NCBI GenBank assembly: GCA_016286055.1
Contig: JAEERW010000017.1
Span: 1-50,460 of the forward strand
Source: Bacteroidales bacterium
GTDB taxonomy: Bacteria > Bacteroidota > Bacteroidia > Bacteroidales > UBA3824
Reading direction: 5' to 3'
Length of the DNA: 50,460 nt
Shown here: positions 1 through 50,460 of the stretch, in pieces
Layout: every line of letters begins with the position of its first letter
Numbering within the stretch: position 1 is the first letter of the stretch
Program-made: the position numbers and the translations under genes
The notes under the pieces: generated by a model
Told to the model about the DNA's origin: nothing
Database searches by the model: none
What the model saw: the letters and a program-made list of their open reading frames with translations, nothing else

Positions 1-1422
1 GCAATCGATGCCATCCTGCGCAACGAGGCGGGATGCAGCAACGAACTCGATTACATAGAGCAGACTTCGTGGTTGCTCTTTTTAAAATACCTCGACGACC
101 TTGAAACGGAGCGCGAAGACGAAGCCGCACTCAACGGCAAGGAATACCGCCGCATTATCACCGGCTTCAACCGTTGGAATGCTTGGGCTGCCCCAAAAAA
201 CGCCAAGGGCGAACTCGACGTTATCAACGCAATGACCGGCGACGACCTTGTGGAGTTTGTCGACAAAAAACTCTTCCCCTCGCTCAAACGTTTCAAAGAT
301 ACCGCCGTGTCGCCCGACACGCTTGAATATAAGATTGGCGAGATATTCAGCGAATTGCGCAACAAGGTGAGCAGCGGATACAATATGCGCGAGATTATCA
401 ACAAGATAGATTCGCTGCATTTTCAGTCTGCCGACGACAAGCACGAAATGACCGTGCTGTATGAAGACAAAATAAAGCGAATGGGCAATGCCGGACGCAA
501 CGGCGGCGAATATTACACGCCTCGTCCGCTCATCCGTACCATCGTAAAAGTGGTGAACCCGCGCATCGGCGAAACCGTTTACGACCCGGCTTGCGGCTCG
601 GCGGGCTTTCTCTGCGAGGCGTTCAATTATATGCAAGAGCAGGTACATTCGGTGAGCGATTCCGACACTTTGCAAAAGTCAACATTCTTTGGCAAGGAGA
701 AAAAAGGGTTGCCCTACATCATTGCCACAATGAATATGATTTTTCACGGCGTGGCTGCGCCCAACATCGTTCGCGGCAACACACTGACCGAAAACCTCGC
801 CGCCATTCAGCAGCGCGACCGCAAAGACATCATCCTTGCCAATCCGCCATTTGGAGGCAGCGAACGCGCCGAAGTGCTTGACAATTTCGACCTGCGCACC
901 AGCGAAACGGCGTATATGTTTATGCAGCATTTCATCAAGATGCTCAAAGTAAACGGACGCGCCGGCATTGTAATCAAAAACACATTTTTGAGCAATGGCG
1001 ATGCCGCATCCCTGCGCCGCAAACTACTCGAAGAATGTAATTTGCACACCATTCTCGACCTTCCGCAAGGAGTGTTTCAAGGTGCGGGCGTAAAAACCGT
1101 GGTGCTGTTTTTCACAAAAGGCGAGCCGACACAAAAAATTTGGTATTACCAACTCAACCTCAGCCGCACCCTTGGCAAAACCAATCCGCTTACCGAAGCC
1201 GACCTTGAAGATTTTGTTACATTACAGCAGACCAAATCCGAAAGCGAAAACTCTTGGACTCTCAACGTTGCCGACCTTGGCGACGACTGCGACCTCTCTG
1301 TCAAAAATCCCAACAAACCCGAAATTGTTGACAACCGCACCGCCGCCGACATTCTCAACACCATCGCCGACCTCAACAACGATTCCGCAAGATTAATTAA
1401 CGAAATAAAGGAGATGCTATGA
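1..1422 (+). CDS. hsdM: Type I restriction-modification DNA methyltransferase subunit HsdM (5' end cut off)
   Basis: Modification subunit of a type I restriction system: it methylates adenine N6 at the sequence chosen by HsdS. The reading frame is open from base 1 (AIDAILRNEAGCSNELDYIE then a LLFLKYLDDLE stretch typical of the HsdM N-terminal helical domain), so the true start lies left of the window. The TTG at position 73 is not the start. The SAM-binding motif DPACGSAG is encoded from 583 and the catalytic motif NPPFGG from 841, in the order of a gamma-class N6-adenine methyltransferase. The gene ends in ATGCTATGA, overlapping the hsdS start by 4 bases, so the two are translationally coupled. 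hsdR follows directly. No frameshift or lost motif is seen, so the subunit is probably active. About 474 residues are visible. Confidence 0.96.
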   Translation, partial: AIDAILRNEAGCSNELDYIEQTSWLLFLKYLDDLETEREDEAALNGKEYRRIITGFNRWNAWAAPKNAKGELDVINAMTGDDLVEFVDKKLFPSLKRFKDTAVSPDTLEYKIGEIFSELRNKVSSGYNMREIINKIDSLHFQSADDKHEMTVLYEDKIKRMGNAGRNGGEYYTPRPLIRTIVKVVNPRIGETVYDPACGSAGFLCEAFNYMQEQVHSVSDSDTLQKSTFFGKEKKGLPYIIATMNMIFHGVAAPNIVRGNTLTENLAAIQQRDRKDIILANPPFGGSERAEVLDNFDLRTSETAYMFMQHFIKMLKVNGRAGIVIKNTFLSNGDAASLRRKLLEECNLHTILDLPQGVFQGAGVKTVVLFFTKGEPTQKIWYYQLNLSRTLGKTNPLTEADLEDFVTLQQTKSESENSWTLNVADLGDDCDLSVKNPNKPEIVDNRTAADILNTIADLNNDSARLINEIKEML

Positions 1423-2528
1423 AGACTTTGAGAATAAAAGACATTTGCGACAAAGGTTCTTCAAATCTCAAACAAAAAGATGTTGAGAATCAAAATGGTG
1501 TTTATCCTGTTTTTGGTGCAAGTGGGTTGATTGGTAAAATCGACACATATCATCAAAACAAGGATTATATTGCCATTGTCAAAGATGGTTCGGGAATTGG
1601 CAGAGTTACATTTATGCCTGCATTTTCTTCGGTTATTGGAACTCTTCAATATATTCTGCCCAAAGAAGGATTCAATATAAAATACATTTCATATTGTCTT
1701 CAAAGTTTGGATTTAGCACATTACAAACAAGGTGCAGCCATACCACATATATATTTTAGGGATTATGGTGAATATGAGGTTAATGTTGAAGAAAATCCAG
1801 ATGAGCAGCAGCGCATTGTTACCTATCTTGATGCCGAGTTTGCGAAGATAGAAGCCCTTAAAGCCAATGCCGAAAAGCAACTGCAAGCCGCCAAAGATTT
1901 GTTTCAAGCCGCACTAAAAGAGTTGTTGACACCGAAAGAAGGATGGGAGGAGAAGAAGTTGGGAGAATTGTGTTTGTTGGTTAGAGGTCCATTTGGGGGG
2001 AGTTTGAAAAAGGAATATTTTGTTGATTGTGGTTATGCAGTATATGAACAACAGCACGCCATCTACAAAAACACAAATGTAAGGTATTACATTAACGAGG
2101 ATAAATTCCGTTCAATGAAGCGGTTTGAAGTAGTTTGCGGAGACCTTATAATGAGTTGTTCGGGTACTATTGGAAAGGTTTTTATAATCCCGCAAAATGC
2201 GCCAACTGGAATTATAAACCAAGCACTACTAAAAATAACTCCAAAAGAAACAATCAATCGGGTTTATCTTGCATATTTGATTGAAAGTGATTATTTCAAA
2301 GAAATTATTTCACTATACTCAGATGGTGCAGCAATTCAGAATATTGCGGCAGTTAATGTACTGAAAGAGATAAGGATCCAAATCCCTTGTATTAATCAGC
2401 AGCAACGCATCGTTGCCCGCCTCGACGCACTCTCTGCCAATGTGAAAGCATTGCAAACTAACTACACCGAAACCATAACCCTCTGCAACGACCTGAAACA
2501 GGCGTTGCTTAAAAAAGTGTTTGAATAA
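1419..2528 (+). CDS. hsdS: Type I restriction-modification specificity subunit HsdS
   Basis: DNA-recognition subunit that gives the HsdM/HsdR complex its target sequence. The 369 residues show the usual two-half plan: target-recognition domain 1 (about 1-125), a helical spacer (about 128-172, starting DEQQRIVTYLDAEFAKIEAL), target-recognition domain 2 (about 175-325) and a second helix (about 326-369, starting NQQQRIVARLDALSANV). It is somewhat shorter than many HsdS proteins (about 400-450). The recognition domains are visibly A/T-rich and the helices richer in G/C, matching hsdM and hsdR, which fits domain shuffling in this family. The ATG start overlaps the hsdM stop, and hsdR starts 2 bases after its stop. 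Only one specificity gene is seen, with no inverted copy or invertase beside it. Confidence 0.94.
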   Translation: MKTLRIKDICDKGSSNLKQKDVENQNGVYPVFGASGLIGKIDTYHQNKDYIAIVKDGSGIGRVTFMPAFSSVIGTLQYILPKEGFNIKYISYCLQSLDLAHYKQGAAIPHIYFRDYGEYEVNVEENPDEQQRIVTYLDAEFAKIEALKANAEKQLQAAKDLFQAALKELLTPKEGWEEKKLGELCLLVRGPFGGSLKKEYFVDCGYAVYEQQHAIYKNTNVRYYINEDKFRSMKRFEVVCGDLIMSCSGTIGKVFIIPQNAPTGIINQALLKITPKETINRVYLAYLIESDYFKEIISLYSDGAAIQNIAAVNVLKEIRIQIPCINQQQRIVARLDALSANVKALQTNYTETITLCNDLKQALLKKVFE

Positions 2529-2530
2529 TT

Positions 2531-4936
2531 ATGGACGAATCAACAACACGCCGAAAGAAGATTGATCCTGCGCTTTATGCCGTGGGTTGGGAGAATGTGC
2601 CTGAAAGTCAGATTCTAAACGAACAACGCGCATACCTAATTGCGCCCGGTCGTGTGGAAAAACTCAAAGCCCGCAATCCCAAAAAAGTTGACTATGTGCT
2701 TGAATACAAGGGCATAAAACTTGCTGTCGTAGAAGCCAAGTCAGACGAAACAGACGTTTCGGTGGGCGTGCCGCAAGCCAAGAAGTACGCCGAAATGTTG
2801 CAGATTCGTTACGCCTATTCAACCAACGGCGGCCAAATTTACTTTATCGATATGGGCGTAAAGGATGCGCACGGCAATTACACAGTGCCTTCCACCGAAA
2901 AATTTATCGACAAATTTCCATCGCCGCAAGAATTGTGGCAGATGACATTCCCGATAGCCAACGTTTGGCGCGACCGTTTCAATCTCGAACCCTACAACCG
3001 TGGCGGCAGCCGCGAGCCGCGTTATTACCAAGTAAACGCTATCAACAACGTGCTCAACGCAGTGGCAAACGGCAATAACCGCATTTTGCTCACTATGGCA
3101 ACCGGCACAGGCAAAACATACACGGCATTTCAGATTTGTTGGAAACTATTTCAGACCAAATGGAATCTTCACGGAGCCGACCAACGTCCGCGCATACTTT
3201 TCATCGCCGACCGCAATATACTTGCCAACCAAGCCGTCAACGATTTTGAACAGTTTCCCGAAGATACAATGGTGCGCATCACGCCCGACGAACTCCGCAA
3301 ACATCACGGCAAAGTGCCTACGGCAAGGCATCTCTATTTTACAATATTTCAGACCTTTATGTGCACCGACGGCAGCGGCTGTCAATATTACAAGCAATAC
3401 CCGAAAGATTTTTTTGATTTCATAATCATCGACGAGTGCCACCGTGGAGGCGCAAACGACGAAAGTCAATGGCGCGAACTTATGGATTATTTTTCGCCCG
3501 CCTGTCAACTCGGTATGACAGCCACGCCGCGCCGTCAGGACAACGCCAACACATACCGCTATTTTGGCGAGCCGGTGTATTCTTATTCGCTCAAACAAGG
3601 CATTGCCGACGGCTATCTCACGCCATTCCGCGTGCGAATTTCTGAAAGCAACATCGATGAGTACACTTACAATCCCGACGACGACATTGAGGGCGAAATC
3701 GACACCGAAAAAACATACACCGAACGCGACTTTTACAACGGACGCATAGAAATCCGTCAGCGCGACGAACACCGTGTAATAGAGATGCTTTCGCAAATCA
3801 ACCCCGACGAAAAGACGATAGTATTTTGCGCCACACAGTTGCACGCCCACATCATCCGCGATATGATTAACCGCCATAAAACCAACCCTGTGTCCAATTA
3901 TTGCGAGCGTGTTACTGCCGACGATGGTGCCGATGGAGAAGCAACTCTTAAACTGTTTCAAGACAACGAGCGCAAATTGCCCACCATACTTACCACATCG
4001 CAAAAACTCTCCACAGGCGTTGATGCCCGCAATGTGCGCAACATTGTGCTAATGCGTCCTGTCAACAATATGGTGGAGTTCAAGCAGATAATAGGTCGCG
4101 GCACACGCCTTTTCGACGACAAATATTATTTCACCATTTACGACTTTGTGGGAGCGAGTCGCAATTTTCAAGATGCCGAGTGGGACGGCGACCCATTCTG
4201 CCCTGTCTGCGGCAATTATCCTTGCACCTGCAACAAGAAACCACACAACAGCGGAAACACAGCCCACGAACCCGAAATGCCTTTCGGTCAGCCACAACCG
4301 TGTCCTAATTGCGGACATCTTCCCTGCACTTGCGACGGCGGCAGCAAGCCCAAAAACAAAGTGATAGTACGCCTTTCCGATAAGCGCACGATGGAACTCA
4401 AAACCACTTGGACAGAGCGTTTTCAGTTTGGCGACGAACTCATTTCGATAGAAGAATTTATCAAACGTCTTTTTGGCAAGTTGCCACATTTTTTCAACGG
4501 TCCGGAAGACCTTCGCAAACAATGGGAGCATCCCGACACACGTCAGGCGTTGCTCAGCCATTTGGAGCGCGAGGGTTTTCACGAAGAAAAACTCCAAACC
4601 ATTCAGCGTGTTATGGGTCGTGAGGATTGCGACCTTCTCGATGTTCTTGAATATATAGCCTACGAAACCGAACCGATGGAGCGCACCAAGCGTGTGGAAC
4701 TTGTTAAGCAAGATTACTACAAGCGTCAAAACGCCGCTCAGCGCGTCTTTACCGATTTCCTAATATCGCAATATCTGCGCAACAGTTACCGCGAGTTCAC
4801 GTCCGACAACCTCGGCAAGTTCATCAATATGAAATACGGCTCAATCGCCGACGCCAAAGCCAACCTTTCAATGGACGTACCGCAAATCCGCAACCATTAC
4901 TTTGAGTTTCAGCGGCAGTTGTACAAGGCGGCGTAA
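2531..4936 (+). CDS. hsdR: Type I restriction endonuclease motor subunit HsdR
   Basis: Translocase and nuclease subunit of the type I restriction enzyme. An N-terminal PD-(D/E)xK nuclease is visible (D54, E68-A-K70, and a QxxxY motif at Q82-Y86). The superfamily 2 motor follows: Walker A ATGTGKT at 190-196, DECH box at 301-304, TATPRR at 330-335, and motif VI QIIGRGTR at 519-526. After the motor come two matching cysteine knuckles, CPVCGNYPCTC (557-567) and CPNCGHLPCTC (591-601), probably metal-binding, then a helical C-terminal domain that should dock on HsdM. At 801 residues it is of EcoEI-type size. All key residues are present, so the restriction system looks intact apart from the cut hsdM. 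It ends 11 bases before the convergent esterase gene. Confidence 0.96.
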   Translation: MDESTTRRKKIDPALYAVGWENVPESQILNEQRAYLIAPGRVEKLKARNPKKVDYVLEYKGIKLAVVEAKSDETDVSVGVPQAKKYAEMLQIRYAYSTNGGQIYFIDMGVKDAHGNYTVPSTEKFIDKFPSPQELWQMTFPIANVWRDRFNLEPYNRGGSREPRYYQVNAINNVLNAVANGNNRILLTMATGTGKTYTAFQICWKLFQTKWNLHGADQRPRILFIADRNILANQAVNDFEQFPEDTMVRITPDELRKHHGKVPTARHLYFTIFQTFMCTDGSGCQYYKQYPKDFFDFIIIDECHRGGANDESQWRELMDYFSPACQLGMTATPRRQDNANTYRYFGEPVYSYSLKQGIADGYLTPFRVRISESNIDEYTYNPDDDIEGEIDTEKTYTERDFYNGRIEIRQRDEHRVIEMLSQINPDEKTIVFCATQLHAHIIRDMINRHKTNPVSNYCERVTADDGADGEATLKLFQDNERKLPTILTTSQKLSTGVDARNVRNIVLMRPVNNMVEFKQIIGRGTRLFDDKYYFTIYDFVGASRNFQDAEWDGDPFCPVCGNYPCTCNKKPHNSGNTAHEPEMPFGQPQPCPNCGHLPCTCDGGSKPKNKVIVRLSDKRTMELKTTWTERFQFGDELISIEEFIKRLFGKLPHFFNGPEDLRKQWEHPDTRQALLSHLEREGFHEEKLQTIQRVMGREDCDLLDVLEYIAYETEPMERTKRVELVKQDYYKRQNAAQRVFTDFLISQYLRNSYREFTSDNLGKFINMKYGSIADAKANLSMDVPQIRNHYFEFQRQLYKAA

Positions 4937-4947
4937 GGGGCAAGGGG

Positions 4948-6138
<1,191 letters not shown>

Positions 6139-6160
6139 TTAAATGTTTAATGATGATAGG

Positions 6161-6191
6161 CAAATATAATTAAAGTGTTTTTAATGGCAAG
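6161..6191 (-). promoter_or_regulatory. Bacteroidota-type promoter for the esterase gene
   Basis: On the minus strand a perfect TAnnTTTG box (TATATTTG, 6168-6161) lies 19 bases downstream of an imperfect -33 box (CTTG, 6191-6188). Transcription should start near 6154, giving a leader of about 28 bases. Confidence 0.6.
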
Positions 6192-6208
6192 GCTTTTTGT
6201 GTGAATAT

Positions 6209-7405
6209 TTAACTATGATGTGGCAAGTTATGCTCTATCTCCTCCTTCATCTTCATCAACTCCTCCACATCGTCGAATTCTTCGGCGTTGATTACATCAT
6301 AGTTTGGCTCTAAAAAATCATTGTCAGAATTGTTGTCGGCAGATGAGTTGTAGAGGTCGTCCACATCTTGAAGTTCTTCTTCTTCGGGTTCGGATTCTGT
6401 TGTAGGCTCAGGTTGTGAATCTTTGTGTAGTGTATCCTCTGATAAAAGTTCAGTATCATCTGGCAGATTATCAGTAACGTCGAGTATCTGTTGGCGTTTA
6501 TCGCTGCGGGGATGGAAGGTGAGAATTTCGTCGCGGAGATACGAACTGTCTAAGTGTGTGTAAATTTCGGTGGTTTGGATAGATTCGTGTCCAAGCATCT
6601 CCTGCACGGCTCGGAGGTCGGCACCACCCTCTACCAAATGCGTGGCAAACGAGTGTCGAAATGTGTGCGGACTTACATTTTTGTCGATTCCAGCAGCCTC
6701 AACAAGTTGTTTTACAATGGTAAAAATCATTACACGCGTAAGTTTTCTGCCACGACGGTTGAGAAAAAGATAATCCTTGTTTTCGTTGTTGATGGCAATG
6801 TGGTCGCGCATTTTTTCGATATAGAAATTGATGTATTTCAATGCAGTACCACTAATGGGAACAATTCTGGTTTTGTTGCCCTTGCCGGTAATTTTTATAA
6901 AGCCTTCTTGTAAATGTATATCGCTGAGTTTTAGATTGATAAGTTCCGAAACACGCAAACCGCAACTGTACAGGGTTTCGATAATGGCGCGGTTACGTTC
7001 GCCCTCGTTGCTGCTGAGGTCGATGGCGGCTTCTATGCTGTCTATCTCCTCCACGCTCAGCACGTTGGGCAGCATCATACCCATTTTGGGGCATTGAATA
7101 GTGTCGGCGGGAGTGTCCTCAATCATATCCTCAAAGAGCATATAGCGATAGAGTTGTTTCACTGCGCTGAGAATACGTGCTTGCGACCTTGGTTTCATTC
7201 CAAGACGTGCAATCCATTCAATGAAGGCGGCAAGTTCGTCGGTGGTAATCTCCTCAAAATTACGGTTTTTGAGAACTGATTCGGCATAAAAAGCCAACTT
7301 GTCTACATCTCTTGTGTACGCCTCAATGCTATTCGCCGACATTCCCCGTTCCAACGTCAGATAATCAGCAAAGTTCTTGATAATATCGATGTTATGATGG
7401 TTCAT
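6209..7405 (-). CDS. xerD: Tyrosine recombinase XerC/XerD-like with a C-terminal acidic extension
   Basis: Site-specific tyrosine recombinase of the kind that resolves chromosome dimers. The N-terminal SAM-like DNA-binding domain spans about 8-95 and the catalytic domain about 115-300. All catalytic residues are visible: R151 (SCGLRVSEL), K175 (GKGNKTRIVPI), H247 and R250 (HTFRHSFATHL), H273 (LGHESIQTTEIY) and nucleophile Y282. The first 300 residues match ordinary XerC/D in length. It then continues for about 95 residues rich in Glu and Asp (about 306-398), which normal Xer proteins lack. There are no insertion-sequence or phage genes beside it, which favours a housekeeping Xer over a mobile integrase. 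It is divergent from thrS. The choice between XerC and XerD is not certain. Confidence 0.85.
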   Translation of the reverse strand: MNHHNIDIIKNFADYLTLERGMSANSIEAYTRDVDKLAFYAESVLKNRNFEEITTDELAAFIEWIARLGMKPRSQARILSAVKQLYRYMLFEDMIEDTPADTIQCPKMGMMLPNVLSVEEIDSIEAAIDLSSNEGERNRAIIETLYSCGLRVSELINLKLSDIHLQEGFIKITGKGNKTRIVPISGTALKYINFYIEKMRDHIAINNENKDYLFLNRRGRKLTRVMIFTIVKQLVEAAGIDKNVSPHTFRHSFATHLVEGGADLRAVQEMLGHESIQTTEIYTHLDSSYLRDEILTFHPRSDKRQQILDVTDNLPDDTELLSEDTLHKDSQPEPTTESEPEEEELQDVDDLYNSSADNNSDNDFLEPNYDVINAEEFDDVEELMKMKEEIEHNLPHHS

Positions 7406-7503
7406 TATTGATGCTGCGATGTTTTTGGTGCAAAAAAAGTAAAAAATCTTTGTTTTGGGTAAAAAAATCCCAAAAAAATTTTATATTATAAAATAAAATC
7501 TAC

Positions 7504-7511
7504 TAATTTTG
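7504..7511 (+). promoter_or_regulatory. -7 box of the thrS-infC-rpmI-rplT operon promoter
   Basis: A perfect TAnnTTTG box (TAATTTTG) lies 30 bases before the ATG at 7542. No clean TTTG is seen at the -33 place. Transcription should begin near 7518, which rules out the upstream in-frame TTG at 7509 as the thrS start. Confidence 0.6.
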
Positions 7512-7541
7512 CCGCATTATTTTAAAAGTGATATACTTATT

Positions 7542-9488
7542 ATGGTTAAAATAACATTTCCGGACAACTCGGTAAAAGAATTTGCGGATAATTCTACTCC
7601 GCTCGACATAGCCAAAGCGCTGAGCAACAGCCTGGCGAAAGAAGTTTTATCGGCTACTTTCAATGGTCAGCCTTGGGATGCAACACGCCCGATTACACAA
7701 GACGGCACTCTCGTTTTTCACAAATGGGACGATGAGGAAGGTCGTCACACTTTCCGCCATTCGGCAGCACACGTTATGGCAGAGGCTTTGGAACGTCTCT
7801 ACCCTGGCACAAAATTCGGTATTGGTCCCGCCCTCGAAAACGGTTTCTACTACGATGTGGAACTTCCTGACGGCAAGGTAATTACCGACGAAGATTTCGC
7901 CGCTATTGAAAAAACTATGATGGAGATAGCACGCGAAAACAAACCTTTTGAACGTAAAGAAGTTAGCAAGAGCGATGCTCTCAAATTTTTTGCTGACAAA
8001 AAAGATAACTACAAAACCGAACTTATTTCGGAACTCGAAGACGGCAAAATCACCGAGTACACACAAGGTTGCTACACCGACCTTTGCCGTGGACCTCATT
8101 TGCCTTCAACTGGATATATCAAAGCGGTAAAAATCACAAGCATAGCCGGTGCTTATTGGCGCGGCAACGAAAACAACAAAATGCTTACCCGCGTTTATGG
8201 CGTGGCATTCCCCAAACAAAAAATGTTGGACGAATACCTTATATTATTAGAAGAAGCCAAAAAACGCGACCACCGCAAGATAGGCAAGGATATGGAACTT
8301 TTCGCATTCTCTGCCAAGGTAGGACAGGGTCTTCCCTTGTGGTTGCCCAAAGGCACTGTTTTGCGCGAGACTCTTACACGTTTCCTCGCAAAGATTCAGA
8401 AAAAATATGGCTATCAGCAAGTTATAACTCCCCATATTGGTCAAAAAGAACTTTATGTAACTTCGGGACACTATGCTAAATACGGCAAGGATTCGTTCCA
8501 GCCTATCCACACTCCGAGCGAAAACGAGGAATTCTTGCTCAAACCTATGAACTGTCCTCACCACTGCGAAATTTACGCTCTTAAACCGCGTAGTTACAAA
8601 GATTTACCTTTGCGTATAGCAGAATTTGGTACAGTTTACCGTTACGAGCAAAGTGGTGAGTTGCACGGACTTACACGTGTACGCTCGTTTACACAAGACG
8701 ATGCCCACCTTTTCTGCCGTCCCGACCAGATTAAAGAAGAATTTTGCAAAGTTATAGATATTATTCTCTATATCTTTAAGATATTGCACTTTAAAGATTA
8801 CACTGCACAAGTTTCGCTTCGTGACCCCAACAACAAGGAGAAATACATCGGTAGCGAAGAGCATTGGCAGATGGCAGAGCAAGGCATTATCGAGGCCGCC
8901 AAAGAAAAAGGTCTGCCCACAACAGTGGAAACTGGCGAGGCTGCTTTCTACGGTCCTAAACTTGACTTTATGGTAAAAGACGCTCTTGGTCGTAAATGGC
9001 AGTTGGGTACAATTCAGGTAGACTACAATTTGCCCGAACGTTTTGAACTTGAATACATTGGCAACGACGATAAGAAACACCGTCCGGTAATGATTCACCG
9101 TGCGCCTTTTGGCTCGTTGGAACGTTTTGTGGCAGTGCTTATCGAAAACACCGAAGGCAAATTCCCGTTGTGGCTCACACCTGTACAGGCTCAGATATTG
9201 CCCATCAGCGAAAAGTTCAACGATTACGCTTATCAATTGTCAGAGAAATTCAACGATGCCGACCTTCGTACAGAGGTAGACGACCGCAACGAAAAAATCG
9301 GACGCAAAATTCGCGACAACGAAACCAAACATATTCCGTATATGTTGATTGTTGGCGAAAAAGAAGTTGCCGAGGGTAAAGTTTCGGTACGCAAACAAGG
9401 CAAACAAGACCTCGGTGCAATGACCATTGAGGAATTTGAAGCCTACATTCAAGACGAAATTAAAAAGGAGTTAAATCCAGAAGAGTAA
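7542..9488 (+). CDS. thrS: Threonyl-tRNA synthetase
   Basis: Cytoplasmic enzyme that charges tRNA-Thr. Starting at the ATG at 7542 ([11 protein letters not shown]) the protein has 648 residues, the usual size. Domains in order: ubiquitin-like TGS domain (about 1-62), editing domain with the HSAAH metal motif (73-77) and a [12 protein letters not shown] segment, class II catalytic core with NCPHHCEIY and the [13 protein letters not shown] motif, and the C-terminal anticodon-binding domain. An in-frame TTG at 7509 would add 11 residues but lies inside the promoter box, so ATG 7542 is preferred. It heads the widely conserved thrS-infC-rpmI-rplT order, with 52 bases before the infC start. No T-box or other leader regulation is seen in the short leader. 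Confidence 0.97.
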
Positions 9489-9526
9489 TAAAAACAAACA
9501 GACAACAAAAATATTAACTTAATTTT

Positions 9527-9540
9527 GGGAGGATACCACT
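9527..9540 (+). promoter_or_regulatory. Shine-Dalgarno site that fixes the infC start
   Basis: GGGAGG at 9527-9532 sits 8 bases before the ATC at 9541. Such a strong site is rare among the genes of this window, most of which have A/T-rich leaders. It supports initiation at the non-AUG codon. Confidence 0.6.
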
Positions 9541-10074
9541 ATCGCAAAACCTAATGAACAACCCGCTCACCGTATCAACGAGCGGATTAAAGCCCGCACA
9601 GTAAGAGTTGTGGGCGAAAATGTACAGGACAACAACGTTGTTCTAACAAGAGATGAAGCTCTGCGTATGGCAGAGGATATGGGATTAGACCTTGTTGAAA
9701 TCTCGCCCGACGCCAACCCGCCGGTGTGCAAAATTATTGACTATCAGAAATTTCTGTATCAATTGAAACGTAAACTCAAAGAACAGAAAGCCAAGACAGC
9801 CAAAACACAGGTTAAGGAAATTCGTTTCGGGCCTCAAACCGACGACCATGATTTTGAGTTTAAACTCAATCATGCCAAGAAGTTCCTCAGCGACGGTGAC
9901 AAAGTACGTGCATACGTATTTTTCAAAGGACGTCAGATACTTTTCCAAGAGCAGGGCAAGATAATGCTTCTGAAATTTGCCGACCAACTTGAAGATTACG
10001 GCAAAGTAGACCAGATGCCCTTCCTCGAAGGCAAGAAAATGACGATATTGATATCGCCTGCAAAAAAGAAATAA
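9541..10074 (+). CDS. infC: Translation initiation factor IF-3 with an AUC start codon
   Basis: IF-3 binds the 30S subunit and checks start codons during initiation. The frame is in line with conserved IF-3 sequence from [19 protein letters not shown] onward, and no ATG, GTG or TTG lies upstream in frame. The only sensible start is ATC at 9541, 8 bases after a strong GGGAGG. This gives 177 residues, the normal IF-3 length. The N-terminal domain spans about 10-80 (with [18 protein letters not shown]), then a lysine-rich helical linker, then the C-terminal domain (about 90-175). Beginning at the GTG at 9610 would remove 23 conserved residues. In other bacteria IF-3 starts at AUU, AUC or AUA and represses its own translation because IF-3 rejects such codons; the same control is inferred here. 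Confidence 0.93.
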
Positions 10075-10115
10075 AGAAAACACGTGCGTTAAACACTTTA
10101 TAAAAGTATAATAAA

Positions 10116-10313
10116 ATGCCAAAAGTAAAAACCAACTGCGCTGCTAAGAAGCGCTTCAAACTTACTGCTACGGGCAAGATCAAGAGAAAACATGCCTTCC
10201 ACAGCCACATTCTCACCAAAAAGTCGACTAAGAGAAAACACAATCTCGTTAAGTCTACTGTGGTAGAAGGTGCTAACATGAAAGCAGTAAAAGAACTTCT
10301 CGCAATGAGATAG
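10116..10313 (+). CDS. rpmI: 50S ribosomal protein L35
   Basis: Small basic protein of the large ribosomal subunit, 65 residues, the full family length. The sequence [20 protein letters not shown] followed by [20 protein letters not shown] is typical of L35. It lies 41 bases after infC and 136 bases before rplT, in the conserved order. The leader before it is A/T-rich with no clear Shine-Dalgarno site. Confidence 0.97.
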
Positions 10314-10318
10314 TTAAT

Positions 10319-10430
10319 GGAGAATATCTCCGGTTTATTTAATTAATTAAAATTAATTTTAAGTTTAACCCGGACTGTGGGCAGCTAAGAGCAGAACGTT
10401 AAACATAAAACACAACTGTCGCCCCTGTCC
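10319..10430 (+). promoter_or_regulatory. Possible structured RNA leader of rplT
   Basis: The 136-base gap between rpmI and rplT holds two pairings. A short hairpin, GGAGA-ATA-TCTCC, spans 10319-10331. A long-range helix pairs GGAC (10372-10375) with GTCC (10427-10430) and GGGC (10379-10382) with GCCC (10421-10424), separated by a 3x2 internal loop, closing a 38-base inner region. Its G/C-rich character stands out from the A/T-rich surroundings. In other bacteria L20 or L35 operons are controlled by L20 binding to such RNA. That role here is inference, and no known leader family was recognised. Confidence 0.4.
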
Positions 10431-10449
10431 AAAAAACAATTTTTAAATT

Positions 10450-10794
10450 ATGCCAAGATCAGTCAATGTGGTTGCTTCGCGCAACCGGAGGAAAAAAATC
10501 CTCAAACTTACACGCGGTTATTTCGGTGCACGTTCAAACGTTTGGACAGTAGCAAAGAATACCTACGAAAAAGGCCTCTTGCACGCCTATGTAAACCGCA
10601 AGAAGAAAAAACGCAACTTCCGCGCTCTGTGGATCGCCCGTATCAACGCAGCAGTAAGAGGATACAACATGTCTTACTCCGAGTTTATCGGCAAGATTGC
10701 TAAGAAAGATATCAAACTCAACCGCAAAGTTCTCGCCGATTTGGCTATGAACAACGCTAACGCTTTCAAGGCTGTTGTAGATTCTGTTAAATAG
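10450..10794 (+). CDS. rplT: 50S ribosomal protein L20
   Basis: 23S rRNA-binding protein needed early in large-subunit assembly. It has 114 residues, full length. The sequence [20 protein letters not shown] and the later [22 protein letters not shown]-type segment are clear L20 signatures. It is the last gene of the thrS operon and is followed by a hairpin terminator at 10879. The gap before it may hold an autoregulatory RNA. Confidence 0.97.
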
Positions 10795-10878
10795 TTGAAT
10801 TTTAACATTTTATAGTTTTAAATATTTTAATAACCAAGTTGTTAACGCACGTTTTTTTAAGATATTAACTTGCAGAAT

Positions 10879-10917
10879 GGAACAATAGCGATATTGCATT
10901 GTTCCGTTTTGCGTTTT
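10879..10917 (+). terminator. Terminator of the thrS-infC-rpmI-rplT operon
   Basis: GGAACAAT (10879-10886) pairs with ATTGTTCC (10898-10905). An inner GC/GC pair closes a 6-base loop, with one unpaired A on the left arm. T-rich GTTTTGCGTTTTT follows. The gene dapB starts 22 bases later. Confidence 0.75.
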
Positions 10918-10939
10918 TATAACTAACTTACTAAATATC

Positions 10940-11662
10940 ATGAAAATTGCAATTATAGGCTATGGCAAGATGGGACACGTTATCGAGCAGATAGCCAAGG
11001 AGCGCTCCAACGAGGTGGTGCTTATCCTCGACGCCCTTATTAATCCTCAAGATTTTACAGCTGAGAACCTTAGAAAGGCTGACGTGGCTATCGAGTTCAC
11101 TCGTCCTGATGCTGCCTACGATAATATAATGAAGTGTTTCAACGCTGGTGTTCCTGTGGTTTCGGGTACTACCGGCTGGCTTGAGAAACTTCCCGAAGCT
11201 AAGCGTATGTGCAAAGAAGAGGGCAAAACTCTCTTTTACTCATCTAATTACGCTATCGGTGTAAACATATTTTTCCGTGTAAACAAGTTTCTTGCAAAAT
11301 TGATGAACCATTACACCAACTACGATGTTAATATGCAGGAAATCCATCACATACACAAGCTCGATAAACCCAGCGGCACAGCTATCACCATTGCCGAAGG
11401 TATTATCGAAAACGTTGACCGCAAAGATAGTTGGACACTCGATCCAAAACCCACCGACAAGCAAATCTATATCGATGTTTTGCGCGAGGGCGAAGTTCCT
11501 GGCACTCACACCGTTAACTATACATCACCTATCGACGACATCACCATCACCCACGTATCGCACAATCGCAACGGATTGGCTCTTGGTGCTGTGCTTGCTG
11601 CCGAATATCTGGTTGGCAAACCGTCGGGATTCTACACAATGGACGATTTAATGGATTTTTAA
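10940..11662 (+). CDS. dapB: 4-hydroxy-tetrahydrodipicolinate reductase
   Basis: NAD(P)H-dependent step of the diaminopimelate/lysine pathway. The 240 residues include the N-terminal nucleotide-binding loop GYGKMG (7-12) and the conserved EIHHIHKLDKPSGTA (134-148), which carries the catalytic His and Lys and the substrate-binding SGT. The protein is a little shorter than the E. coli enzyme (273), usual for this phylum. It starts 22 bases after the rplT terminator and is followed after 15 bases by lepB, a gene order common in Bacteroidales. No separate promoter with a good TAnnTTTG box was found. Confidence 0.96.
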   Translation: MKIAIIGYGKMGHVIEQIAKERSNEVVLILDALINPQDFTAENLRKADVAIEFTRPDAAYDNIMKCFNAGVPVVSGTTGWLEKLPEAKRMCKEEGKTLFYSSNYAIGVNIFFRVNKFLAKLMNHYTNYDVNMQEIHHIHKLDKPSGTAITIAEGIIENVDRKDSWTLDPKPTDKQIYIDVLREGEVPGTHTVNYTSPIDDITITHVSHNRNGLALGAVLAAEYLVGKPSGFYTMDDLMDF

Positions 11663-11677
11663 TTAATTGACTTAGAG

Positions 11678-13126
11678 ATGAATACAGAAATCAAATCCAA
11701 CAAGAAAACAAAACGCAAACCTATGAACCCTTGGGTTAAGTTTGCGATCTACGCAGTAATATATTTACTATTTGTAATCTGGCTTCAAAATTGGTGGCTT
11801 CTGCTGGGTCTTCCAATAATTTTTGATTTCTGTATTACTAAAAAAGTCAATTGGACATTTTGGAAAAAACGTGGAGTTGAGCGTCAGACCAAATTAATTG
11901 AGTGGGTTGACGCCATCATCTTTGCTGTTATCGTTGCCACCATTATCCGTATTTTCTTTATCGAGGCGTTTACTATTCCTACATCGTCGATGGAAAAATC
12001 GCTGTTGGTTGGTGATTATCTGTTTGTTAGTAAATTTCATTACGGACCAAAGATGCCCAACACACCGCTTTCAGTGCCTTTTGTGCATAACACAATGCCA
12101 TTTACCAAAGATACAAGGTCGTTTGTAGAATGGATAAAATGGCCCTACCACCGTTTGGCTGGTCTTACCGAAATCAAAAACAACGACGTGGTGGTGTTCA
12201 ATTTCCCTGAGGGTGATACTGTATGTCTCAACTCTCAGGCTATCAGTTACTATTCATATTGCCGAGATTATGGGCGAGAGGCTGTGGTCAACGACCGTTT
12301 GGTAGATCCAAATGGCAATGTTTACACCGATTATTTTGGTAAGATTATTTATCGTCCTGTCGACAAACGCGAAAACTATATCAAACGCTGTATAGCGATT
12401 GCAGGTGATAGTCTTCAAATAATTAATGGTCAAGCATTTATCAATGGTAAACCACAAGAATACATTGGCAACCGTCAGTATAAATATGTGATTGTTACCG
12501 ACGGTTCACCCATCAATCCAGAGGTTTTGAGCGAAATGGGCATTTCGCAAGAAGACCTTTCGTCGGCACACTCTTTGTCAAAAGAACTATTCAGTTTCTT
12601 CCCCGAGCTTACACAGGTTAATCCACAGAATATCTTGGTTTTGCCCTTGGTTGAAGAAAATGTTGCACGTATCAAGTCGATCAAATGTGTACAAAGCGTT
12701 GAACGTATTGTTCGTCCAAAGAATTTTCGTGCCAACTATATTTTCCCTCATAATATCAACTATCGTTGGAACGAAGATAATTTCGGTCCTCTGTATGTTC
12801 CAAAGGCAGGAGCAACAGTTGCTCTCGACACAATTGTTTTGCCACTTTACCGACGTATTATCGAAACTTATGAGGAAAACAATCTTGCAGTGCGTGACGG
12901 TAAGATTTATATCAACGACTCTATTGTAGATAGTTATACATTCAAGATGAACTACTACTTTATGATGGGCGATAGTCGTCACAACTCTGCCGACTCTCGT
13001 TTCTGGGGATTTGTACCTGAGGATCATGTGGTTGGTAAGGCGTTGTTTATTTGGTGGTCGAGCGATAAAGACAAGTCGTTCCCAAGTTCGATACGTTGGA
13101 GCAGGGTTTTAAAAGGCATTGATTAA
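11678..13126 (+). CDS. lepB: Signal peptidase I (large Bacteroidota form)
   Basis: Membrane-bound protease that removes signal peptides from exported proteins. N-terminal membrane segments lie at about 21-53 and 79-95. The catalytic serine is S104 in PTSSMEKSLL and the general-base lysine is K236 in YIKRCIAIAGD, so the Ser-Lys dyad is complete. The conserved GDSRHNSADSRFWG segment follows near the C-terminus. At 482 residues it is longer than the E. coli enzyme because of insertions between boxes, typical of the phylum. It sits between dapB and a second, smaller member of the same family that starts 12 bases after its stop. Confidence 0.95.
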   Translation: MNTEIKSNKKTKRKPMNPWVKFAIYAVIYLLFVIWLQNWWLLLGLPIIFDFCITKKVNWTFWKKRGVERQTKLIEWVDAIIFAVIVATIIRIFFIEAFTIPTSSMEKSLLVGDYLFVSKFHYGPKMPNTPLSVPFVHNTMPFTKDTRSFVEWIKWPYHRLAGLTEIKNNDVVVFNFPEGDTVCLNSQAISYYSYCRDYGREAVVNDRLVDPNGNVYTDYFGKIIYRPVDKRENYIKRCIAIAGDSLQIINGQAFINGKPQEYIGNRQYKYVIVTDGSPINPEVLSEMGISQEDLSSAHSLSKELFSFFPELTQVNPQNILVLPLVEENVARIKSIKCVQSVERIVRPKNFRANYIFPHNINYRWNEDNFGPLYVPKAGATVALDTIVLPLYRRIIETYEENNLAVRDGKIYINDSIVDSYTFKMNYYFMMGDSRHNSADSRFWGFVPEDHVVGKALFIWWSSDKDKSFPSSIRWSRVLKGID

Positions 13127-13138
13127 ACTTTTTGGGTT

Positions 13139-13993
13139 TTGAAATCGTTTGTATTTCGTTGGTTGCTTCCTTTGTGTGTTGCATGTGTCTTAGTAATAAT
13201 GCTTTGGCTATTTGTAAGCAATCATATTTATACAATTTCGGGCAATTCTATGTATCCTTTTGCTGTGGATGGCGATTTGGTTTATGCCGAAAAACCAGAA
13301 ACTATCAATAAGGGAGATATATTGTTGATTACCAATCCTCTGGATTACAAAAGCGAAAAGCCCCGATTGTCCTATTCTCGTTGTGTGGCTTCTCCTGGCG
13401 ACAAAGTTCAAATTTACGACAAACGGCTGTATGTGAATGACATATTGCAGCAGCAGCATTATTGTTCGTTTGATGTGGAGATTCTTATGTTGACTGATTC
13501 TGAAAAAAAAGCTGCTAAAATACGCTACCAACTAGTGGATGATACCACTCAATTGTTCAATACAAATTATATAGTTACCGAACAACAGTACAATCGCATC
13601 AAGGATGAATCAATACTTTCGCATGTTCAAAAATCTATCTTGCCCTACTATCTCTATGATTCAAAACTATTTCCGTTTGTTCGGCAATATCATTTTAATA
13701 AGGATTTTTATGGTCCTATTATAGTGCCCTCAAAGGGAATGAAGATTAAACTTAGCGCCGCCAACTATCTGTTTTATAAATATTTATTTTTTCATAGCGA
13801 AAAATCAAAAGTGGAATATCACAACGGTGCGTTTTATGTAGATGGTGTAAAATCCGATAGTTATATATTTAAAAATGACTATTATTTTCTCCTAAACGAT
13901 TATCTTGACGATCCTTCCGATTCGCGCACTTTCGGTCCAGTATCTTTCAGTGATATTGAGCGTAGGGTATCATCTGTTTTTTTTCGTTTCTGA
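13139..13993 (+). CDS. Signal-peptidase-I-like protein lacking the catalytic lysine
   Basis: A second S26-family protein of 284 residues directly after lepB. Residues about 7-30 form one membrane helix. The serine box is kept (ISGNSMYP, S37), and so is the later SDSRTFGPV box. In the lysine box, where lepB has IKRCIAIAGD, this protein reads YSRCVASPGD: the general-base lysine is replaced by S80 (TCT at 13376-13378). It is therefore probably inactive as a normal Ser-Lys peptidase, and may act as a partner or regulator of LepB. The start is TTG at 13139; the next ATG (13199) would delete most of the membrane helix, so TTG is preferred. Co-transcription with lepB is likely. Confidence 0.85.
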   Translation: MKSFVFRWLLPLCVACVLVIMLWLFVSNHIYTISGNSMYPFAVDGDLVYAEKPETINKGDILLITNPLDYKSEKPRLSYSRCVASPGDKVQIYDKRLYVNDILQQQHYCSFDVEILMLTDSEKKAAKIRYQLVDDTTQLFNTNYIVTEQQYNRIKDESILSHVQKSILPYYLYDSKLFPFVRQYHFNKDFYGPIIVPSKGMKIKLSAANYLFYKYLFFHSEKSKVEYHNGAFYVDGVKSDSYIFKNDYYFLLNDYLDDPSDSRTFGPVSFSDIERRVSSVFFRF

Positions 13994-14024
13994 TAACAAA
14001 TAGGTTTATAAATCGTTTAAAAAC

Positions 14025-14055
14025 GTTGATAATTGGAATTTTTTTTGTATATTTA
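14025..14055 (+). promoter_or_regulatory. Possible promoter for the Nudix-lipoprotein-protease operon
   Basis: GTTG (14025-14028) and TATATTTA (14048-14055) stand 19 bases apart, each one base from the TTTG / TAnnTTTG consensus. They lie about 55 bases before the Nudix start. The 116-base gap shows nothing else. Confidence 0.35.
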
Positions 14056-14109
14056 CATTAGAGCAATTTAGAGTGCTTTGTAAAGTAAATACTTATAAAT
14101 TAATTAGTT

Positions 14110-14724
14110 ATGTCTTCTTATAACCTTTATTGTGGCAAAACTCTTATAACGGTAGGTGGCAACGCTGATGATCCGCAGTTTGCCAAAAAGACAAAGATAG
14201 ATTATTACGACACCTTTATTAAAGAGTGTCTCGATGTACGATATCCGGGAATTGACTTTTTGATTCCGGGCGATGGAGACACTATTATTTCATTGCTCAA
14301 AAAACAGTTTATCTATATAGAATCGGCAGGTGGCTATGTTCTCAACAATGTGGGACAGAGCCTTGTAATTTTTAGGAATGGGCTTTGGGACCTTCCAAAA
14401 GGCAAGGTAGAGCCTGGCGAGAGTGTGGAAGACGCTGCGGTTAGAGAAGTGATGGAAGAGACGGGTATCACCAAGCCCGAAATCGTGAAACTACTTACCG
14501 AAACTTACCATTTTTACAGATGGAAAGACAGTCCAGATATTTTTTTTAAGAAAACTTATTGGTATTTAATGAATTACAAGGGTAACGGCAAAACCAATCC
14601 TCAAACCGAAGAGGGCATCACCACAGCTATGTGGGCCGATGATGGTCTTATCGACGATATGATAGCCCGCACCCACCGCAATCTTCACATTTTGTTTCAG
14701 TTTAAAAAAGACGGAAGAATATGA
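14110..14724 (+). CDS. Nudix hydrolase
   Basis: Cytosolic pyrophosphohydrolase of 204 residues acting on some nucleoside diphosphate linked to another moiety; the substrate cannot be told. A complete Nudix box runs from G98 to I120: GKVEPGE (98-104), then REVMEETG (112-119), with the metal-binding glutamates E113, E116 and E117. About 75 residues precede the Nudix fold, an N-terminal extension of unknown role. Its stop overlaps the start of the next gene by 4 bases, so it is translationally coupled to two lipoprotein genes, an odd pairing of a cytosolic enzyme with envelope proteins. Confidence 0.9.
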   Translation: MSSYNLYCGKTLITVGGNADDPQFAKKTKIDYYDTFIKECLDVRYPGIDFLIPGDGDTIISLLKKQFIYIESAGGYVLNNVGQSLVIFRNGLWDLPKGKVEPGESVEDAAVREVMEETGITKPEIVKLLTETYHFYRWKDSPDIFFKKTYWYLMNYKGNGKTNPQTEEGITTAMWADDGLIDDMIARTHRNLHILFQFKKDGRI

Positions 14725-15689
14725 AAAAACTATATTTTGCATTGGTAATTATGGTGACGGCTATGATAGCCGCATCTTGCAACGCACCCAACAGCGGGTA
14801 CGCCAACGACAACAAAGACAGCGTTATCAAGGCTGAAAAAATTATCAAGTGGCTGAAATCTGGCAAAAATGTGGTGCTTAAAAACAAGACAATCACAGGA
14901 TTGCTTGATTTTACCAAAGCTTATCCTGTAAACAAAAACATACAAGTTTCGTCGGCATATATCAACACCGAATTAAACTTTATCAACTGTGTGTTTGAAG
15001 ATAGTGTTTCGGCATTTGGGTCTGATAACGAAGGACTTAACTATGTTACTATTTTTGAGCGCAATGTATGTTTCCTCAACTGCGAGTTTGCCAAGGGCGT
15101 TAATTTCAAGCAGTCGGATTTCAGAGGCCGTGCAAATTTTGACCAGTGTCATTTTAGAGGAGCAGTTTCGTTTGATGGCACCAATTTTCGCACTGGCACT
15201 TCGTTCTGCTCGTCAAACTTCCATGGAGAAGTTTCGTTTGTGAGCGCAGTTTTTAATGGAAGGACAAACTTTTTGAAAACATTTTTCCGCGAATCGCTTG
15301 TTTGCCAGTTTGCTAAGTTTAACGATTACACTATGTTCGCCGATTCTTATTTTTATGGCTATACAGAATTTTCAAAAGTGTTTGCCTCAAGTTCCATCGA
15401 CTTTACAAATGCAAAATTCCTCGATCGTTCGCTTTTTACCAACTCTATGTACATCGGCGGTTTAAAAATCAACAAATGCGAGTTTCATAAAGGTCTTAGC
15501 ATTGTCGACAATATTTTTATCCGCACTTTGGAGATGTACAAAGCCCAGCTCGATGGATCTATTTTATATAAGAACAATTCATTTGTTTCTGAACCCAATT
15601 TTTCAGAAATTCAGCACGGTGACAACTATACAATCGAAACTTCTAACAATACGATAATTCAACAATTAACTTTAAAAAGTATACTATGA
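14721..15689 (+). CDS. Lipoprotein with pentapeptide-like repeats
   Basis: Predicted lipoprotein of 322 residues: an N-terminal helix followed by lipobox IAASC, lipid cysteine C20. Residues about 75-265 show a run of short repeats with Phe every five residues or multiples of it (for example FRGRANFDQCHFRGAVSFDG, then further NF..G.SF units), as in pentapeptide-repeat beta-helices that form a rigid rod. No catalytic motif is visible. Both ends overlap neighbours by 4 bases (Nudix gene before, papain-like protease after), so all three are made from one message. A structural or binding role at the outer membrane is inferred. The repeats are degenerate, so the fold call is less sure than the lipoprotein call. 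Confidence 0.78.
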   Translation: MKKLYFALVIMVTAMIAASCNAPNSGYANDNKDSVIKAEKIIKWLKSGKNVVLKNKTITGLLDFTKAYPVNKNIQVSSAYINTELNFINCVFEDSVSAFGSDNEGLNYVTIFERNVCFLNCEFAKGVNFKQSDFRGRANFDQCHFRGAVSFDGTNFRTGTSFCSSNFHGEVSFVSAVFNGRTNFLKTFFRESLVCQFAKFNDYTMFADSYFYGYTEFSKVFASSSIDFTNAKFLDRSLFTNSMYIGGLKINKCEFHKGLSIVDNIFIRTLEMYKAQLDGSILYKNNSFVSEPNFSEIQHGDNYTIETSNNTIIQQLTLKSIL

Positions 15690-17449
15690 AAAAATCATTT
15701 TTGAAAATTGGCGTCCTAGCGCTTTTTGGCGCAGCTGCCACGTCGGGTATTTCTTCTTGTAGTGTCAACGATATAGTGGATGTACTTGCCAATGCATTGG
15801 GTATTGACTCAACTAACGTTGATTCTCACACAGGTTATGATTGGGAAGACGAGGATCCATCCCGTTTGGAAGACGATATCAATATCATAGATATTATCGA
15901 CGATGACTCTCAAGTTATGCCCGACCTTTCTGGTTCTGTTGACCTGCGAAACTACCTTCCGCCCATTGGCGACCAAGGACAATACGGCACTTGCGTGGCG
16001 TGGGCTTCGGCTTATAACGCACGCACATACCTCTATGCTAAAGAAAACAACTTGAGTTCTTCTCAGTTGTCGAGTCCAGCAAACCAGTTTAGTCCAAAGT
16101 ATGTGTTTTATGCCATGAACAACCGTACAAGCTGCGATGGTTCTTATTTTGAGGAAGTACTCGATATCATTCAGAAAAAAGGCGTTGCAACTTTGCAAAG
16201 TATGCCATACACAAATATGGGTAATTGTGCTGGCAATCCTTCGGGATCACAAGACAGCGAAGCTGCAAAATATAAGATTAAAGCTTACCGAGAAATCAAT
16301 ATCAATGATGTTTCCAACGTTAAATCTTACCTCAACCAAGGTAAGTTGATTGTTTTTGGCGCACGTCTCGGCGACGAGTTTATGCTTGCCGACAACCATT
16401 TCGACTACCTTTATCAACAAACATCGTTTGATTATTCTGGTATGCACGCAAACCACGCGATGGTGATTGCAGGTTATGATGATAACCGCGGACCTAACGG
16501 TTGTTTTCTGGTGGTTAACACTTGGGGCAAATCGTGGGGCAACGACGGATATATTTGGGTTGATCAAAAATATCTGTGCAGCAGCGAGTTCGCTTTCTGT
16601 GGTTTTGTGCTGTACGGCTTTAACGATGTTCCCGAAACTGTTGCCAACAAAGTGGTTAACCCATCTTCTGGTTATGATTTGATTCCCACCTCGTTGGCTT
16701 ACCTCGATTATGATGACCCTTCTGACCCAGATTCCGACGACCCGCTTTGGCGTACTTGCGAATACAATGTGTTCAATGCTGGTAGTTCTACAATTTCTTC
16801 ATCAAAAAATTGGGGTATTTGCCTCCTTTATTACAATGCTTATGATGCCAACGACTATGGTATTTTGCTTGTAGACTTCTATACTGACGAATTTGGCACC
16901 AAGGGTACTTATGACGACTGGGACAACGACGAAGCTAGAACTTATTTAGGTCTTGCTTCTCAAGCCTATTGCTGGAACAATGTAGATGTTCCCGGTGGTG
17001 CAAGTGTAGCAGGCTCTGATCCTTCGGATTGTTTTTCTTGGACATATAGGATGCCCGACGACCTAAACGGACAATACTACCTTGTGCTTGCTTCTGATGC
17101 ATTCGCCTCTATCGATGAATCTAACGAAGACAACAACTACCTATATTTCACCGCTGATGGCAACGCACCTATCAACTTTGTTAATGGTATTGCTACTAAC
17201 ATTAGCGAAAATGCCTATGTTACAGCCAAGGCTCGCAAGGTATTTAAACCCAAACAGAACGACAATTCACCATGTCAAACTATGATAACAGAAGACAATC
17301 TCAACACATATTCTACTGCGGAAATATCAGCTTTGATAAATGCAGAAAAGAAATCAGGACGTCTTAAAACAAAAGCTATGGCTTGGCGCAAATCCGCACA
17401 GGGTCAGGCAGCCATGGCAAAGTCAAAACGCATAGTTAAAGCAAAATAA
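15686..17449 (+). CDS. Papain-family (C1A) cysteine protease lipoprotein
   Basis: Exported lipoprotein protease of 587 residues. The lipobox ends ISSC (C25). An acidic spacer (about 50-80) leads to a papain fold beginning VDLRNYLPPIGDQGQYGTC. The oxyanion Q97, nucleophile C103, H257 (in HANHAMV) and N278 (in VVNTWGKSWG) are all present, so it should be active. There is no obvious propeptide of usual length. Residues about 330-500 resemble a CARDB-type beta-sandwich ending in IDESNEDNNYLYF. The C-terminus is lysine-rich (RLKTKAMAWRKSAQGQAAMA). It overlaps the pentapeptide-like lipoprotein gene by 4 bases, and the EF-Tu-domain-like gene starts 30 bases later. Substrate is unknown. Confidence 0.88.
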   Translation: MKKSFLKIGVLALFGAAATSGISSCSVNDIVDVLANALGIDSTNVDSHTGYDWEDEDPSRLEDDINIIDIIDDDSQVMPDLSGSVDLRNYLPPIGDQGQYGTCVAWASAYNARTYLYAKENNLSSSQLSSPANQFSPKYVFYAMNNRTSCDGSYFEEVLDIIQKKGVATLQSMPYTNMGNCAGNPSGSQDSEAAKYKIKAYREININDVSNVKSYLNQGKLIVFGARLGDEFMLADNHFDYLYQQTSFDYSGMHANHAMVIAGYDDNRGPNGCFLVVNTWGKSWGNDGYIWVDQKYLCSSEFAFCGFVLYGFNDVPETVANKVVNPSSGYDLIPTSLAYLDYDDPSDPDSDDPLWRTCEYNVFNAGSSTISSSKNWGICLLYYNAYDANDYGILLVDFYTDEFGTKGTYDDWDNDEARTYLGLASQAYCWNNVDVPGGASVAGSDPSDCFSWTYRMPDDLNGQYYLVLASDAFASIDESNEDNNYLYFTADGNAPINFVNGIATNISENAYVTAKARKVFKPKQNDNSPCQTMITEDNLNTYSTAEISALINAEKKSGRLKTKAMAWRKSAQGQAAMAKSKRIVKAK

Positions 17450-17479
17450 CTCAATTATTAACACTTTAATATTAGTATT

Positions 17480-17917
17480 ATGGGATTTTTTAGTTTTCTA
17501 TTCGGAACACCAGCACCCGAACAAGCATTGGGTAAACCAGTTGCACCCGAGTCGGTACCTGCCGACGACAATTATGCAAACACTTTCCGCATTGTGGAGT
17601 CTATGTTGATAGCTCCTACCTCAGTGGCTGTGGGAATGAAACAAGCACGTCGCTACAAAAACCGCTGTGCGGCTATCGGCGTAGTGGACAAGGGTTCGTT
17701 TACAGCTGGCGACAATGTTATTGTTAAAGTTAACGGCTCTCCTGTAGAGGTTTTGGTTCACGACATTATTCCTGCTGAGGATGGCGAATCCGCAGAAGAG
17801 AAACTCGTAAACCGCACTTGGGCTACACCTAAGCCTGTTAACCAAGGCGAAAAGGCTTGGATTTATCTAGAACTTACAGTCAAAGCCGATGCCAATACAA
17901 TTATCGGTAAGAATTAG
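17480..17917 (+). CDS. Small protein resembling domain 2 of translation GTPases
   Basis: Protein of 145 residues with no signal peptide. Residues about 33-135 resemble the beta-barrel domain 2 of EF-Tu-like factors: FRIVESMLI, then AAIGVVDKGSFTAGDNVIV, then VEVLVHDI, then VNQGEKAWIYLEL, matching the usual pattern of a G.V..G.....GD turn followed by a buried strand. There is no GTPase domain, so it is not a translation factor itself. The first 30 residues (MGFFSFLFGTPAPEQ...) look flexible. It follows the protease operon after 30 bases and ends just before a strong two-way terminator. Function unknown; similarity judged by eye. Confidence 0.6.
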   Translation: MGFFSFLFGTPAPEQALGKPVAPESVPADDNYANTFRIVESMLIAPTSVAVGMKQARRYKNRCAAIGVVDKGSFTAGDNVIVKVNGSPVEVLVHDIIPAEDGESAEEKLVNRTWATPKPVNQGEKAWIYLELTVKADANTIIGKN

Positions 17918-17933
17918 TATTTGATTCTTATTC

Positions 17934-17967
17934 ATAAAAAAACACCGCCATTCGACGGTGTTTTTTT
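17934..17967. terminator. Bidirectional terminator between two convergent genes
   Basis: AACACCG (17941-17947) pairs with CGGTGTT (17956-17962) around an 8-base loop. It is flanked by seven A on the left and T residues on the right, so it can stop both the plus-strand operon and the minus-strand rsmD transcript. Confidence 0.88.
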
Positions 17968-17975
17968 ATTTGGTT

Positions 17976-18521
17976 TTATTCTTCTTTGCGGTAGAAACTG
18001 AAATTTACCTTTCCATAATGCCTCTGGTCTCGTATGTGGAGCATATCTGTGAAACGTGTTTTTGCACTATGTTCTATTATTAGAGTTGCTCCTGGTTTTA
18101 GCCCAGGGTTGTTCATAATTGTTTCAGGAATCTGCTCAATGCCTTCCAAGTCGTAAGGCGGGTCGGCGAAAATCAGGTCGAAGTTCAAAGGTGTGTTTTC
18201 TATAAATTTGAACGCATCAGCGTTGAGTACCCTAGCCGGAGTGCGTTGCGGATACATATCTTTGAAGTTGCGATTGATAAATTCGCAGTATTTTCTGTTG
18301 ATGTCTACGCAAGTGATGTTGGTGCATCCTCGTGACGCCATTTCGTAACTGATACCTCCGCTACCTGAAAAGAGATCCAAGAAACTTATTTCGCTGAAGT
18401 CAAAATTGTTGGAAATAATATTAAACAGCGATTCCTTGGCCATATCGGTGGTTGGTCGGTCTTTGAAAAACGCCGGAAGGTTGATTTGCCGGCTGCGGTA
18501 CATTCCTGTTATGATACGCAT
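17976..18521 (-). CDS. rsmD: 16S rRNA (guanine-966-N2) methyltransferase
   Basis: Methylates G966 of 16S rRNA during ribosome assembly. It has 181 residues, the family size. It opens MRIITGMYRSRQINLP, has the SAM-binding motif DLFSGSGGISYEMASRG and the catalytic motif ADPPYDLEG (DPPY). It overlaps the upstream DUF3822 gene by 13 bases, so the pair is co-translated, an arrangement common in Bacteroidota. The two-way terminator at 17934-17967 lies 9 bases past its stop. Confidence 0.94.
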   Translation of the reverse strand: MRIITGMYRSRQINLPAFFKDRPTTDMAKESLFNIISNNFDFSEISFLDLFSGSGGISYEMASRGCTNITCVDINRKYCEFINRNFKDMYPQRTPARVLNADAFKFIENTPLNFDLIFADPPYDLEGIEQIPETIMNNPGLKPGATLIIEHSAKTRFTDMLHIRDQRHYGKVNFSFYRKEE

Positions 18522-19345
18522 GGTAGGTTCATAAGATTATAAAAACGGTGCTCCTCGATGTCTGCAAACGGGAAACGGTAGTCGTTGTAGAGATCGGCAG
18601 TGTAAACATTAGGGAAGTATTTGTAAATCAGCTTGAACACTTCGTCTTTTTTGTCAACATATCCAGATAGCATAATCGGAATGTTTTTGTCTGTTTTGGT
18701 TTTTTCAAATACGTTAGATATCAAGTAGAGCACGTCGGTGTCGGTTTTGTATGGGAACGAGTTGTAAAATAGCAACTTTCCTTTGTCGGTGATAGCCACG
18801 TCGATGGTATCGTAGTAGAAGTTTACCGAAACGCAGAGCGAGTTTCCGAAACTATTGATAGCGTTTTCGATAAAAGGTGTGGCCTGATGGTAGAAGTTGA
18901 TTTCAGGGAAAGTGTTCACCATCAGAGTGGTTACAAACGACGGTATCACAAAAACGTTGTGCGCCGAAATAGCCTTGATTTTGTTGAACTGAATCTCCTC
19001 TTTGTCGGAGATTTCAAAGTTGGCACTGGCAATCTCTTTGATTTTAGCTTTGTCGAAAACGGTGTTAGGCACGATAACATTTTTGGAAGTTACGAAAATC
19101 ATATCCACAGATTTGTAGCTTTTGCCAATAAAAGCGTCGTCCGACAAGTTGCTTTTAAGCCTATCGTAGAGGTTTTCGTCGTTGAGTTCGTTGTCGTAGC
19201 CGAAATGTTTGATTGCTACGTATTCTTTTGAGTACGAGTCTAATATACAATAAGTATAACCGCGTCGACTGATCTGTAGCGACAGGTTGTAAGTACTTGT
19301 TTTATTGATGTTAAACGATGGAGTAAAGTTTTTTATGTCTTTCAT
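18509..19345 (-). CDS. DUF3822 family protein
   Basis: Protein of 278 residues, recognised as DUF3822 by its opening (NLSLQISRRGYTYCILDSYS) and its place just before rsmD. The layout is that of a two-lobed actin/ASKHA-like fold, with CVSVNFYYDTIDVAITDKGK in the second half. No catalytic residues can be named and its function is unknown. It overlaps rsmD by 13 bases. It does not share a transcript with the gene upstream of it, because a strong minus-strand terminator (19385-19427) lies between them. No clear promoter box was found in the 40 bases that remain. Confidence 0.8.
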   Translation of the reverse strand: MKDIKNFTPSFNINKTSTYNLSLQISRRGYTYCILDSYSKEYVAIKHFGYDNELNDENLYDRLKSNLSDDAFIGKSYKSVDMIFVTSKNVIVPNTVFDKAKIKEIASANFEISDKEEIQFNKIKAISAHNVFVIPSFVTTLMVNTFPEINFYHQATPFIENAINSFGNSLCVSVNFYYDTIDVAITDKGKLLFYNSFPYKTDTDVLYLISNVFEKTKTDKNIPIMLSGYVDKKDEVFKLIYKYFPNVYTADLYNDYRFPFADIEEHRFYNLMNLPCVS

Positions 19346-19384
19346 TGCAATCTGATTTTTTAAGGCTCTAATTTACAAAAAAAA

Positions 19385-19427
19385 AATAAATCTCCAAACT
19401 CTTGGATAAGAAATTTGGAGATTTATT
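19385..19427 (-). terminator. Minus-strand terminator after the membrane-anchored protein gene
   Basis: A perfect 14-base-pair stem: AATAAATCTCCAAA (19385-19398) against TTTGGAGATTTATT (19414-19427). On the minus strand it is followed by a long run of T (A run at about 19375-19386 on the plus strand). Confidence 0.85.
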
Positions 19428-19448
19428 AAAAAATTTACTAGGATGATA

Positions 19449-20090
19449 CTATTCCCAGTTTCCAGCGTTGTTGTTGATTTCGGTTAACGAACCAACTTTG
19501 AGTCCTGGATATTTGTTATTTTGTGTCTGTTCGTCGGTTTTGTTAACGATTTCTTGACGGTCGAGACCAAGCATGTACACGTCGTTGTGAGCTTTCGCTT
19601 CAAATACCGGCACAATAATCGAAGATGCAGTTTTAACTGAAGCAGTGTCGAGCTCGAAGATTTTGCCGCCTGTTAGTGGTACATATCTAAGCGAGTCGAG
19701 AATGTATTTACCTTGGCAGAGCGAGTCGTAGCAAGGAACTAATACAGTGTCACGACGTACAATACCAGCTTCAATGGCTTTCATTTCTGCTACTTTGCGG
19801 GGATATTTGTTGAAGAAACTGTCGGGTATGTTGCCGATAGCTTTTACAATTTTTAATTCGCCATTTTTGACGAAATTCTCTAATGTGTCAAAATTGTCGG
19901 TGTACTTGCCATAGGTACTTTTAAAAGCTACCTGTGCGTCGCGAATGTTGATAAGACTTTGTTTTGTGCGCTCGTATCGCCAGTCTGCTTTGTTTTGGAA
20001 ACGAATCGGCTGCATTATACTGTCATAGATGCAATAGCCCAGAAATACAATCAGGGCTGCCAAAGCTACTTGAATTATAATTTTAATCAT
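19449..20090 (-). CDS. Uncharacterised protein with one N-terminal membrane anchor
   Basis: Protein of 213 residues. Residues about 3-24 (IIIQVALAALIVFLGYCIYD) form one membrane helix; the rest, predicted outside the cytoplasm, is hydrophilic. The part after the helix (KADWRYERTKQSLINIRDAQ) looks like a long amphipathic helix followed by a compact domain, loosely recalling pilin-like proteins, but without a prepilin peptidase site, so I do not claim that family. It has its own promoter (20127-20134) and its own terminator, so it is a single-gene unit. Function not recognised. Confidence 0.75.
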   Translation of the reverse strand: MIKIIIQVALAALIVFLGYCIYDSIMQPIRFQNKADWRYERTKQSLINIRDAQVAFKSTYGKYTDNFDTLENFVKNGELKIVKAIGNIPDSFFNKYPRKVAEMKAIEAGIVRRDTVLVPCYDSLCQGKYILDSLRYVPLTGGKIFELDTASVKTASSIIVPVFEAKAHNDVYMLGLDRQEIVNKTDEQTQNNKYPGLKVGSLTEINNNAGNWE

Positions 20091-20126
20091 TGTATGTTTT
20101 TATTTTTAGTTTTTATTTTGTCTGCG

Positions 20127-20134
20127 CAAATTTA
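20127..20134 (-). promoter_or_regulatory. -7 box for the membrane-anchored protein gene
   Basis: On the minus strand this reads TAAATTTG, a perfect TAnnTTTG box, 36 bases before the ATG. No clear -33 TTTG accompanies it. Confidence 0.5.
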
Positions 20135-20193
20135 AAAAAAAATCAACATTAAATAAAAAAATGTTCTTTTTTTTTATTTTTTCATAAAAATAT

Positions 20194-20228
20194 TTTGGGT
20201 GTTTTTGGCTACCTTTTTTGTATCTTTG
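20194..20228 (+). promoter_or_regulatory. Promoter for the RecD-like helicase gene
   Basis: TTTG (20194-20197) lies 23 bases before a perfect TATCTTTG (20221-20228), 35 bases before the ATG at 20264. A second TTTG at 20204 is too close to serve as the -33 box. Confidence 0.6.
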
Positions 20229-20263
20229 TTTCGTAAATAATTTTGTTTTGATAATAATTAATT

Positions 20264-21688
20264 ATGAATCAAGATATTGTTAATCAAATTTTGTTGCAGA
20301 ATCTCGGGTTTGAACCTACGCCCGACCAAAATGCCGCTGCAAAAAAAATTTCACGTTTTATTACCAATCGCGATTCTTCTGCCGCCGACATCTTTGTTCT
20401 TTGCGGTTATGCTGGTACTGGCAAAACAAGTATTACCAGTGCCCTTGTAAAGACTCTCACCAGCCTTAAAGTCAACTGCGTGCTTATGGCTCCTACCGGT
20501 AGAGCCGCCAAGGTTTTTTCGCAATTTGCTAACCATAAGGCATTTACCATTCATAAATATATCTATCGACAAAAAACAGCCGCTGTTATTGACAGCAATT
20601 TTTCTCTTTCGCCAAACAATCTTTCCGACACCTTATTTATAATAGATGAAGCTTCGATGATTTCGCAGGGTGGGGGTGACTCCGTTTTTGGGTCTGGGCG
20701 TCTGCTTGATGATGTGATTTCGTATGTTTTTTCAGGCAGCAACTGCCGCCTTTTGCTTGTGGGTGATTCGGGTCAGCTGCCGCCAGTAGGGGAGACGCTT
20801 TCCCCTGCGCTTGATATTGCTGAACTGCAATGTTATGGTTTAAATGTTGATTCTGCGGTGTTGTCGAATGTGGTGCGTCAGGCCAACGAGAGCGGCATCC
20901 TGTATAATGCTACCTTGTTGCGAAATAGTGTTGACAATGCTACTGATGGACAAAATCCTTTTCCAAAGTTCTCATTATCTGGCTTTAATGATGTTGAACG
21001 CATTACTGGTGCCGACCTTTTGGATAAACTTGAGTATTCCTACGACCATCATGGTATTCTCGACACTTTGGTGATTACTCGTTCAAATAAAAACGCCGGC
21101 ATATATAATGCAGGTATCCGAAGTCGTATTTTTTGGCGTGAGGAGCAGATTTCTTCTGGCGATATTGTTATGGTGGTGAAAAACAATTACTTCTATACAA
21201 AGGATATAAAGCAAACCGATTTTATTGCCAACGGAGACATTGCCGAGGTTACCCGTGTGGGACGTTATGAAAACCTTTATGGATTTACTTTTGTAAATGT
21301 AGACCTCAGATTTCCAGATTACGACAACCTTGAGTTTTCTGCTAAGATTATTTTGGAATGTCTCAATAGTCAAACGCCTGCCCTCACCAACGAAGATTCC
21401 GAACGCCTCTATAAGGCTGTATGTGAGGATTATGCAGGACTGTCGAAACGTGATATGTATAAGGAGATCAAAAACAACGAGTATTTCAACGCTCTTCAAG
21501 TTAAGTTTGCATACGCAGTCACTTGTCACAAGAGTCAGGGTGGACAGTGGAGTAATGTTTTTATTGACCAAGGCTATATCACCGATGAGATGATAGACCG
21601 TGAATATCTCCGCTGGCTCTATACTGCATTTACCCGCGCCACAGAGAAGGTTTACCTTGTGAATTTTAAAAACGATTTTTTTGATTAA
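20264..21688 (+). CDS. RecD-like superfamily 1 DNA helicase
   Basis: ATP-dependent 5'-3' helicase-like protein of 474 residues. Motifs in order: Walker A GYAGTGKTSIT (48-58), Walker B LFIIDEASMIS, motif III LLLVGDSGQLPPVG, and the C-terminal UvrD/RecD motif AVTCHKSQGGQWSNVFID followed by LYTAFTRATEKVYLVNF. It lacks the long N-terminal domains of RecD2, and no recB or recC is nearby, so it acts outside RecBCD. Bacteroidota often carry this short, stand-alone form; its exact role in repair is unknown. It has its own promoter. The 60-base gap to the tRNA gene holds a perfect 20-base palindrome. Confidence 0.9.
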   Translation: MNQDIVNQILLQNLGFEPTPDQNAAAKKISRFITNRDSSAADIFVLCGYAGTGKTSITSALVKTLTSLKVNCVLMAPTGRAAKVFSQFANHKAFTIHKYIYRQKTAAVIDSNFSLSPNNLSDTLFIIDEASMISQGGGDSVFGSGRLLDDVISYVFSGSNCRLLLVGDSGQLPPVGETLSPALDIAELQCYGLNVDSAVLSNVVRQANESGILYNATLLRNSVDNATDGQNPFPKFSLSGFNDVERITGADLLDKLEYSYDHHGILDTLVITRSNKNAGIYNAGIRSRIFWREEQISSGDIVMVVKNNYFYTKDIKQTDFIANGDIAEVTRVGRYENLYGFTFVNVDLRFPDYDNLEFSAKIILECLNSQTPALTNEDSERLYKAVCEDYAGLSKRDMYKEIKNNEYFNALQVKFAYAVTCHKSQGGQWSNVFIDQGYITDEMIDREYLRWLYTAFTRATEKVYLVNFKNDFFD

Positions 21689-21693
21689 AAAAA

Positions 21694-21713
21694 CTTCCAA
21701 AAATTTTTGGAAG
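21694..21713. repeat. Perfect 20-base palindrome after the helicase gene
   Basis: CTTCC, five A, five T, GGAAG: a complete inverted repeat with no loop. A run of A flanks each side. On the plus strand no T run follows, so it is not a normal terminator for the helicase gene; on the minus strand it would look like one. It overlaps the -33 region of the tRNA promoter. Confidence 0.75.
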
Positions 21714-21735
21714 ATAAAAAAATAGAGTACTTTTG
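21706..21735 (+). promoter_or_regulatory. Promoter of the tRNA-Arg gene
   Basis: TTTG (21706-21709) is 18 bases before TACTTTTG (21728-21735), a perfect TAnnTTTG, followed by CACCCG. Transcription should start about 7 bases on, a few bases before the tRNA 5' end at 21749. Confidence 0.7.
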
Positions 21736-21748
21736 CACCCGAAAACAG

Positions 21749-21822
21749 GGTCCGGTAGCTCAGCTGGATAGAGCAACAGCCTTCTAAGCTGTGGGTCGAG
21801 CGTTCGAATCGCTCCCGGATCA
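21749..21822 (+). tRNA. tRNA-Arg, anticodon TCT
   Basis: A full cloverleaf: acceptor GGTCCGG with CCGGATC (one G-T pair), D arm GCTC/GAGC, anticodon stem ACAGC/GCTGT around loop CTTCTAA (anticodon TCT at 21783-21785), variable loop GGGTC, T arm GAGCG/CGCTC around TTCGAAT, and discriminator A at 21822. CCA is not encoded. It reads AGA and possibly AGG arginine codons. No integrase or attachment repeat was seen beside it. Confidence 0.96.
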
Positions 21823-21831
21823 CGTTTTAAG

Positions 21832-21856
21832 CCCGGGGAATGCCTCGGGTTTTTTG
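21832..21856 (+). terminator. Terminator after tRNA-Arg
   Basis: CCCG (21832-21835) pairs with CGGG (21846-21849), with further GG/CC pairing inside one bulge, followed by seven T. It separates the tRNA from the CapA-like gene. Confidence 0.8.
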
Positions 21857-21894
21857 TTTGATACACCTTATTTATACTATTAATATTATAGCTT

Positions 21895-23019
21895 ATGAAA
21901 AAACTAACTATCTTAATGTATTCCGCGCTGTTGATTTTTTCAGTGCAGAATTTAACAGCTCAAGACACTATTGCGCAACCATCAGATAATCTGATGAATG
22001 TGGAGGTGTTTCCTAAGGTGGGTGATACCCTTCCCAAAACTATTACCATTACAGCCGTTGGCGACATAATGCTTGGTAGTATTGTCCCCGACAAGAGCTA
22101 TTGTCCGCCCAATATGGATGCAAGCCATCTTTTAGACGAGGTGCGCCCTTATTTCGATTCGTCGGATGTGGTTTTCTGCAATGTAGAAGGCACTTTTACC
22201 GATACCAAACTCGGCGCAAAAAATTGCCACGACCCTAAAACATGTTTCACTTTTGGTATGCCGCGCAAGTTTGCCAATTGTTTTAAAGATGCCGGATTCA
22301 ACCTTGTGAGCGTTGCCAACAATCACAGCGGCGACTTTGGCGAATATGGCAAAAACAATGCTAAACACCTGTTAGACAGTCTTGAAATCAACTGGGCAGG
22401 TTTTACCGAAAAACCTACCGCCGAGTTTGAGGTAAACGGAATAAAGTATGGTTTCTGCGCTTTTGCACCCAATCAGGGTACTGTGCAGATTACCGACCAC
22501 GCCAACGCCTGCGCACTTGTAAAGAAACTCAAAGAGACCTGTGATATTGTTATAGTGTCGTTCCACGGAGGTGCCGAGGGTGCCAATTATCAGCATATTA
22601 CACGTCACTACGAATCGTTCTTAGGTCAGAACCGTGGCAATCCATACCTCTTTGCCCACACTGTGATAGATGCCGGAGCGGATATTGTGCTAGGCCACGG
22701 TCCTCATGTTACCCGTGCCATAGAGGTTTACAAAGGCAAGTTTATAGCATACTCTATGGGCAACTTTGCCACTTACAGCAATATTAATATAAAAGGTGTG
22801 AACGGACTTGCCCCTATTTTCCGTGTTAAGATGGATTCAAAGACCGGCAACTTTATCTCTGCGCAGATAATACCCACATACCAGATCAAACCCCCGAACA
22901 AAGGTCCTCATATCGACTCGCAAAATCGTGTAATTCAGGTAATTAAAAATCTTACCCACACCGATATCCACGACAATGAACCGGATATTACCGATGACGG
23001 ATTTGTAACGGTGAAATAG
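21895..23019 (+). CDS. Exported CapA-family (PGA_cap) protein
   Basis: Protein of 374 residues with a signal peptide (cleavage near LTAQ-DT, residue 22). It has the CapA metallophosphatase-like motifs in order: VGDIMLGS, CNVEGTF, VANNHSGDFGEYG, SFHGGAEGA and GHGPHVTRAIEVY, then SMGNFATY. The family is named for poly-gamma-glutamate capsule synthesis in Bacillus, but many Bacteroidota members stand alone and no capB, capC or capE is present here, so capsule synthesis is not supported. A role in the envelope as a metal-dependent hydrolase is inferred. It starts about 40 bases after the tRNA terminator and converges with an ABC ATPase gene across a palindromic repeat. Confidence 0.9.
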   Translation: MKKLTILMYSALLIFSVQNLTAQDTIAQPSDNLMNVEVFPKVGDTLPKTITITAVGDIMLGSIVPDKSYCPPNMDASHLLDEVRPYFDSSDVVFCNVEGTFTDTKLGAKNCHDPKTCFTFGMPRKFANCFKDAGFNLVSVANNHSGDFGEYGKNNAKHLLDSLEINWAGFTEKPTAEFEVNGIKYGFCAFAPNQGTVQITDHANACALVKKLKETCDIVIVSFHGGAEGANYQHITRHYESFLGQNRGNPYLFAHTVIDAGADIVLGHGPHVTRAIEVYKGKFIAYSMGNFATYSNINIKGVNGLAPIFRVKMDSKTGNFISAQIIPTYQIKPPNKGPHIDSQNRVIQVIKNLTHTDIHDNEPDITDDGFVTVK

Positions 23020-23027
23020 AAAAAATT

Positions 23028-23732
23028 TTATGATTTAATTGTAGAGACGTGCCATGGCGCGTCTCTATTGTTTTTTATCCCATTCTCATCCACCACCCAA
23101 AAATCCTCTGCATACCGTTCCGCCTGATATATATCGTGAGTGGCGGCAAGCACGGCTATGTTGTTTTGTGCGGCTATGCGTTGCAGTAGTGCGAACATCT
23201 CTTCTTTAGCCTTGAAATCAAGAAAAGCTGTTGGTTCGTCTAATATGATGATGTTGGCTTGCTGCGCCAACGCTTTGGCTATTAGTACTTTCTGCTTTTG
23301 TCCGTCGGATAGTTCGTAAAAGTTTTTTGATAGGAGTGGTGCTATTTTCAATTCTTCAGCCACACCTTTTATAATAGAGCAATCTGAGCTTGTCAGCCGT
23401 CCGAAAAAACCAGTGTATGGGCTGCGTCCGAACGAAATCACCTCTTCGGCGGTTACGTTTTCGCTTTCGAGGCGGTCGGTGAGCACCACAGCCACCATTT
23501 TCGCAAACTCCTTGGCGGTTATTGTGCCTATCTCGCGACCTTGAATGAGGATTTCGCCCGAAATGGGTTTTATTATCTTGGTGAAAGTCTTTAGCAGAGT
23601 GGATTTTCCAGTGCCGTTTTCGCCGATGATAATTGTGAGGCATCCTCTCTTCAGCGCAAGGTTAATGTTGCTGATGATGGGCTTTCGGTTGTAACCTATC
23701 GATAGTGTTTTTGTGGTTAGTATGGTGTCCAT
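23028..23732 (-). CDS. ABC transporter ATP-binding protein, iron-siderophore/cobalamin type
   Basis: ATPase of 234 residues resembling FecE/BtuD-type import ATPases. Walker A GENGTGKST (37-45), signature LSDGQ (141-145), Walker B IIILDEP (161-167) and switch histidine H199 (AATHD) are present, so it should hydrolyse ATP. A permease and binding protein would be expected, but neither neighbour encodes one, so it is an orphan or works with a distant partner. Its C-terminal residues (NNRDAPWHVSTIKS) come from the palindromic repeat at 23041-23068 and are not family sequence, so the original end has been replaced or extended. A good promoter lies upstream. Confidence 0.9.
   Translation of the reverse strand: MDTILTTKTLSIGYNRKPIISNINLALKRGCLTIIIGENGTGKSTLLKTFTKIIKPISGEILIQGREIGTITAKEFAKMVAVVLTDRLESENVTAEEVISFGRSPYTGFFGRLTSSDCSIIKGVAEELKIAPLLSKNFYELSDGQKQKVLIAKALAQQANIIILDEPTAFLDFKAKEEMFALLQRIAAQNNIAVLAATHDIYQAERYAEDFWVVDENGIKNNRDAPWHVSTIKS
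23041..23068. repeat. Palindromic repeat (REP-like) at the end of the ABC ATPase gene
   Basis: TAGAGACG (23042-23049) is the inverse of CGTCTCTA (23060-23067), and the centre GCCATGGC (23051-23058) is itself a palindrome; only T23050/G23059 forms a wobble pair. A T run follows, so it also serves as a terminator for the CapA gene. The last dozen codons of the minus-strand ATPase are read from it. A nearly identical GAGACG-GCCATGGC-CGTCTC element is, from memory, common as a dispersed repeat in Bacteroidota and cyanobacteria. Confidence 0.7.
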
Positions 23733-23752
23733 GTTGGTTTTTTATTATCCTA

Positions 23753-23784
23753 CAAATGTATTATTTTTTCTTTTATTTTTCAAT
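23753..23784 (-). promoter_or_regulatory. Promoter of the orphan ABC ATPase gene
   Basis: On the minus strand a perfect TACATTTG (23760-23753) stands 20 bases after ATTG (23784-23781). The leader would be about 14 bases. The rest of the 257-base gap to the giant gene is A/T-rich (about 23790-23989); no perfect TAnnTTTG box for the giant gene was seen, only TAACTTTA near 23828 and TATATTGA near 23945. Confidence 0.6.
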
Positions 23785-23989
23785 GAGTGCCAGCTCTTTT
23801 GATTATATCACAATTGTTTAGTTATTATAACTTTACATATTGTTGTCGCTTCATTTGAAATGTTATTTACACTTGATTCGTAGTGTTAAGTTACTATTCA
23901 GAATGCTCTATTGTTATAACTTTTAGTTTTTTTTTACGTATATATATATTGAGAATTTAAATGTAGCAACCTTATTAATGTAAAATATA

Positions 23990-26900
23990 ATGAAAACTAT
24001 TTTAACAATATGGCTTGTTTTGACAACCTTTGCCAATTGTTTTGCGGCTGATCCTGTTAATCTTTACAGTCACCGTTCGGGACAGTGGACAGATTTCAAC
24101 TCGTGGACCACTGACCCGTCAGGAATCAATTTTGTCAACCCAGGTGAAGACATTCCTGGACCTGGTACCAATGTTTACATCATCCCTGGTGCATCTATCA
24201 CTGTTCCAGACACATACGATACCGGTGATTATCTCATTAATTGTGCAAACCTCAAACTTGACGGAGAGCTGGTGCTCAACGGAAAAATGGGACACAATGT
24301 TGCCGGTGTTATTGAGGGCGACGGACGTATTGTGCTCCATATAGAGAACTATCCTACTTATGGAACCAACAAGTTTGTTCTCGACGGCGGCACTACCGTA
24401 TTTCAGGGTGCTACCGTGTCGCTTACATCTGGTCACTCGTATTCAAACCTCGAAATCAACAACTCTGTGGTTACATTTGCCGGCAACATCAATATCGACG
24501 GCAATCTGTCGGTGGTTAGCGGCGGCTCTCTTATCTTTAAATCCGATGCCGCAAGCTCAGTTTATATCAAAGATGATTTGCAAGTTAACAATAGTTGTTC
24601 TATTTCTGTGGATCCTACATCCAAGCCATTCGACCTATATATCGGCGGCGACTTTCGCAACGACGGTACTATCAAGTTTACCAATCGAGATGCATATAAA
24701 AACGAAACTACCGACGAAGATTATGTGAGAGTGCATTTTAATAGTAAAACACACAATCAGACAGTAAGTTGCAACAACGTTATCGACTTTTATTCCATCT
24801 ATATGGAAAAAGGTACAAGCGACAACTATACTTTGCGTTTTACTGCCTACAACAAGCAGAATTTTCATATTTACGGTCCTGCCGTAGATAACACAACCCA
24901 AAACATTATACTCGACGGTGGAACATTGGAAATCGGTTCCAACATTGTGATTCCGTTTCTCCACGAGGATAGCTTCTACATCCCTGCAAGTTCCACAATA
25001 TTGGTTAATGCAGGTATACTCAATTCCGATCCTGATGTTAAGTGTTCTATATTTGTAGAAGGCAAACTTCAAGTGGCATACACAGGCGTGATAAACGCTA
25101 TGAACAATGCCGACGGTATCACCCTTAAGAAGTCGGGTATATTGGAGGTGGACGGCGGCAAGCTTACGGCAGCCTGCATCAAAAACGGCATCGAGGGTGA
25201 TGATTACGGTAGCTATTACCAGATTGGCGGCAACGTGGTGGTTGACAATGGTTCTGATGGAACAATGTTTTTCTGTCTCGATAATCCCAACAGCGGATTC
25301 TTGATGAAAAGCGGCGTGCTTACTATCAACCATGGCGGTCTCAAGATACTTTCATCGAGTGCCAACTGCAGCGTGGAGGGTGGCGAAGTGATTCTGAAGT
25401 CGACTAAGGGCAACTATGCTAAGCTTTGGAGTACTGCTGCGTTTCCGTCGCTTACCATTGAGAGCACCAATGCAATGACTGTGGAGCCCGAAGCAGGATA
25501 CCCGCTTAAAGTTACTGGCAACCTTACAGTTGGGAAAAATTGTACAATGTCATACAACTTGGCTGATGTGTATGTGGCAGGCAACCTCGATTGCAAGGGT
25601 ACTTTTGTTTGTTCCGAAAATACTATATTTTTCAATGGCGACGGCAATACCGAATTATCGCTGCCAAATAATAATTTCAACTTTGGCAACTTAACTATCT
25701 GCAAATCAACTCCAACTGCAACTGTCACCACTGATAAGTCTTTTTCGGTATCCAAAAATCTTACTATTACAGGCGGTACGTTTGTAAACGGCGAGCATAC
25801 CATTAATGTTAATCTTGATATCAGTGTAGAAAATGGCGGAATCAGTAGCACTACTGGATATATCAAGTTAGCAAACAACGACCATTATCATACTCTTACA
25901 AGTCCGTTGCACAATCCCTGCTGCTTTGGTAATTTGCATTATGCTGGAACAGAAAATCTTATAATCGAAGGACCCGTTATCACTCAGAACTTTGTGTTTG
26001 ACGAAACAAGATCTAAAATTGTAGAACTTAATGGTCACTATGTAGAAGTTCAGGGCGAACTTTCAGGTGCAGGTCCCAACAAATATTTTCTCAATAAGGG
26101 TGATGTTAGCGGTGGCTTGTGCTTGCATTTTACACTTAAAAAAGGAGAGAATAAAACCATCAATTTCCCTATTGGTGACAATGTTAATGGTAATAAATAC
26201 ACACCTGCCGAGATTGTGGTAACAGGTAGTATGTTGCCACAAAATTATTCAGGCTCTGTACGTATAAATGTAGTTAGTAAGTCACATCCTAATCTTTTGA
26301 CTAATAATAATATACAGCGTTATTGGGGAGTTACTCAAAATGGTTTTGATGGCGTGCCCAATGGCGCGGTTCAGTATAATTTTACTAATTCTGAAAATAT
26401 TTCATCTACCTATATTGCTGCAGGTCTTGTACATTTTAAAGGATGGAAACATTCTGATATAGCCGTTGATGGAGGTAAAATATTCTCGTTCAAAAATACA
26501 AATTTCGGTTTTATTTCAGGATATTTCACTTGTGCCCAGAATACGGATTATGATATCAAAGTGTATAGAACATGGTCGCAGACTAAGCCAACAAAAACTG
26601 CAGATAATCCTATGTATCGTATGGACAAGTCTGACCACGATAAGAATGATACTTGGCGGGAGTTGAATGAAAATGGAGAAGAAACCGATATTCCGGGTAT
26701 TCCCGGACCTCACGATATCGCATATATATATTTTAACCGTGTAGATGTGAGAGAAAGAAAACAATGGGAAGTGGGTCAATTGGTTTTTGTAGATACTGAC
26801 CCGTTATATGCTCCTGACGATTTGGAACACCAGCCTCGTCTTCAGGTTCATCCAAATGCAAATGTAACTATTCATATGTTGTCGGGTGAGGGTGTTATTG

Positions 26901-29900
26901 CTCAATATATTGGTAATTCCAATAATATTGTACACATTGATGATATTACTGCTTTTGCAAAGGAATCTCATTCATGGATGATGTATATTCTAACTGCGGA
27001 CGTTACTGATGTAGAGGGATATCCTGAACTTCCTAATTTGGCTCTCGAAGATCCTCATAATTTTTCGTTTGGAACCACTTCAAAAGTTATTAACTTCGAC
27101 TTGAATATGAGAGGAAATGTAAAATACATTTTCCCAAACGAAAATGGTGGGGACTTATTTGTTGGACGTGACTTGTATATTGGAGATTGGAAAGGTGCTC
27201 AAATTCTATTTAATGGTAATGGCAAATCTCATACATTAACTGTTAAAGGTGATGTGATTCTTTCGCATAATGGTAATCCGAAATCATATACAGACGGCGA
27301 CAGGAATATCACCGTTGGTGAAAACCCAACTGATGCTGATATATTGGAACATCGATTGATAGTTGGTGGTAATATTAAGCTTGGTTCTAAAAAGTTGCAG
27401 TTGAATAAACAGAAAGACGGTAAAATTACAGGTATAGTCTTGGAACTTAATGGAAATAAGGATGCTGAACTTGTTCATAAAGATCAGAGTAACAATAGTA
27501 GTGGTACTCTTGAATTTTGGAAAATTGTTATGAACAAAGAAAATGGTAAATCTTTTATCATAAATCGTGATTTTAGGTTAAAAGCGGCTGAGCCTGATAG
27601 TTTTGCTGGCGTTCTCAAACCTATAACTATGTTGAGCGGTCGTTTGGTTCTTAACAACAATACATCTTCCAGAAATTATCTGTTAAGTCCCAGTGGTGAT
27701 GATTTTGAAATAGCAGCCGATGCTGTTTTGGAAACTACCGGCGCAGCCAAATATACTTTAAATACAGGTATGATACTTTCCGGCGGTCTCAAGTTAGACG
27801 GTGGTTCGGTATGGAATGTTGGACAATCAATAGTATATACCGAATCTGCCACTTGTGAACTAAATATCGGCAATGCTACTATTAACGTGGGTGCGCAGTT
27901 GCGTCCCCCGATTGCTGCCGGCGGTTCTATCAATCTTATTCTTAGTCATGACAAATCTGTGCTCAATGTCGGCACCAACTCCACTATCGGATATAACGGA
28001 CGCGGAATATTCGAACTCGTTAATATGAGCTCCCTTACAATGGCAAATGGTGCTCAACTCGTTATTAAGAACTATATTGATAATACTGGACAACAAACCA
28101 TTCTTCCCGATATTAATATCAATCCTAATGTTTGCAATCTCGACCCTGGTTCCAATATCATTGTTGCTGCTGGACAGCCTGAGTTCACTACCATACTTTC
28201 CAAGGTAGATATTCCATGCCTTACTGTTAAAAGTTCTTCTCACCTTAAAATGATGGGCGCTCTCACAGTAACTGAGAATCTTTCTGTGGAATCTTCAAAT
28301 GACGAGTTATCCGCTGGAGGTTTCGAACTTTATCTCAAAGGTAATGCTAACTTCGCCGGAACTTTTACACCTGCTGAAAACACTACATATATCTGCGGTA
28401 CCAACGACCAGGAAATCAAGGGCAATATTACATTCTACAATCTTGTAAAAAATACCACTAACACAGTTTCTTTTGACAAAACAATCACCATCGAAAATCA
28501 GGCAGATTTTCTCAAAGGTACATTTATTGGCAAATGTATCATCGCCAAGGGCAATGTCGTAAACAATGCTGAGTATGTTTGCAATAGTTATTCTAACGCT
28601 TTAACCGATGGATTTATCTTCAGAGGCTCTAAGTTGCAGACGTTGAAATCTGATGGCAACGGCAGTTTCACCAAGATTGCTATAGATAATGCTAATGGCG
28701 TAAAACTGCCCACAGGTAATAGCTTTACTGTGATTAAGAGATTTCAGTTAAACCAAGGTAACTTTGATCTTGGCACTTGCACCTTCACAATGGATAAGGA
28801 GGCAATATTTATACTTGCTTCAGGAGTTTCGTATTCTGCCACCAATATGATTCAGGTTACCGACGCATACGCTACAGGCGGCGTGCGCAAGTTATTTCCC
28901 GGACCTAAGACTGATTATCTCATTCCGATCGGTACCACTGGTAAGTACACTCCTGTGACTATCAATGCCAACTCTATAAACGACGGCGCTGCTCTTACAA
29001 TACGTCCTGTTAACGAAATGACCAACTGTAAACCAGGCAACTCTGTTTTGGGTTATTTTTGGACTATGAAGGCTGAGAATGTTAACGATTTTTCTGGCAA
29101 CTTCAAATTCAAGTTCAGCAGTTCGGAAACTGTTCCTTCGTCAATGGTTGGAGTGTTCCATTGCGATGCCACCGACGAATTCACCGAGTTTAGTGGAGCT
29201 TGGAACAATAGTAAAAAAGAACTCACATTCAGTTTCTCTGGCGTTTCATCCGACGCACTTTCAGGCAAATACCTTGGATCTGCCTCTGACGGAAACGCTC
29301 TTGCCTCCATAGTGCCCGAGTATTACATCGAGGGTTATGACGGAGATGAATTTGCCGATTGGTCTGATGTATCAAGATGGTATACTATAGGTGAAGGTGG
29401 TTCCCATCTTCCTGTTCAAGTAGTTCCCTCTAATTCGGTAGTTCATGTATATAAAAATGTGTCGATGGAGCATGCTCCTAAAACTGGTGTTACCGAGTGC
29501 AAGGTTTACATAGAGGAGGGCGCAGTGCTCGACCAAATGCTTTCGATGCACAACGATTTCGGCACTGTGTTGGGCAAAGGCACGCTTAAATCTCAGACAG
29601 GCGACCTTCCCGCCGGTGTTTACGACGAATTTAATTCTGCTAACGGCGGTACTTTGCATTACTACGGAGGCGGCTCTGAGGGCACTGGATATTCTATCTT
29701 GAAACAGATGCCAGTGGTAAACAACCTTATTATTCAGAGCGAAGGCGCTGGCGAGATTAAGAAATTCCCCAGTATGGATGTTCAGATACTTGGCGACTTT
29801 ACCATCAACGGCAATGTTAACAATGAGGCTAATGCGGTGATTTCGCTTAAGGGTGATTTGAATTATAAGTACGGTCACTTTACCACCGGCAATTTAGGAC

Positions 29901-32900
29901 GAAGCAAGTTTGTGTTCAATGGTGATGAAACACAGATAGTTTCAGGCCGCAACTTCACTGAGGACAACTGTATTTTCAATATGGTGATTAACAATCCCAA
30001 TGGTGTGGAACTCCGTAATACTGTGTTTGTTCACAACACTATTGAATTTATACAGGGCATTATCACCGCGAGCGAGTTTTATGATGGATTGCTCACCTTA
30101 GACAATTCAGAATCTAACAGTATTTTCGGTTTCGGACCCTATGCCTATGTCGACGGTCCGTTCCGTAAACGAATCAACAATGGCGAGTTCTACACTTTCC
30201 CGGTTGGCAACACCAATGGCGGTGATAAGCGTTACGGTCCTCTTACTATTCAGAATACCAATACCAACGGTTCTGTTTATTGGACAGTGCAGTATGTTTA
30301 CGACATGCCCCCGGAGTGGGACAACTACGATGACGATCTTCTGTCGATTTCTACCAATGAGTATTGGAAAATATATTCTGAGGATGATTCTTACCAGGCT
30401 CAGATTCTTACCCGTTGGGACGGCACAACTCCTATAATGCACCAATCACTCAACCCCGAAAATATCCGTCAGGTATATTTCAACCGTTCTGAGGGCAAAT
30501 GGGAACTCTCTGGCTCTCGTGTAACTATTGAGGGCAACAATGGTTATGTAGAATCTTTCACCGCAAGGAATATTACAGCCAGCAAAGGTGAACCTGATTT
30601 GTTCTCGTTCGGTTTCCAGACCAAATGGAACTATTGTTGGTGCGGCACCTTCAGCGATGACTGGTTTGATAAGAGAAACTGGATTATGGATTTCACACCC
30701 ACTCATCGTACCCAAGTAAAAATAGGTGGAGATTGTCCCAACTGGCCGGTAATCGGCGAAAATCCAGATGGTGCTGACAAACCTGCTACTTGCGGCAGCC
30801 TCATGTTGTGCGACGAAGCTACTCTCGACATTGAGTCGCGTGGCAAACTTACTGTTACTACAGATGTTACTGTTCAGCCTACTGCCAAACTTACTCTTCG
30901 TGCTGATAAGAAAACCGAAGACAACAATCACTCGATACCGCCTACAGGTTCGTTGATTTACAAAGGCAAGTTTAATGGCAAACTCACATTCCAACGTTAT
31001 GTTCGCTCTTATGAGTTTGAGCGTATGTGCGTTCCAGTAACAGGATTTGATGCCAATGTTTCTAATTTCCGTCGAAGCGCTTGGATTTATTCTTACGACG
31101 AGGGTTTCAATCTCGACAAAAATAATGGCAATTATTATCGATATGAAGATGGTATCGGCGACGATAAAAATCCTGAAATTTTATCTTCTGCGTGGATAGA
31201 TGGTGCTACTATTACTACTAATAGTTTTACCACTCCTTATCGTTATATCAGTTATCCATATTTGGCAGCGCATGCAATACCTTTTACTGGTACTCCAATG
31301 CCAGATGCCACTCAGAATGTAAAGGTGAATTTAACTTTTACCGAAAACGACCAAGTAAATCAATCTGGTTTCCAGCCTGATTTGCTCGATGGTTGGAACT
31401 TGGTTGCCAACCCGTTTGTGTCGGCTGTTGACGCAAACGAACTTGAGTTCTACAACGTAGACAAAGTGATTTATCTCCACGATAATATCGACGACAGCCC
31501 GTTGGTATATGCCCTTGAAGCAGGCGTGCCTGCCGGAGTGGTTACCAACTATGCCGAAGGTCGTTACATTCCTGCTGGACAGAGTTTCTTTGTTCACGCT
31601 AAGAATACTTCTGAAGAAAAATCGGTAGTGTTTACTCCAAAAAGCCGTTCGCACGGCTCAGAGGCTATGAAGATTAAATCGGGCAGCAATAATGGCTGTT
31701 CTGATTTTGACAAGATTATTTTCTTAACCAATGGTCATGGTCAGGATTTCCAAAGCGTTGTTTATTTTGCCAACGACGCTACACAAGGCTTTGATTCACG
31801 TTACGACGCATATCTCCAAACATCAAATGTTTCTGATGTGCTTCAGTTCTACTCTTTTGGTAGCGATTACAAAGTTCCCCTTATTGTAAATGGATTGCCC
31901 AATTCTGTAAAAGATGGAGGAGAGATTCGTCTCGGCTACACCACAGTTACTGGCGGCACTTATACGCTTTCGGTTCCCACTAACACTGTAACAGGTACTA
32001 CCGTTTACCTTAAGGATACCGAAAATGGAACTTTGACACCTATTTCCAACGGCTTCTCTTGCAAAATTAATGTGGCTGCTGGTACAAACAATTCGCGTTT
32101 CAAATTGGTTTTCAAACACAATACCGCTCCTGTGGCAAAAGTTTCTATCGCCGATGCTAATGGTGTTGCAAATGAAAACTTTGTTTATGCAATTGGTTCG
32201 GACCTCTTTGCCGACAACGATCAGGGCGACTATGTGGCTCATGTTGATGTTACTTCCGAAGATGGTTCTGCTCTGCCTTCGTGGCTATATTTCAACTATG
32301 AATCTGGCGAGTTTAGTGGTAAGCCCACCTCAGCAGGTGTTTACCGTATAGCCATTACAGCTACCGATAGTTACGGAGCCAAATCTCTACCTTTGACTTT
32401 TGCTATTGCCATTGAATCCAGCAACTTACCCCTTGTTAACGATGACAATAATCTCGTTACAGTAGAAGACCCCGTAATACCTATCTTGGTAAATCCGCAT
32501 GATCCTATGCCTATTGAGCCAATACTTCCCATTATTGTGGATCCTATTTTGCCCGAGGTTGATAATAATAATGAAGTTACCGTTACCGAACCCACTATCA
32601 ACGACAATAGTGAAGTAGAAGAAAATAATGGTCCTGAGGAATTGCCTTTGATTGATCCTATGATTCCTCTTGTAGACGAACCCTTGGTGGATCCTTTCAA
32701 TCAAGACCATTTTGCCGATGCGGATGTTAAAGTTTATCCTGTACCATCCAACGGACGTGTAACTGTAGAATATGGAAGTTTGATTCAAGATTTCGGCTCA
32801 GTACAGATGACAATAGTTTCTATCTCTGGCCGCATAATTCTTACCAAGACACTCTATGGCGAAAAGATTGATTTAGATCTCACCGGTCGTGCCGGTATAT

Positions 32901-32959
32901 ATTTAATACGTTTGGCAACGCCCGCAAAGACAATTACCAAACGTGTAGTGATTCAGTAG
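23990..32959 (+). CDS. Giant T9SS-exported cell-surface protein (2,989 residues)
   Basis: Very large secreted protein. A signal peptide ends near FAADP (residue 20). Most of the length is repetitive beta sequence (INGNV..., GDLTINGN-type units, LDGGTLE...), consistent with a right-handed beta-helix. A recurring head module with a paired-Trp motif appears near residues 31 (GQWTDFNSW), 861 (RTWSQTKP), 1787 (FADWSDVSRW) and 2220 (TFSDDWFDKRNW), each leading into a new stack. A GWNLVANPF segment follows in the last third, then an Ig/cadherin-like domain (about 2710-2800), a Pro/Asp/Glu-rich linker (about 2805-2905), and a type A T9SS sorting domain beginning VKVYPVPSNGRVTVEYG and ending KRVVIQ. 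An adhesin or surface-layer role is inferred. No enzyme motif is seen. The frame is unbroken. The stretch at about 26,120-27,600 is clearly richer in A/T-ending codons than the rest. Confidence 0.88.
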   Translation: MKTILTIWLVLTTFANCFAADPVNLYSHRSGQWTDFNSWTTDPSGINFVNPGEDIPGPGTNVYIIPGASITVPDTYDTGDYLINCANLKLDGELVLNGKMGHNVAGVIEGDGRIVLHIENYPTYGTNKFVLDGGTTVFQGATVSLTSGHSYSNLEINNSVVTFAGNINIDGNLSVVSGGSLIFKSDAASSVYIKDDLQVNNSCSISVDPTSKPFDLYIGGDFRNDGTIKFTNRDAYKNETTDEDYVRVHFNSKTHNQTVSCNNVIDFYSIYMEKGTSDNYTLRFTAYNKQNFHIYGPAVDNTTQNIILDGGTLEIGSNIVIPFLHEDSFYIPASSTILVNAGILNSDPDVKCSIFVEGKLQVAYTGVINAMNNADGITLKKSGILEVDGGKLTAACIKNGIEGDDYGSYYQIGGNVVVDNGSDGTMFFCLDNPNSGFLMKSGVLTINHGGLKILSSSANCSVEGGEVILKSTKGNYAKLWSTAAFPSLTIESTNAMTVEPEAGYPLKVTGNLTVGKNCTMSYNLADVYVAGNLDCKGTFVCSENTIFFNGDGNTELSLPNNNFNFGNLTICKSTPTATVTTDKSFSVSKNLTITGGTFVNGEHTINVNLDISVENGGISSTTGYIKLANNDHYHTLTSPLHNPCCFGNLHYAGTENLIIEGPVITQNFVFDETRSKIVELNGHYVEVQGELSGAGPNKYFLNKGDVSGGLCLHFTLKKGENKTINFPIGDNVNGNKYTPAEIVVTGSMLPQNYSGSVRINVVSKSHPNLLTNNNIQRYWGVTQNGFDGVPNGAVQYNFTNSENISSTYIAAGLVHFKGWKHSDIAVDGGKIFSFKNTNFGFISGYFTCAQNTDYDIKVYRTWSQTKPTKTADNPMYRMDKSDHDKNDTWRELNENGEETDIPGIPGPHDIAYIYFNRVDVRERKQWEVGQLVFVDTDPLYAPDDLEHQPRLQVHPNANVTIHMLSGEGVIAQYIGNSNNIVHIDDITAFAKESHSWMMYILTADVTDVEGYPELPNLALEDPHNFSFGTTSKVINFDLNMRGNVKYIFPNENGGDLFVGRDLYIGDWKGAQILFNGNGKSHTLTVKGDVILSHNGNPKSYTDGDRNITVGENPTDADILEHRLIVGGNIKLGSKKLQLNKQKDGKITGIVLELNGNKDAELVHKDQSNNSSGTLEFWKIVMNKENGKSFIINRDFRLKAAEPDSFAGVLKPITMLSGRLVLNNNTSSRNYLLSPSGDDFEIAADAVLETTGAAKYTLNTGMILSGGLKLDGGSVWNVGQSIVYTESATCELNIGNATINVGAQLRPPIAAGGSINLILSHDKSVLNVGTNSTIGYNGRGIFELVNMSSLTMANGAQLVIKNYIDNTGQQTILPDININPNVCNLDPGSNIIVAAGQPEFTTILSKVDIPCLTVKSSSHLKMMGALTVTENLSVESSNDELSAGGFELYLKGNANFAGTFTPAENTTYICGTNDQEIKGNITFYNLVKNTTNTVSFDKTITIENQADFLKGTFIGKCIIAKGNVVNNAEYVCNSYSNALTDGFIFRGSKLQTLKSDGNGSFTKIAIDNANGVKLPTGNSFTVIKRFQLNQGNFDLGTCTFTMDKEAIFILASGVSYSATNMIQVTDAYATGGVRKLFPGPKTDYLIPIGTTGKYTPVTINANSINDGAALTIRPVNEMTNCKPGNSVLGYFWTMKAENVNDFSGNFKFKFSSSETVPSSMVGVFHCDATDEFTEFSGAWNNSKKELTFSFSGVSSDALSGKYLGSASDGNALASIVPEYYIEGYDGDEFADWSDVSRWYTIGEGGSHLPVQVVPSNSVVHVYKNVSMEHAPKTGVTECKVYIEEGAVLDQMLSMHNDFGTVLGKGTLKSQTGDLPAGVYDEFNSANGGTLHYYGGGSEGTGYSILKQMPVVNNLIIQSEGAGEIKKFPSMDVQILGDFTINGNVNNEANAVISLKGDLNYKYGHFTTGNLGRSKFVFNGDETQIVSGRNFTEDNCIFNMVINNPNGVELRNTVFVHNTIEFIQGIITASEFYDGLLTLDNSESNSIFGFGPYAYVDGPFRKRINNGEFYTFPVGNTNGGDKRYGPLTIQNTNTNGSVYWTVQYVYDMPPEWDNYDDDLLSISTNEYWKIYSEDDSYQAQILTRWDGTTPIMHQSLNPENIRQVYFNRSEGKWELSGSRVTIEGNNGYVESFTARNITASKGEPDLFSFGFQTKWNYCWCGTFSDDWFDKRNWIMDFTPTHRTQVKIGGDCPNWPVIGENPDGADKPATCGSLMLCDEATLDIESRGKLTVTTDVTVQPTAKLTLRADKKTEDNNHSIPPTGSLIYKGKFNGKLTFQRYVRSYEFERMCVPVTGFDANVSNFRRSAWIYSYDEGFNLDKNNGNYYRYEDGIGDDKNPEILSSAWIDGATITTNSFTTPYRYISYPYLAAHAIPFTGTPMPDATQNVKVNLTFTENDQVNQSGFQPDLLDGWNLVANPFVSAVDANELEFYNVDKVIYLHDNIDDSPLVYALEAGVPAGVVTNYAEGRYIPAGQSFFVHAKNTSEEKSVVFTPKSRSHGSEAMKIKSGSNNGCSDFDKIIFLTNGHGQDFQSVVYFANDATQGFDSRYDAYLQTSNVSDVLQFYSFGSDYKVPLIVNGLPNSVKDGGEIRLGYTTVTGGTYTLSVPTNTVTGTTVYLKDTENGTLTPISNGFSCKINVAAGTNNSRFKLVFKHNTAPVAKVSIADANGVANENFVYAIGSDLFADNDQGDYVAHVDVTSEDGSALPSWLYFNYESGEFSGKPTSAGVYRIAITATDSYGAKSLPLTFAIAIESSNLPLVNDDNNLVTVEDPVIPILVNPHDPMPIEPILPIIVDPILPEVDNNNEVTVTEPTINDNSEVEENNGPEELPLIDPMIPLVDEPLVDPFNQDHFADADVKVYPVPSNGRVTVEYGSLIQDFGSVQMTIVSISGRIILTKTLYGEKIDLDLTGRAGIYLIRLATPAKTITKRVVIQ

Positions 32960-32975
32960 GTTAAGTGTTAATGGT

Positions 32976-34277
32976 TCAAAATCTGGCAGAGGTGGTTTCC
33001 TTGTTTTTGAGGATTTCCACCTCTACTTGTTGACCCCCTTGTATGGAGTGCATAAAAGCCTCCTCTCTTGATGGGAATTGGTGTGCGTATTTGTTGATGA
33101 GGGATTCTGCCTCGTCTTTAAGATTATAGTCGGCACGTTTGGCTTTGAGAGCGTAGTCGGCTGCCACCCAGTATATTTTGCCACGTTCAAAAACATCGTT
33201 TGCCAACGTGGGCGCGTTTGCTCCGTAAATGGCTGCGATAAGTAAGTATGCTTTTGCCAACGACTCGTTGCGCTCAACAGATTTTTTTGCGAAAGCAACA
33301 GCCTCGGCGTATCTCTTGCGCTGGCTCGACGATGAGGCAAGTTCGTAGTAATAGTCTGCTTGCTTATGGCTGTCGGTTTCTTTTTCGACGGCTTCTTTAA
33401 AGTATTGCGATGTTTTTTCCCAGTCTTGCTTTTTCTTGTAGTAGCGAGCTATTGCAGCAGCAGCTTCGGCGGTGGGATTTATAGCGTAAAGCTTTTCGGA
33501 TGCTTTGGCGTATGTGTCGCTGTTGTCGCAGTTGAGATTGGCGAGAGTTTTGCATATCACTTTGGCAAAGGTGTCGATTTCGGCTTGTGGAGTTAGCTTG
33601 TCAACGGTTTCGGCTAATAGTTTTGAGTTTAGCTTCGCGCTTGAGTTTTTTATCGAGGCGAAAATACTCTCGGCGCTTTTAGTGTATGCGGCATCTTTAT
33701 CTCCCGATAAAATGTTGGCATAAATAGAGTAGAGCAATGGTACCGCCGAATAGTAAAACCTATCCATATCTATTTTTTTACTTGCAGCAAGATTTGTAGC
33801 TAATTGCAAATGCGCCGACGCCACCGAAAGGTCGGGATTGTAGTTGCTGATTTTTACCGCTTTGTCTAATAGATTAAATGCCTCCAAATAAGCAGTGTCT
33901 GATTTGCGAAGTTTCATAATATCAAGTCCGCACCTACCGTACACATTGGCCGAATCGCCAAAATATTGAATCCTTTGCAAATAGATGGCTTTGATAGTGT
34001 CGGTGTAGCCATTGGCGAGTTCGGTGTTGCTTGCTTTTGCGTATAGGCCTTTGTAGATTTTTACCCCGTCGATATACATTTGCTTGCTGTATTGGGGATA
34101 GTTGTAGAAAAGCACTTTGAAAGGTTCTTCAGCATAGGTGTACGCTTCCACATCCATGAGGGATTTGTAGAGAGAATGGTTGCGGATACACTCTTCGTTT
34201 TTTTCTTGCGATACGGCATCCTTTGCCGCACTTGCCAACAGCATAAGTGCTGATATAGCTAGGATCTTCTTGTTCAT
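32976..34277 (-). CDS. Exported tetratricopeptide-repeat protein
   Basis: Protein of 433 residues with a signal peptide (MNKKILAISALMLLASAAKD, cleavage near VSQ). The rest is helical: an N-terminal part (YTYAEEPFKVLFYNYPQYSK) and TPR-like units in the second half (AAAIARYYKKKQDWEKTSQY, then ADYYYELASSSSQRKRYAEA, then SLAKAYLLIAAIYGANAPTL). TPRs bind proteins; in Bacteroidota such periplasmic proteins often serve envelope assembly. It converges with the giant surface-protein gene (16 bases apart) but has no proven link to it. A TAnnTTTG box lies 35 bases upstream. Function unknown. Confidence 0.82.
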   Translation of the reverse strand: MNKKILAISALMLLASAAKDAVSQEKNEECIRNHSLYKSLMDVEAYTYAEEPFKVLFYNYPQYSKQMYIDGVKIYKGLYAKASNTELANGYTDTIKAIYLQRIQYFGDSANVYGRCGLDIMKLRKSDTAYLEAFNLLDKAVKISNYNPDLSVASAHLQLATNLAASKKIDMDRFYYSAVPLLYSIYANILSGDKDAAYTKSAESIFASIKNSSAKLNSKLLAETVDKLTPQAEIDTFAKVICKTLANLNCDNSDTYAKASEKLYAINPTAEAAAAIARYYKKKQDWEKTSQYFKEAVEKETDSHKQADYYYELASSSSQRKRYAEAVAFAKKSVERNESLAKAYLLIAAIYGANAPTLANDVFERGKIYWVAADYALKAKRADYNLKDEAESLINKYAHQFPSREEAFMHSIQGGQQVEVEILKNKETTSARF

Positions 34278-34311
34278 TTTTATTCTTCTATAATCACTTT
34301 TAAACTTGTGG

Positions 34312-34319
34312 CAAAGTTA
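34312..34319 (-). promoter_or_regulatory. -7 box of the TPR protein gene
   Basis: Reads TAACTTTG on the minus strand, a perfect TAnnTTTG, 35 bases before the ATG. No good -33 box was found at the right spacing. Confidence 0.5.
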
Positions 34320-34417
34320 CTCGCTATCTGCAATATGGCTATTATATTTTGTCTAAAAAAAACATTATTTTTGTTAATAACTTTTAAGCCTGTATTATTT
34401 GAAAACTATATGTTTGG

Positions 34418-34449
34418 TTTGTTTTTTTAATTAAAAATGATTTCTTTTG
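34418..34449 (+). promoter_or_regulatory. Promoter of the caspase-like/patatin operon
   Basis: TTTG (34418-34421) is 20 bases before TTCTTTTG (34442-34449), one base off TAnnTTTG and followed by CAC. The ATG is 20 bases further on. Confidence 0.5.
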
Positions 34450-34468
34450 CACAAAATTTAATAAAGAA

Positions 34469-34780
34469 ATGGAGACACATAAAAGAGGACAAATCAACAA
34501 ATACGATGTTATTTGGTTTGGTATGCTAGCGGGATTATTGATTCCGGCTATAGCTTTACTTTTGTTTTGGTATGTTAAATTCTATCCAACAGTATCGCTT
34601 GAGTATTTTTTTAAAGTTCAGTTTACTCCCTCGGTAATAATGAAGATAGTTAGTTTGTGCGCATTGCCCGACCTTCTGCTTTTTTATATCTTTATGCGTA
34701 AAGAGATGTATCTTGCAGGTAAGGGTGTAATTGGTGCTGTTATTTTGCTGCTTATTATTACCATTTTGATTAAATTGTAG
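34469..34780 (+). CDS. Small membrane protein, three predicted helices
   Basis: Protein of 103 residues with hydrophobic helices at about 13-35, 55-73 and 80-101 and a short hydrophilic N-terminus (METHKRGQINKYDV). No family recognised and no catalytic motif. It begins a tight row with the caspase-like gene (8 bases later) and the patatin gene, so it probably shares their transcript and may anchor or export part of that system. It could also be a general inner-membrane protein of the lineage. Confidence 0.72.
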   Translation: METHKRGQINKYDVIWFGMLAGLLIPAIALLLFWYVKFYPTVSLEYFFKVQFTPSVIMKIVSLCALPDLLLFYIFMRKEMYLAGKGVIGAVILLLIITILIKL

Positions 34781-34788
34781 TTAGCGTG

Positions 34789-36666
34789 ATGAAGAGTGGT
34801 GCTGGCATATTGTTTTCAATTATCCTGTCTGTTGTTGCATCGCTGACCCATGCCCAGGTAAAGGAAACTATTGTTAACGAACGTTTTTATGCCAACTATC
34901 TCAACTGGCCTGAAGACGCTGTTACTGATTATTCATCAAGTGTAAGCAACGGCTCTTATTTATTGAAATACAACAAGGCGACTGGTTCGCGGTCGTTTGA
35001 TATAAGCACAGACCTGAATCCTGGTGCCAATTTTTTTATCGAAACATCTGGACGAGCCACACAGAGCAGCAAAGATAGTGGTTTCGGTATTGTCTGGGGC
35101 AAAGGACGTAGCGGTTTTTTTTCGTTTGTGGTGTCGGCCGACGGTTCTTTTTTTGTACGCGAAGCCCGCGCCGATGGCAACAACAAATATCTTGTTAAGC
35201 GCACAGCGAGCAAAAGCATCCGCACAGGTGGACAAGTAAACAAGCTTAGGGTGCAGTTTCATCCCGAAGTTTTTGAGTTTTTTGTCAACGATGTATTTGT
35301 GGCTCGTGTTCCTTTTCATAAATTCTACGGCGACAATCTTGGCGTGATCCTCTATGGCCGTCAAGAGGTGGAAATTTCCAATTTTGGAGTTTTCGGCTCC
35401 CGCAAAGATATTGTTAATCAAAAACTTGTGAAATTAACTATTGCCACCTACGCCATCAACGATAATGTAGACACCGACGGCTCCAAACTTGGCAACAACA
35501 ATGCGTGCATCAATCCTGGTGAAAATGTCAAAATGCGTGTTTCGTTGAAAAACACCACCAATTTCTCTTCAAAATCTTTAAAAGCGAGTGTCTCTTGCGA
35601 CAATCCTAATATTAAGGTGTACGAGCAGAATAAAAAAATCACTTTGCCTTCTATTTCGAAAAACGATGTTGCTAACTTGGTGTTCACTTTTTATGTGGTA
35701 GGAGGATATGCCGACAACAGTGTTTCGTTTAAAATTGATATTTTTGACACCGACAACAAGCTTACAGAAACCATTCCGCTTAAAGTTCCGCTTAATACCG
35801 CTCTTCCGGTTATCGACAACAAAGACAACAATGCAACGTTTTCTCTAAATATCAAAGATAGGCCTTCTGATGATGTAAATACTGGATTTCCAACCACTTT
35901 CTTTCACAACGACGACACCTACGCTGTGATAATAGGCGTGGAAAATTACTCATATCTTCCTCAGGCTCAGTTTGCTTCAAACGATGCTATGATTTTTTAC
36001 AACTATTTGGTAAAGGTGCTTAATGTGCCACGCAACCATATTTTACTTGTTACCGATTATAATGCCTCCAAAGCCACAATAGCTAATTTTTTCAAAGTTA
36101 AAGGCAGATTGTCTAATTTGATGACTGAGTCTCCAGAAACTATCTTATTCTATTTTTCGGGTCTTGGTTCTGTTGACCCTCAAACAGGAGCGCCGTATAT
36201 ACTGCTGTCTGATTCGCGTGCCAACAATGCTCCCACTAGCGGTTATCCCGTTTCTGAAATCATTCAGTCCATTCACGGATTTAGGCCTAAAAGTGCAATT
36301 TGTTTTTTTGAAACGTCATTTTCTGGTGTTACCCGCTCAGGCGAGGCTTTTGACAAAAACGGAGGAACATTTTGGAATCTTCCCACTTTGCCTGCGATAA
36401 GTAGCGCCAACAGCGAGATGGCTCTATTCTACGCTTCCGCTGGCGAACAGGCTAATCCTCTTCACGAGCCATCGCAGCACGGACTTTTTACTTATTGTCT
36501 GCTTTCGGCTATCAAAAATGCGGCTTTTTCTAATTCTACTCTTAATATGAAGAATCTCTTTTCGATTGTTTCGCGCGATATGATGAAGGAGTGCACCAAG
36601 CGTGGAATAACCGTTGTACCAAAATTAGATTGTGTTAATAAAGAAGTTATAACAATTTTGAAGTAG
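34789..36666 (+). CDS. Exported caspase-fold protein with both catalytic residues replaced
   Basis: Protein of 625 residues with a signal peptide (MKSGAGILFSIILSVVASLT, cleavage after HAQ). Domains: a lectin/DUF1080-like beta-sandwich (about 25-205), a CARDB-like domain (about 215-340), and a caspase (C14) fold (about 380-625) starting TYAVIIGVENYSYLPQAQFA. The fold is clear, including LFYASAGEQANPL and HGLFTYCLLSAI near its end. But the catalytic His of the family motif YxSGHG is Leu here (YFSGLG, L459), and the Cys of DxCFSG is Ser (ETSFSG, S510). It should be a pseudo-protease that binds rather than cuts. ATG 34789 is preferred to GTG 34786. Eight bases follow the small membrane gene and ten precede the patatin gene. 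Confidence 0.88.
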   Translation: MKSGAGILFSIILSVVASLTHAQVKETIVNERFYANYLNWPEDAVTDYSSSVSNGSYLLKYNKATGSRSFDISTDLNPGANFFIETSGRATQSSKDSGFGIVWGKGRSGFFSFVVSADGSFFVREARADGNNKYLVKRTASKSIRTGGQVNKLRVQFHPEVFEFFVNDVFVARVPFHKFYGDNLGVILYGRQEVEISNFGVFGSRKDIVNQKLVKLTIATYAINDNVDTDGSKLGNNNACINPGENVKMRVSLKNTTNFSSKSLKASVSCDNPNIKVYEQNKKITLPSISKNDVANLVFTFYVVGGYADNSVSFKIDIFDTDNKLTETIPLKVPLNTALPVIDNKDNNATFSLNIKDRPSDDVNTGFPTTFFHNDDTYAVIIGVENYSYLPQAQFASNDAMIFYNYLVKVLNVPRNHILLVTDYNASKATIANFFKVKGRLSNLMTESPETILFYFSGLGSVDPQTGAPYILLSDSRANNAPTSGYPVSEIIQSIHGFRPKSAICFFETSFSGVTRSGEAFDKNGGTFWNLPTLPAISSANSEMALFYASAGEQANPLHEPSQHGLFTYCLLSAIKNAAFSNSTLNMKNLFSIVSRDMMKECTKRGITVVPKLDCVNKEVITILK

Positions 36667-36675
36667 TTTGTATGT

Positions 36676-38994
36676 ATGAAAAGTAACCTTTTGTTTGTAT
36701 TTTTTACTGTTTTGTTTGTATCATTTTCTGCTATGTCGAACGCTCAAAAGGTGGGTGTTGTGCTTAGCGGCGGTGGAGCCAAGGGTCTTGCTCATATTGG
36801 CGTTATCAAGGCTTTGGAAGAAAATTCAATCCCCATAGATTATGTAACAGGAACAAGTATGGGTAGCATTGTAGGTGCTTTGTATTCAATAGGTTATACT
36901 ACTGACGAAATGGTGGCTTTGTTTCATTCCAAAGAGTTTTCGATGTGGCTCAACGGCGAAACCGACATTTCGCTCAAATATTTTTTTATGCAGGAAGACC
37001 TCTCTGCCGAATGGCTTCGTCTTCGACTCAACCGCGACACTGTGGTTAAAGCATATCTTCCTACTGGCATTGTATCTGGCTATCAGATGGACTTTGCTTT
37101 TATGCAAATTATGGGTAGGGGCGAGGCTGCTGCCAATTACAATTTCGACAGCCTTATGGTGCCTTTTCGATGCGCTGCCTCCGATATTTACGCTAAAAAG
37201 TCTGTGATTTTTAAAAATGGAAATCTTAGCAAGGCTGTTCGTTCTTCGATGGCTATTCCGCTATATTTTAAGCCTGTGAAATACGAAAACGGTTTGCTTT
37301 ATGATGGCGGTATCTACAACAATTTCCCTATCAACGCTATGGAAAATGATTTCAATCCTGATTATATTATAGGTGTGCAAGTAAGCGACAACAACGAAAA
37401 CCCATCGGAAGACGACCTTATGATGCAGATTTTTAATATGACAATGGATCGTAGCGACTATTCTATTCCTGAGGGCAAGGGATTGATGATAATTCCTGAT
37501 GTGTTGAGTATCAGTACACTGGATTTTTCAAAGGCTGATGAGATTATTCTCAAAGGCTATGTTGCCGCTATGGAGAAAATGCCCGAAATTCGTGAGGCTG
37601 TAAAGCGTCGTGAAGATTCCACTATAGTGCAGGCTAAGCGCAACGATTTTAAGCAAAAAATGCCTGAGTTTTATTTCGACAATGTGAATATTTCTGGATT
37701 AAAACGCGCTCACAGTAAGTATGTTACAGGTCTTTTCCGCCGTTGGAGCAATACCCCTCGCGGACTCAATTCCACTCGTAGGTATTTTTACCGCCTTGTG
37801 GCTGACCCTACGTTAGACAAAATTTATCCCACTTCTACATACGATTCTATTTCGGGCTATTATTCTCTCAATCTTGATGTTACCCGAAGCAAGAACATCA
37901 GCGCAAAAATCGGCGGCACTATTTCATCATCGTCAACATCGCAGATGTACTTAGAGCTGGAGCATCTCTTTTTTGGGCAAGTTCCTATCAGATTTTGGGG
38001 TAATGGCTATTTTGGACGTTTTTACAACGCTGGCAAGGTGGCGATGAGGTCTTATTTTACTTATCCGAGCCTCTTTTATTTGGAGGCAGGTTTGCAGCTC
38101 GACCATTGGAACTTTATGGAGGCTAATCCCGACATTCTCTTTATCGACACCCGCAACGCTATGATGATTAAGCAAGATGGCGAGTTTTATGCTAATCTCG
38201 GACTTCCTATCGGTATGTCGGGCAAAGTTACCATGGGTCCTGCAATGGGTGTATACCGTCAGCAATATTATCTCAATAAACAATTTAGTTCTACCGACAA
38301 GTTAGATAAGTCGCTTCTTGAATATGGGGGTGCACACATCACTTTTGAGCATACTACCCTCGACAACCGTATGTATCCCACCAAAGGCTCTGAATTGTTT
38401 TTAAGAGCAAAGGGCACTTCGCTTTCCGAAAAATTTCAGCAAGGCACATCCGCCGAGCAACTAATCACCGCCGACGGCGAATCAAAATACTTTTGGGATC
38501 TTACCTTAAACTACAAAAACTATCTTCTGCACAAAGGGCGCGTTACATTTCCAATATCGTTGGAATTTAATTTCAGCCGCCACGATACACTTTCTAATTC
38601 TATGTCCGACCTTCTGGCAACCAATGCATACCGCCCCACGCCTTACACACAGACTGTTATTTTTGAGGATTTCCGTTCCAACAAATATGCAGCTGGAAGT
38701 ATTGGTGTGCTGGTAAGGGTGTATAGCAATCTGCACCTCTTGTTAGATGCTCATGTTTTTCAACCTTATCAAAAAGATTTTTTGATGTCCGACGATAAAG
38801 GCAATTATTACACCGAGCGCCGTGAAAGATTTTCTGGACGCGATTATTTCTGCAACGCCACTTTGTTTTACAATACATTTGTTGGACCTTTGGCGTTGAA
38901 TATCAGGTATATGCCTCATGGTAATTCGCATTTTTATTTTATGTTTAATATAGGATATATGATTTATAACAAAAACTGGTGGGATAGGAATTAA
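36676..38994 (+). CDS. Patatin phospholipase with C-terminal outer-membrane barrel (type Vd-like)
   Basis: Protein of 772 residues with a signal peptide (to about SNAQ, residue 24). The patatin domain (about 25-300) has the oxyanion loop SGGGAKG (31-37), nucleophile S61 in GTSMG and D210 in YDGGIYNNFP, so the Ser-Asp dyad is intact. A POTRA-like segment (about 330-400, with FYFDNVNISGLKRAHSKYV) and a BamA/Omp85-type beta-barrel (about 410-772, many alternating aromatic strands, ending in LNIRYMPHGNSHFYFMFNIG and a final Asn) follow. This is the plan of PlpD-like autotransporters and of common Bacteroidota patatins. It should act on lipids at the outer membrane. It is the third gene of the caspase-like row. 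Confidence 0.92.
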   Translation: MKSNLLFVFFTVLFVSFSAMSNAQKVGVVLSGGGAKGLAHIGVIKALEENSIPIDYVTGTSMGSIVGALYSIGYTTDEMVALFHSKEFSMWLNGETDISLKYFFMQEDLSAEWLRLRLNRDTVVKAYLPTGIVSGYQMDFAFMQIMGRGEAAANYNFDSLMVPFRCAASDIYAKKSVIFKNGNLSKAVRSSMAIPLYFKPVKYENGLLYDGGIYNNFPINAMENDFNPDYIIGVQVSDNNENPSEDDLMMQIFNMTMDRSDYSIPEGKGLMIIPDVLSISTLDFSKADEIILKGYVAAMEKMPEIREAVKRREDSTIVQAKRNDFKQKMPEFYFDNVNISGLKRAHSKYVTGLFRRWSNTPRGLNSTRRYFYRLVADPTLDKIYPTSTYDSISGYYSLNLDVTRSKNISAKIGGTISSSSTSQMYLELEHLFFGQVPIRFWGNGYFGRFYNAGKVAMRSYFTYPSLFYLEAGLQLDHWNFMEANPDILFIDTRNAMMIKQDGEFYANLGLPIGMSGKVTMGPAMGVYRQQYYLNKQFSSTDKLDKSLLEYGGAHITFEHTTLDNRMYPTKGSELFLRAKGTSLSEKFQQGTSAEQLITADGESKYFWDLTLNYKNYLLHKGRVTFPISLEFNFSRHDTLSNSMSDLLATNAYRPTPYTQTVIFEDFRSNKYAAGSIGVLVRVYSNLHLLLDAHVFQPYQKDFLMSDDKGNYYTERRERFSGRDYFCNATLFYNTFVGPLALNIRYMPHGNSHFYFMFNIGYMIYNKNWWDRN

Positions 38995-39027
38995 TGTTTT
39001 TTTTCTTGGAAATATCAAAGGTTAGTT

Positions 39028-39035
39028 TAATTTTG
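39028..39035 (+). promoter_or_regulatory. -7 box for the acyltransferase/ligase pair
   Basis: TAATTTTG followed by CACCG, a perfect TAnnTTTG. Transcription near 39042 gives a 41-base leader to the ATG at 39083. The -33 region is weak. Confidence 0.55.
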
Positions 39036-39082
39036 CACCGCGGTTTTTTATAAAATCATTTGAATCTTTAGTGAATAGAGCA

Positions 39083-40234
39083 ATGGATACAAACGAAACT
39101 GAATTTGACACAATACGTCCGTTTTACGACAGCGAAGTAAAAGCGGCAGTTGAAAGGCTGGTGGTAGAACCGGGATTCCTTAAAACATTGGAGTATTTTT
39201 TCCCCACCGCGCCTATCGACCGTACTATTCAGATGCTGAAATCGTTGAGGACTGTGCGAGAATTTCAAGATAGGTTTATTGGTGTTTTAGTTCAGGCTAT
39301 TACCGACAAGTATATCACCGAGCTAACATTCACGGGCTTGGAGAATGTCCCCGAAAACAAGGGATACCTTATCGTATCCAACCACCGCGACATTATTCTT
39401 GACTCTGCACTTCTTAACACTTATTTCCTGCAGCACAACCACAGCACTTCTGAAATCGCAATCGGCAGCAATCTCCTTATTCTCCCTTGGATTACCGACC
39501 TTGTAAAACTCAACCGCACTTTTGTGGTAAAACGTAACATTCCTGTAAAAGAGCAGTACGATGCGTCGCTTCTTCTGTCGAAATATATCCGACACACCAT
39601 TCTGGAGAAAAACACATCTATATGGATAGCACAGCGCGAGGGTCGCACAAAAGACGGCAACGACAAAACTCAGGGCGCTCTCCTCAAAATGTTCAATATG
39701 TCTGTTTCGGGCGACGTGCTGCCCAATCTTGCCGAGCTCAACATTGTGCCTATGACCATATCTTACGAGTACGACCCAGTGGACATCTACAAGGTGAAGG
39801 AGCGTTACAACAAGATGGTTGACAAGGATTTTAAAAAGAGCAAGCGCGACGACGTGATGGGTATGCGCTACGGTATCACCTGCAACAAGGGTAGAGTTAA
39901 CATCTGCCTTGGCAAACCTATCAACAGCGAACTGCTTAATCTACCCAAAGCTCCTAACAAGAATGTGCAATACGATGAGGCCGCCCACTTTATCGACACC
40001 AGAATTTACGAAGGATACATTCTTTACCCCATCAACTACGTGAGCGCCGATATGCTGTCGGGAACAAACACTTATTCTGAACATTATACCGAAGAAGATA
40101 AAAAAGCTGTTTCGGATTATTTCGACAATCAGTCAAAATTCTTTGAGGGCGATGTGGCTTTGCAGCGCAAAATGCTGATGGAGATTTACGCCAATCCTGT
40201 TATTAATTATTCGTCAATTTTAGCTACTAAATAA
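39083..40234 (+). CDS. PlsC-like acyltransferase
   Basis: Protein of 383 residues in the glycerol-3-phosphate/lysophosphatidate acyltransferase superfamily. It has a block-I-like NHRDIILDSALL segment, WIAQREGRTKDGNDKTQG as the EGxR-type block III, and a long C-terminal region not present in small PlsC proteins. The catalytic His is followed by Asp at +6 rather than the usual +5, as I recall for this Bacteroidota subfamily. It probably adds an acyl chain to a phospholipid precursor in the inner membrane, but the acceptor is unknown. ATG 39083 is preferred over GTG 39071 because it is the stronger codon; both fit the transcript. paaK starts 9 bases after its stop. Confidence 0.85.
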   Translation: MDTNETEFDTIRPFYDSEVKAAVERLVVEPGFLKTLEYFFPTAPIDRTIQMLKSLRTVREFQDRFIGVLVQAITDKYITELTFTGLENVPENKGYLIVSNHRDIILDSALLNTYFLQHNHSTSEIAIGSNLLILPWITDLVKLNRTFVVKRNIPVKEQYDASLLLSKYIRHTILEKNTSIWIAQREGRTKDGNDKTQGALLKMFNMSVSGDVLPNLAELNIVPMTISYEYDPVDIYKVKERYNKMVDKDFKKSKRDDVMGMRYGITCNKGRVNICLGKPINSELLNLPKAPNKNVQYDEAAHFIDTRIYEGYILYPINYVSADMLSGTNTYSEHYTEEDKKAVSDYFDNQSKFFEGDVALQRKMLMEIYANPVINYSSILATK

Positions 40235-40243
40235 AACCTACTA

Positions 40244-41554
40244 ATGGACACCGAAAAATATTATCAACCAGAAATTGAGACTATGAGCCGTCCTGATTTG
40301 GAGAAGCTCCAAGTTGAAAGGCTCAAAAAGACTATTGAGATTGCCATGAAATCGCCTTTCTATGGCAAACTTTACAAAGAAAAAGGCATATCGCCCGACA
40401 CCATCAAAACCATCGACGATATCCGTCGTTTGCCTTTTACCACCAAGGAAGACCTTCGTGGCAACTATCCGTTCGGGCTTGTGGCAGCCGACATGAAAGA
40501 CCTCGTGCGTTTGCACTCGTCGAGCGGCACCACTGGCAACCCCACTGTGATTGTTCATACTCAACACGACCTTGACTGTTGGGCAAACCGCATCGCACGC
40601 TGCCTTTATATGGTGGGCGTTAGAAATACCGATGTTTTTCAAAACTCGTCGGGCTACGGTATGTTTACTGGCGGTCTCGGATTCCAGTATGGTGCCGAAA
40701 AACTCGGCTGCCTTACAGTTCCCGCTGCCGCAGGCAACTCGCTCCGTCAAATCAAGTTTATTAAAGATTTTGGCACTACAGTTATCCACGCTATACCAAG
40801 CTATGCATCAAGGCTTTACGAAGTGTTCAAAGATGAAGGTCTCGACCCGAAGAAAGATACCAATCTCAAAATATTTGTTATTGGAGCAGAGCCTCACACC
40901 GACGAACAGCGCAAACGTATCGAAGAGAAGTTTGGCGTAAAGGCTTATAACAGTTTTGGTATGAGCGAGATGAGCGGTCCCGGTGTGGCTTTTGAATGTC
41001 CCGAACAAAACGGTATGCACGTTTGGGAGGATTGCTACATAGTAGAAATCGTCAACCCCGACACTCTTGAACCTGTTGCTGATGGCGAGATAGGGGAGAT
41101 GGTTATCACCTCTATCGACCGCACTGGTATGCCTCTTATCCGCTACCGCAGCCGCGACCTTACCCGCTTTATTCCTGGTGAATGTCCATGCGGACGTACT
41201 CACCGCCGTTTAGACCGTTTCCGCGGACGCACCGACGATATGCTTATTTTAAAGGGTGTGAATATTTTCCCAATGCAGATTGAGAAGATTTTGATGGATT
41301 ACAAGCAGCTCTCTACCGATTTCCTTATTACCCTCCAAACCACCGACGACAACGACGAGATGATTATTGAGGTGGAAATCAACGAACTGCTCAGCGACAG
41401 CTATCAGGATCTTGAAAAACTCAACAAAGCCGTTACACGGGCACTGAAAGATGAGATTCTCATTACCCCGAAAGTTAAGTTCGTGGCAAAGGGTTCTCTC
41501 CCGCGCTCCGAAGGCAAAGCTGTTAGGGTTAAAGACTTGAGAAAGAAATTTTAA
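40244..41554 (+). CDS. paaK: Phenylacetate-CoA ligase-like enzyme
   Basis: AMP-forming acyl-CoA ligase of 436 residues. The phosphate-binding loop SSSGTTGNPT, the acyl-adenylate motif SFGMSEMSGPGVAFECP, the YRSRDLTRF hinge region and the GRTDDMLILKGVNIFPMQIE segment match PaaK. In Bacteroidota such ligases often activate aryl acids made from aromatic amino acids, usually near indolepyruvate oxidoreductase genes, which are absent here. Aromatic substrate is inferred from the family only. It follows the acyltransferase after 9 bases and is closed by a strong terminator. Confidence 0.92.
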   Translation: MDTEKYYQPEIETMSRPDLEKLQVERLKKTIEIAMKSPFYGKLYKEKGISPDTIKTIDDIRRLPFTTKEDLRGNYPFGLVAADMKDLVRLHSSSGTTGNPTVIVHTQHDLDCWANRIARCLYMVGVRNTDVFQNSSGYGMFTGGLGFQYGAEKLGCLTVPAAAGNSLRQIKFIKDFGTTVIHAIPSYASRLYEVFKDEGLDPKKDTNLKIFVIGAEPHTDEQRKRIEEKFGVKAYNSFGMSEMSGPGVAFECPEQNGMHVWEDCYIVEIVNPDTLEPVADGEIGEMVITSIDRTGMPLIRYRSRDLTRFIPGECPCGRTHRRLDRFRGRTDDMLILKGVNIFPMQIEKILMDYKQLSTDFLITLQTTDDNDEMIIEVEINELLSDSYQDLEKLNKAVTRALKDEILITPKVKFVAKGSLPRSEGKAVRVKDLRKKF

Positions 41555-41575
41555 GAGTATTATTTTTTTTGAAAG

Positions 41576-41606
41576 CGGCGTGTAATCTTGCACGCCGTTT
41601 TTTTTT
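41576..41606 (+). terminator. Terminator after paaK
   Basis: CGGCGTG (41576-41582) pairs with CACGCCG (41591-41597) around an 8-base loop, followed by nine T. Confidence 0.9.
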
Positions 41607-41716
41607 GAAAAAAAATAAAAAAAAATTGGAAAAATCGATTCGACAATTCAAAAACTTTCTTAAATTGCAGAAAAAAATAAAATTCATTTTTTAACACTAA
41701 AAATTTTTCACCTATT

Positions 41717-42325
41717 ATGGAAGGATTAAAAGTTGACGGTCGTATGAAAGTTAAGACCTTAAAAGAAAACTTCAAAAAGTGCTTTGGCTATACATTGAGA
41801 GTTTACAACACTCAAAACCATTTTGTTGACGAGGATCTCATTCTTGCCAATGTTCGTCAAGACGACGACAAGAAAACTGGTGAGTTCTCTATCAATCCAG
41901 AGTGGAGAATCGACGAATTTGAAAAAGAGTTTATGGATGTGTTTGCAATCAAAGTTCAGGTTGCTACCGAAGACGATTCAGCACTAGCCGACAACGCTCT
42001 TAAAGTTATCTCTGGCAAGTCGCTCAAAGTAGACGGAAGAATGAAAGTAAAAACTCTTCGCGAGGCTTTCAAAGATACTTATGGATTCTGTCTCAAAGTA
42101 TACAACACTCAAAACCACTTTGTTGACGACGACCTCTTGCTCTGCAATGTTCGTCAGGATGCCGAGGCTGCTAAAACGGGTGAAACTACTATCGACCCCA
42201 CTTGGACTATAGATGAGTTTGAAAAGAACTTTATGGCAAATTACGGCATAAAGATACAAGTTTATACTCCCGATGAGTCAAAACTTGCCGACAACAACAT
42301 CAAGTTGTTCTGGGGTATCAACTAA
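41717..42325 (+). CDS. Unknown protein made of two tandem ~90-residue repeats
   Basis: Protein of 202 residues without signal peptide or membrane helix. Residues 4-93 and 103-193 are copies of one unit: both begin LKVDGRMKVKTL, share VYNTQNHFVD, NVRQD, IDEFEK and end in LADN. Spacing is 99 residues (297 bases). The two DNA copies differ widely at third codon positions, so the duplication is old. It is acidic and probably cytosolic. It stands alone between terminators; the 162-base gap before it is very A/T-rich and holds only a poor -7 candidate (TAAATTGC, 41661). Family and function not recognised. Confidence 0.8.
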   Translation: MEGLKVDGRMKVKTLKENFKKCFGYTLRVYNTQNHFVDEDLILANVRQDDDKKTGEFSINPEWRIDEFEKEFMDVFAIKVQVATEDDSALADNALKVISGKSLKVDGRMKVKTLREAFKDTYGFCLKVYNTQNHFVDDDLLLCNVRQDAEAAKTGETTIDPTWTIDEFEKNFMANYGIKIQVYTPDESKLADNNIKLFWGIN

Positions 42326-42351
42326 TTTTTTTGTTTGACTTTTTTTTATTT

Positions 42352-42386
42352 CCGCATATCTGTTTTGTTGCAGATATGCGGTTTTT
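42352..42386 (+). terminator. Terminator of the tandem-repeat protein gene
   Basis: CCGCATATCTG (42352-42362) pairs perfectly with CAGATATGCGG (42371-42381) around an 8-base loop, followed by five T. It ends just before the 3' end of the convergent BspA-like gene; on that strand the tail is A-rich, so it serves the plus strand. Confidence 0.88.
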
Positions 42387-42387
42387 G

Positions 42388-45300
42388 TTATAGGGATATT
42401 TTCCATTTAGAGCCGCCAATATGTATCACATAGATACCGCTTTTTAGCGATGTGCAGAAATGTGATGTATTGCAGTCGATGGTTTTGATCAACCTTCCTG
42501 AAAGGTCGTAGATGCGTATTTTGCGGCCTTCGGCATTTTCTACATAAAGAGTTTTTCCGTATCCCCATACTTTTACGCCATTTGCGTCAACTGTAGAAAC
42601 TGGTGTTGGATTTAGAATCAACTGTATTGTGTATGAAAAGTCAAGGTCATAAATTTTGCCGTTGACAGTGGCTTTGCCTGCTGTTTCCATGTCGGGTTCT
42701 ATGAGCGTTACATTTGATGCCGACAAATTGAATGTATCTTTCTTGCCCACGCCGTAGGTCATAATGATGTAGCCGTTGTTTTGCAATGTGTTGCCGGTGA
42801 AATATGCTTTCTTAAAGCCGTCAATTTTAATTTCTACCACAAAAGATTTTTTGCTGAGCTCTTCAAAAGTGGAAAGGCAGGGGAGGGTGAGCTCTGCCAT
42901 TGTAGACACTGTTTGAGTGTTGCCCGGAGTCCAATATTTATCATCGAAATTGCTTGCAAAATCTGTTGATGCGCCTTCAAGATAGTTTGTAGGCGACACA
43001 AGATTGTCGGGGAAGTTGCTACCAGCCACAGCTCCCAACTTGGTGAATTCGGTAAAGAATCTGCAGTTTTTCAACGAACCGTTGTTAACGCCGCATATCG
43101 TACCCACTTTTGAATCTCCGCTTGAATATCCGTATGTTAATACCGATGATATGGTGCCTGAATTTTTACCAGCTATTGTGCCAATGTTTTCGTCACCCGA
43201 TGCTTCGCCTTCAAATAGGCAGTTTGTTATTTTGCTGTTTTTAAGATTGCTGCCAGCTAAGCCGCCGATATTGTTTTTGCCTTTTGCTCCGCCTTGAACG
43301 TAGCAGTTTGATATTGTTCCCTGGTTGTTGCCGCAAACGATACCGCAGTTGGATTGTCCTATGATATACGAATCGGTGATGGCGAGATTTTTGACTGTGC
43401 CTTTAAGTGTTTGAAATAATCCAGCGTTGGCAAGTGTGGTGTCGTTGATGTATATTCCGCTGATGGTGTGTCCGTTGCCCTCGAATGTGCCTTCGTATAC
43501 TGTATTGCGGTTGAGCGTGCGGTATTTGCCGGTATAGCAGTTGGGATACCATTGTTCAAGTTCAGCGGTTTTATTGTCGTGAACCCTTGCCACTACGTTG
43601 GTATTGCACACAATGTCGGCAGTTAGTTTTCCTTTGGCTTTTTGGTTTGCTGTTTGTGAAACGTGCTCGATAAACCAATATAGCTGATCTTTGGTGGCAA
43701 TTTCGTAGTAGCCAGATTTGTCGATAGCAATGGATGTTGTAGCCTTTATTGATGAAGTGTGCTCAAGGTCAATGATTTTTAATGAGTATGTGTTGCCATC
43801 TTGTACAAGTTGGTCAGATACGTCTTGTCCGTTGACGTAGACCTTAAGTTCAAAATCTTTTTTCACTGTAAATATTATGGTGCTGTCTAAAAGCACGTCG
43901 TGACGTTGGTTGGTGGTGCATCCAAAGTCTGTGGTAATGTCTACCAAATACAATGGTTGGATAATGTCTTTGTATAGCCCCCAGTTTTCATCATTTTTGT
44001 ATTTGTCGATGGCGCTGATAGGCACGTAGATTGTAGTAATTTTGTCGCATTTGTCAAACGACTTGACGCCAAGTTGAGTGTTTTCGCCTTTTACAATAGC
44101 TTGTTTTAAAATCCAACATCCGTAAAAGGCGCTGTCGCCTATGGTTGTGAGCGTTGATGGAAATTCTATGTACTCCAACGTACGGTTGTTGGCAAATGCT
44201 GCAGTGCCTATGCTTTTGATGTTGTCGGGCAACGTAATGTCGGTCATATACGAGCAATCTGTAAATGCGTAAGGCGCGATGCTTTCTATTTGAGGCGGAA
44301 TCTCTATAGTGAGCAGATGGTGGCAACCTTGAAAAATTCCCTTGTTTATGGCTTCGAGGTTTTGTGTAAGATTTATCGTTGTAAGTGCATCGCAATTGGC
44401 AAAGGCGTATTGTTCTATTTGGGTTACGCTTTCGGGCAATTTGAGCGTTTTAAGTTTTACGCAATTTCCAAAAGTGAATTCGTGTATGGCGGTTAACTTT
44501 TCAGGTATGTTGATGGTAGTGAGTTTTTTGCAGTTTTCAAATGCCGATTTGCCTATGTAGCCTACAGTTTCGGGAAGTTTTACCTTGGTTATCATAGTGC
44601 AGTTAGCAAAGCATTTGTCGGCGAGCGAAGTTACTGCGTATTTTTTGTCGTTGAATGTTACAGTGTCGGGGATTATTATTTCTGGTGTTGTCGACTCGTA
44701 TCCAAATATCTGCACCAAAAGGTTGTCAAAATCTGTTATGCGGTAGAATATGCCGTTGAGCAAAAAACTTTTGCCGTCGTTTTTGAGCGGTCGCATATTG
44801 TTGGCATATATCGACCAGTTTTGTGCAATTTTGTATTCTGCGAGTCTCGATTCAGGAACATATATTTTGTATGCGGAGGCTATCGACGAAAAACCGCTTT
44901 GACCTAATGTACAGTATTCGCTGTATAGCACTATCAAATTGAGACTTTCGCATTCGTAAAATGCTTTTTCTCCTATTTTTTTTACGGTTTTTGGAATATC
45001 TACCACCTTGATTCTTTTGCAACTATAGAATGCGTGAGAGCCAATCTCAGTTAGATTCGGTGGAAATGTTATGCTGTCTAACACATGGCAGTTGTTGAAT
45101 GTGTAGTCGGGTATTTTGGTGATGGATTCGGGGATGTTGATGTTTTCTAATTTTGAGCAGCCTGCAAACGCTCCTTTGTTTATGGTTTGCAAACTTTCGG
45201 GCAGTTCCATTCGTGCAATTTTAGTGCAGTTGGCAAATGAATATTCTCCTATTGAGGTCAACTGGTTGTGGAGAGTTACGTTGGCAAGCGTTGTGCAACC

Positions 45301-47550
45301 TTTCAACATGTTGTTTGATATAGCGGTTACCGAGGTGGGCAGTTCAAACGATTTTAACGATGTGCAACCTTCAAATGCTCCTTCGCCTATTGTGATAATT
45401 TTGTTGGTAAGGGTGATTGTGGTGAGTTTTGTGCAGTTTTTAAACGCATATTTGTCGATACCTGTGAGGGTGTAAGTTTTGTCTTCGTTGGTTACAGTAG
45501 TTGGTAGCACTAAATTGGCATCCATTGTGCTTTCATATCCTGAAATGTGCACCTCCCTGTTGTCGTCGCCTGTTACTGTGTATACTATTCCATTTTTGGT
45601 AAATCCTGTTATCGAGGGAATTACTATTATTCTGCTTAAATATGGTGCCCAGTTTGGATCGGCTTGATATTCGGCATATTTTGATTCGTAAACCCAGATT
45701 TTTGTAGCAGATGGCAAACCGTTGAATGCCAAGGGATGAATGGAGGATACTGTTTCTGGTATCACAATCTTGGTTAGTGATGTTGCGCCTTGAAATGCGT
45801 TTGCGTCGATATATACAACAGAATAGTCTTCGCCATCGATTGTTACTTCGTATGGTATAACCAATTCCTCACCAATGGTTTCGTAACCTACAAAATCAGC
45901 CGTATGTGCGTTAATGTCGATTATTGAGTAATATAGTCCGTCTACAAGATGTTTCTCTTCCGACATACCTTCGGCTTTGATGTGCTCTTCGTACACGTTC
46001 CAATTTTGAGCCACGCAGTATGCTTTCCATCGCGAAAGCGGCACATATATTTCAAAGTTTGTTGCCATACCGTCGAAAGCGCCTGTGCCTAATGTAGTGT
46101 TTAGTGCTTCTATGGTTATTTTGCTAAGTTTGGAGCAACCGTTGAAAGCATTGTCGCCAATGGATTCCAAACTTGCCGAAAATGTAAGCGGACCAGTGAG
46201 TTCTTTGCAGCCGTTCATCGCATCATCACCTATTTCTGTGATTGTTCCTGTAAATGTGATACTTGTTAATGCTTCGCAACCTTTGCATAGCGATGTAGGA
46301 ATTGTTGTTATATTGCTTGGCAAGGTAACGGTCTTTAATTTTTTGCAACCTTCAAACACACCAATACCCATGCTTACAATATTGTTGGTGAGGGTCACGC
46401 TCTCCAAATTTACGCATTCTGCAAAAGCGTTGTCGGCTATAGATTTAATGTATTCTTTGCAAGTGATTGATGTGATTCCGCTGTTTGCCAAAGCAAATGC
46501 GCCTATTGAGGTAATAGTGTGTTTTTTGGAGTTTATCATCACATACTCTGGTATAGTAATATTGCCAGAAGCTGCGTTGTATCCTACTAATTTGGCAGTT
46601 AGGTTGGTGGCGTCGTCTACTATGTAGATAAGATTGTTTTGTTCGTAGGTGGTTCCAGATGTTGACATTTTCTGTATGCAGTCTTTCCATCTGCTCAAGT
46701 TGCTTTGTCCTTGGTAATATCCAAGTCGGTTGTCGGGTACATAGATTATTCCAGTAAAATTTGCGGCATTAAAGGGTTCTGTTCCGAATATTGTGTTTCC
46801 GCCTTCAATATATAGAGTTTCTAAATGGGTGCATCCACCCAAAGCTTCGTCGCCTATGGTAGCTACGTTTTCACCCATTGTCAGCGTTTTCACCTTGGTA
46901 CACGCAAATAATGCGTAGTTTCCTACCGAGGTAATAGTTTTAGGTAGTGTGATGTTTTCCATTTGGCATCCTCTAAATGAGTATACGCCAATGGTTTCGG
47001 TGTATGGCGAAATTTGCAACGATGTAATACCTTTGCATCCGAATAGCACACGGTCGCTTACATGTTTTACTCCGTCGGGAAATTTAAACGATGTGATAGC
47101 TATGCAGTTTTCAAACGCACCTGCTCCAATATATGTGATGTTGTCAGGTATGTTGATGGTAGCCAGTAATTTACAGTTGTAAAAACAGTTGTCGCCAATT
47201 TCGGTTAAACTTTCGGGCAACGATACTTGGCTAAGATTTGTACAGCCGCTGAATGCGCCTTCGCCTATCGAAGTGATATTTTCGGATATGGTTAGCCAAC
47301 TTAATGCTACCGCGCCTTTAAACGCTTCCGAGCCAATAGACGTAACGGTGTATGTTTGGCTTTGGTAGGTGATTTCGCCAGGAATAGTTTTGGAACCAAC
47401 TGCATTTACATCGCCTTTGGTTAGCGAGGCCGTTTTATTGTTGGTGTTGAGCGTATAAGTAAAGCCATCTATCTTGGTGGTGATGGGAGCAGCTTCAGCT
47501 ATCGTAATTGATAATAATAAATATATTAGTGTAATAACTATCTTGTTCAT
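42388..47550 (-). CDS. BspA-like leucine-rich-repeat surface protein with T9SS signal
   Basis: Secreted protein of 1,720 residues. A signal peptide ends near IAEAAP (residue 20). Most of the first 1,290 residues are LRR_5/BspA repeats of about 23 residues (pattern GxxAFxxCxxLxxITLPxxxTxIG). They form five blocks, each closed by a module of the form IYVPxxRLxxYKxxxNWxxY followed by a short spacer. After an Ig-like part come GLUG-type glycine-rich repeats (about 1,430-1,530: NNQGTISNCYVQGGAKGKNN and similar). The end is a type A T9SS sorting domain (KIRIYDLSGRLIKTIDCN ... SGIYVIHIG). BspA proteins bind host proteins or other bacteria; the ligand here is unknown. The promoter is unclear: a near-consensus TACTATTG lies at 47579-47572. 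Confidence 0.92.
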   Translation of the reverse strand: MNKIVITLIYLLLSITIAEAAPITTKIDGFTYTLNTNNKTASLTKGDVNAVGSKTIPGEITYQSQTYTVTSIGSEAFKGAVALSWLTISENITSIGEGAFSGCTNLSQVSLPESLTEIGDNCFYNCKLLATINIPDNITYIGAGAFENCIAITSFKFPDGVKHVSDRVLFGCKGITSLQISPYTETIGVYSFRGCQMENITLPKTITSVGNYALFACTKVKTLTMGENVATIGDEALGGCTHLETLYIEGGNTIFGTEPFNAANFTGIIYVPDNRLGYYQGQSNLSRWKDCIQKMSTSGTTYEQNNLIYIVDDATNLTAKLVGYNAASGNITIPEYVMINSKKHTITSIGAFALANSGITSITCKEYIKSIADNAFAECVNLESVTLTNNIVSMGIGVFEGCKKLKTVTLPSNITTIPTSLCKGCEALTSITFTGTITEIGDDAMNGCKELTGPLTFSASLESIGDNAFNGCSKLSKITIEALNTTLGTGAFDGMATNFEIYVPLSRWKAYCVAQNWNVYEEHIKAEGMSEEKHLVDGLYYSIIDINAHTADFVGYETIGEELVIPYEVTIDGEDYSVVYIDANAFQGATSLTKIVIPETVSSIHPLAFNGLPSATKIWVYESKYAEYQADPNWAPYLSRIIVIPSITGFTKNGIVYTVTGDDNREVHISGYESTMDANLVLPTTVTNEDKTYTLTGIDKYAFKNCTKLTTITLTNKIITIGEGAFEGCTSLKSFELPTSVTAISNNMLKGCTTLANVTLHNQLTSIGEYSFANCTKIARMELPESLQTINKGAFAGCSKLENINIPESITKIPDYTFNNCHVLDSITFPPNLTEIGSHAFYSCKRIKVVDIPKTVKKIGEKAFYECESLNLIVLYSEYCTLGQSGFSSIASAYKIYVPESRLAEYKIAQNWSIYANNMRPLKNDGKSFLLNGIFYRITDFDNLLVQIFGYESTTPEIIIPDTVTFNDKKYAVTSLADKCFANCTMITKVKLPETVGYIGKSAFENCKKLTTINIPEKLTAIHEFTFGNCVKLKTLKLPESVTQIEQYAFANCDALTTINLTQNLEAINKGIFQGCHHLLTIEIPPQIESIAPYAFTDCSYMTDITLPDNIKSIGTAAFANNRTLEYIEFPSTLTTIGDSAFYGCWILKQAIVKGENTQLGVKSFDKCDKITTIYVPISAIDKYKNDENWGLYKDIIQPLYLVDITTDFGCTTNQRHDVLLDSTIIFTVKKDFELKVYVNGQDVSDQLVQDGNTYSLKIIDLEHTSSIKATTSIAIDKSGYYEIATKDQLYWFIEHVSQTANQKAKGKLTADIVCNTNVVARVHDNKTAELEQWYPNCYTGKYRTLNRNTVYEGTFEGNGHTISGIYINDTTLANAGLFQTLKGTVKNLAITDSYIIGQSNCGIVCGNNQGTISNCYVQGGAKGKNNIGGLAGSNLKNSKITNCLFEGEASGDENIGTIAGKNSGTISSVLTYGYSSGDSKVGTICGVNNGSLKNCRFFTEFTKLGAVAGSNFPDNLVSPTNYLEGASTDFASNFDDKYWTPGNTQTVSTMAELTLPCLSTFEELSKKSFVVEIKIDGFKKAYFTGNTLQNNGYIIMTYGVGKKDTFNLSASNVTLIEPDMETAGKATVNGKIYDLDFSYTIQLILNPTPVSTVDANGVKVWGYGKTLYVENAEGRKIRIYDLSGRLIKTIDCNTSHFCTSLKSGIYVIHIGGSKWKISL

Positions 47551-47609
47551 AAGCGTATATTTTTGAATTTACAATAGTATTAAACGTAAATAATCGTTTT
47601 TTGATTTTG

Positions 47610-48452
47610 TTATTGGCAATTTTGAATGTGATATTCTGCTAATCGTTCAATGGGCCTCTGCAATGTATCGGTAACGGTGAGGCTGTAAAATCGTGCCACA
47701 TCGTCCAAAATCTCTTTAAAATGGGCGGCTACTGAGCCAACAAATCCGATATTGTATGATTTATAATTATCTATCCTTATTATGTTCTTAACAAAAAACA
47801 GGTCGAACTCACAGAAAACCAAGTTTCTAAACATAGCGTCGCTTATGTGCTCTTTTATAAACGGTACAAATTTTGCCAAAAATGCGGCTGGTTTGTCGCT
47901 GCGGTAAACTCCGTTAATTATGTCGTTGTAGTTTACCATACACTCGCGTTCAAACATTTCGCGGTGTTGTTCGCTGAAATCGCTTTTGTACATGGCATTG
48001 AGCAAACGCCTTCCGAGACTTGCCCCACTGCCTTCGTCACCGAGTATGTAGCCCATCGAAGGTATTTTTTTTACTATCTTTCCTTTTTTGTAAAGTCCTG
48101 CATTAGAGCCTGTTCCGAGTATACAAGCAATGCCGTCATCGTTTTTAAACAGTGCTGTGGCTGCGCCTGTAAGGTCGTCGTTAACAGTAATGATGGCATT
48201 GGGTAGCATTTTTTTGAGCACGTTTTCCACCCTTTGGCTAGGCTCTCCGGGCAGGCACCCCGCTCCGTAAAAATACACCGCCTCCACATTTGTTGCATCT
48301 ATGTTATTTAATGTTTCGTGGGTACACCTATATATATAGTCTTCGTCGGCGTGCACGGGATTGAAGCCTGTGCCGTTTAAAAACTTAACGTCTGTGCCAT
48401 CTGCTATAGCCCAGTCGCATTTAGTTGTTCCGCAGTCTGCTACTATTATCAT
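47610..48452 (-). CDS. N-acetylglucosamine-kinase-like protein (BadF/BadG ATPase family)
   Basis: ASKHA-fold sugar kinase-like protein of 280 residues. The phosphate-1 loop ADCGTTKCDWAIADG is at the N-terminus, phosphate-2 GTGSNAGLYKKG and the adenosine-side GDEGSGASLGRRLL follow. Bacteroidota members phosphorylate N-acetylglucosamine freed from cell wall or glycans. An upstream in-frame ATG at 48500 would add 16 residues but lies before the predicted transcription start (about 48477), so ATG 48452 is chosen. The nearest minus-strand gene downstream is the BspA-like gene, 59 bases away; a link in function is not shown. It is divergent from the TIR/FISUMP gene, with 23 bases between the two start codons. 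Confidence 0.88.
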   Translation of the reverse strand: MIIVADCGTTKCDWAIADGTDVKFLNGTGFNPVHADEDYIYRCTHETLNNIDATNVEAVYFYGAGCLPGEPSQRVENVLKKMLPNAIITVNDDLTGAATALFKNDDGIACILGTGSNAGLYKKGKIVKKIPSMGYILGDEGSGASLGRRLLNAMYKSDFSEQHREMFERECMVNYNDIINGVYRSDKPAAFLAKFVPFIKEHISDAMFRNLVFCEFDLFFVKNIIRIDNYKSYNIGFVGSVAAHFKEILDDVARFYSLTVTDTLQRPIERLAEYHIQNCQ

Positions 48453-48475
48453 AATTGTGTCTAAAATTATATTGT

Positions 48476-50125
48476 ATGCAACGCAAAGATAGCAATTCAT
48501 TTACAATTTCCCAAAAAAATGCGATGTGGTTTGATAAAAATGTATTATCTTTATGCCCAGAAATTACGATACCAGATATGGCAAAAAACTACTTGAATAG
48601 CGACAACCCTGTATATTTCACCTATTCGCGAAACAGCGTGGAAAAGGCGGAATGGAAAAGTATTGCTGATGTGGTTGACGACTTGCTCAAAACGTTTTGC
48701 AAAGAGAATATAAAATACAGCGTTGACAAAGAGGACATAAAAGTTGGCGACAAAATTTCTGCCTACGAGCATGAGATTGGCGACGCTAAGTATGTCATTA
48801 TTATTCTTTCCGACAGGTATTTCTATCGTTACCATTGTATGTTTGAATTGTGTAACATACTTAAAAACACAGAAGGTAAAACCATAAAATATATTAAGTC
48901 GGGCAATTTTAATATCCAAAGCCTGGAGTATAGGAAAAAAATAAAGGACTATTGGGTACAGCAAAAGGCTCTGATCGAAAATAGAATAGCAACATATAGA
49001 AATCCAGATATTTCTTTGCTTGAGCAATCGGCTATCGACAATGGTTTTTATTTGGATTTTATTGACCAGTTGTCAAAATTGTTTCGTGATGTCAGTTATG
49101 AAAACGCCGACAACATTCGACTTGGACTCTTGGGCTCTAATCCTCGCCACACTCAATTTGTTGACGAAATCAAAAGAGACTTTGGCTGGAGACCATCAGA
49201 AACCATTCCTGCGCCAAAATCAAAGTTTAACGAAAAGTATATCTTTTATGCTATAATGGCAGTGATGTTGGGGGTAATTATTTGGCTGTCAAACAGAACA
49301 CCAAGTACAATTGGTGGGGACATCCAGCACGAGCGCGACAGCATAGCCAGCGCAGAAGCCGCCAAGGCCGCCGAAGAAAAACGTCGGCACGACAGCATAG
49401 CCTCGGCTAATGCCGCCAAAGCAGCCGAGAAGGCACGTATAGCTGAACAAAAACACATAAAAGACAGCATTGCCAAGGCAGAAGCAAAGAAAAACAGTAC
49501 GACGCAGCCTATCTCCGGCGCTGCCTCAGGCCACCCCTACGTCGATCTCGCCCTCCCCTCCGGCACCCTCTGGGCTACCACCAACATTGGCGCAGCCAAC
49601 CCTTGGGACTACGGCTACTACTTCGCCTGGGGCGAGACCACCACAAAATCCAAATACGACTGGTCAACCTACAAATACGCCAACGGCGACTACAAAAAGC
49701 TCACCAAGTACTGCAACAAATCCGACTACGGCAACAACGGCTACACCGACAGCCGCACCACCCTCGAACGCTCCGACGACGCTGCCACCGCCAACTGGGG
49801 CAGCGACTGGTGCATGCCGACACTAGCGCAGTTTCAGGAACTTAAAGACAAATGCACTTGTACTTGGACAACAAAAAACGGCAAGAAAGGCTATGAAATA
49901 AAGGGCAAAAACGGGAATTCGATTTTTCTTCCCGCCGCCAATTACCGCGACGGGACGTCTCTCAGCAGCGACGGCTCCTACGGCTACTACTGGTCGTCGT
50001 CGCTCAGCTCGGACTCCCCGTGCGTCGGTTGCTACCTCTCCTTCTCTTCCGGCTTCGTGGGTCCCGGCGATCATTGGTACGACCGCGACAACGGATTATC
50101 GGTGCGCCCCGTGCGGTGCAGATAA
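48476..50125 (+). CDS. TIR domain - membrane helix - coiled coil - FISUMP (C-type-lectin-like) protein
   Basis: Chimeric protein of 549 residues. The TIR domain spans about 44-160: it begins VYFTYSRNS and has VIIILSDRYF followed by YHCMFELCNI, where E124 matches the catalytic glutamate of NAD-cleaving TIRs. A linker (160-250) precedes one membrane helix (about 254-272), then an Ala-rich coiled coil (282-340) with DSIA at 288, 306 and 330. The C-terminal domain (about 352-549) starts GHPYVDLALPSGTLWATTNI and ends NGLSVRPVRCR: the FISUMP/formylglycine-enzyme-like, C-type-lectin-like fold. The ATG 48476 is used; ATG 48524 is also possible and would keep the TIR. The last ~55 codons look like a DGR variable repeat. 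The TIR side should face the cytosol, with the lectin-like side outside. The gene contrasts sharply in base use: A/T-rich at first, C/G-rich from about 49505. Confidence 0.85.
   Translation: MQRKDSNSFTISQKNAMWFDKNVLSLCPEITIPDMAKNYLNSDNPVYFTYSRNSVEKAEWKSIADVVDDLLKTFCKENIKYSVDKEDIKVGDKISAYEHEIGDAKYVIIILSDRYFYRYHCMFELCNILKNTEGKTIKYIKSGNFNIQSLEYRKKIKDYWVQQKALIENRIATYRNPDISLLEQSAIDNGFYLDFIDQLSKLFRDVSYENADNIRLGLLGSNPRHTQFVDEIKRDFGWRPSETIPAPKSKFNEKYIFYAIMAVMLGVIIWLSNRTPSTIGGDIQHERDSIASAEAAKAAEEKRRHDSIASANAAKAAEKARIAEQKHIKDSIAKAEAKKNSTTQPISGAASGHPYVDLALPSGTLWATTNIGAANPWDYGYYFAWGETTTKSKYDWSTYKYANGDYKKLTKYCNKSDYGNNGYTDSRTTLERSDDAATANWGSDWCMPTLAQFQELKDKCTCTWTTKNGKKGYEIKGKNGNSIFLPAANYRDGTSLSSDGSYGYYWSSSLSSDSPCVGCYLSFSSGFVGPGDHWYDRDNGLSVRPVRCR
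48484..48515 (-). promoter_or_regulatory. Promoter of the sugar kinase gene, inside the TIR gene's 5' end
   Basis: On the minus strand TTTG (48515-48512) is 20 bases before TATCTTTG (48491-48484), both perfect. Predicted start near 48477. It overlaps the first codons of the TIR gene if that gene begins at 48476. Confidence 0.75.
49955..50116 (+). other. Candidate diversity-generating-retroelement variable repeat
   Basis: The final ~55 codons of the TIR/FISUMP gene. In 49981-50080 only 8 of 100 bases are A, against about 29 T, while the same gene just upstream (49831-49930) is A-rich. Most of the variable-looking codons end in C or T with mixed first and second bases (AGC, GAC, TCC, TGC, GTC, GGT, TAC, TTC, GGC, GAT, CAT), as expected if AAC/AAT template codons had their adenines randomised. 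The fixed frame GYYWSSS and NGLSVRPVR is kept. The G/C-rich stretch 50102-50116 would be the place for the initiation-of-mutagenic-homology element. No template repeat or reverse transcriptase is in the window. Confidence 0.5.
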
Positions 50126-50250
50126 TTACCTTTTCTCCGATACGAATCAATTTTAATGCACTTTTTCACTTTTGTAACCCCTTAACCACCAACCCCTCCA
50201 AAAAACTGAAAAAAAACATTCAAAAAAACATCAAAAAAGTTGCTAAAAAA

Positions 50251-50283
50251 TTTGGAGAATGGGTTTAAATGTGCTTACCTTTG
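50251..50283 (+). promoter_or_regulatory. Upstream of two tandem promoters
   Basis: TTTG (50251-50254, within TTTGGAG) is 21 bases before TACCTTTG (50276-50283), followed by CACCCG. Both boxes are perfect. Confidence 0.75.
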
Positions 50284-50396
50284 CACCCGCAAACGAAAAA
50301 AAACGACGGACATTGAAACAAATTTTGGTTAAGAAACGTTAAATAAAATCCCGCCCAATGGGAAACGAAACCTTAACACAAACTAAACATAAAAAG

Positions 50397-50428
50397 TTTG
50401 GAGGAGAACAGAAACCTACCTAACTTTG
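50397..50428 (+). promoter_or_regulatory. Downstream of two tandem promoters
   Basis: TTTG (50397-50400, again TTTGGAG) is 20 bases before TAACTTTG (50421-50428), followed by CACCG. Both boxes are perfect. The TTTGGAG form at -33 and the tandem layout recall Bacteroides rRNA promoters. Confidence 0.75.
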
Positions 50429-50460
50429 CACCGCGAAATTTGAGAAAGAAACTTCGCCAC

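Follow-up and report, generated by a model that had tools for sequence, protein, structure and literature searches.

TIR domains with C-type-lectin ends that are diversified by diversity-generating retroelements (DGRs) are known from cyanobacteria and Thiohalocapsa, according to the sections of PMC7517822 and PMC10907252 drawn on here. In the same sections, the DGR conflict sensors of multicellular bacteria carry a C-terminal variable region (VR) of C-type-lectin type and count TIR among their effectors, sometimes within the same protein as the VR, the target of DGR 2 combining CHAT and TIR; these sensors are described there as mostly cytoplasmic or linked to NTPase/MoxR proteins, with CLec tips. 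The FGS/STAND/TIR counter-invader systems, as presented in the cited portions of PMC7159879 and PMC8195603, bring together FGS (FGE-sulfatase) lectin-fold domains and TIR, often along with a DGR. Among DGR targets of the human microbiome, DUF1566 is the commonest target domain (47 proteins), and an Mfa2-type lipoprotein ending in Fib_succ_major is a putative target; the FISUMP/DUF1566 targets in the excerpts of PMC4159848 used here are surface proteins or lipoproteins, with no TIR described there. Membrane-anchored DGR targets in general have also been described (PMC8144416, in the part consulted). Finally, animal Toll-like and IL-1 receptors cross the membrane once, their TIR lying in the cytosol and their ligand-binding part outside (PMC7075850, likewise in part).

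Here we analyze a gene in the window, by which we mean the whole stretch of DNA under analysis, 50,460 nt long, corresponding to the entire contig C8 of genome G000 (4.18 Mb, 36 contigs, 99.17% complete); the host of the gene is a gut-type bacterium. In the encoded protein, a TIR domain comes first, then a single membrane helix and an Ala-rich helix, and last a FISUMP/Lcl_C domain. The picture best supported is that of a single-pass sensor whose TIR lies inside and whose FISUMP tip lies outside. To the full reading, namely a single-pass inner-membrane sensor with the TIR inside, a periplasmic FISUMP tip bearing a DGR-type hypervariable face, and activation by clustering, we assign a probability of about 0.5.

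Compared with the systems above, the window protein is like the DGR conflict sensors, but it carries one membrane helix, ends in a FISUMP tip and lacks an NTPase; no DGR was found in its genome. It is unlike the FGS/STAND/TIR systems in lacking an NTPase, an FGS domain and partner genes alongside. Its tip is domain kin of the FISUMP/DUF1566 targets. With Toll-like and IL-1 receptors it shares, by prediction, the single pass, the cytosolic TIR and the outer binding part, whereas its TIR is N-terminal, its ectodomain is a different one, and plant TIRs are its best structure matches. PycTIR of the Pycsar system is a bacterial membrane-linked TIR effector that senses cyclic nucleotides inside the cell; unlike in the window protein, we know of no outer binding domain in it. 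In the literature searched, with subscription papers and bioRxiv mostly outside it and the word FISUMP unmatched, we found no TIR-TM-FISUMP protein, a weak absence. The claim of an earlier note on this DNA, that the exact layout has no characterized precedent, stands to that extent, with the qualification that TIR domains with DGR-diversified lectin ends had already been described. The novelty lies in the short layout as a membrane receptor and in the FISUMP tip; TIR/DGR conflict sensors as such are already known.

The gene and its surroundings are laid out as follows.
48476..50125, forward strand: whole open frame of 549 aa, as given in the earlier note.
48578, forward strand: likely true start at Met35, giving 515 aa, as judged from 26 aligned TIR rows.
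50245..50460, forward strand: repeat closing contig C8, probably an rRNA operon leader, of which 216 nt are 100% identical at C30:34-249.

Met35 is a likelier start than 48476, because aligned relatives begin near 48578 and a divergent BadF-like gene probably begins, by its sequence, near 48452. This BadF-like gene (below the Pfam cut-off) and a gene for a BspA-type LRR protein are the two genes to the left; neither is a defence gene or a STAND/MoxR NTPase, and Pfam detected no NTPase domain in the window protein, the right side being cut by the contig end. PADLOC returned one partial match, of the TIR part to PDC-S66 (E 5.9e-6).

Contig C8 ends 335 nt past the TIR-FISUMP gene, and the terminal repeat explains the break. 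A related copy (77% over ~108 nt) lies on C35 upstream of a 16S gene, and the repeat also occurs on C28, less closely than on C30. Past the end of C8, an rRNA operon rather than a DGR probably follows, the true continuation being unassembled. A DGR immediately past the contig end was considered as a candidate and is unlikely, the last 216 nt being a repeat near the C30 end with a related copy before 16S. The nearness of the contig end also speaks for an assembly chimera; six one-frame homologues in five other genomes refute this for the architecture, leaving it an exceedingly improbable account of the gene.

The TIR half comprises the following features.
48605..48907, forward strand: TIR domain core, residues 10-110 (515-aa numbering), putatively cytoplasmic; from Pfam, Foldseek and profile.
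48845..48847, forward strand: GAA codon for E90 (515-aa numbering) or E124 (549-aa), the putative catalytic glutamate, invariant in 26/26 rows.
48923..49180, forward strand: helical extension conserved in the TIR family, residues 116-201; from alignment and AlphaFold2 (AF2) model.

Pfam TIR (PF01582) matches residues 62-138 of the 549-aa numbering with 27.6 bits against a cut-off of 21.3 (E 3e-6). Foldseek with the TIR half gave 26 PDB matches at E<=0.001, every one of them the TIR of a plant protein, with the Roq1 TIR as the best (E 2.3e-6). A 26-row TIR profile also reached Roq1 (E 3.2e-7), lining up the glutamate of HCMYEF with that of WCLEEL. The residue called E124 in the earlier note is the glutamate of a CMFEL motif; it is unchanged in all aligned TIR rows, and from plant TIRs we take it to be catalytic. 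The window TIR has, putatively, an intact NADase-type active site.

Between the TIR and the FISUMP domain lie two helices.
49232..49291, forward strand: single membrane helix, residues 219-238; from hydropathy and an AF2 helix.
49310..49489, forward strand: Ala-rich long helix, possibly a coiled-coil stalk, residues 245-304; from the AF2 model.

A hydropathy scan of the window protein predicts one membrane helix, placed between the two domains. The AF2 model of the 515-aa protein, built from a 46-row alignment, has a mean pLDDT of 85.8 and a pTM of 0.49, at which the mutual placing of domains is unreliable, and consists of the TIR, the membrane helix, the long helix and a C-terminal domain at 320-515 (block pLDDT 83-98). 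A lone helix between the halves, with no N-terminal signal, would put them on opposite sides of the membrane. This argues against the reverse use of the protein, in which the FISUMP domain would work in the cytoplasm and the helix would be a tether only, and so do two stand-alone FISUMP genes on C5 of G000 with N-termini that read as signal-peptide-like, as well as three family members (L208, L214, L219) that stop at their helix, which fits a TIR inside. Many published DGR targets with effector domains are, in the cited sections of PMC10907252 and PMC7517822, predicted to be cytoplasmic, and to that extent the reverse use has a precedent; we nevertheless consider it highly unlikely.

The TIR and FISUMP domains share one frame in at least six further genes, found in 5 of 17 congeners among the fetched loci.
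G017:C235, G011:C29, G015:C23 and G003:C57: one-frame TIR-TM-FISUMP genes.
G014:C6: one-frame fusion with an extra FGE domain, TIR-TM-FGE-FISUMP.
G017:C204: one-frame fusion with a shortened tip and a doubtful helix.

Much of the earlier note's architecture is borne out by these results. The frame with its TIR-membrane-FISUMP order is present in the sequence, the TIR domain keeps its glutamate and is also returned by fold prediction, the single membrane helix is found by hydropathy and AF2 alike, and the same order recurs in other Bacteroidales rather than reflecting separate genes joined by misassembly. Its Ala-rich coiled coil survives as an Ala-rich long helix, for which a coiled coil is possible, and its single-protein transmembrane sensor as a layout predicted from sequence and recurring in relatives.

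Searching 147 related genomes, own genome included, gave matches in at least 35, among the matches listed. The fusions belong to a wider TIR-membrane-X family, with outer parts that are FGE, Sel1, beta-rich (by sequence reading) or absent. A hydropathy helix is present in 20/20 distinct TIR-motif frames of one set (doubtful for L064), counted after removal of 3 duplicates and 4 spurious motif matches, and in 16/20 rows of a second set. The motif used to choose the family frames was close to the window's own, and the other TIR proteins of G000, on C14, C21, C23, C24, C33 and C36, stand outside this count. In an even draw of 344 genomes from the order, the TIR profile matched 7 at E<=1e-15, with a best E of 2.5e-21 outside the genus against 2.4e-113 within it and no match at that threshold in the congeners G009 and G016; in this draw the family looks close to genus-specific. 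Searching phages and plasmids by tblastn matched the FISUMP part only (7 phage records, 1 plasmid), and a scan of viral contigs with the stalk and FISUMP part found no fusion.

The variety of outer parts is also what one might expect if the family served membrane signalling or envelope sensing with no defence role, the TIR being a scaffold or making a signal that controls the envelope or growth, and the tip binding a fixed ligand, for example a glycan. A 362-aa TIR-TM member, 92-96% identical (333-349 of 362 residues) across G000, G001, G012 and G015, is housekeeping-like in this respect, and the neighbours of the window gene are not defence genes. Against this stand the VRs that some members carry in their tips, which suggest unpredictable ligands, and a DGR within the genus that targets a TIR-NTPase-like protein. 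We regard a role of this kind as a possibility of some weight, though an unlikely one.

The C-terminal half has the following parts.
49535..50122, forward strand: FISUMP/Lcl_C (DUF1566-type) domain, residues 320-515; from family matches of aligned relatives and its own AF2 model.
49940..50122, forward strand: variable-region-like C-terminus (VR); from the C/T endings of codons at variable columns, substitutions at codon positions 1-2, and DNA homology to the FISUMP template region in G008.
50123..50138, forward strand: stop codon and next stretch, the first part of which, TAATTACCTTT, is common to other FISUMP genes.

The window's own domain matches Lcl_C below the cut-off (E 0.0016) and none of the NCBIfam models. 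Among 25 aligned members, the window included, Lcl_C is found in 17 and Fib_succ_major in 7 (E<=0.1), and TIGR02145 FISUMP in 8 (E<=1), the 24 others being 35-67% identical to the window domain; it is mainly these relatives that justify the FISUMP label. Modelled alone, the domain reaches a pLDDT of 91.6 and a pTM of 0.89. Foldseek with this model gave no PDB match at E<=0.001, and against viral models the best two matches were phage FISUMP proteins (E 1.9e-3 and 0.06, TM 0.37).

Reverse transcriptases (RTs) with the GxxxSQ motif, which we take to be the mark of a DGR RT, occur in 4 of 17 congeners (G008, G009, G010 and G011), with FGE-type template/variable region (TR/VR) pairs in the last three. 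In G011, the DGR has as its target a TIR-NTPase-like-FGE frame of 1233 aa (TIR E 7.8e-10; FGE E 3.4e-40; NB-ARC E 0.0023, below the cut-off), of the FGS/STAND/TIR kind in the sense of the cited parts of PMC7159879 and PMC8195603, and in the 113-nt core compared its TR and VR differ at 17/31 A sites and 1/82 other sites. In G008, a FISUMP-type template lies directly before a DGR RT (RVT_1 E 2.1e-14); the contig begins with a 29-nt match to the end of this template, and the fetched stretch holds no TR/VR pair. Measured against the G008 template, the VRs of three FISUMP-tipped proteins are changed at 21/46 A sites and 14/152 others (G003:C115), 20/46 and 23/152 (G003:C5), and 21/46 and 20/152 (G014:C227). 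The fit is loose for the window VR (26/45 A sites, 41/152 others), the G011 fusion (27/45, 39/152), the FISUMP end on C5 of G000 (29/44, 41/147), G002:C200 (26/43, 34/146), G014:C478 (29/46, 39/155) and G010:C92 (26/44, 36/146), so the window VR is related to this template and not cognate with it.

Judged by sequence comparison, the clearest sign of DGR-type diversification of a membrane TIR protein in the genus comes from the TIR-TM-FGE genes of two sister species, G003:C129 and G014:C269 (together the L071/L074 pair). Ahead of the VR they differ at 30/1365 sites, 5/624 in the first part, as against 21/123 sites within the VR and tail (p 5e-11); these 21 differences number 10, 10 and 1 at codon positions 1, 2 and 3, and all 13 changed codons alter the amino acid. 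The DGR RT query had no match in G003 or G014, and the framework pattern of these genes retrieved only those two.

In G000, the DGR RT query found 0 matches, two RVT_1 matches both lack the DGR motif, and no FISUMP template repeat with A-limited mismatches was found. Comparing 27 FISUMP VRs with the fetched loci gave no template at <=4 non-A mismatches per 70 nt, and 46 VRs (FISUMP and FGE) gave none in loci L186-L227, both scans being threshold-bound, as they passed over the G008 template, which was seen only through its asparagine-rich translation. In two viral contigs, FISUMP-type asparagine-rich stretches head RT frames (RVT_1 above the cut-off in one, below it in the other); in two scans, neither a template nor an end cognate with the window turned up. 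These arrangements suggest that FISUMP-type DGRs are mobile, in which case the window VR could be an orphan, the remnant of an element since lost.

We used 19 stand-alone FISUMPs to define the variable columns, with the last ~60 codons as the VR. In these proteins, variable columns end in C or T in 321/410 codons of the VR versus 180/358 upstream; the corresponding counts are 21/22 versus 7/15 in the window gene (p 0.0012) and 21/22 versus 9/16 in the G011 fusion (p 0.005). Only these two of the six TIR-FISUMP fusions tested are significant, the other four (12/21, 16/21, 14/19 and 12/19) showing no significant excess over their own upstream parts. As a composition control that removes most amino-acid bias, we restricted the counts to 4-fold codons. 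In the stand-alone set, VR-variable codons (103/130) still exceed upstream-variable (68/128, p 1e-5), VR-conserved (171/284, p 1e-4) and upstream-conserved ones (373/536, p 0.03); the window alone, which is underpowered, gives 6/6 against 3/6 (p 0.18), 9/15 (p 0.12) and 26/30 (p 1), respectively. As sole proof, the raw C/T-ending excess was therefore weakened by the composition control and then backed by the third-base test.

That test, the more direct one, takes the share of amino-acid-changed codons in which the third base is kept. Between the window gene and its same-genome C5 paralogue, this share is 22/25 in the VR versus 13/45 upstream (p 3e-6), and it is likewise raised against the G011 fusion (21/25 versus 12/32), G002 (21/30 versus 6/35), G015:C130 (20/25 versus 8/39) and G010:C135 (17/23 versus 16/53), each with p<0.001. 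These are 5 of 14 chosen comparisons, the other 9 being non-significant at 0.05, and the five partners are not independent, C5 and G015:C130 being close relatives. Against the four other fusions there is no clear retention (VR 5/44, 11/37, 21/38 and 9/41; upstream 14/64, 18/65, 15/30 and 10/55). Taken together, the sequence data support a codon footprint of DGR diversification in the C-terminal part of the window protein.

The FISUMP end could instead be a captured adhesin tip, shaped by ordinary divergence and gene conversion among paralogues with no part played by a DGR. The missing DGR in G000 is in keeping with this, as are the missing footprint in 4/6 fusions and the pair C5 and G015:C130, more alike in the VR (0.923) than upstream (0.838), as from conversion or selection; amino acids with C/T-ending codons are favoured in surface loops. 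Ordinary divergence would not, however, lead one to expect the third-base retention against the C5 paralogue or the outcome of the family-level 4-fold control, and the genus does hold a FISUMP-type DGR template. A further point against it is the non-coding stretch after the stop: TAATTACCTTT follows 6/60 FISUMP-like ends in a script search, including those of 3/6 TIR fusions, namely the window, G011 and G003 ones. We hold an origin without a DGR to be improbable. Of the variable, lectin-like outer part proposed in the earlier note, the FISUMP kinship (by way of relatives) and the footprint at its end have held up; the lectin fold found no PDB counterpart, and the DGR RT and template were not found in G000.

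For the topology, ligand, activation and outcome of the preferred membrane sensor, we infer the following. One membrane helix and a helical stalk would connect a cytoplasmic TIR with the FISUMP domain in the periplasm, and the final ~60 residues of that domain would form a DGR-type hypervariable binding face. The tip might bind a ligand at the cell envelope, such as a phage adhesin, a surface protein of a rival or a glycan; binding would alter how the stalk oligomerizes and cluster the TIR domains, which could then cleave NAD or produce a nucleotide signal. The VR would have been shaped by a DGR, likely mobile, that is not found in the G000 assembly; barring a DGR that works in trans from DNA missing in the assembly, the allele seen today is probably fixed.

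On a broader and more speculative view, which we think unlikely, these Bacteroidales would possess a family of Toll-like receptors that span the membrane once, with an NAD-cleaving TIR in the cytosol and exchangeable outer tips (FISUMP, FGE or both), some of them hypermutated by an RT, in which contact at the surface would lead to suicide or a nucleotide alarm. Such a family, if real, would be a membrane counterpart of adaptive-like immune receptors. If the reading of the window protein is true, one short gene would encode a bacterial membrane receptor whose TIR faces inward and whose hypervariable binding tip faces outward, and would provide a minimal test case for coupling a random binding surface to a TIR enzyme with no partner protein involved. 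To learn which ligands such tips recognize, one could turn to the natural variants offered by the TIR-TM-FGE pair of G003 and G014 and by the TIR-NTPase-like-FGE DGR of G011.

A diversity-generating retroelement (DGR) in a congener, at L131 (contig C151 of G011, positions 2114-7485), has as its target a TIR protein of 1233 aa with a TIR-NTPase-like-FGE layout, and its accessory ORF, reverse transcriptase (RT) and template repeat (TR) all lie downstream of the target gene. Changes fall at 17 of 31 template A sites, versus 1 of 82 other sites.

A FISUMP-type DGR was found in a second congener. At positions 1-2344 of L133 (contig C32 of G008), the order from the contig start is a repeat of the template end, an ORF with no match in a Pfam search, the TR and the RT. 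In two IMG/VR viral contigs (L308 and L309) an RT frame is headed by a FISUMP-type asparagine-rich stretch.

Two further species carry TIR-TM-FGE genes (L071, contig C129 of G003; L074, contig C269 of G014) whose TIR parts are near-identical and whose differences are dense in the variable region (21/123 versus 30/1365); a search of both genomes for a DGR RT gave no match in either.

The source genome holds two mutually related non-DGR RTs (L057, contig C20; L058, at an end of contig C23), each adjoined by an open frame of ~367 aa, the two frames being related. The window itself encodes:

23990-32959, 2989-aa protein combining an Ig-like domain with a secretion-system sorting tail
42388-47550, 1720-aa BspA-type leucine-rich-repeat protein (LRR_5, E 2.7e-196)

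Within the TIR-TM family, a 362-aa protein (L004, L212, L222, L223) retains 92-96% identity over four species, in contrast to the variable-tipped members, and is possibly a housekeeping member. Because TIR-TM genes are paired at close range at several loci (L035, L075, L206, L207 and L063, the contig C57 locus of G003 with a TIR-FISUMP fusion), local duplication is suggested.
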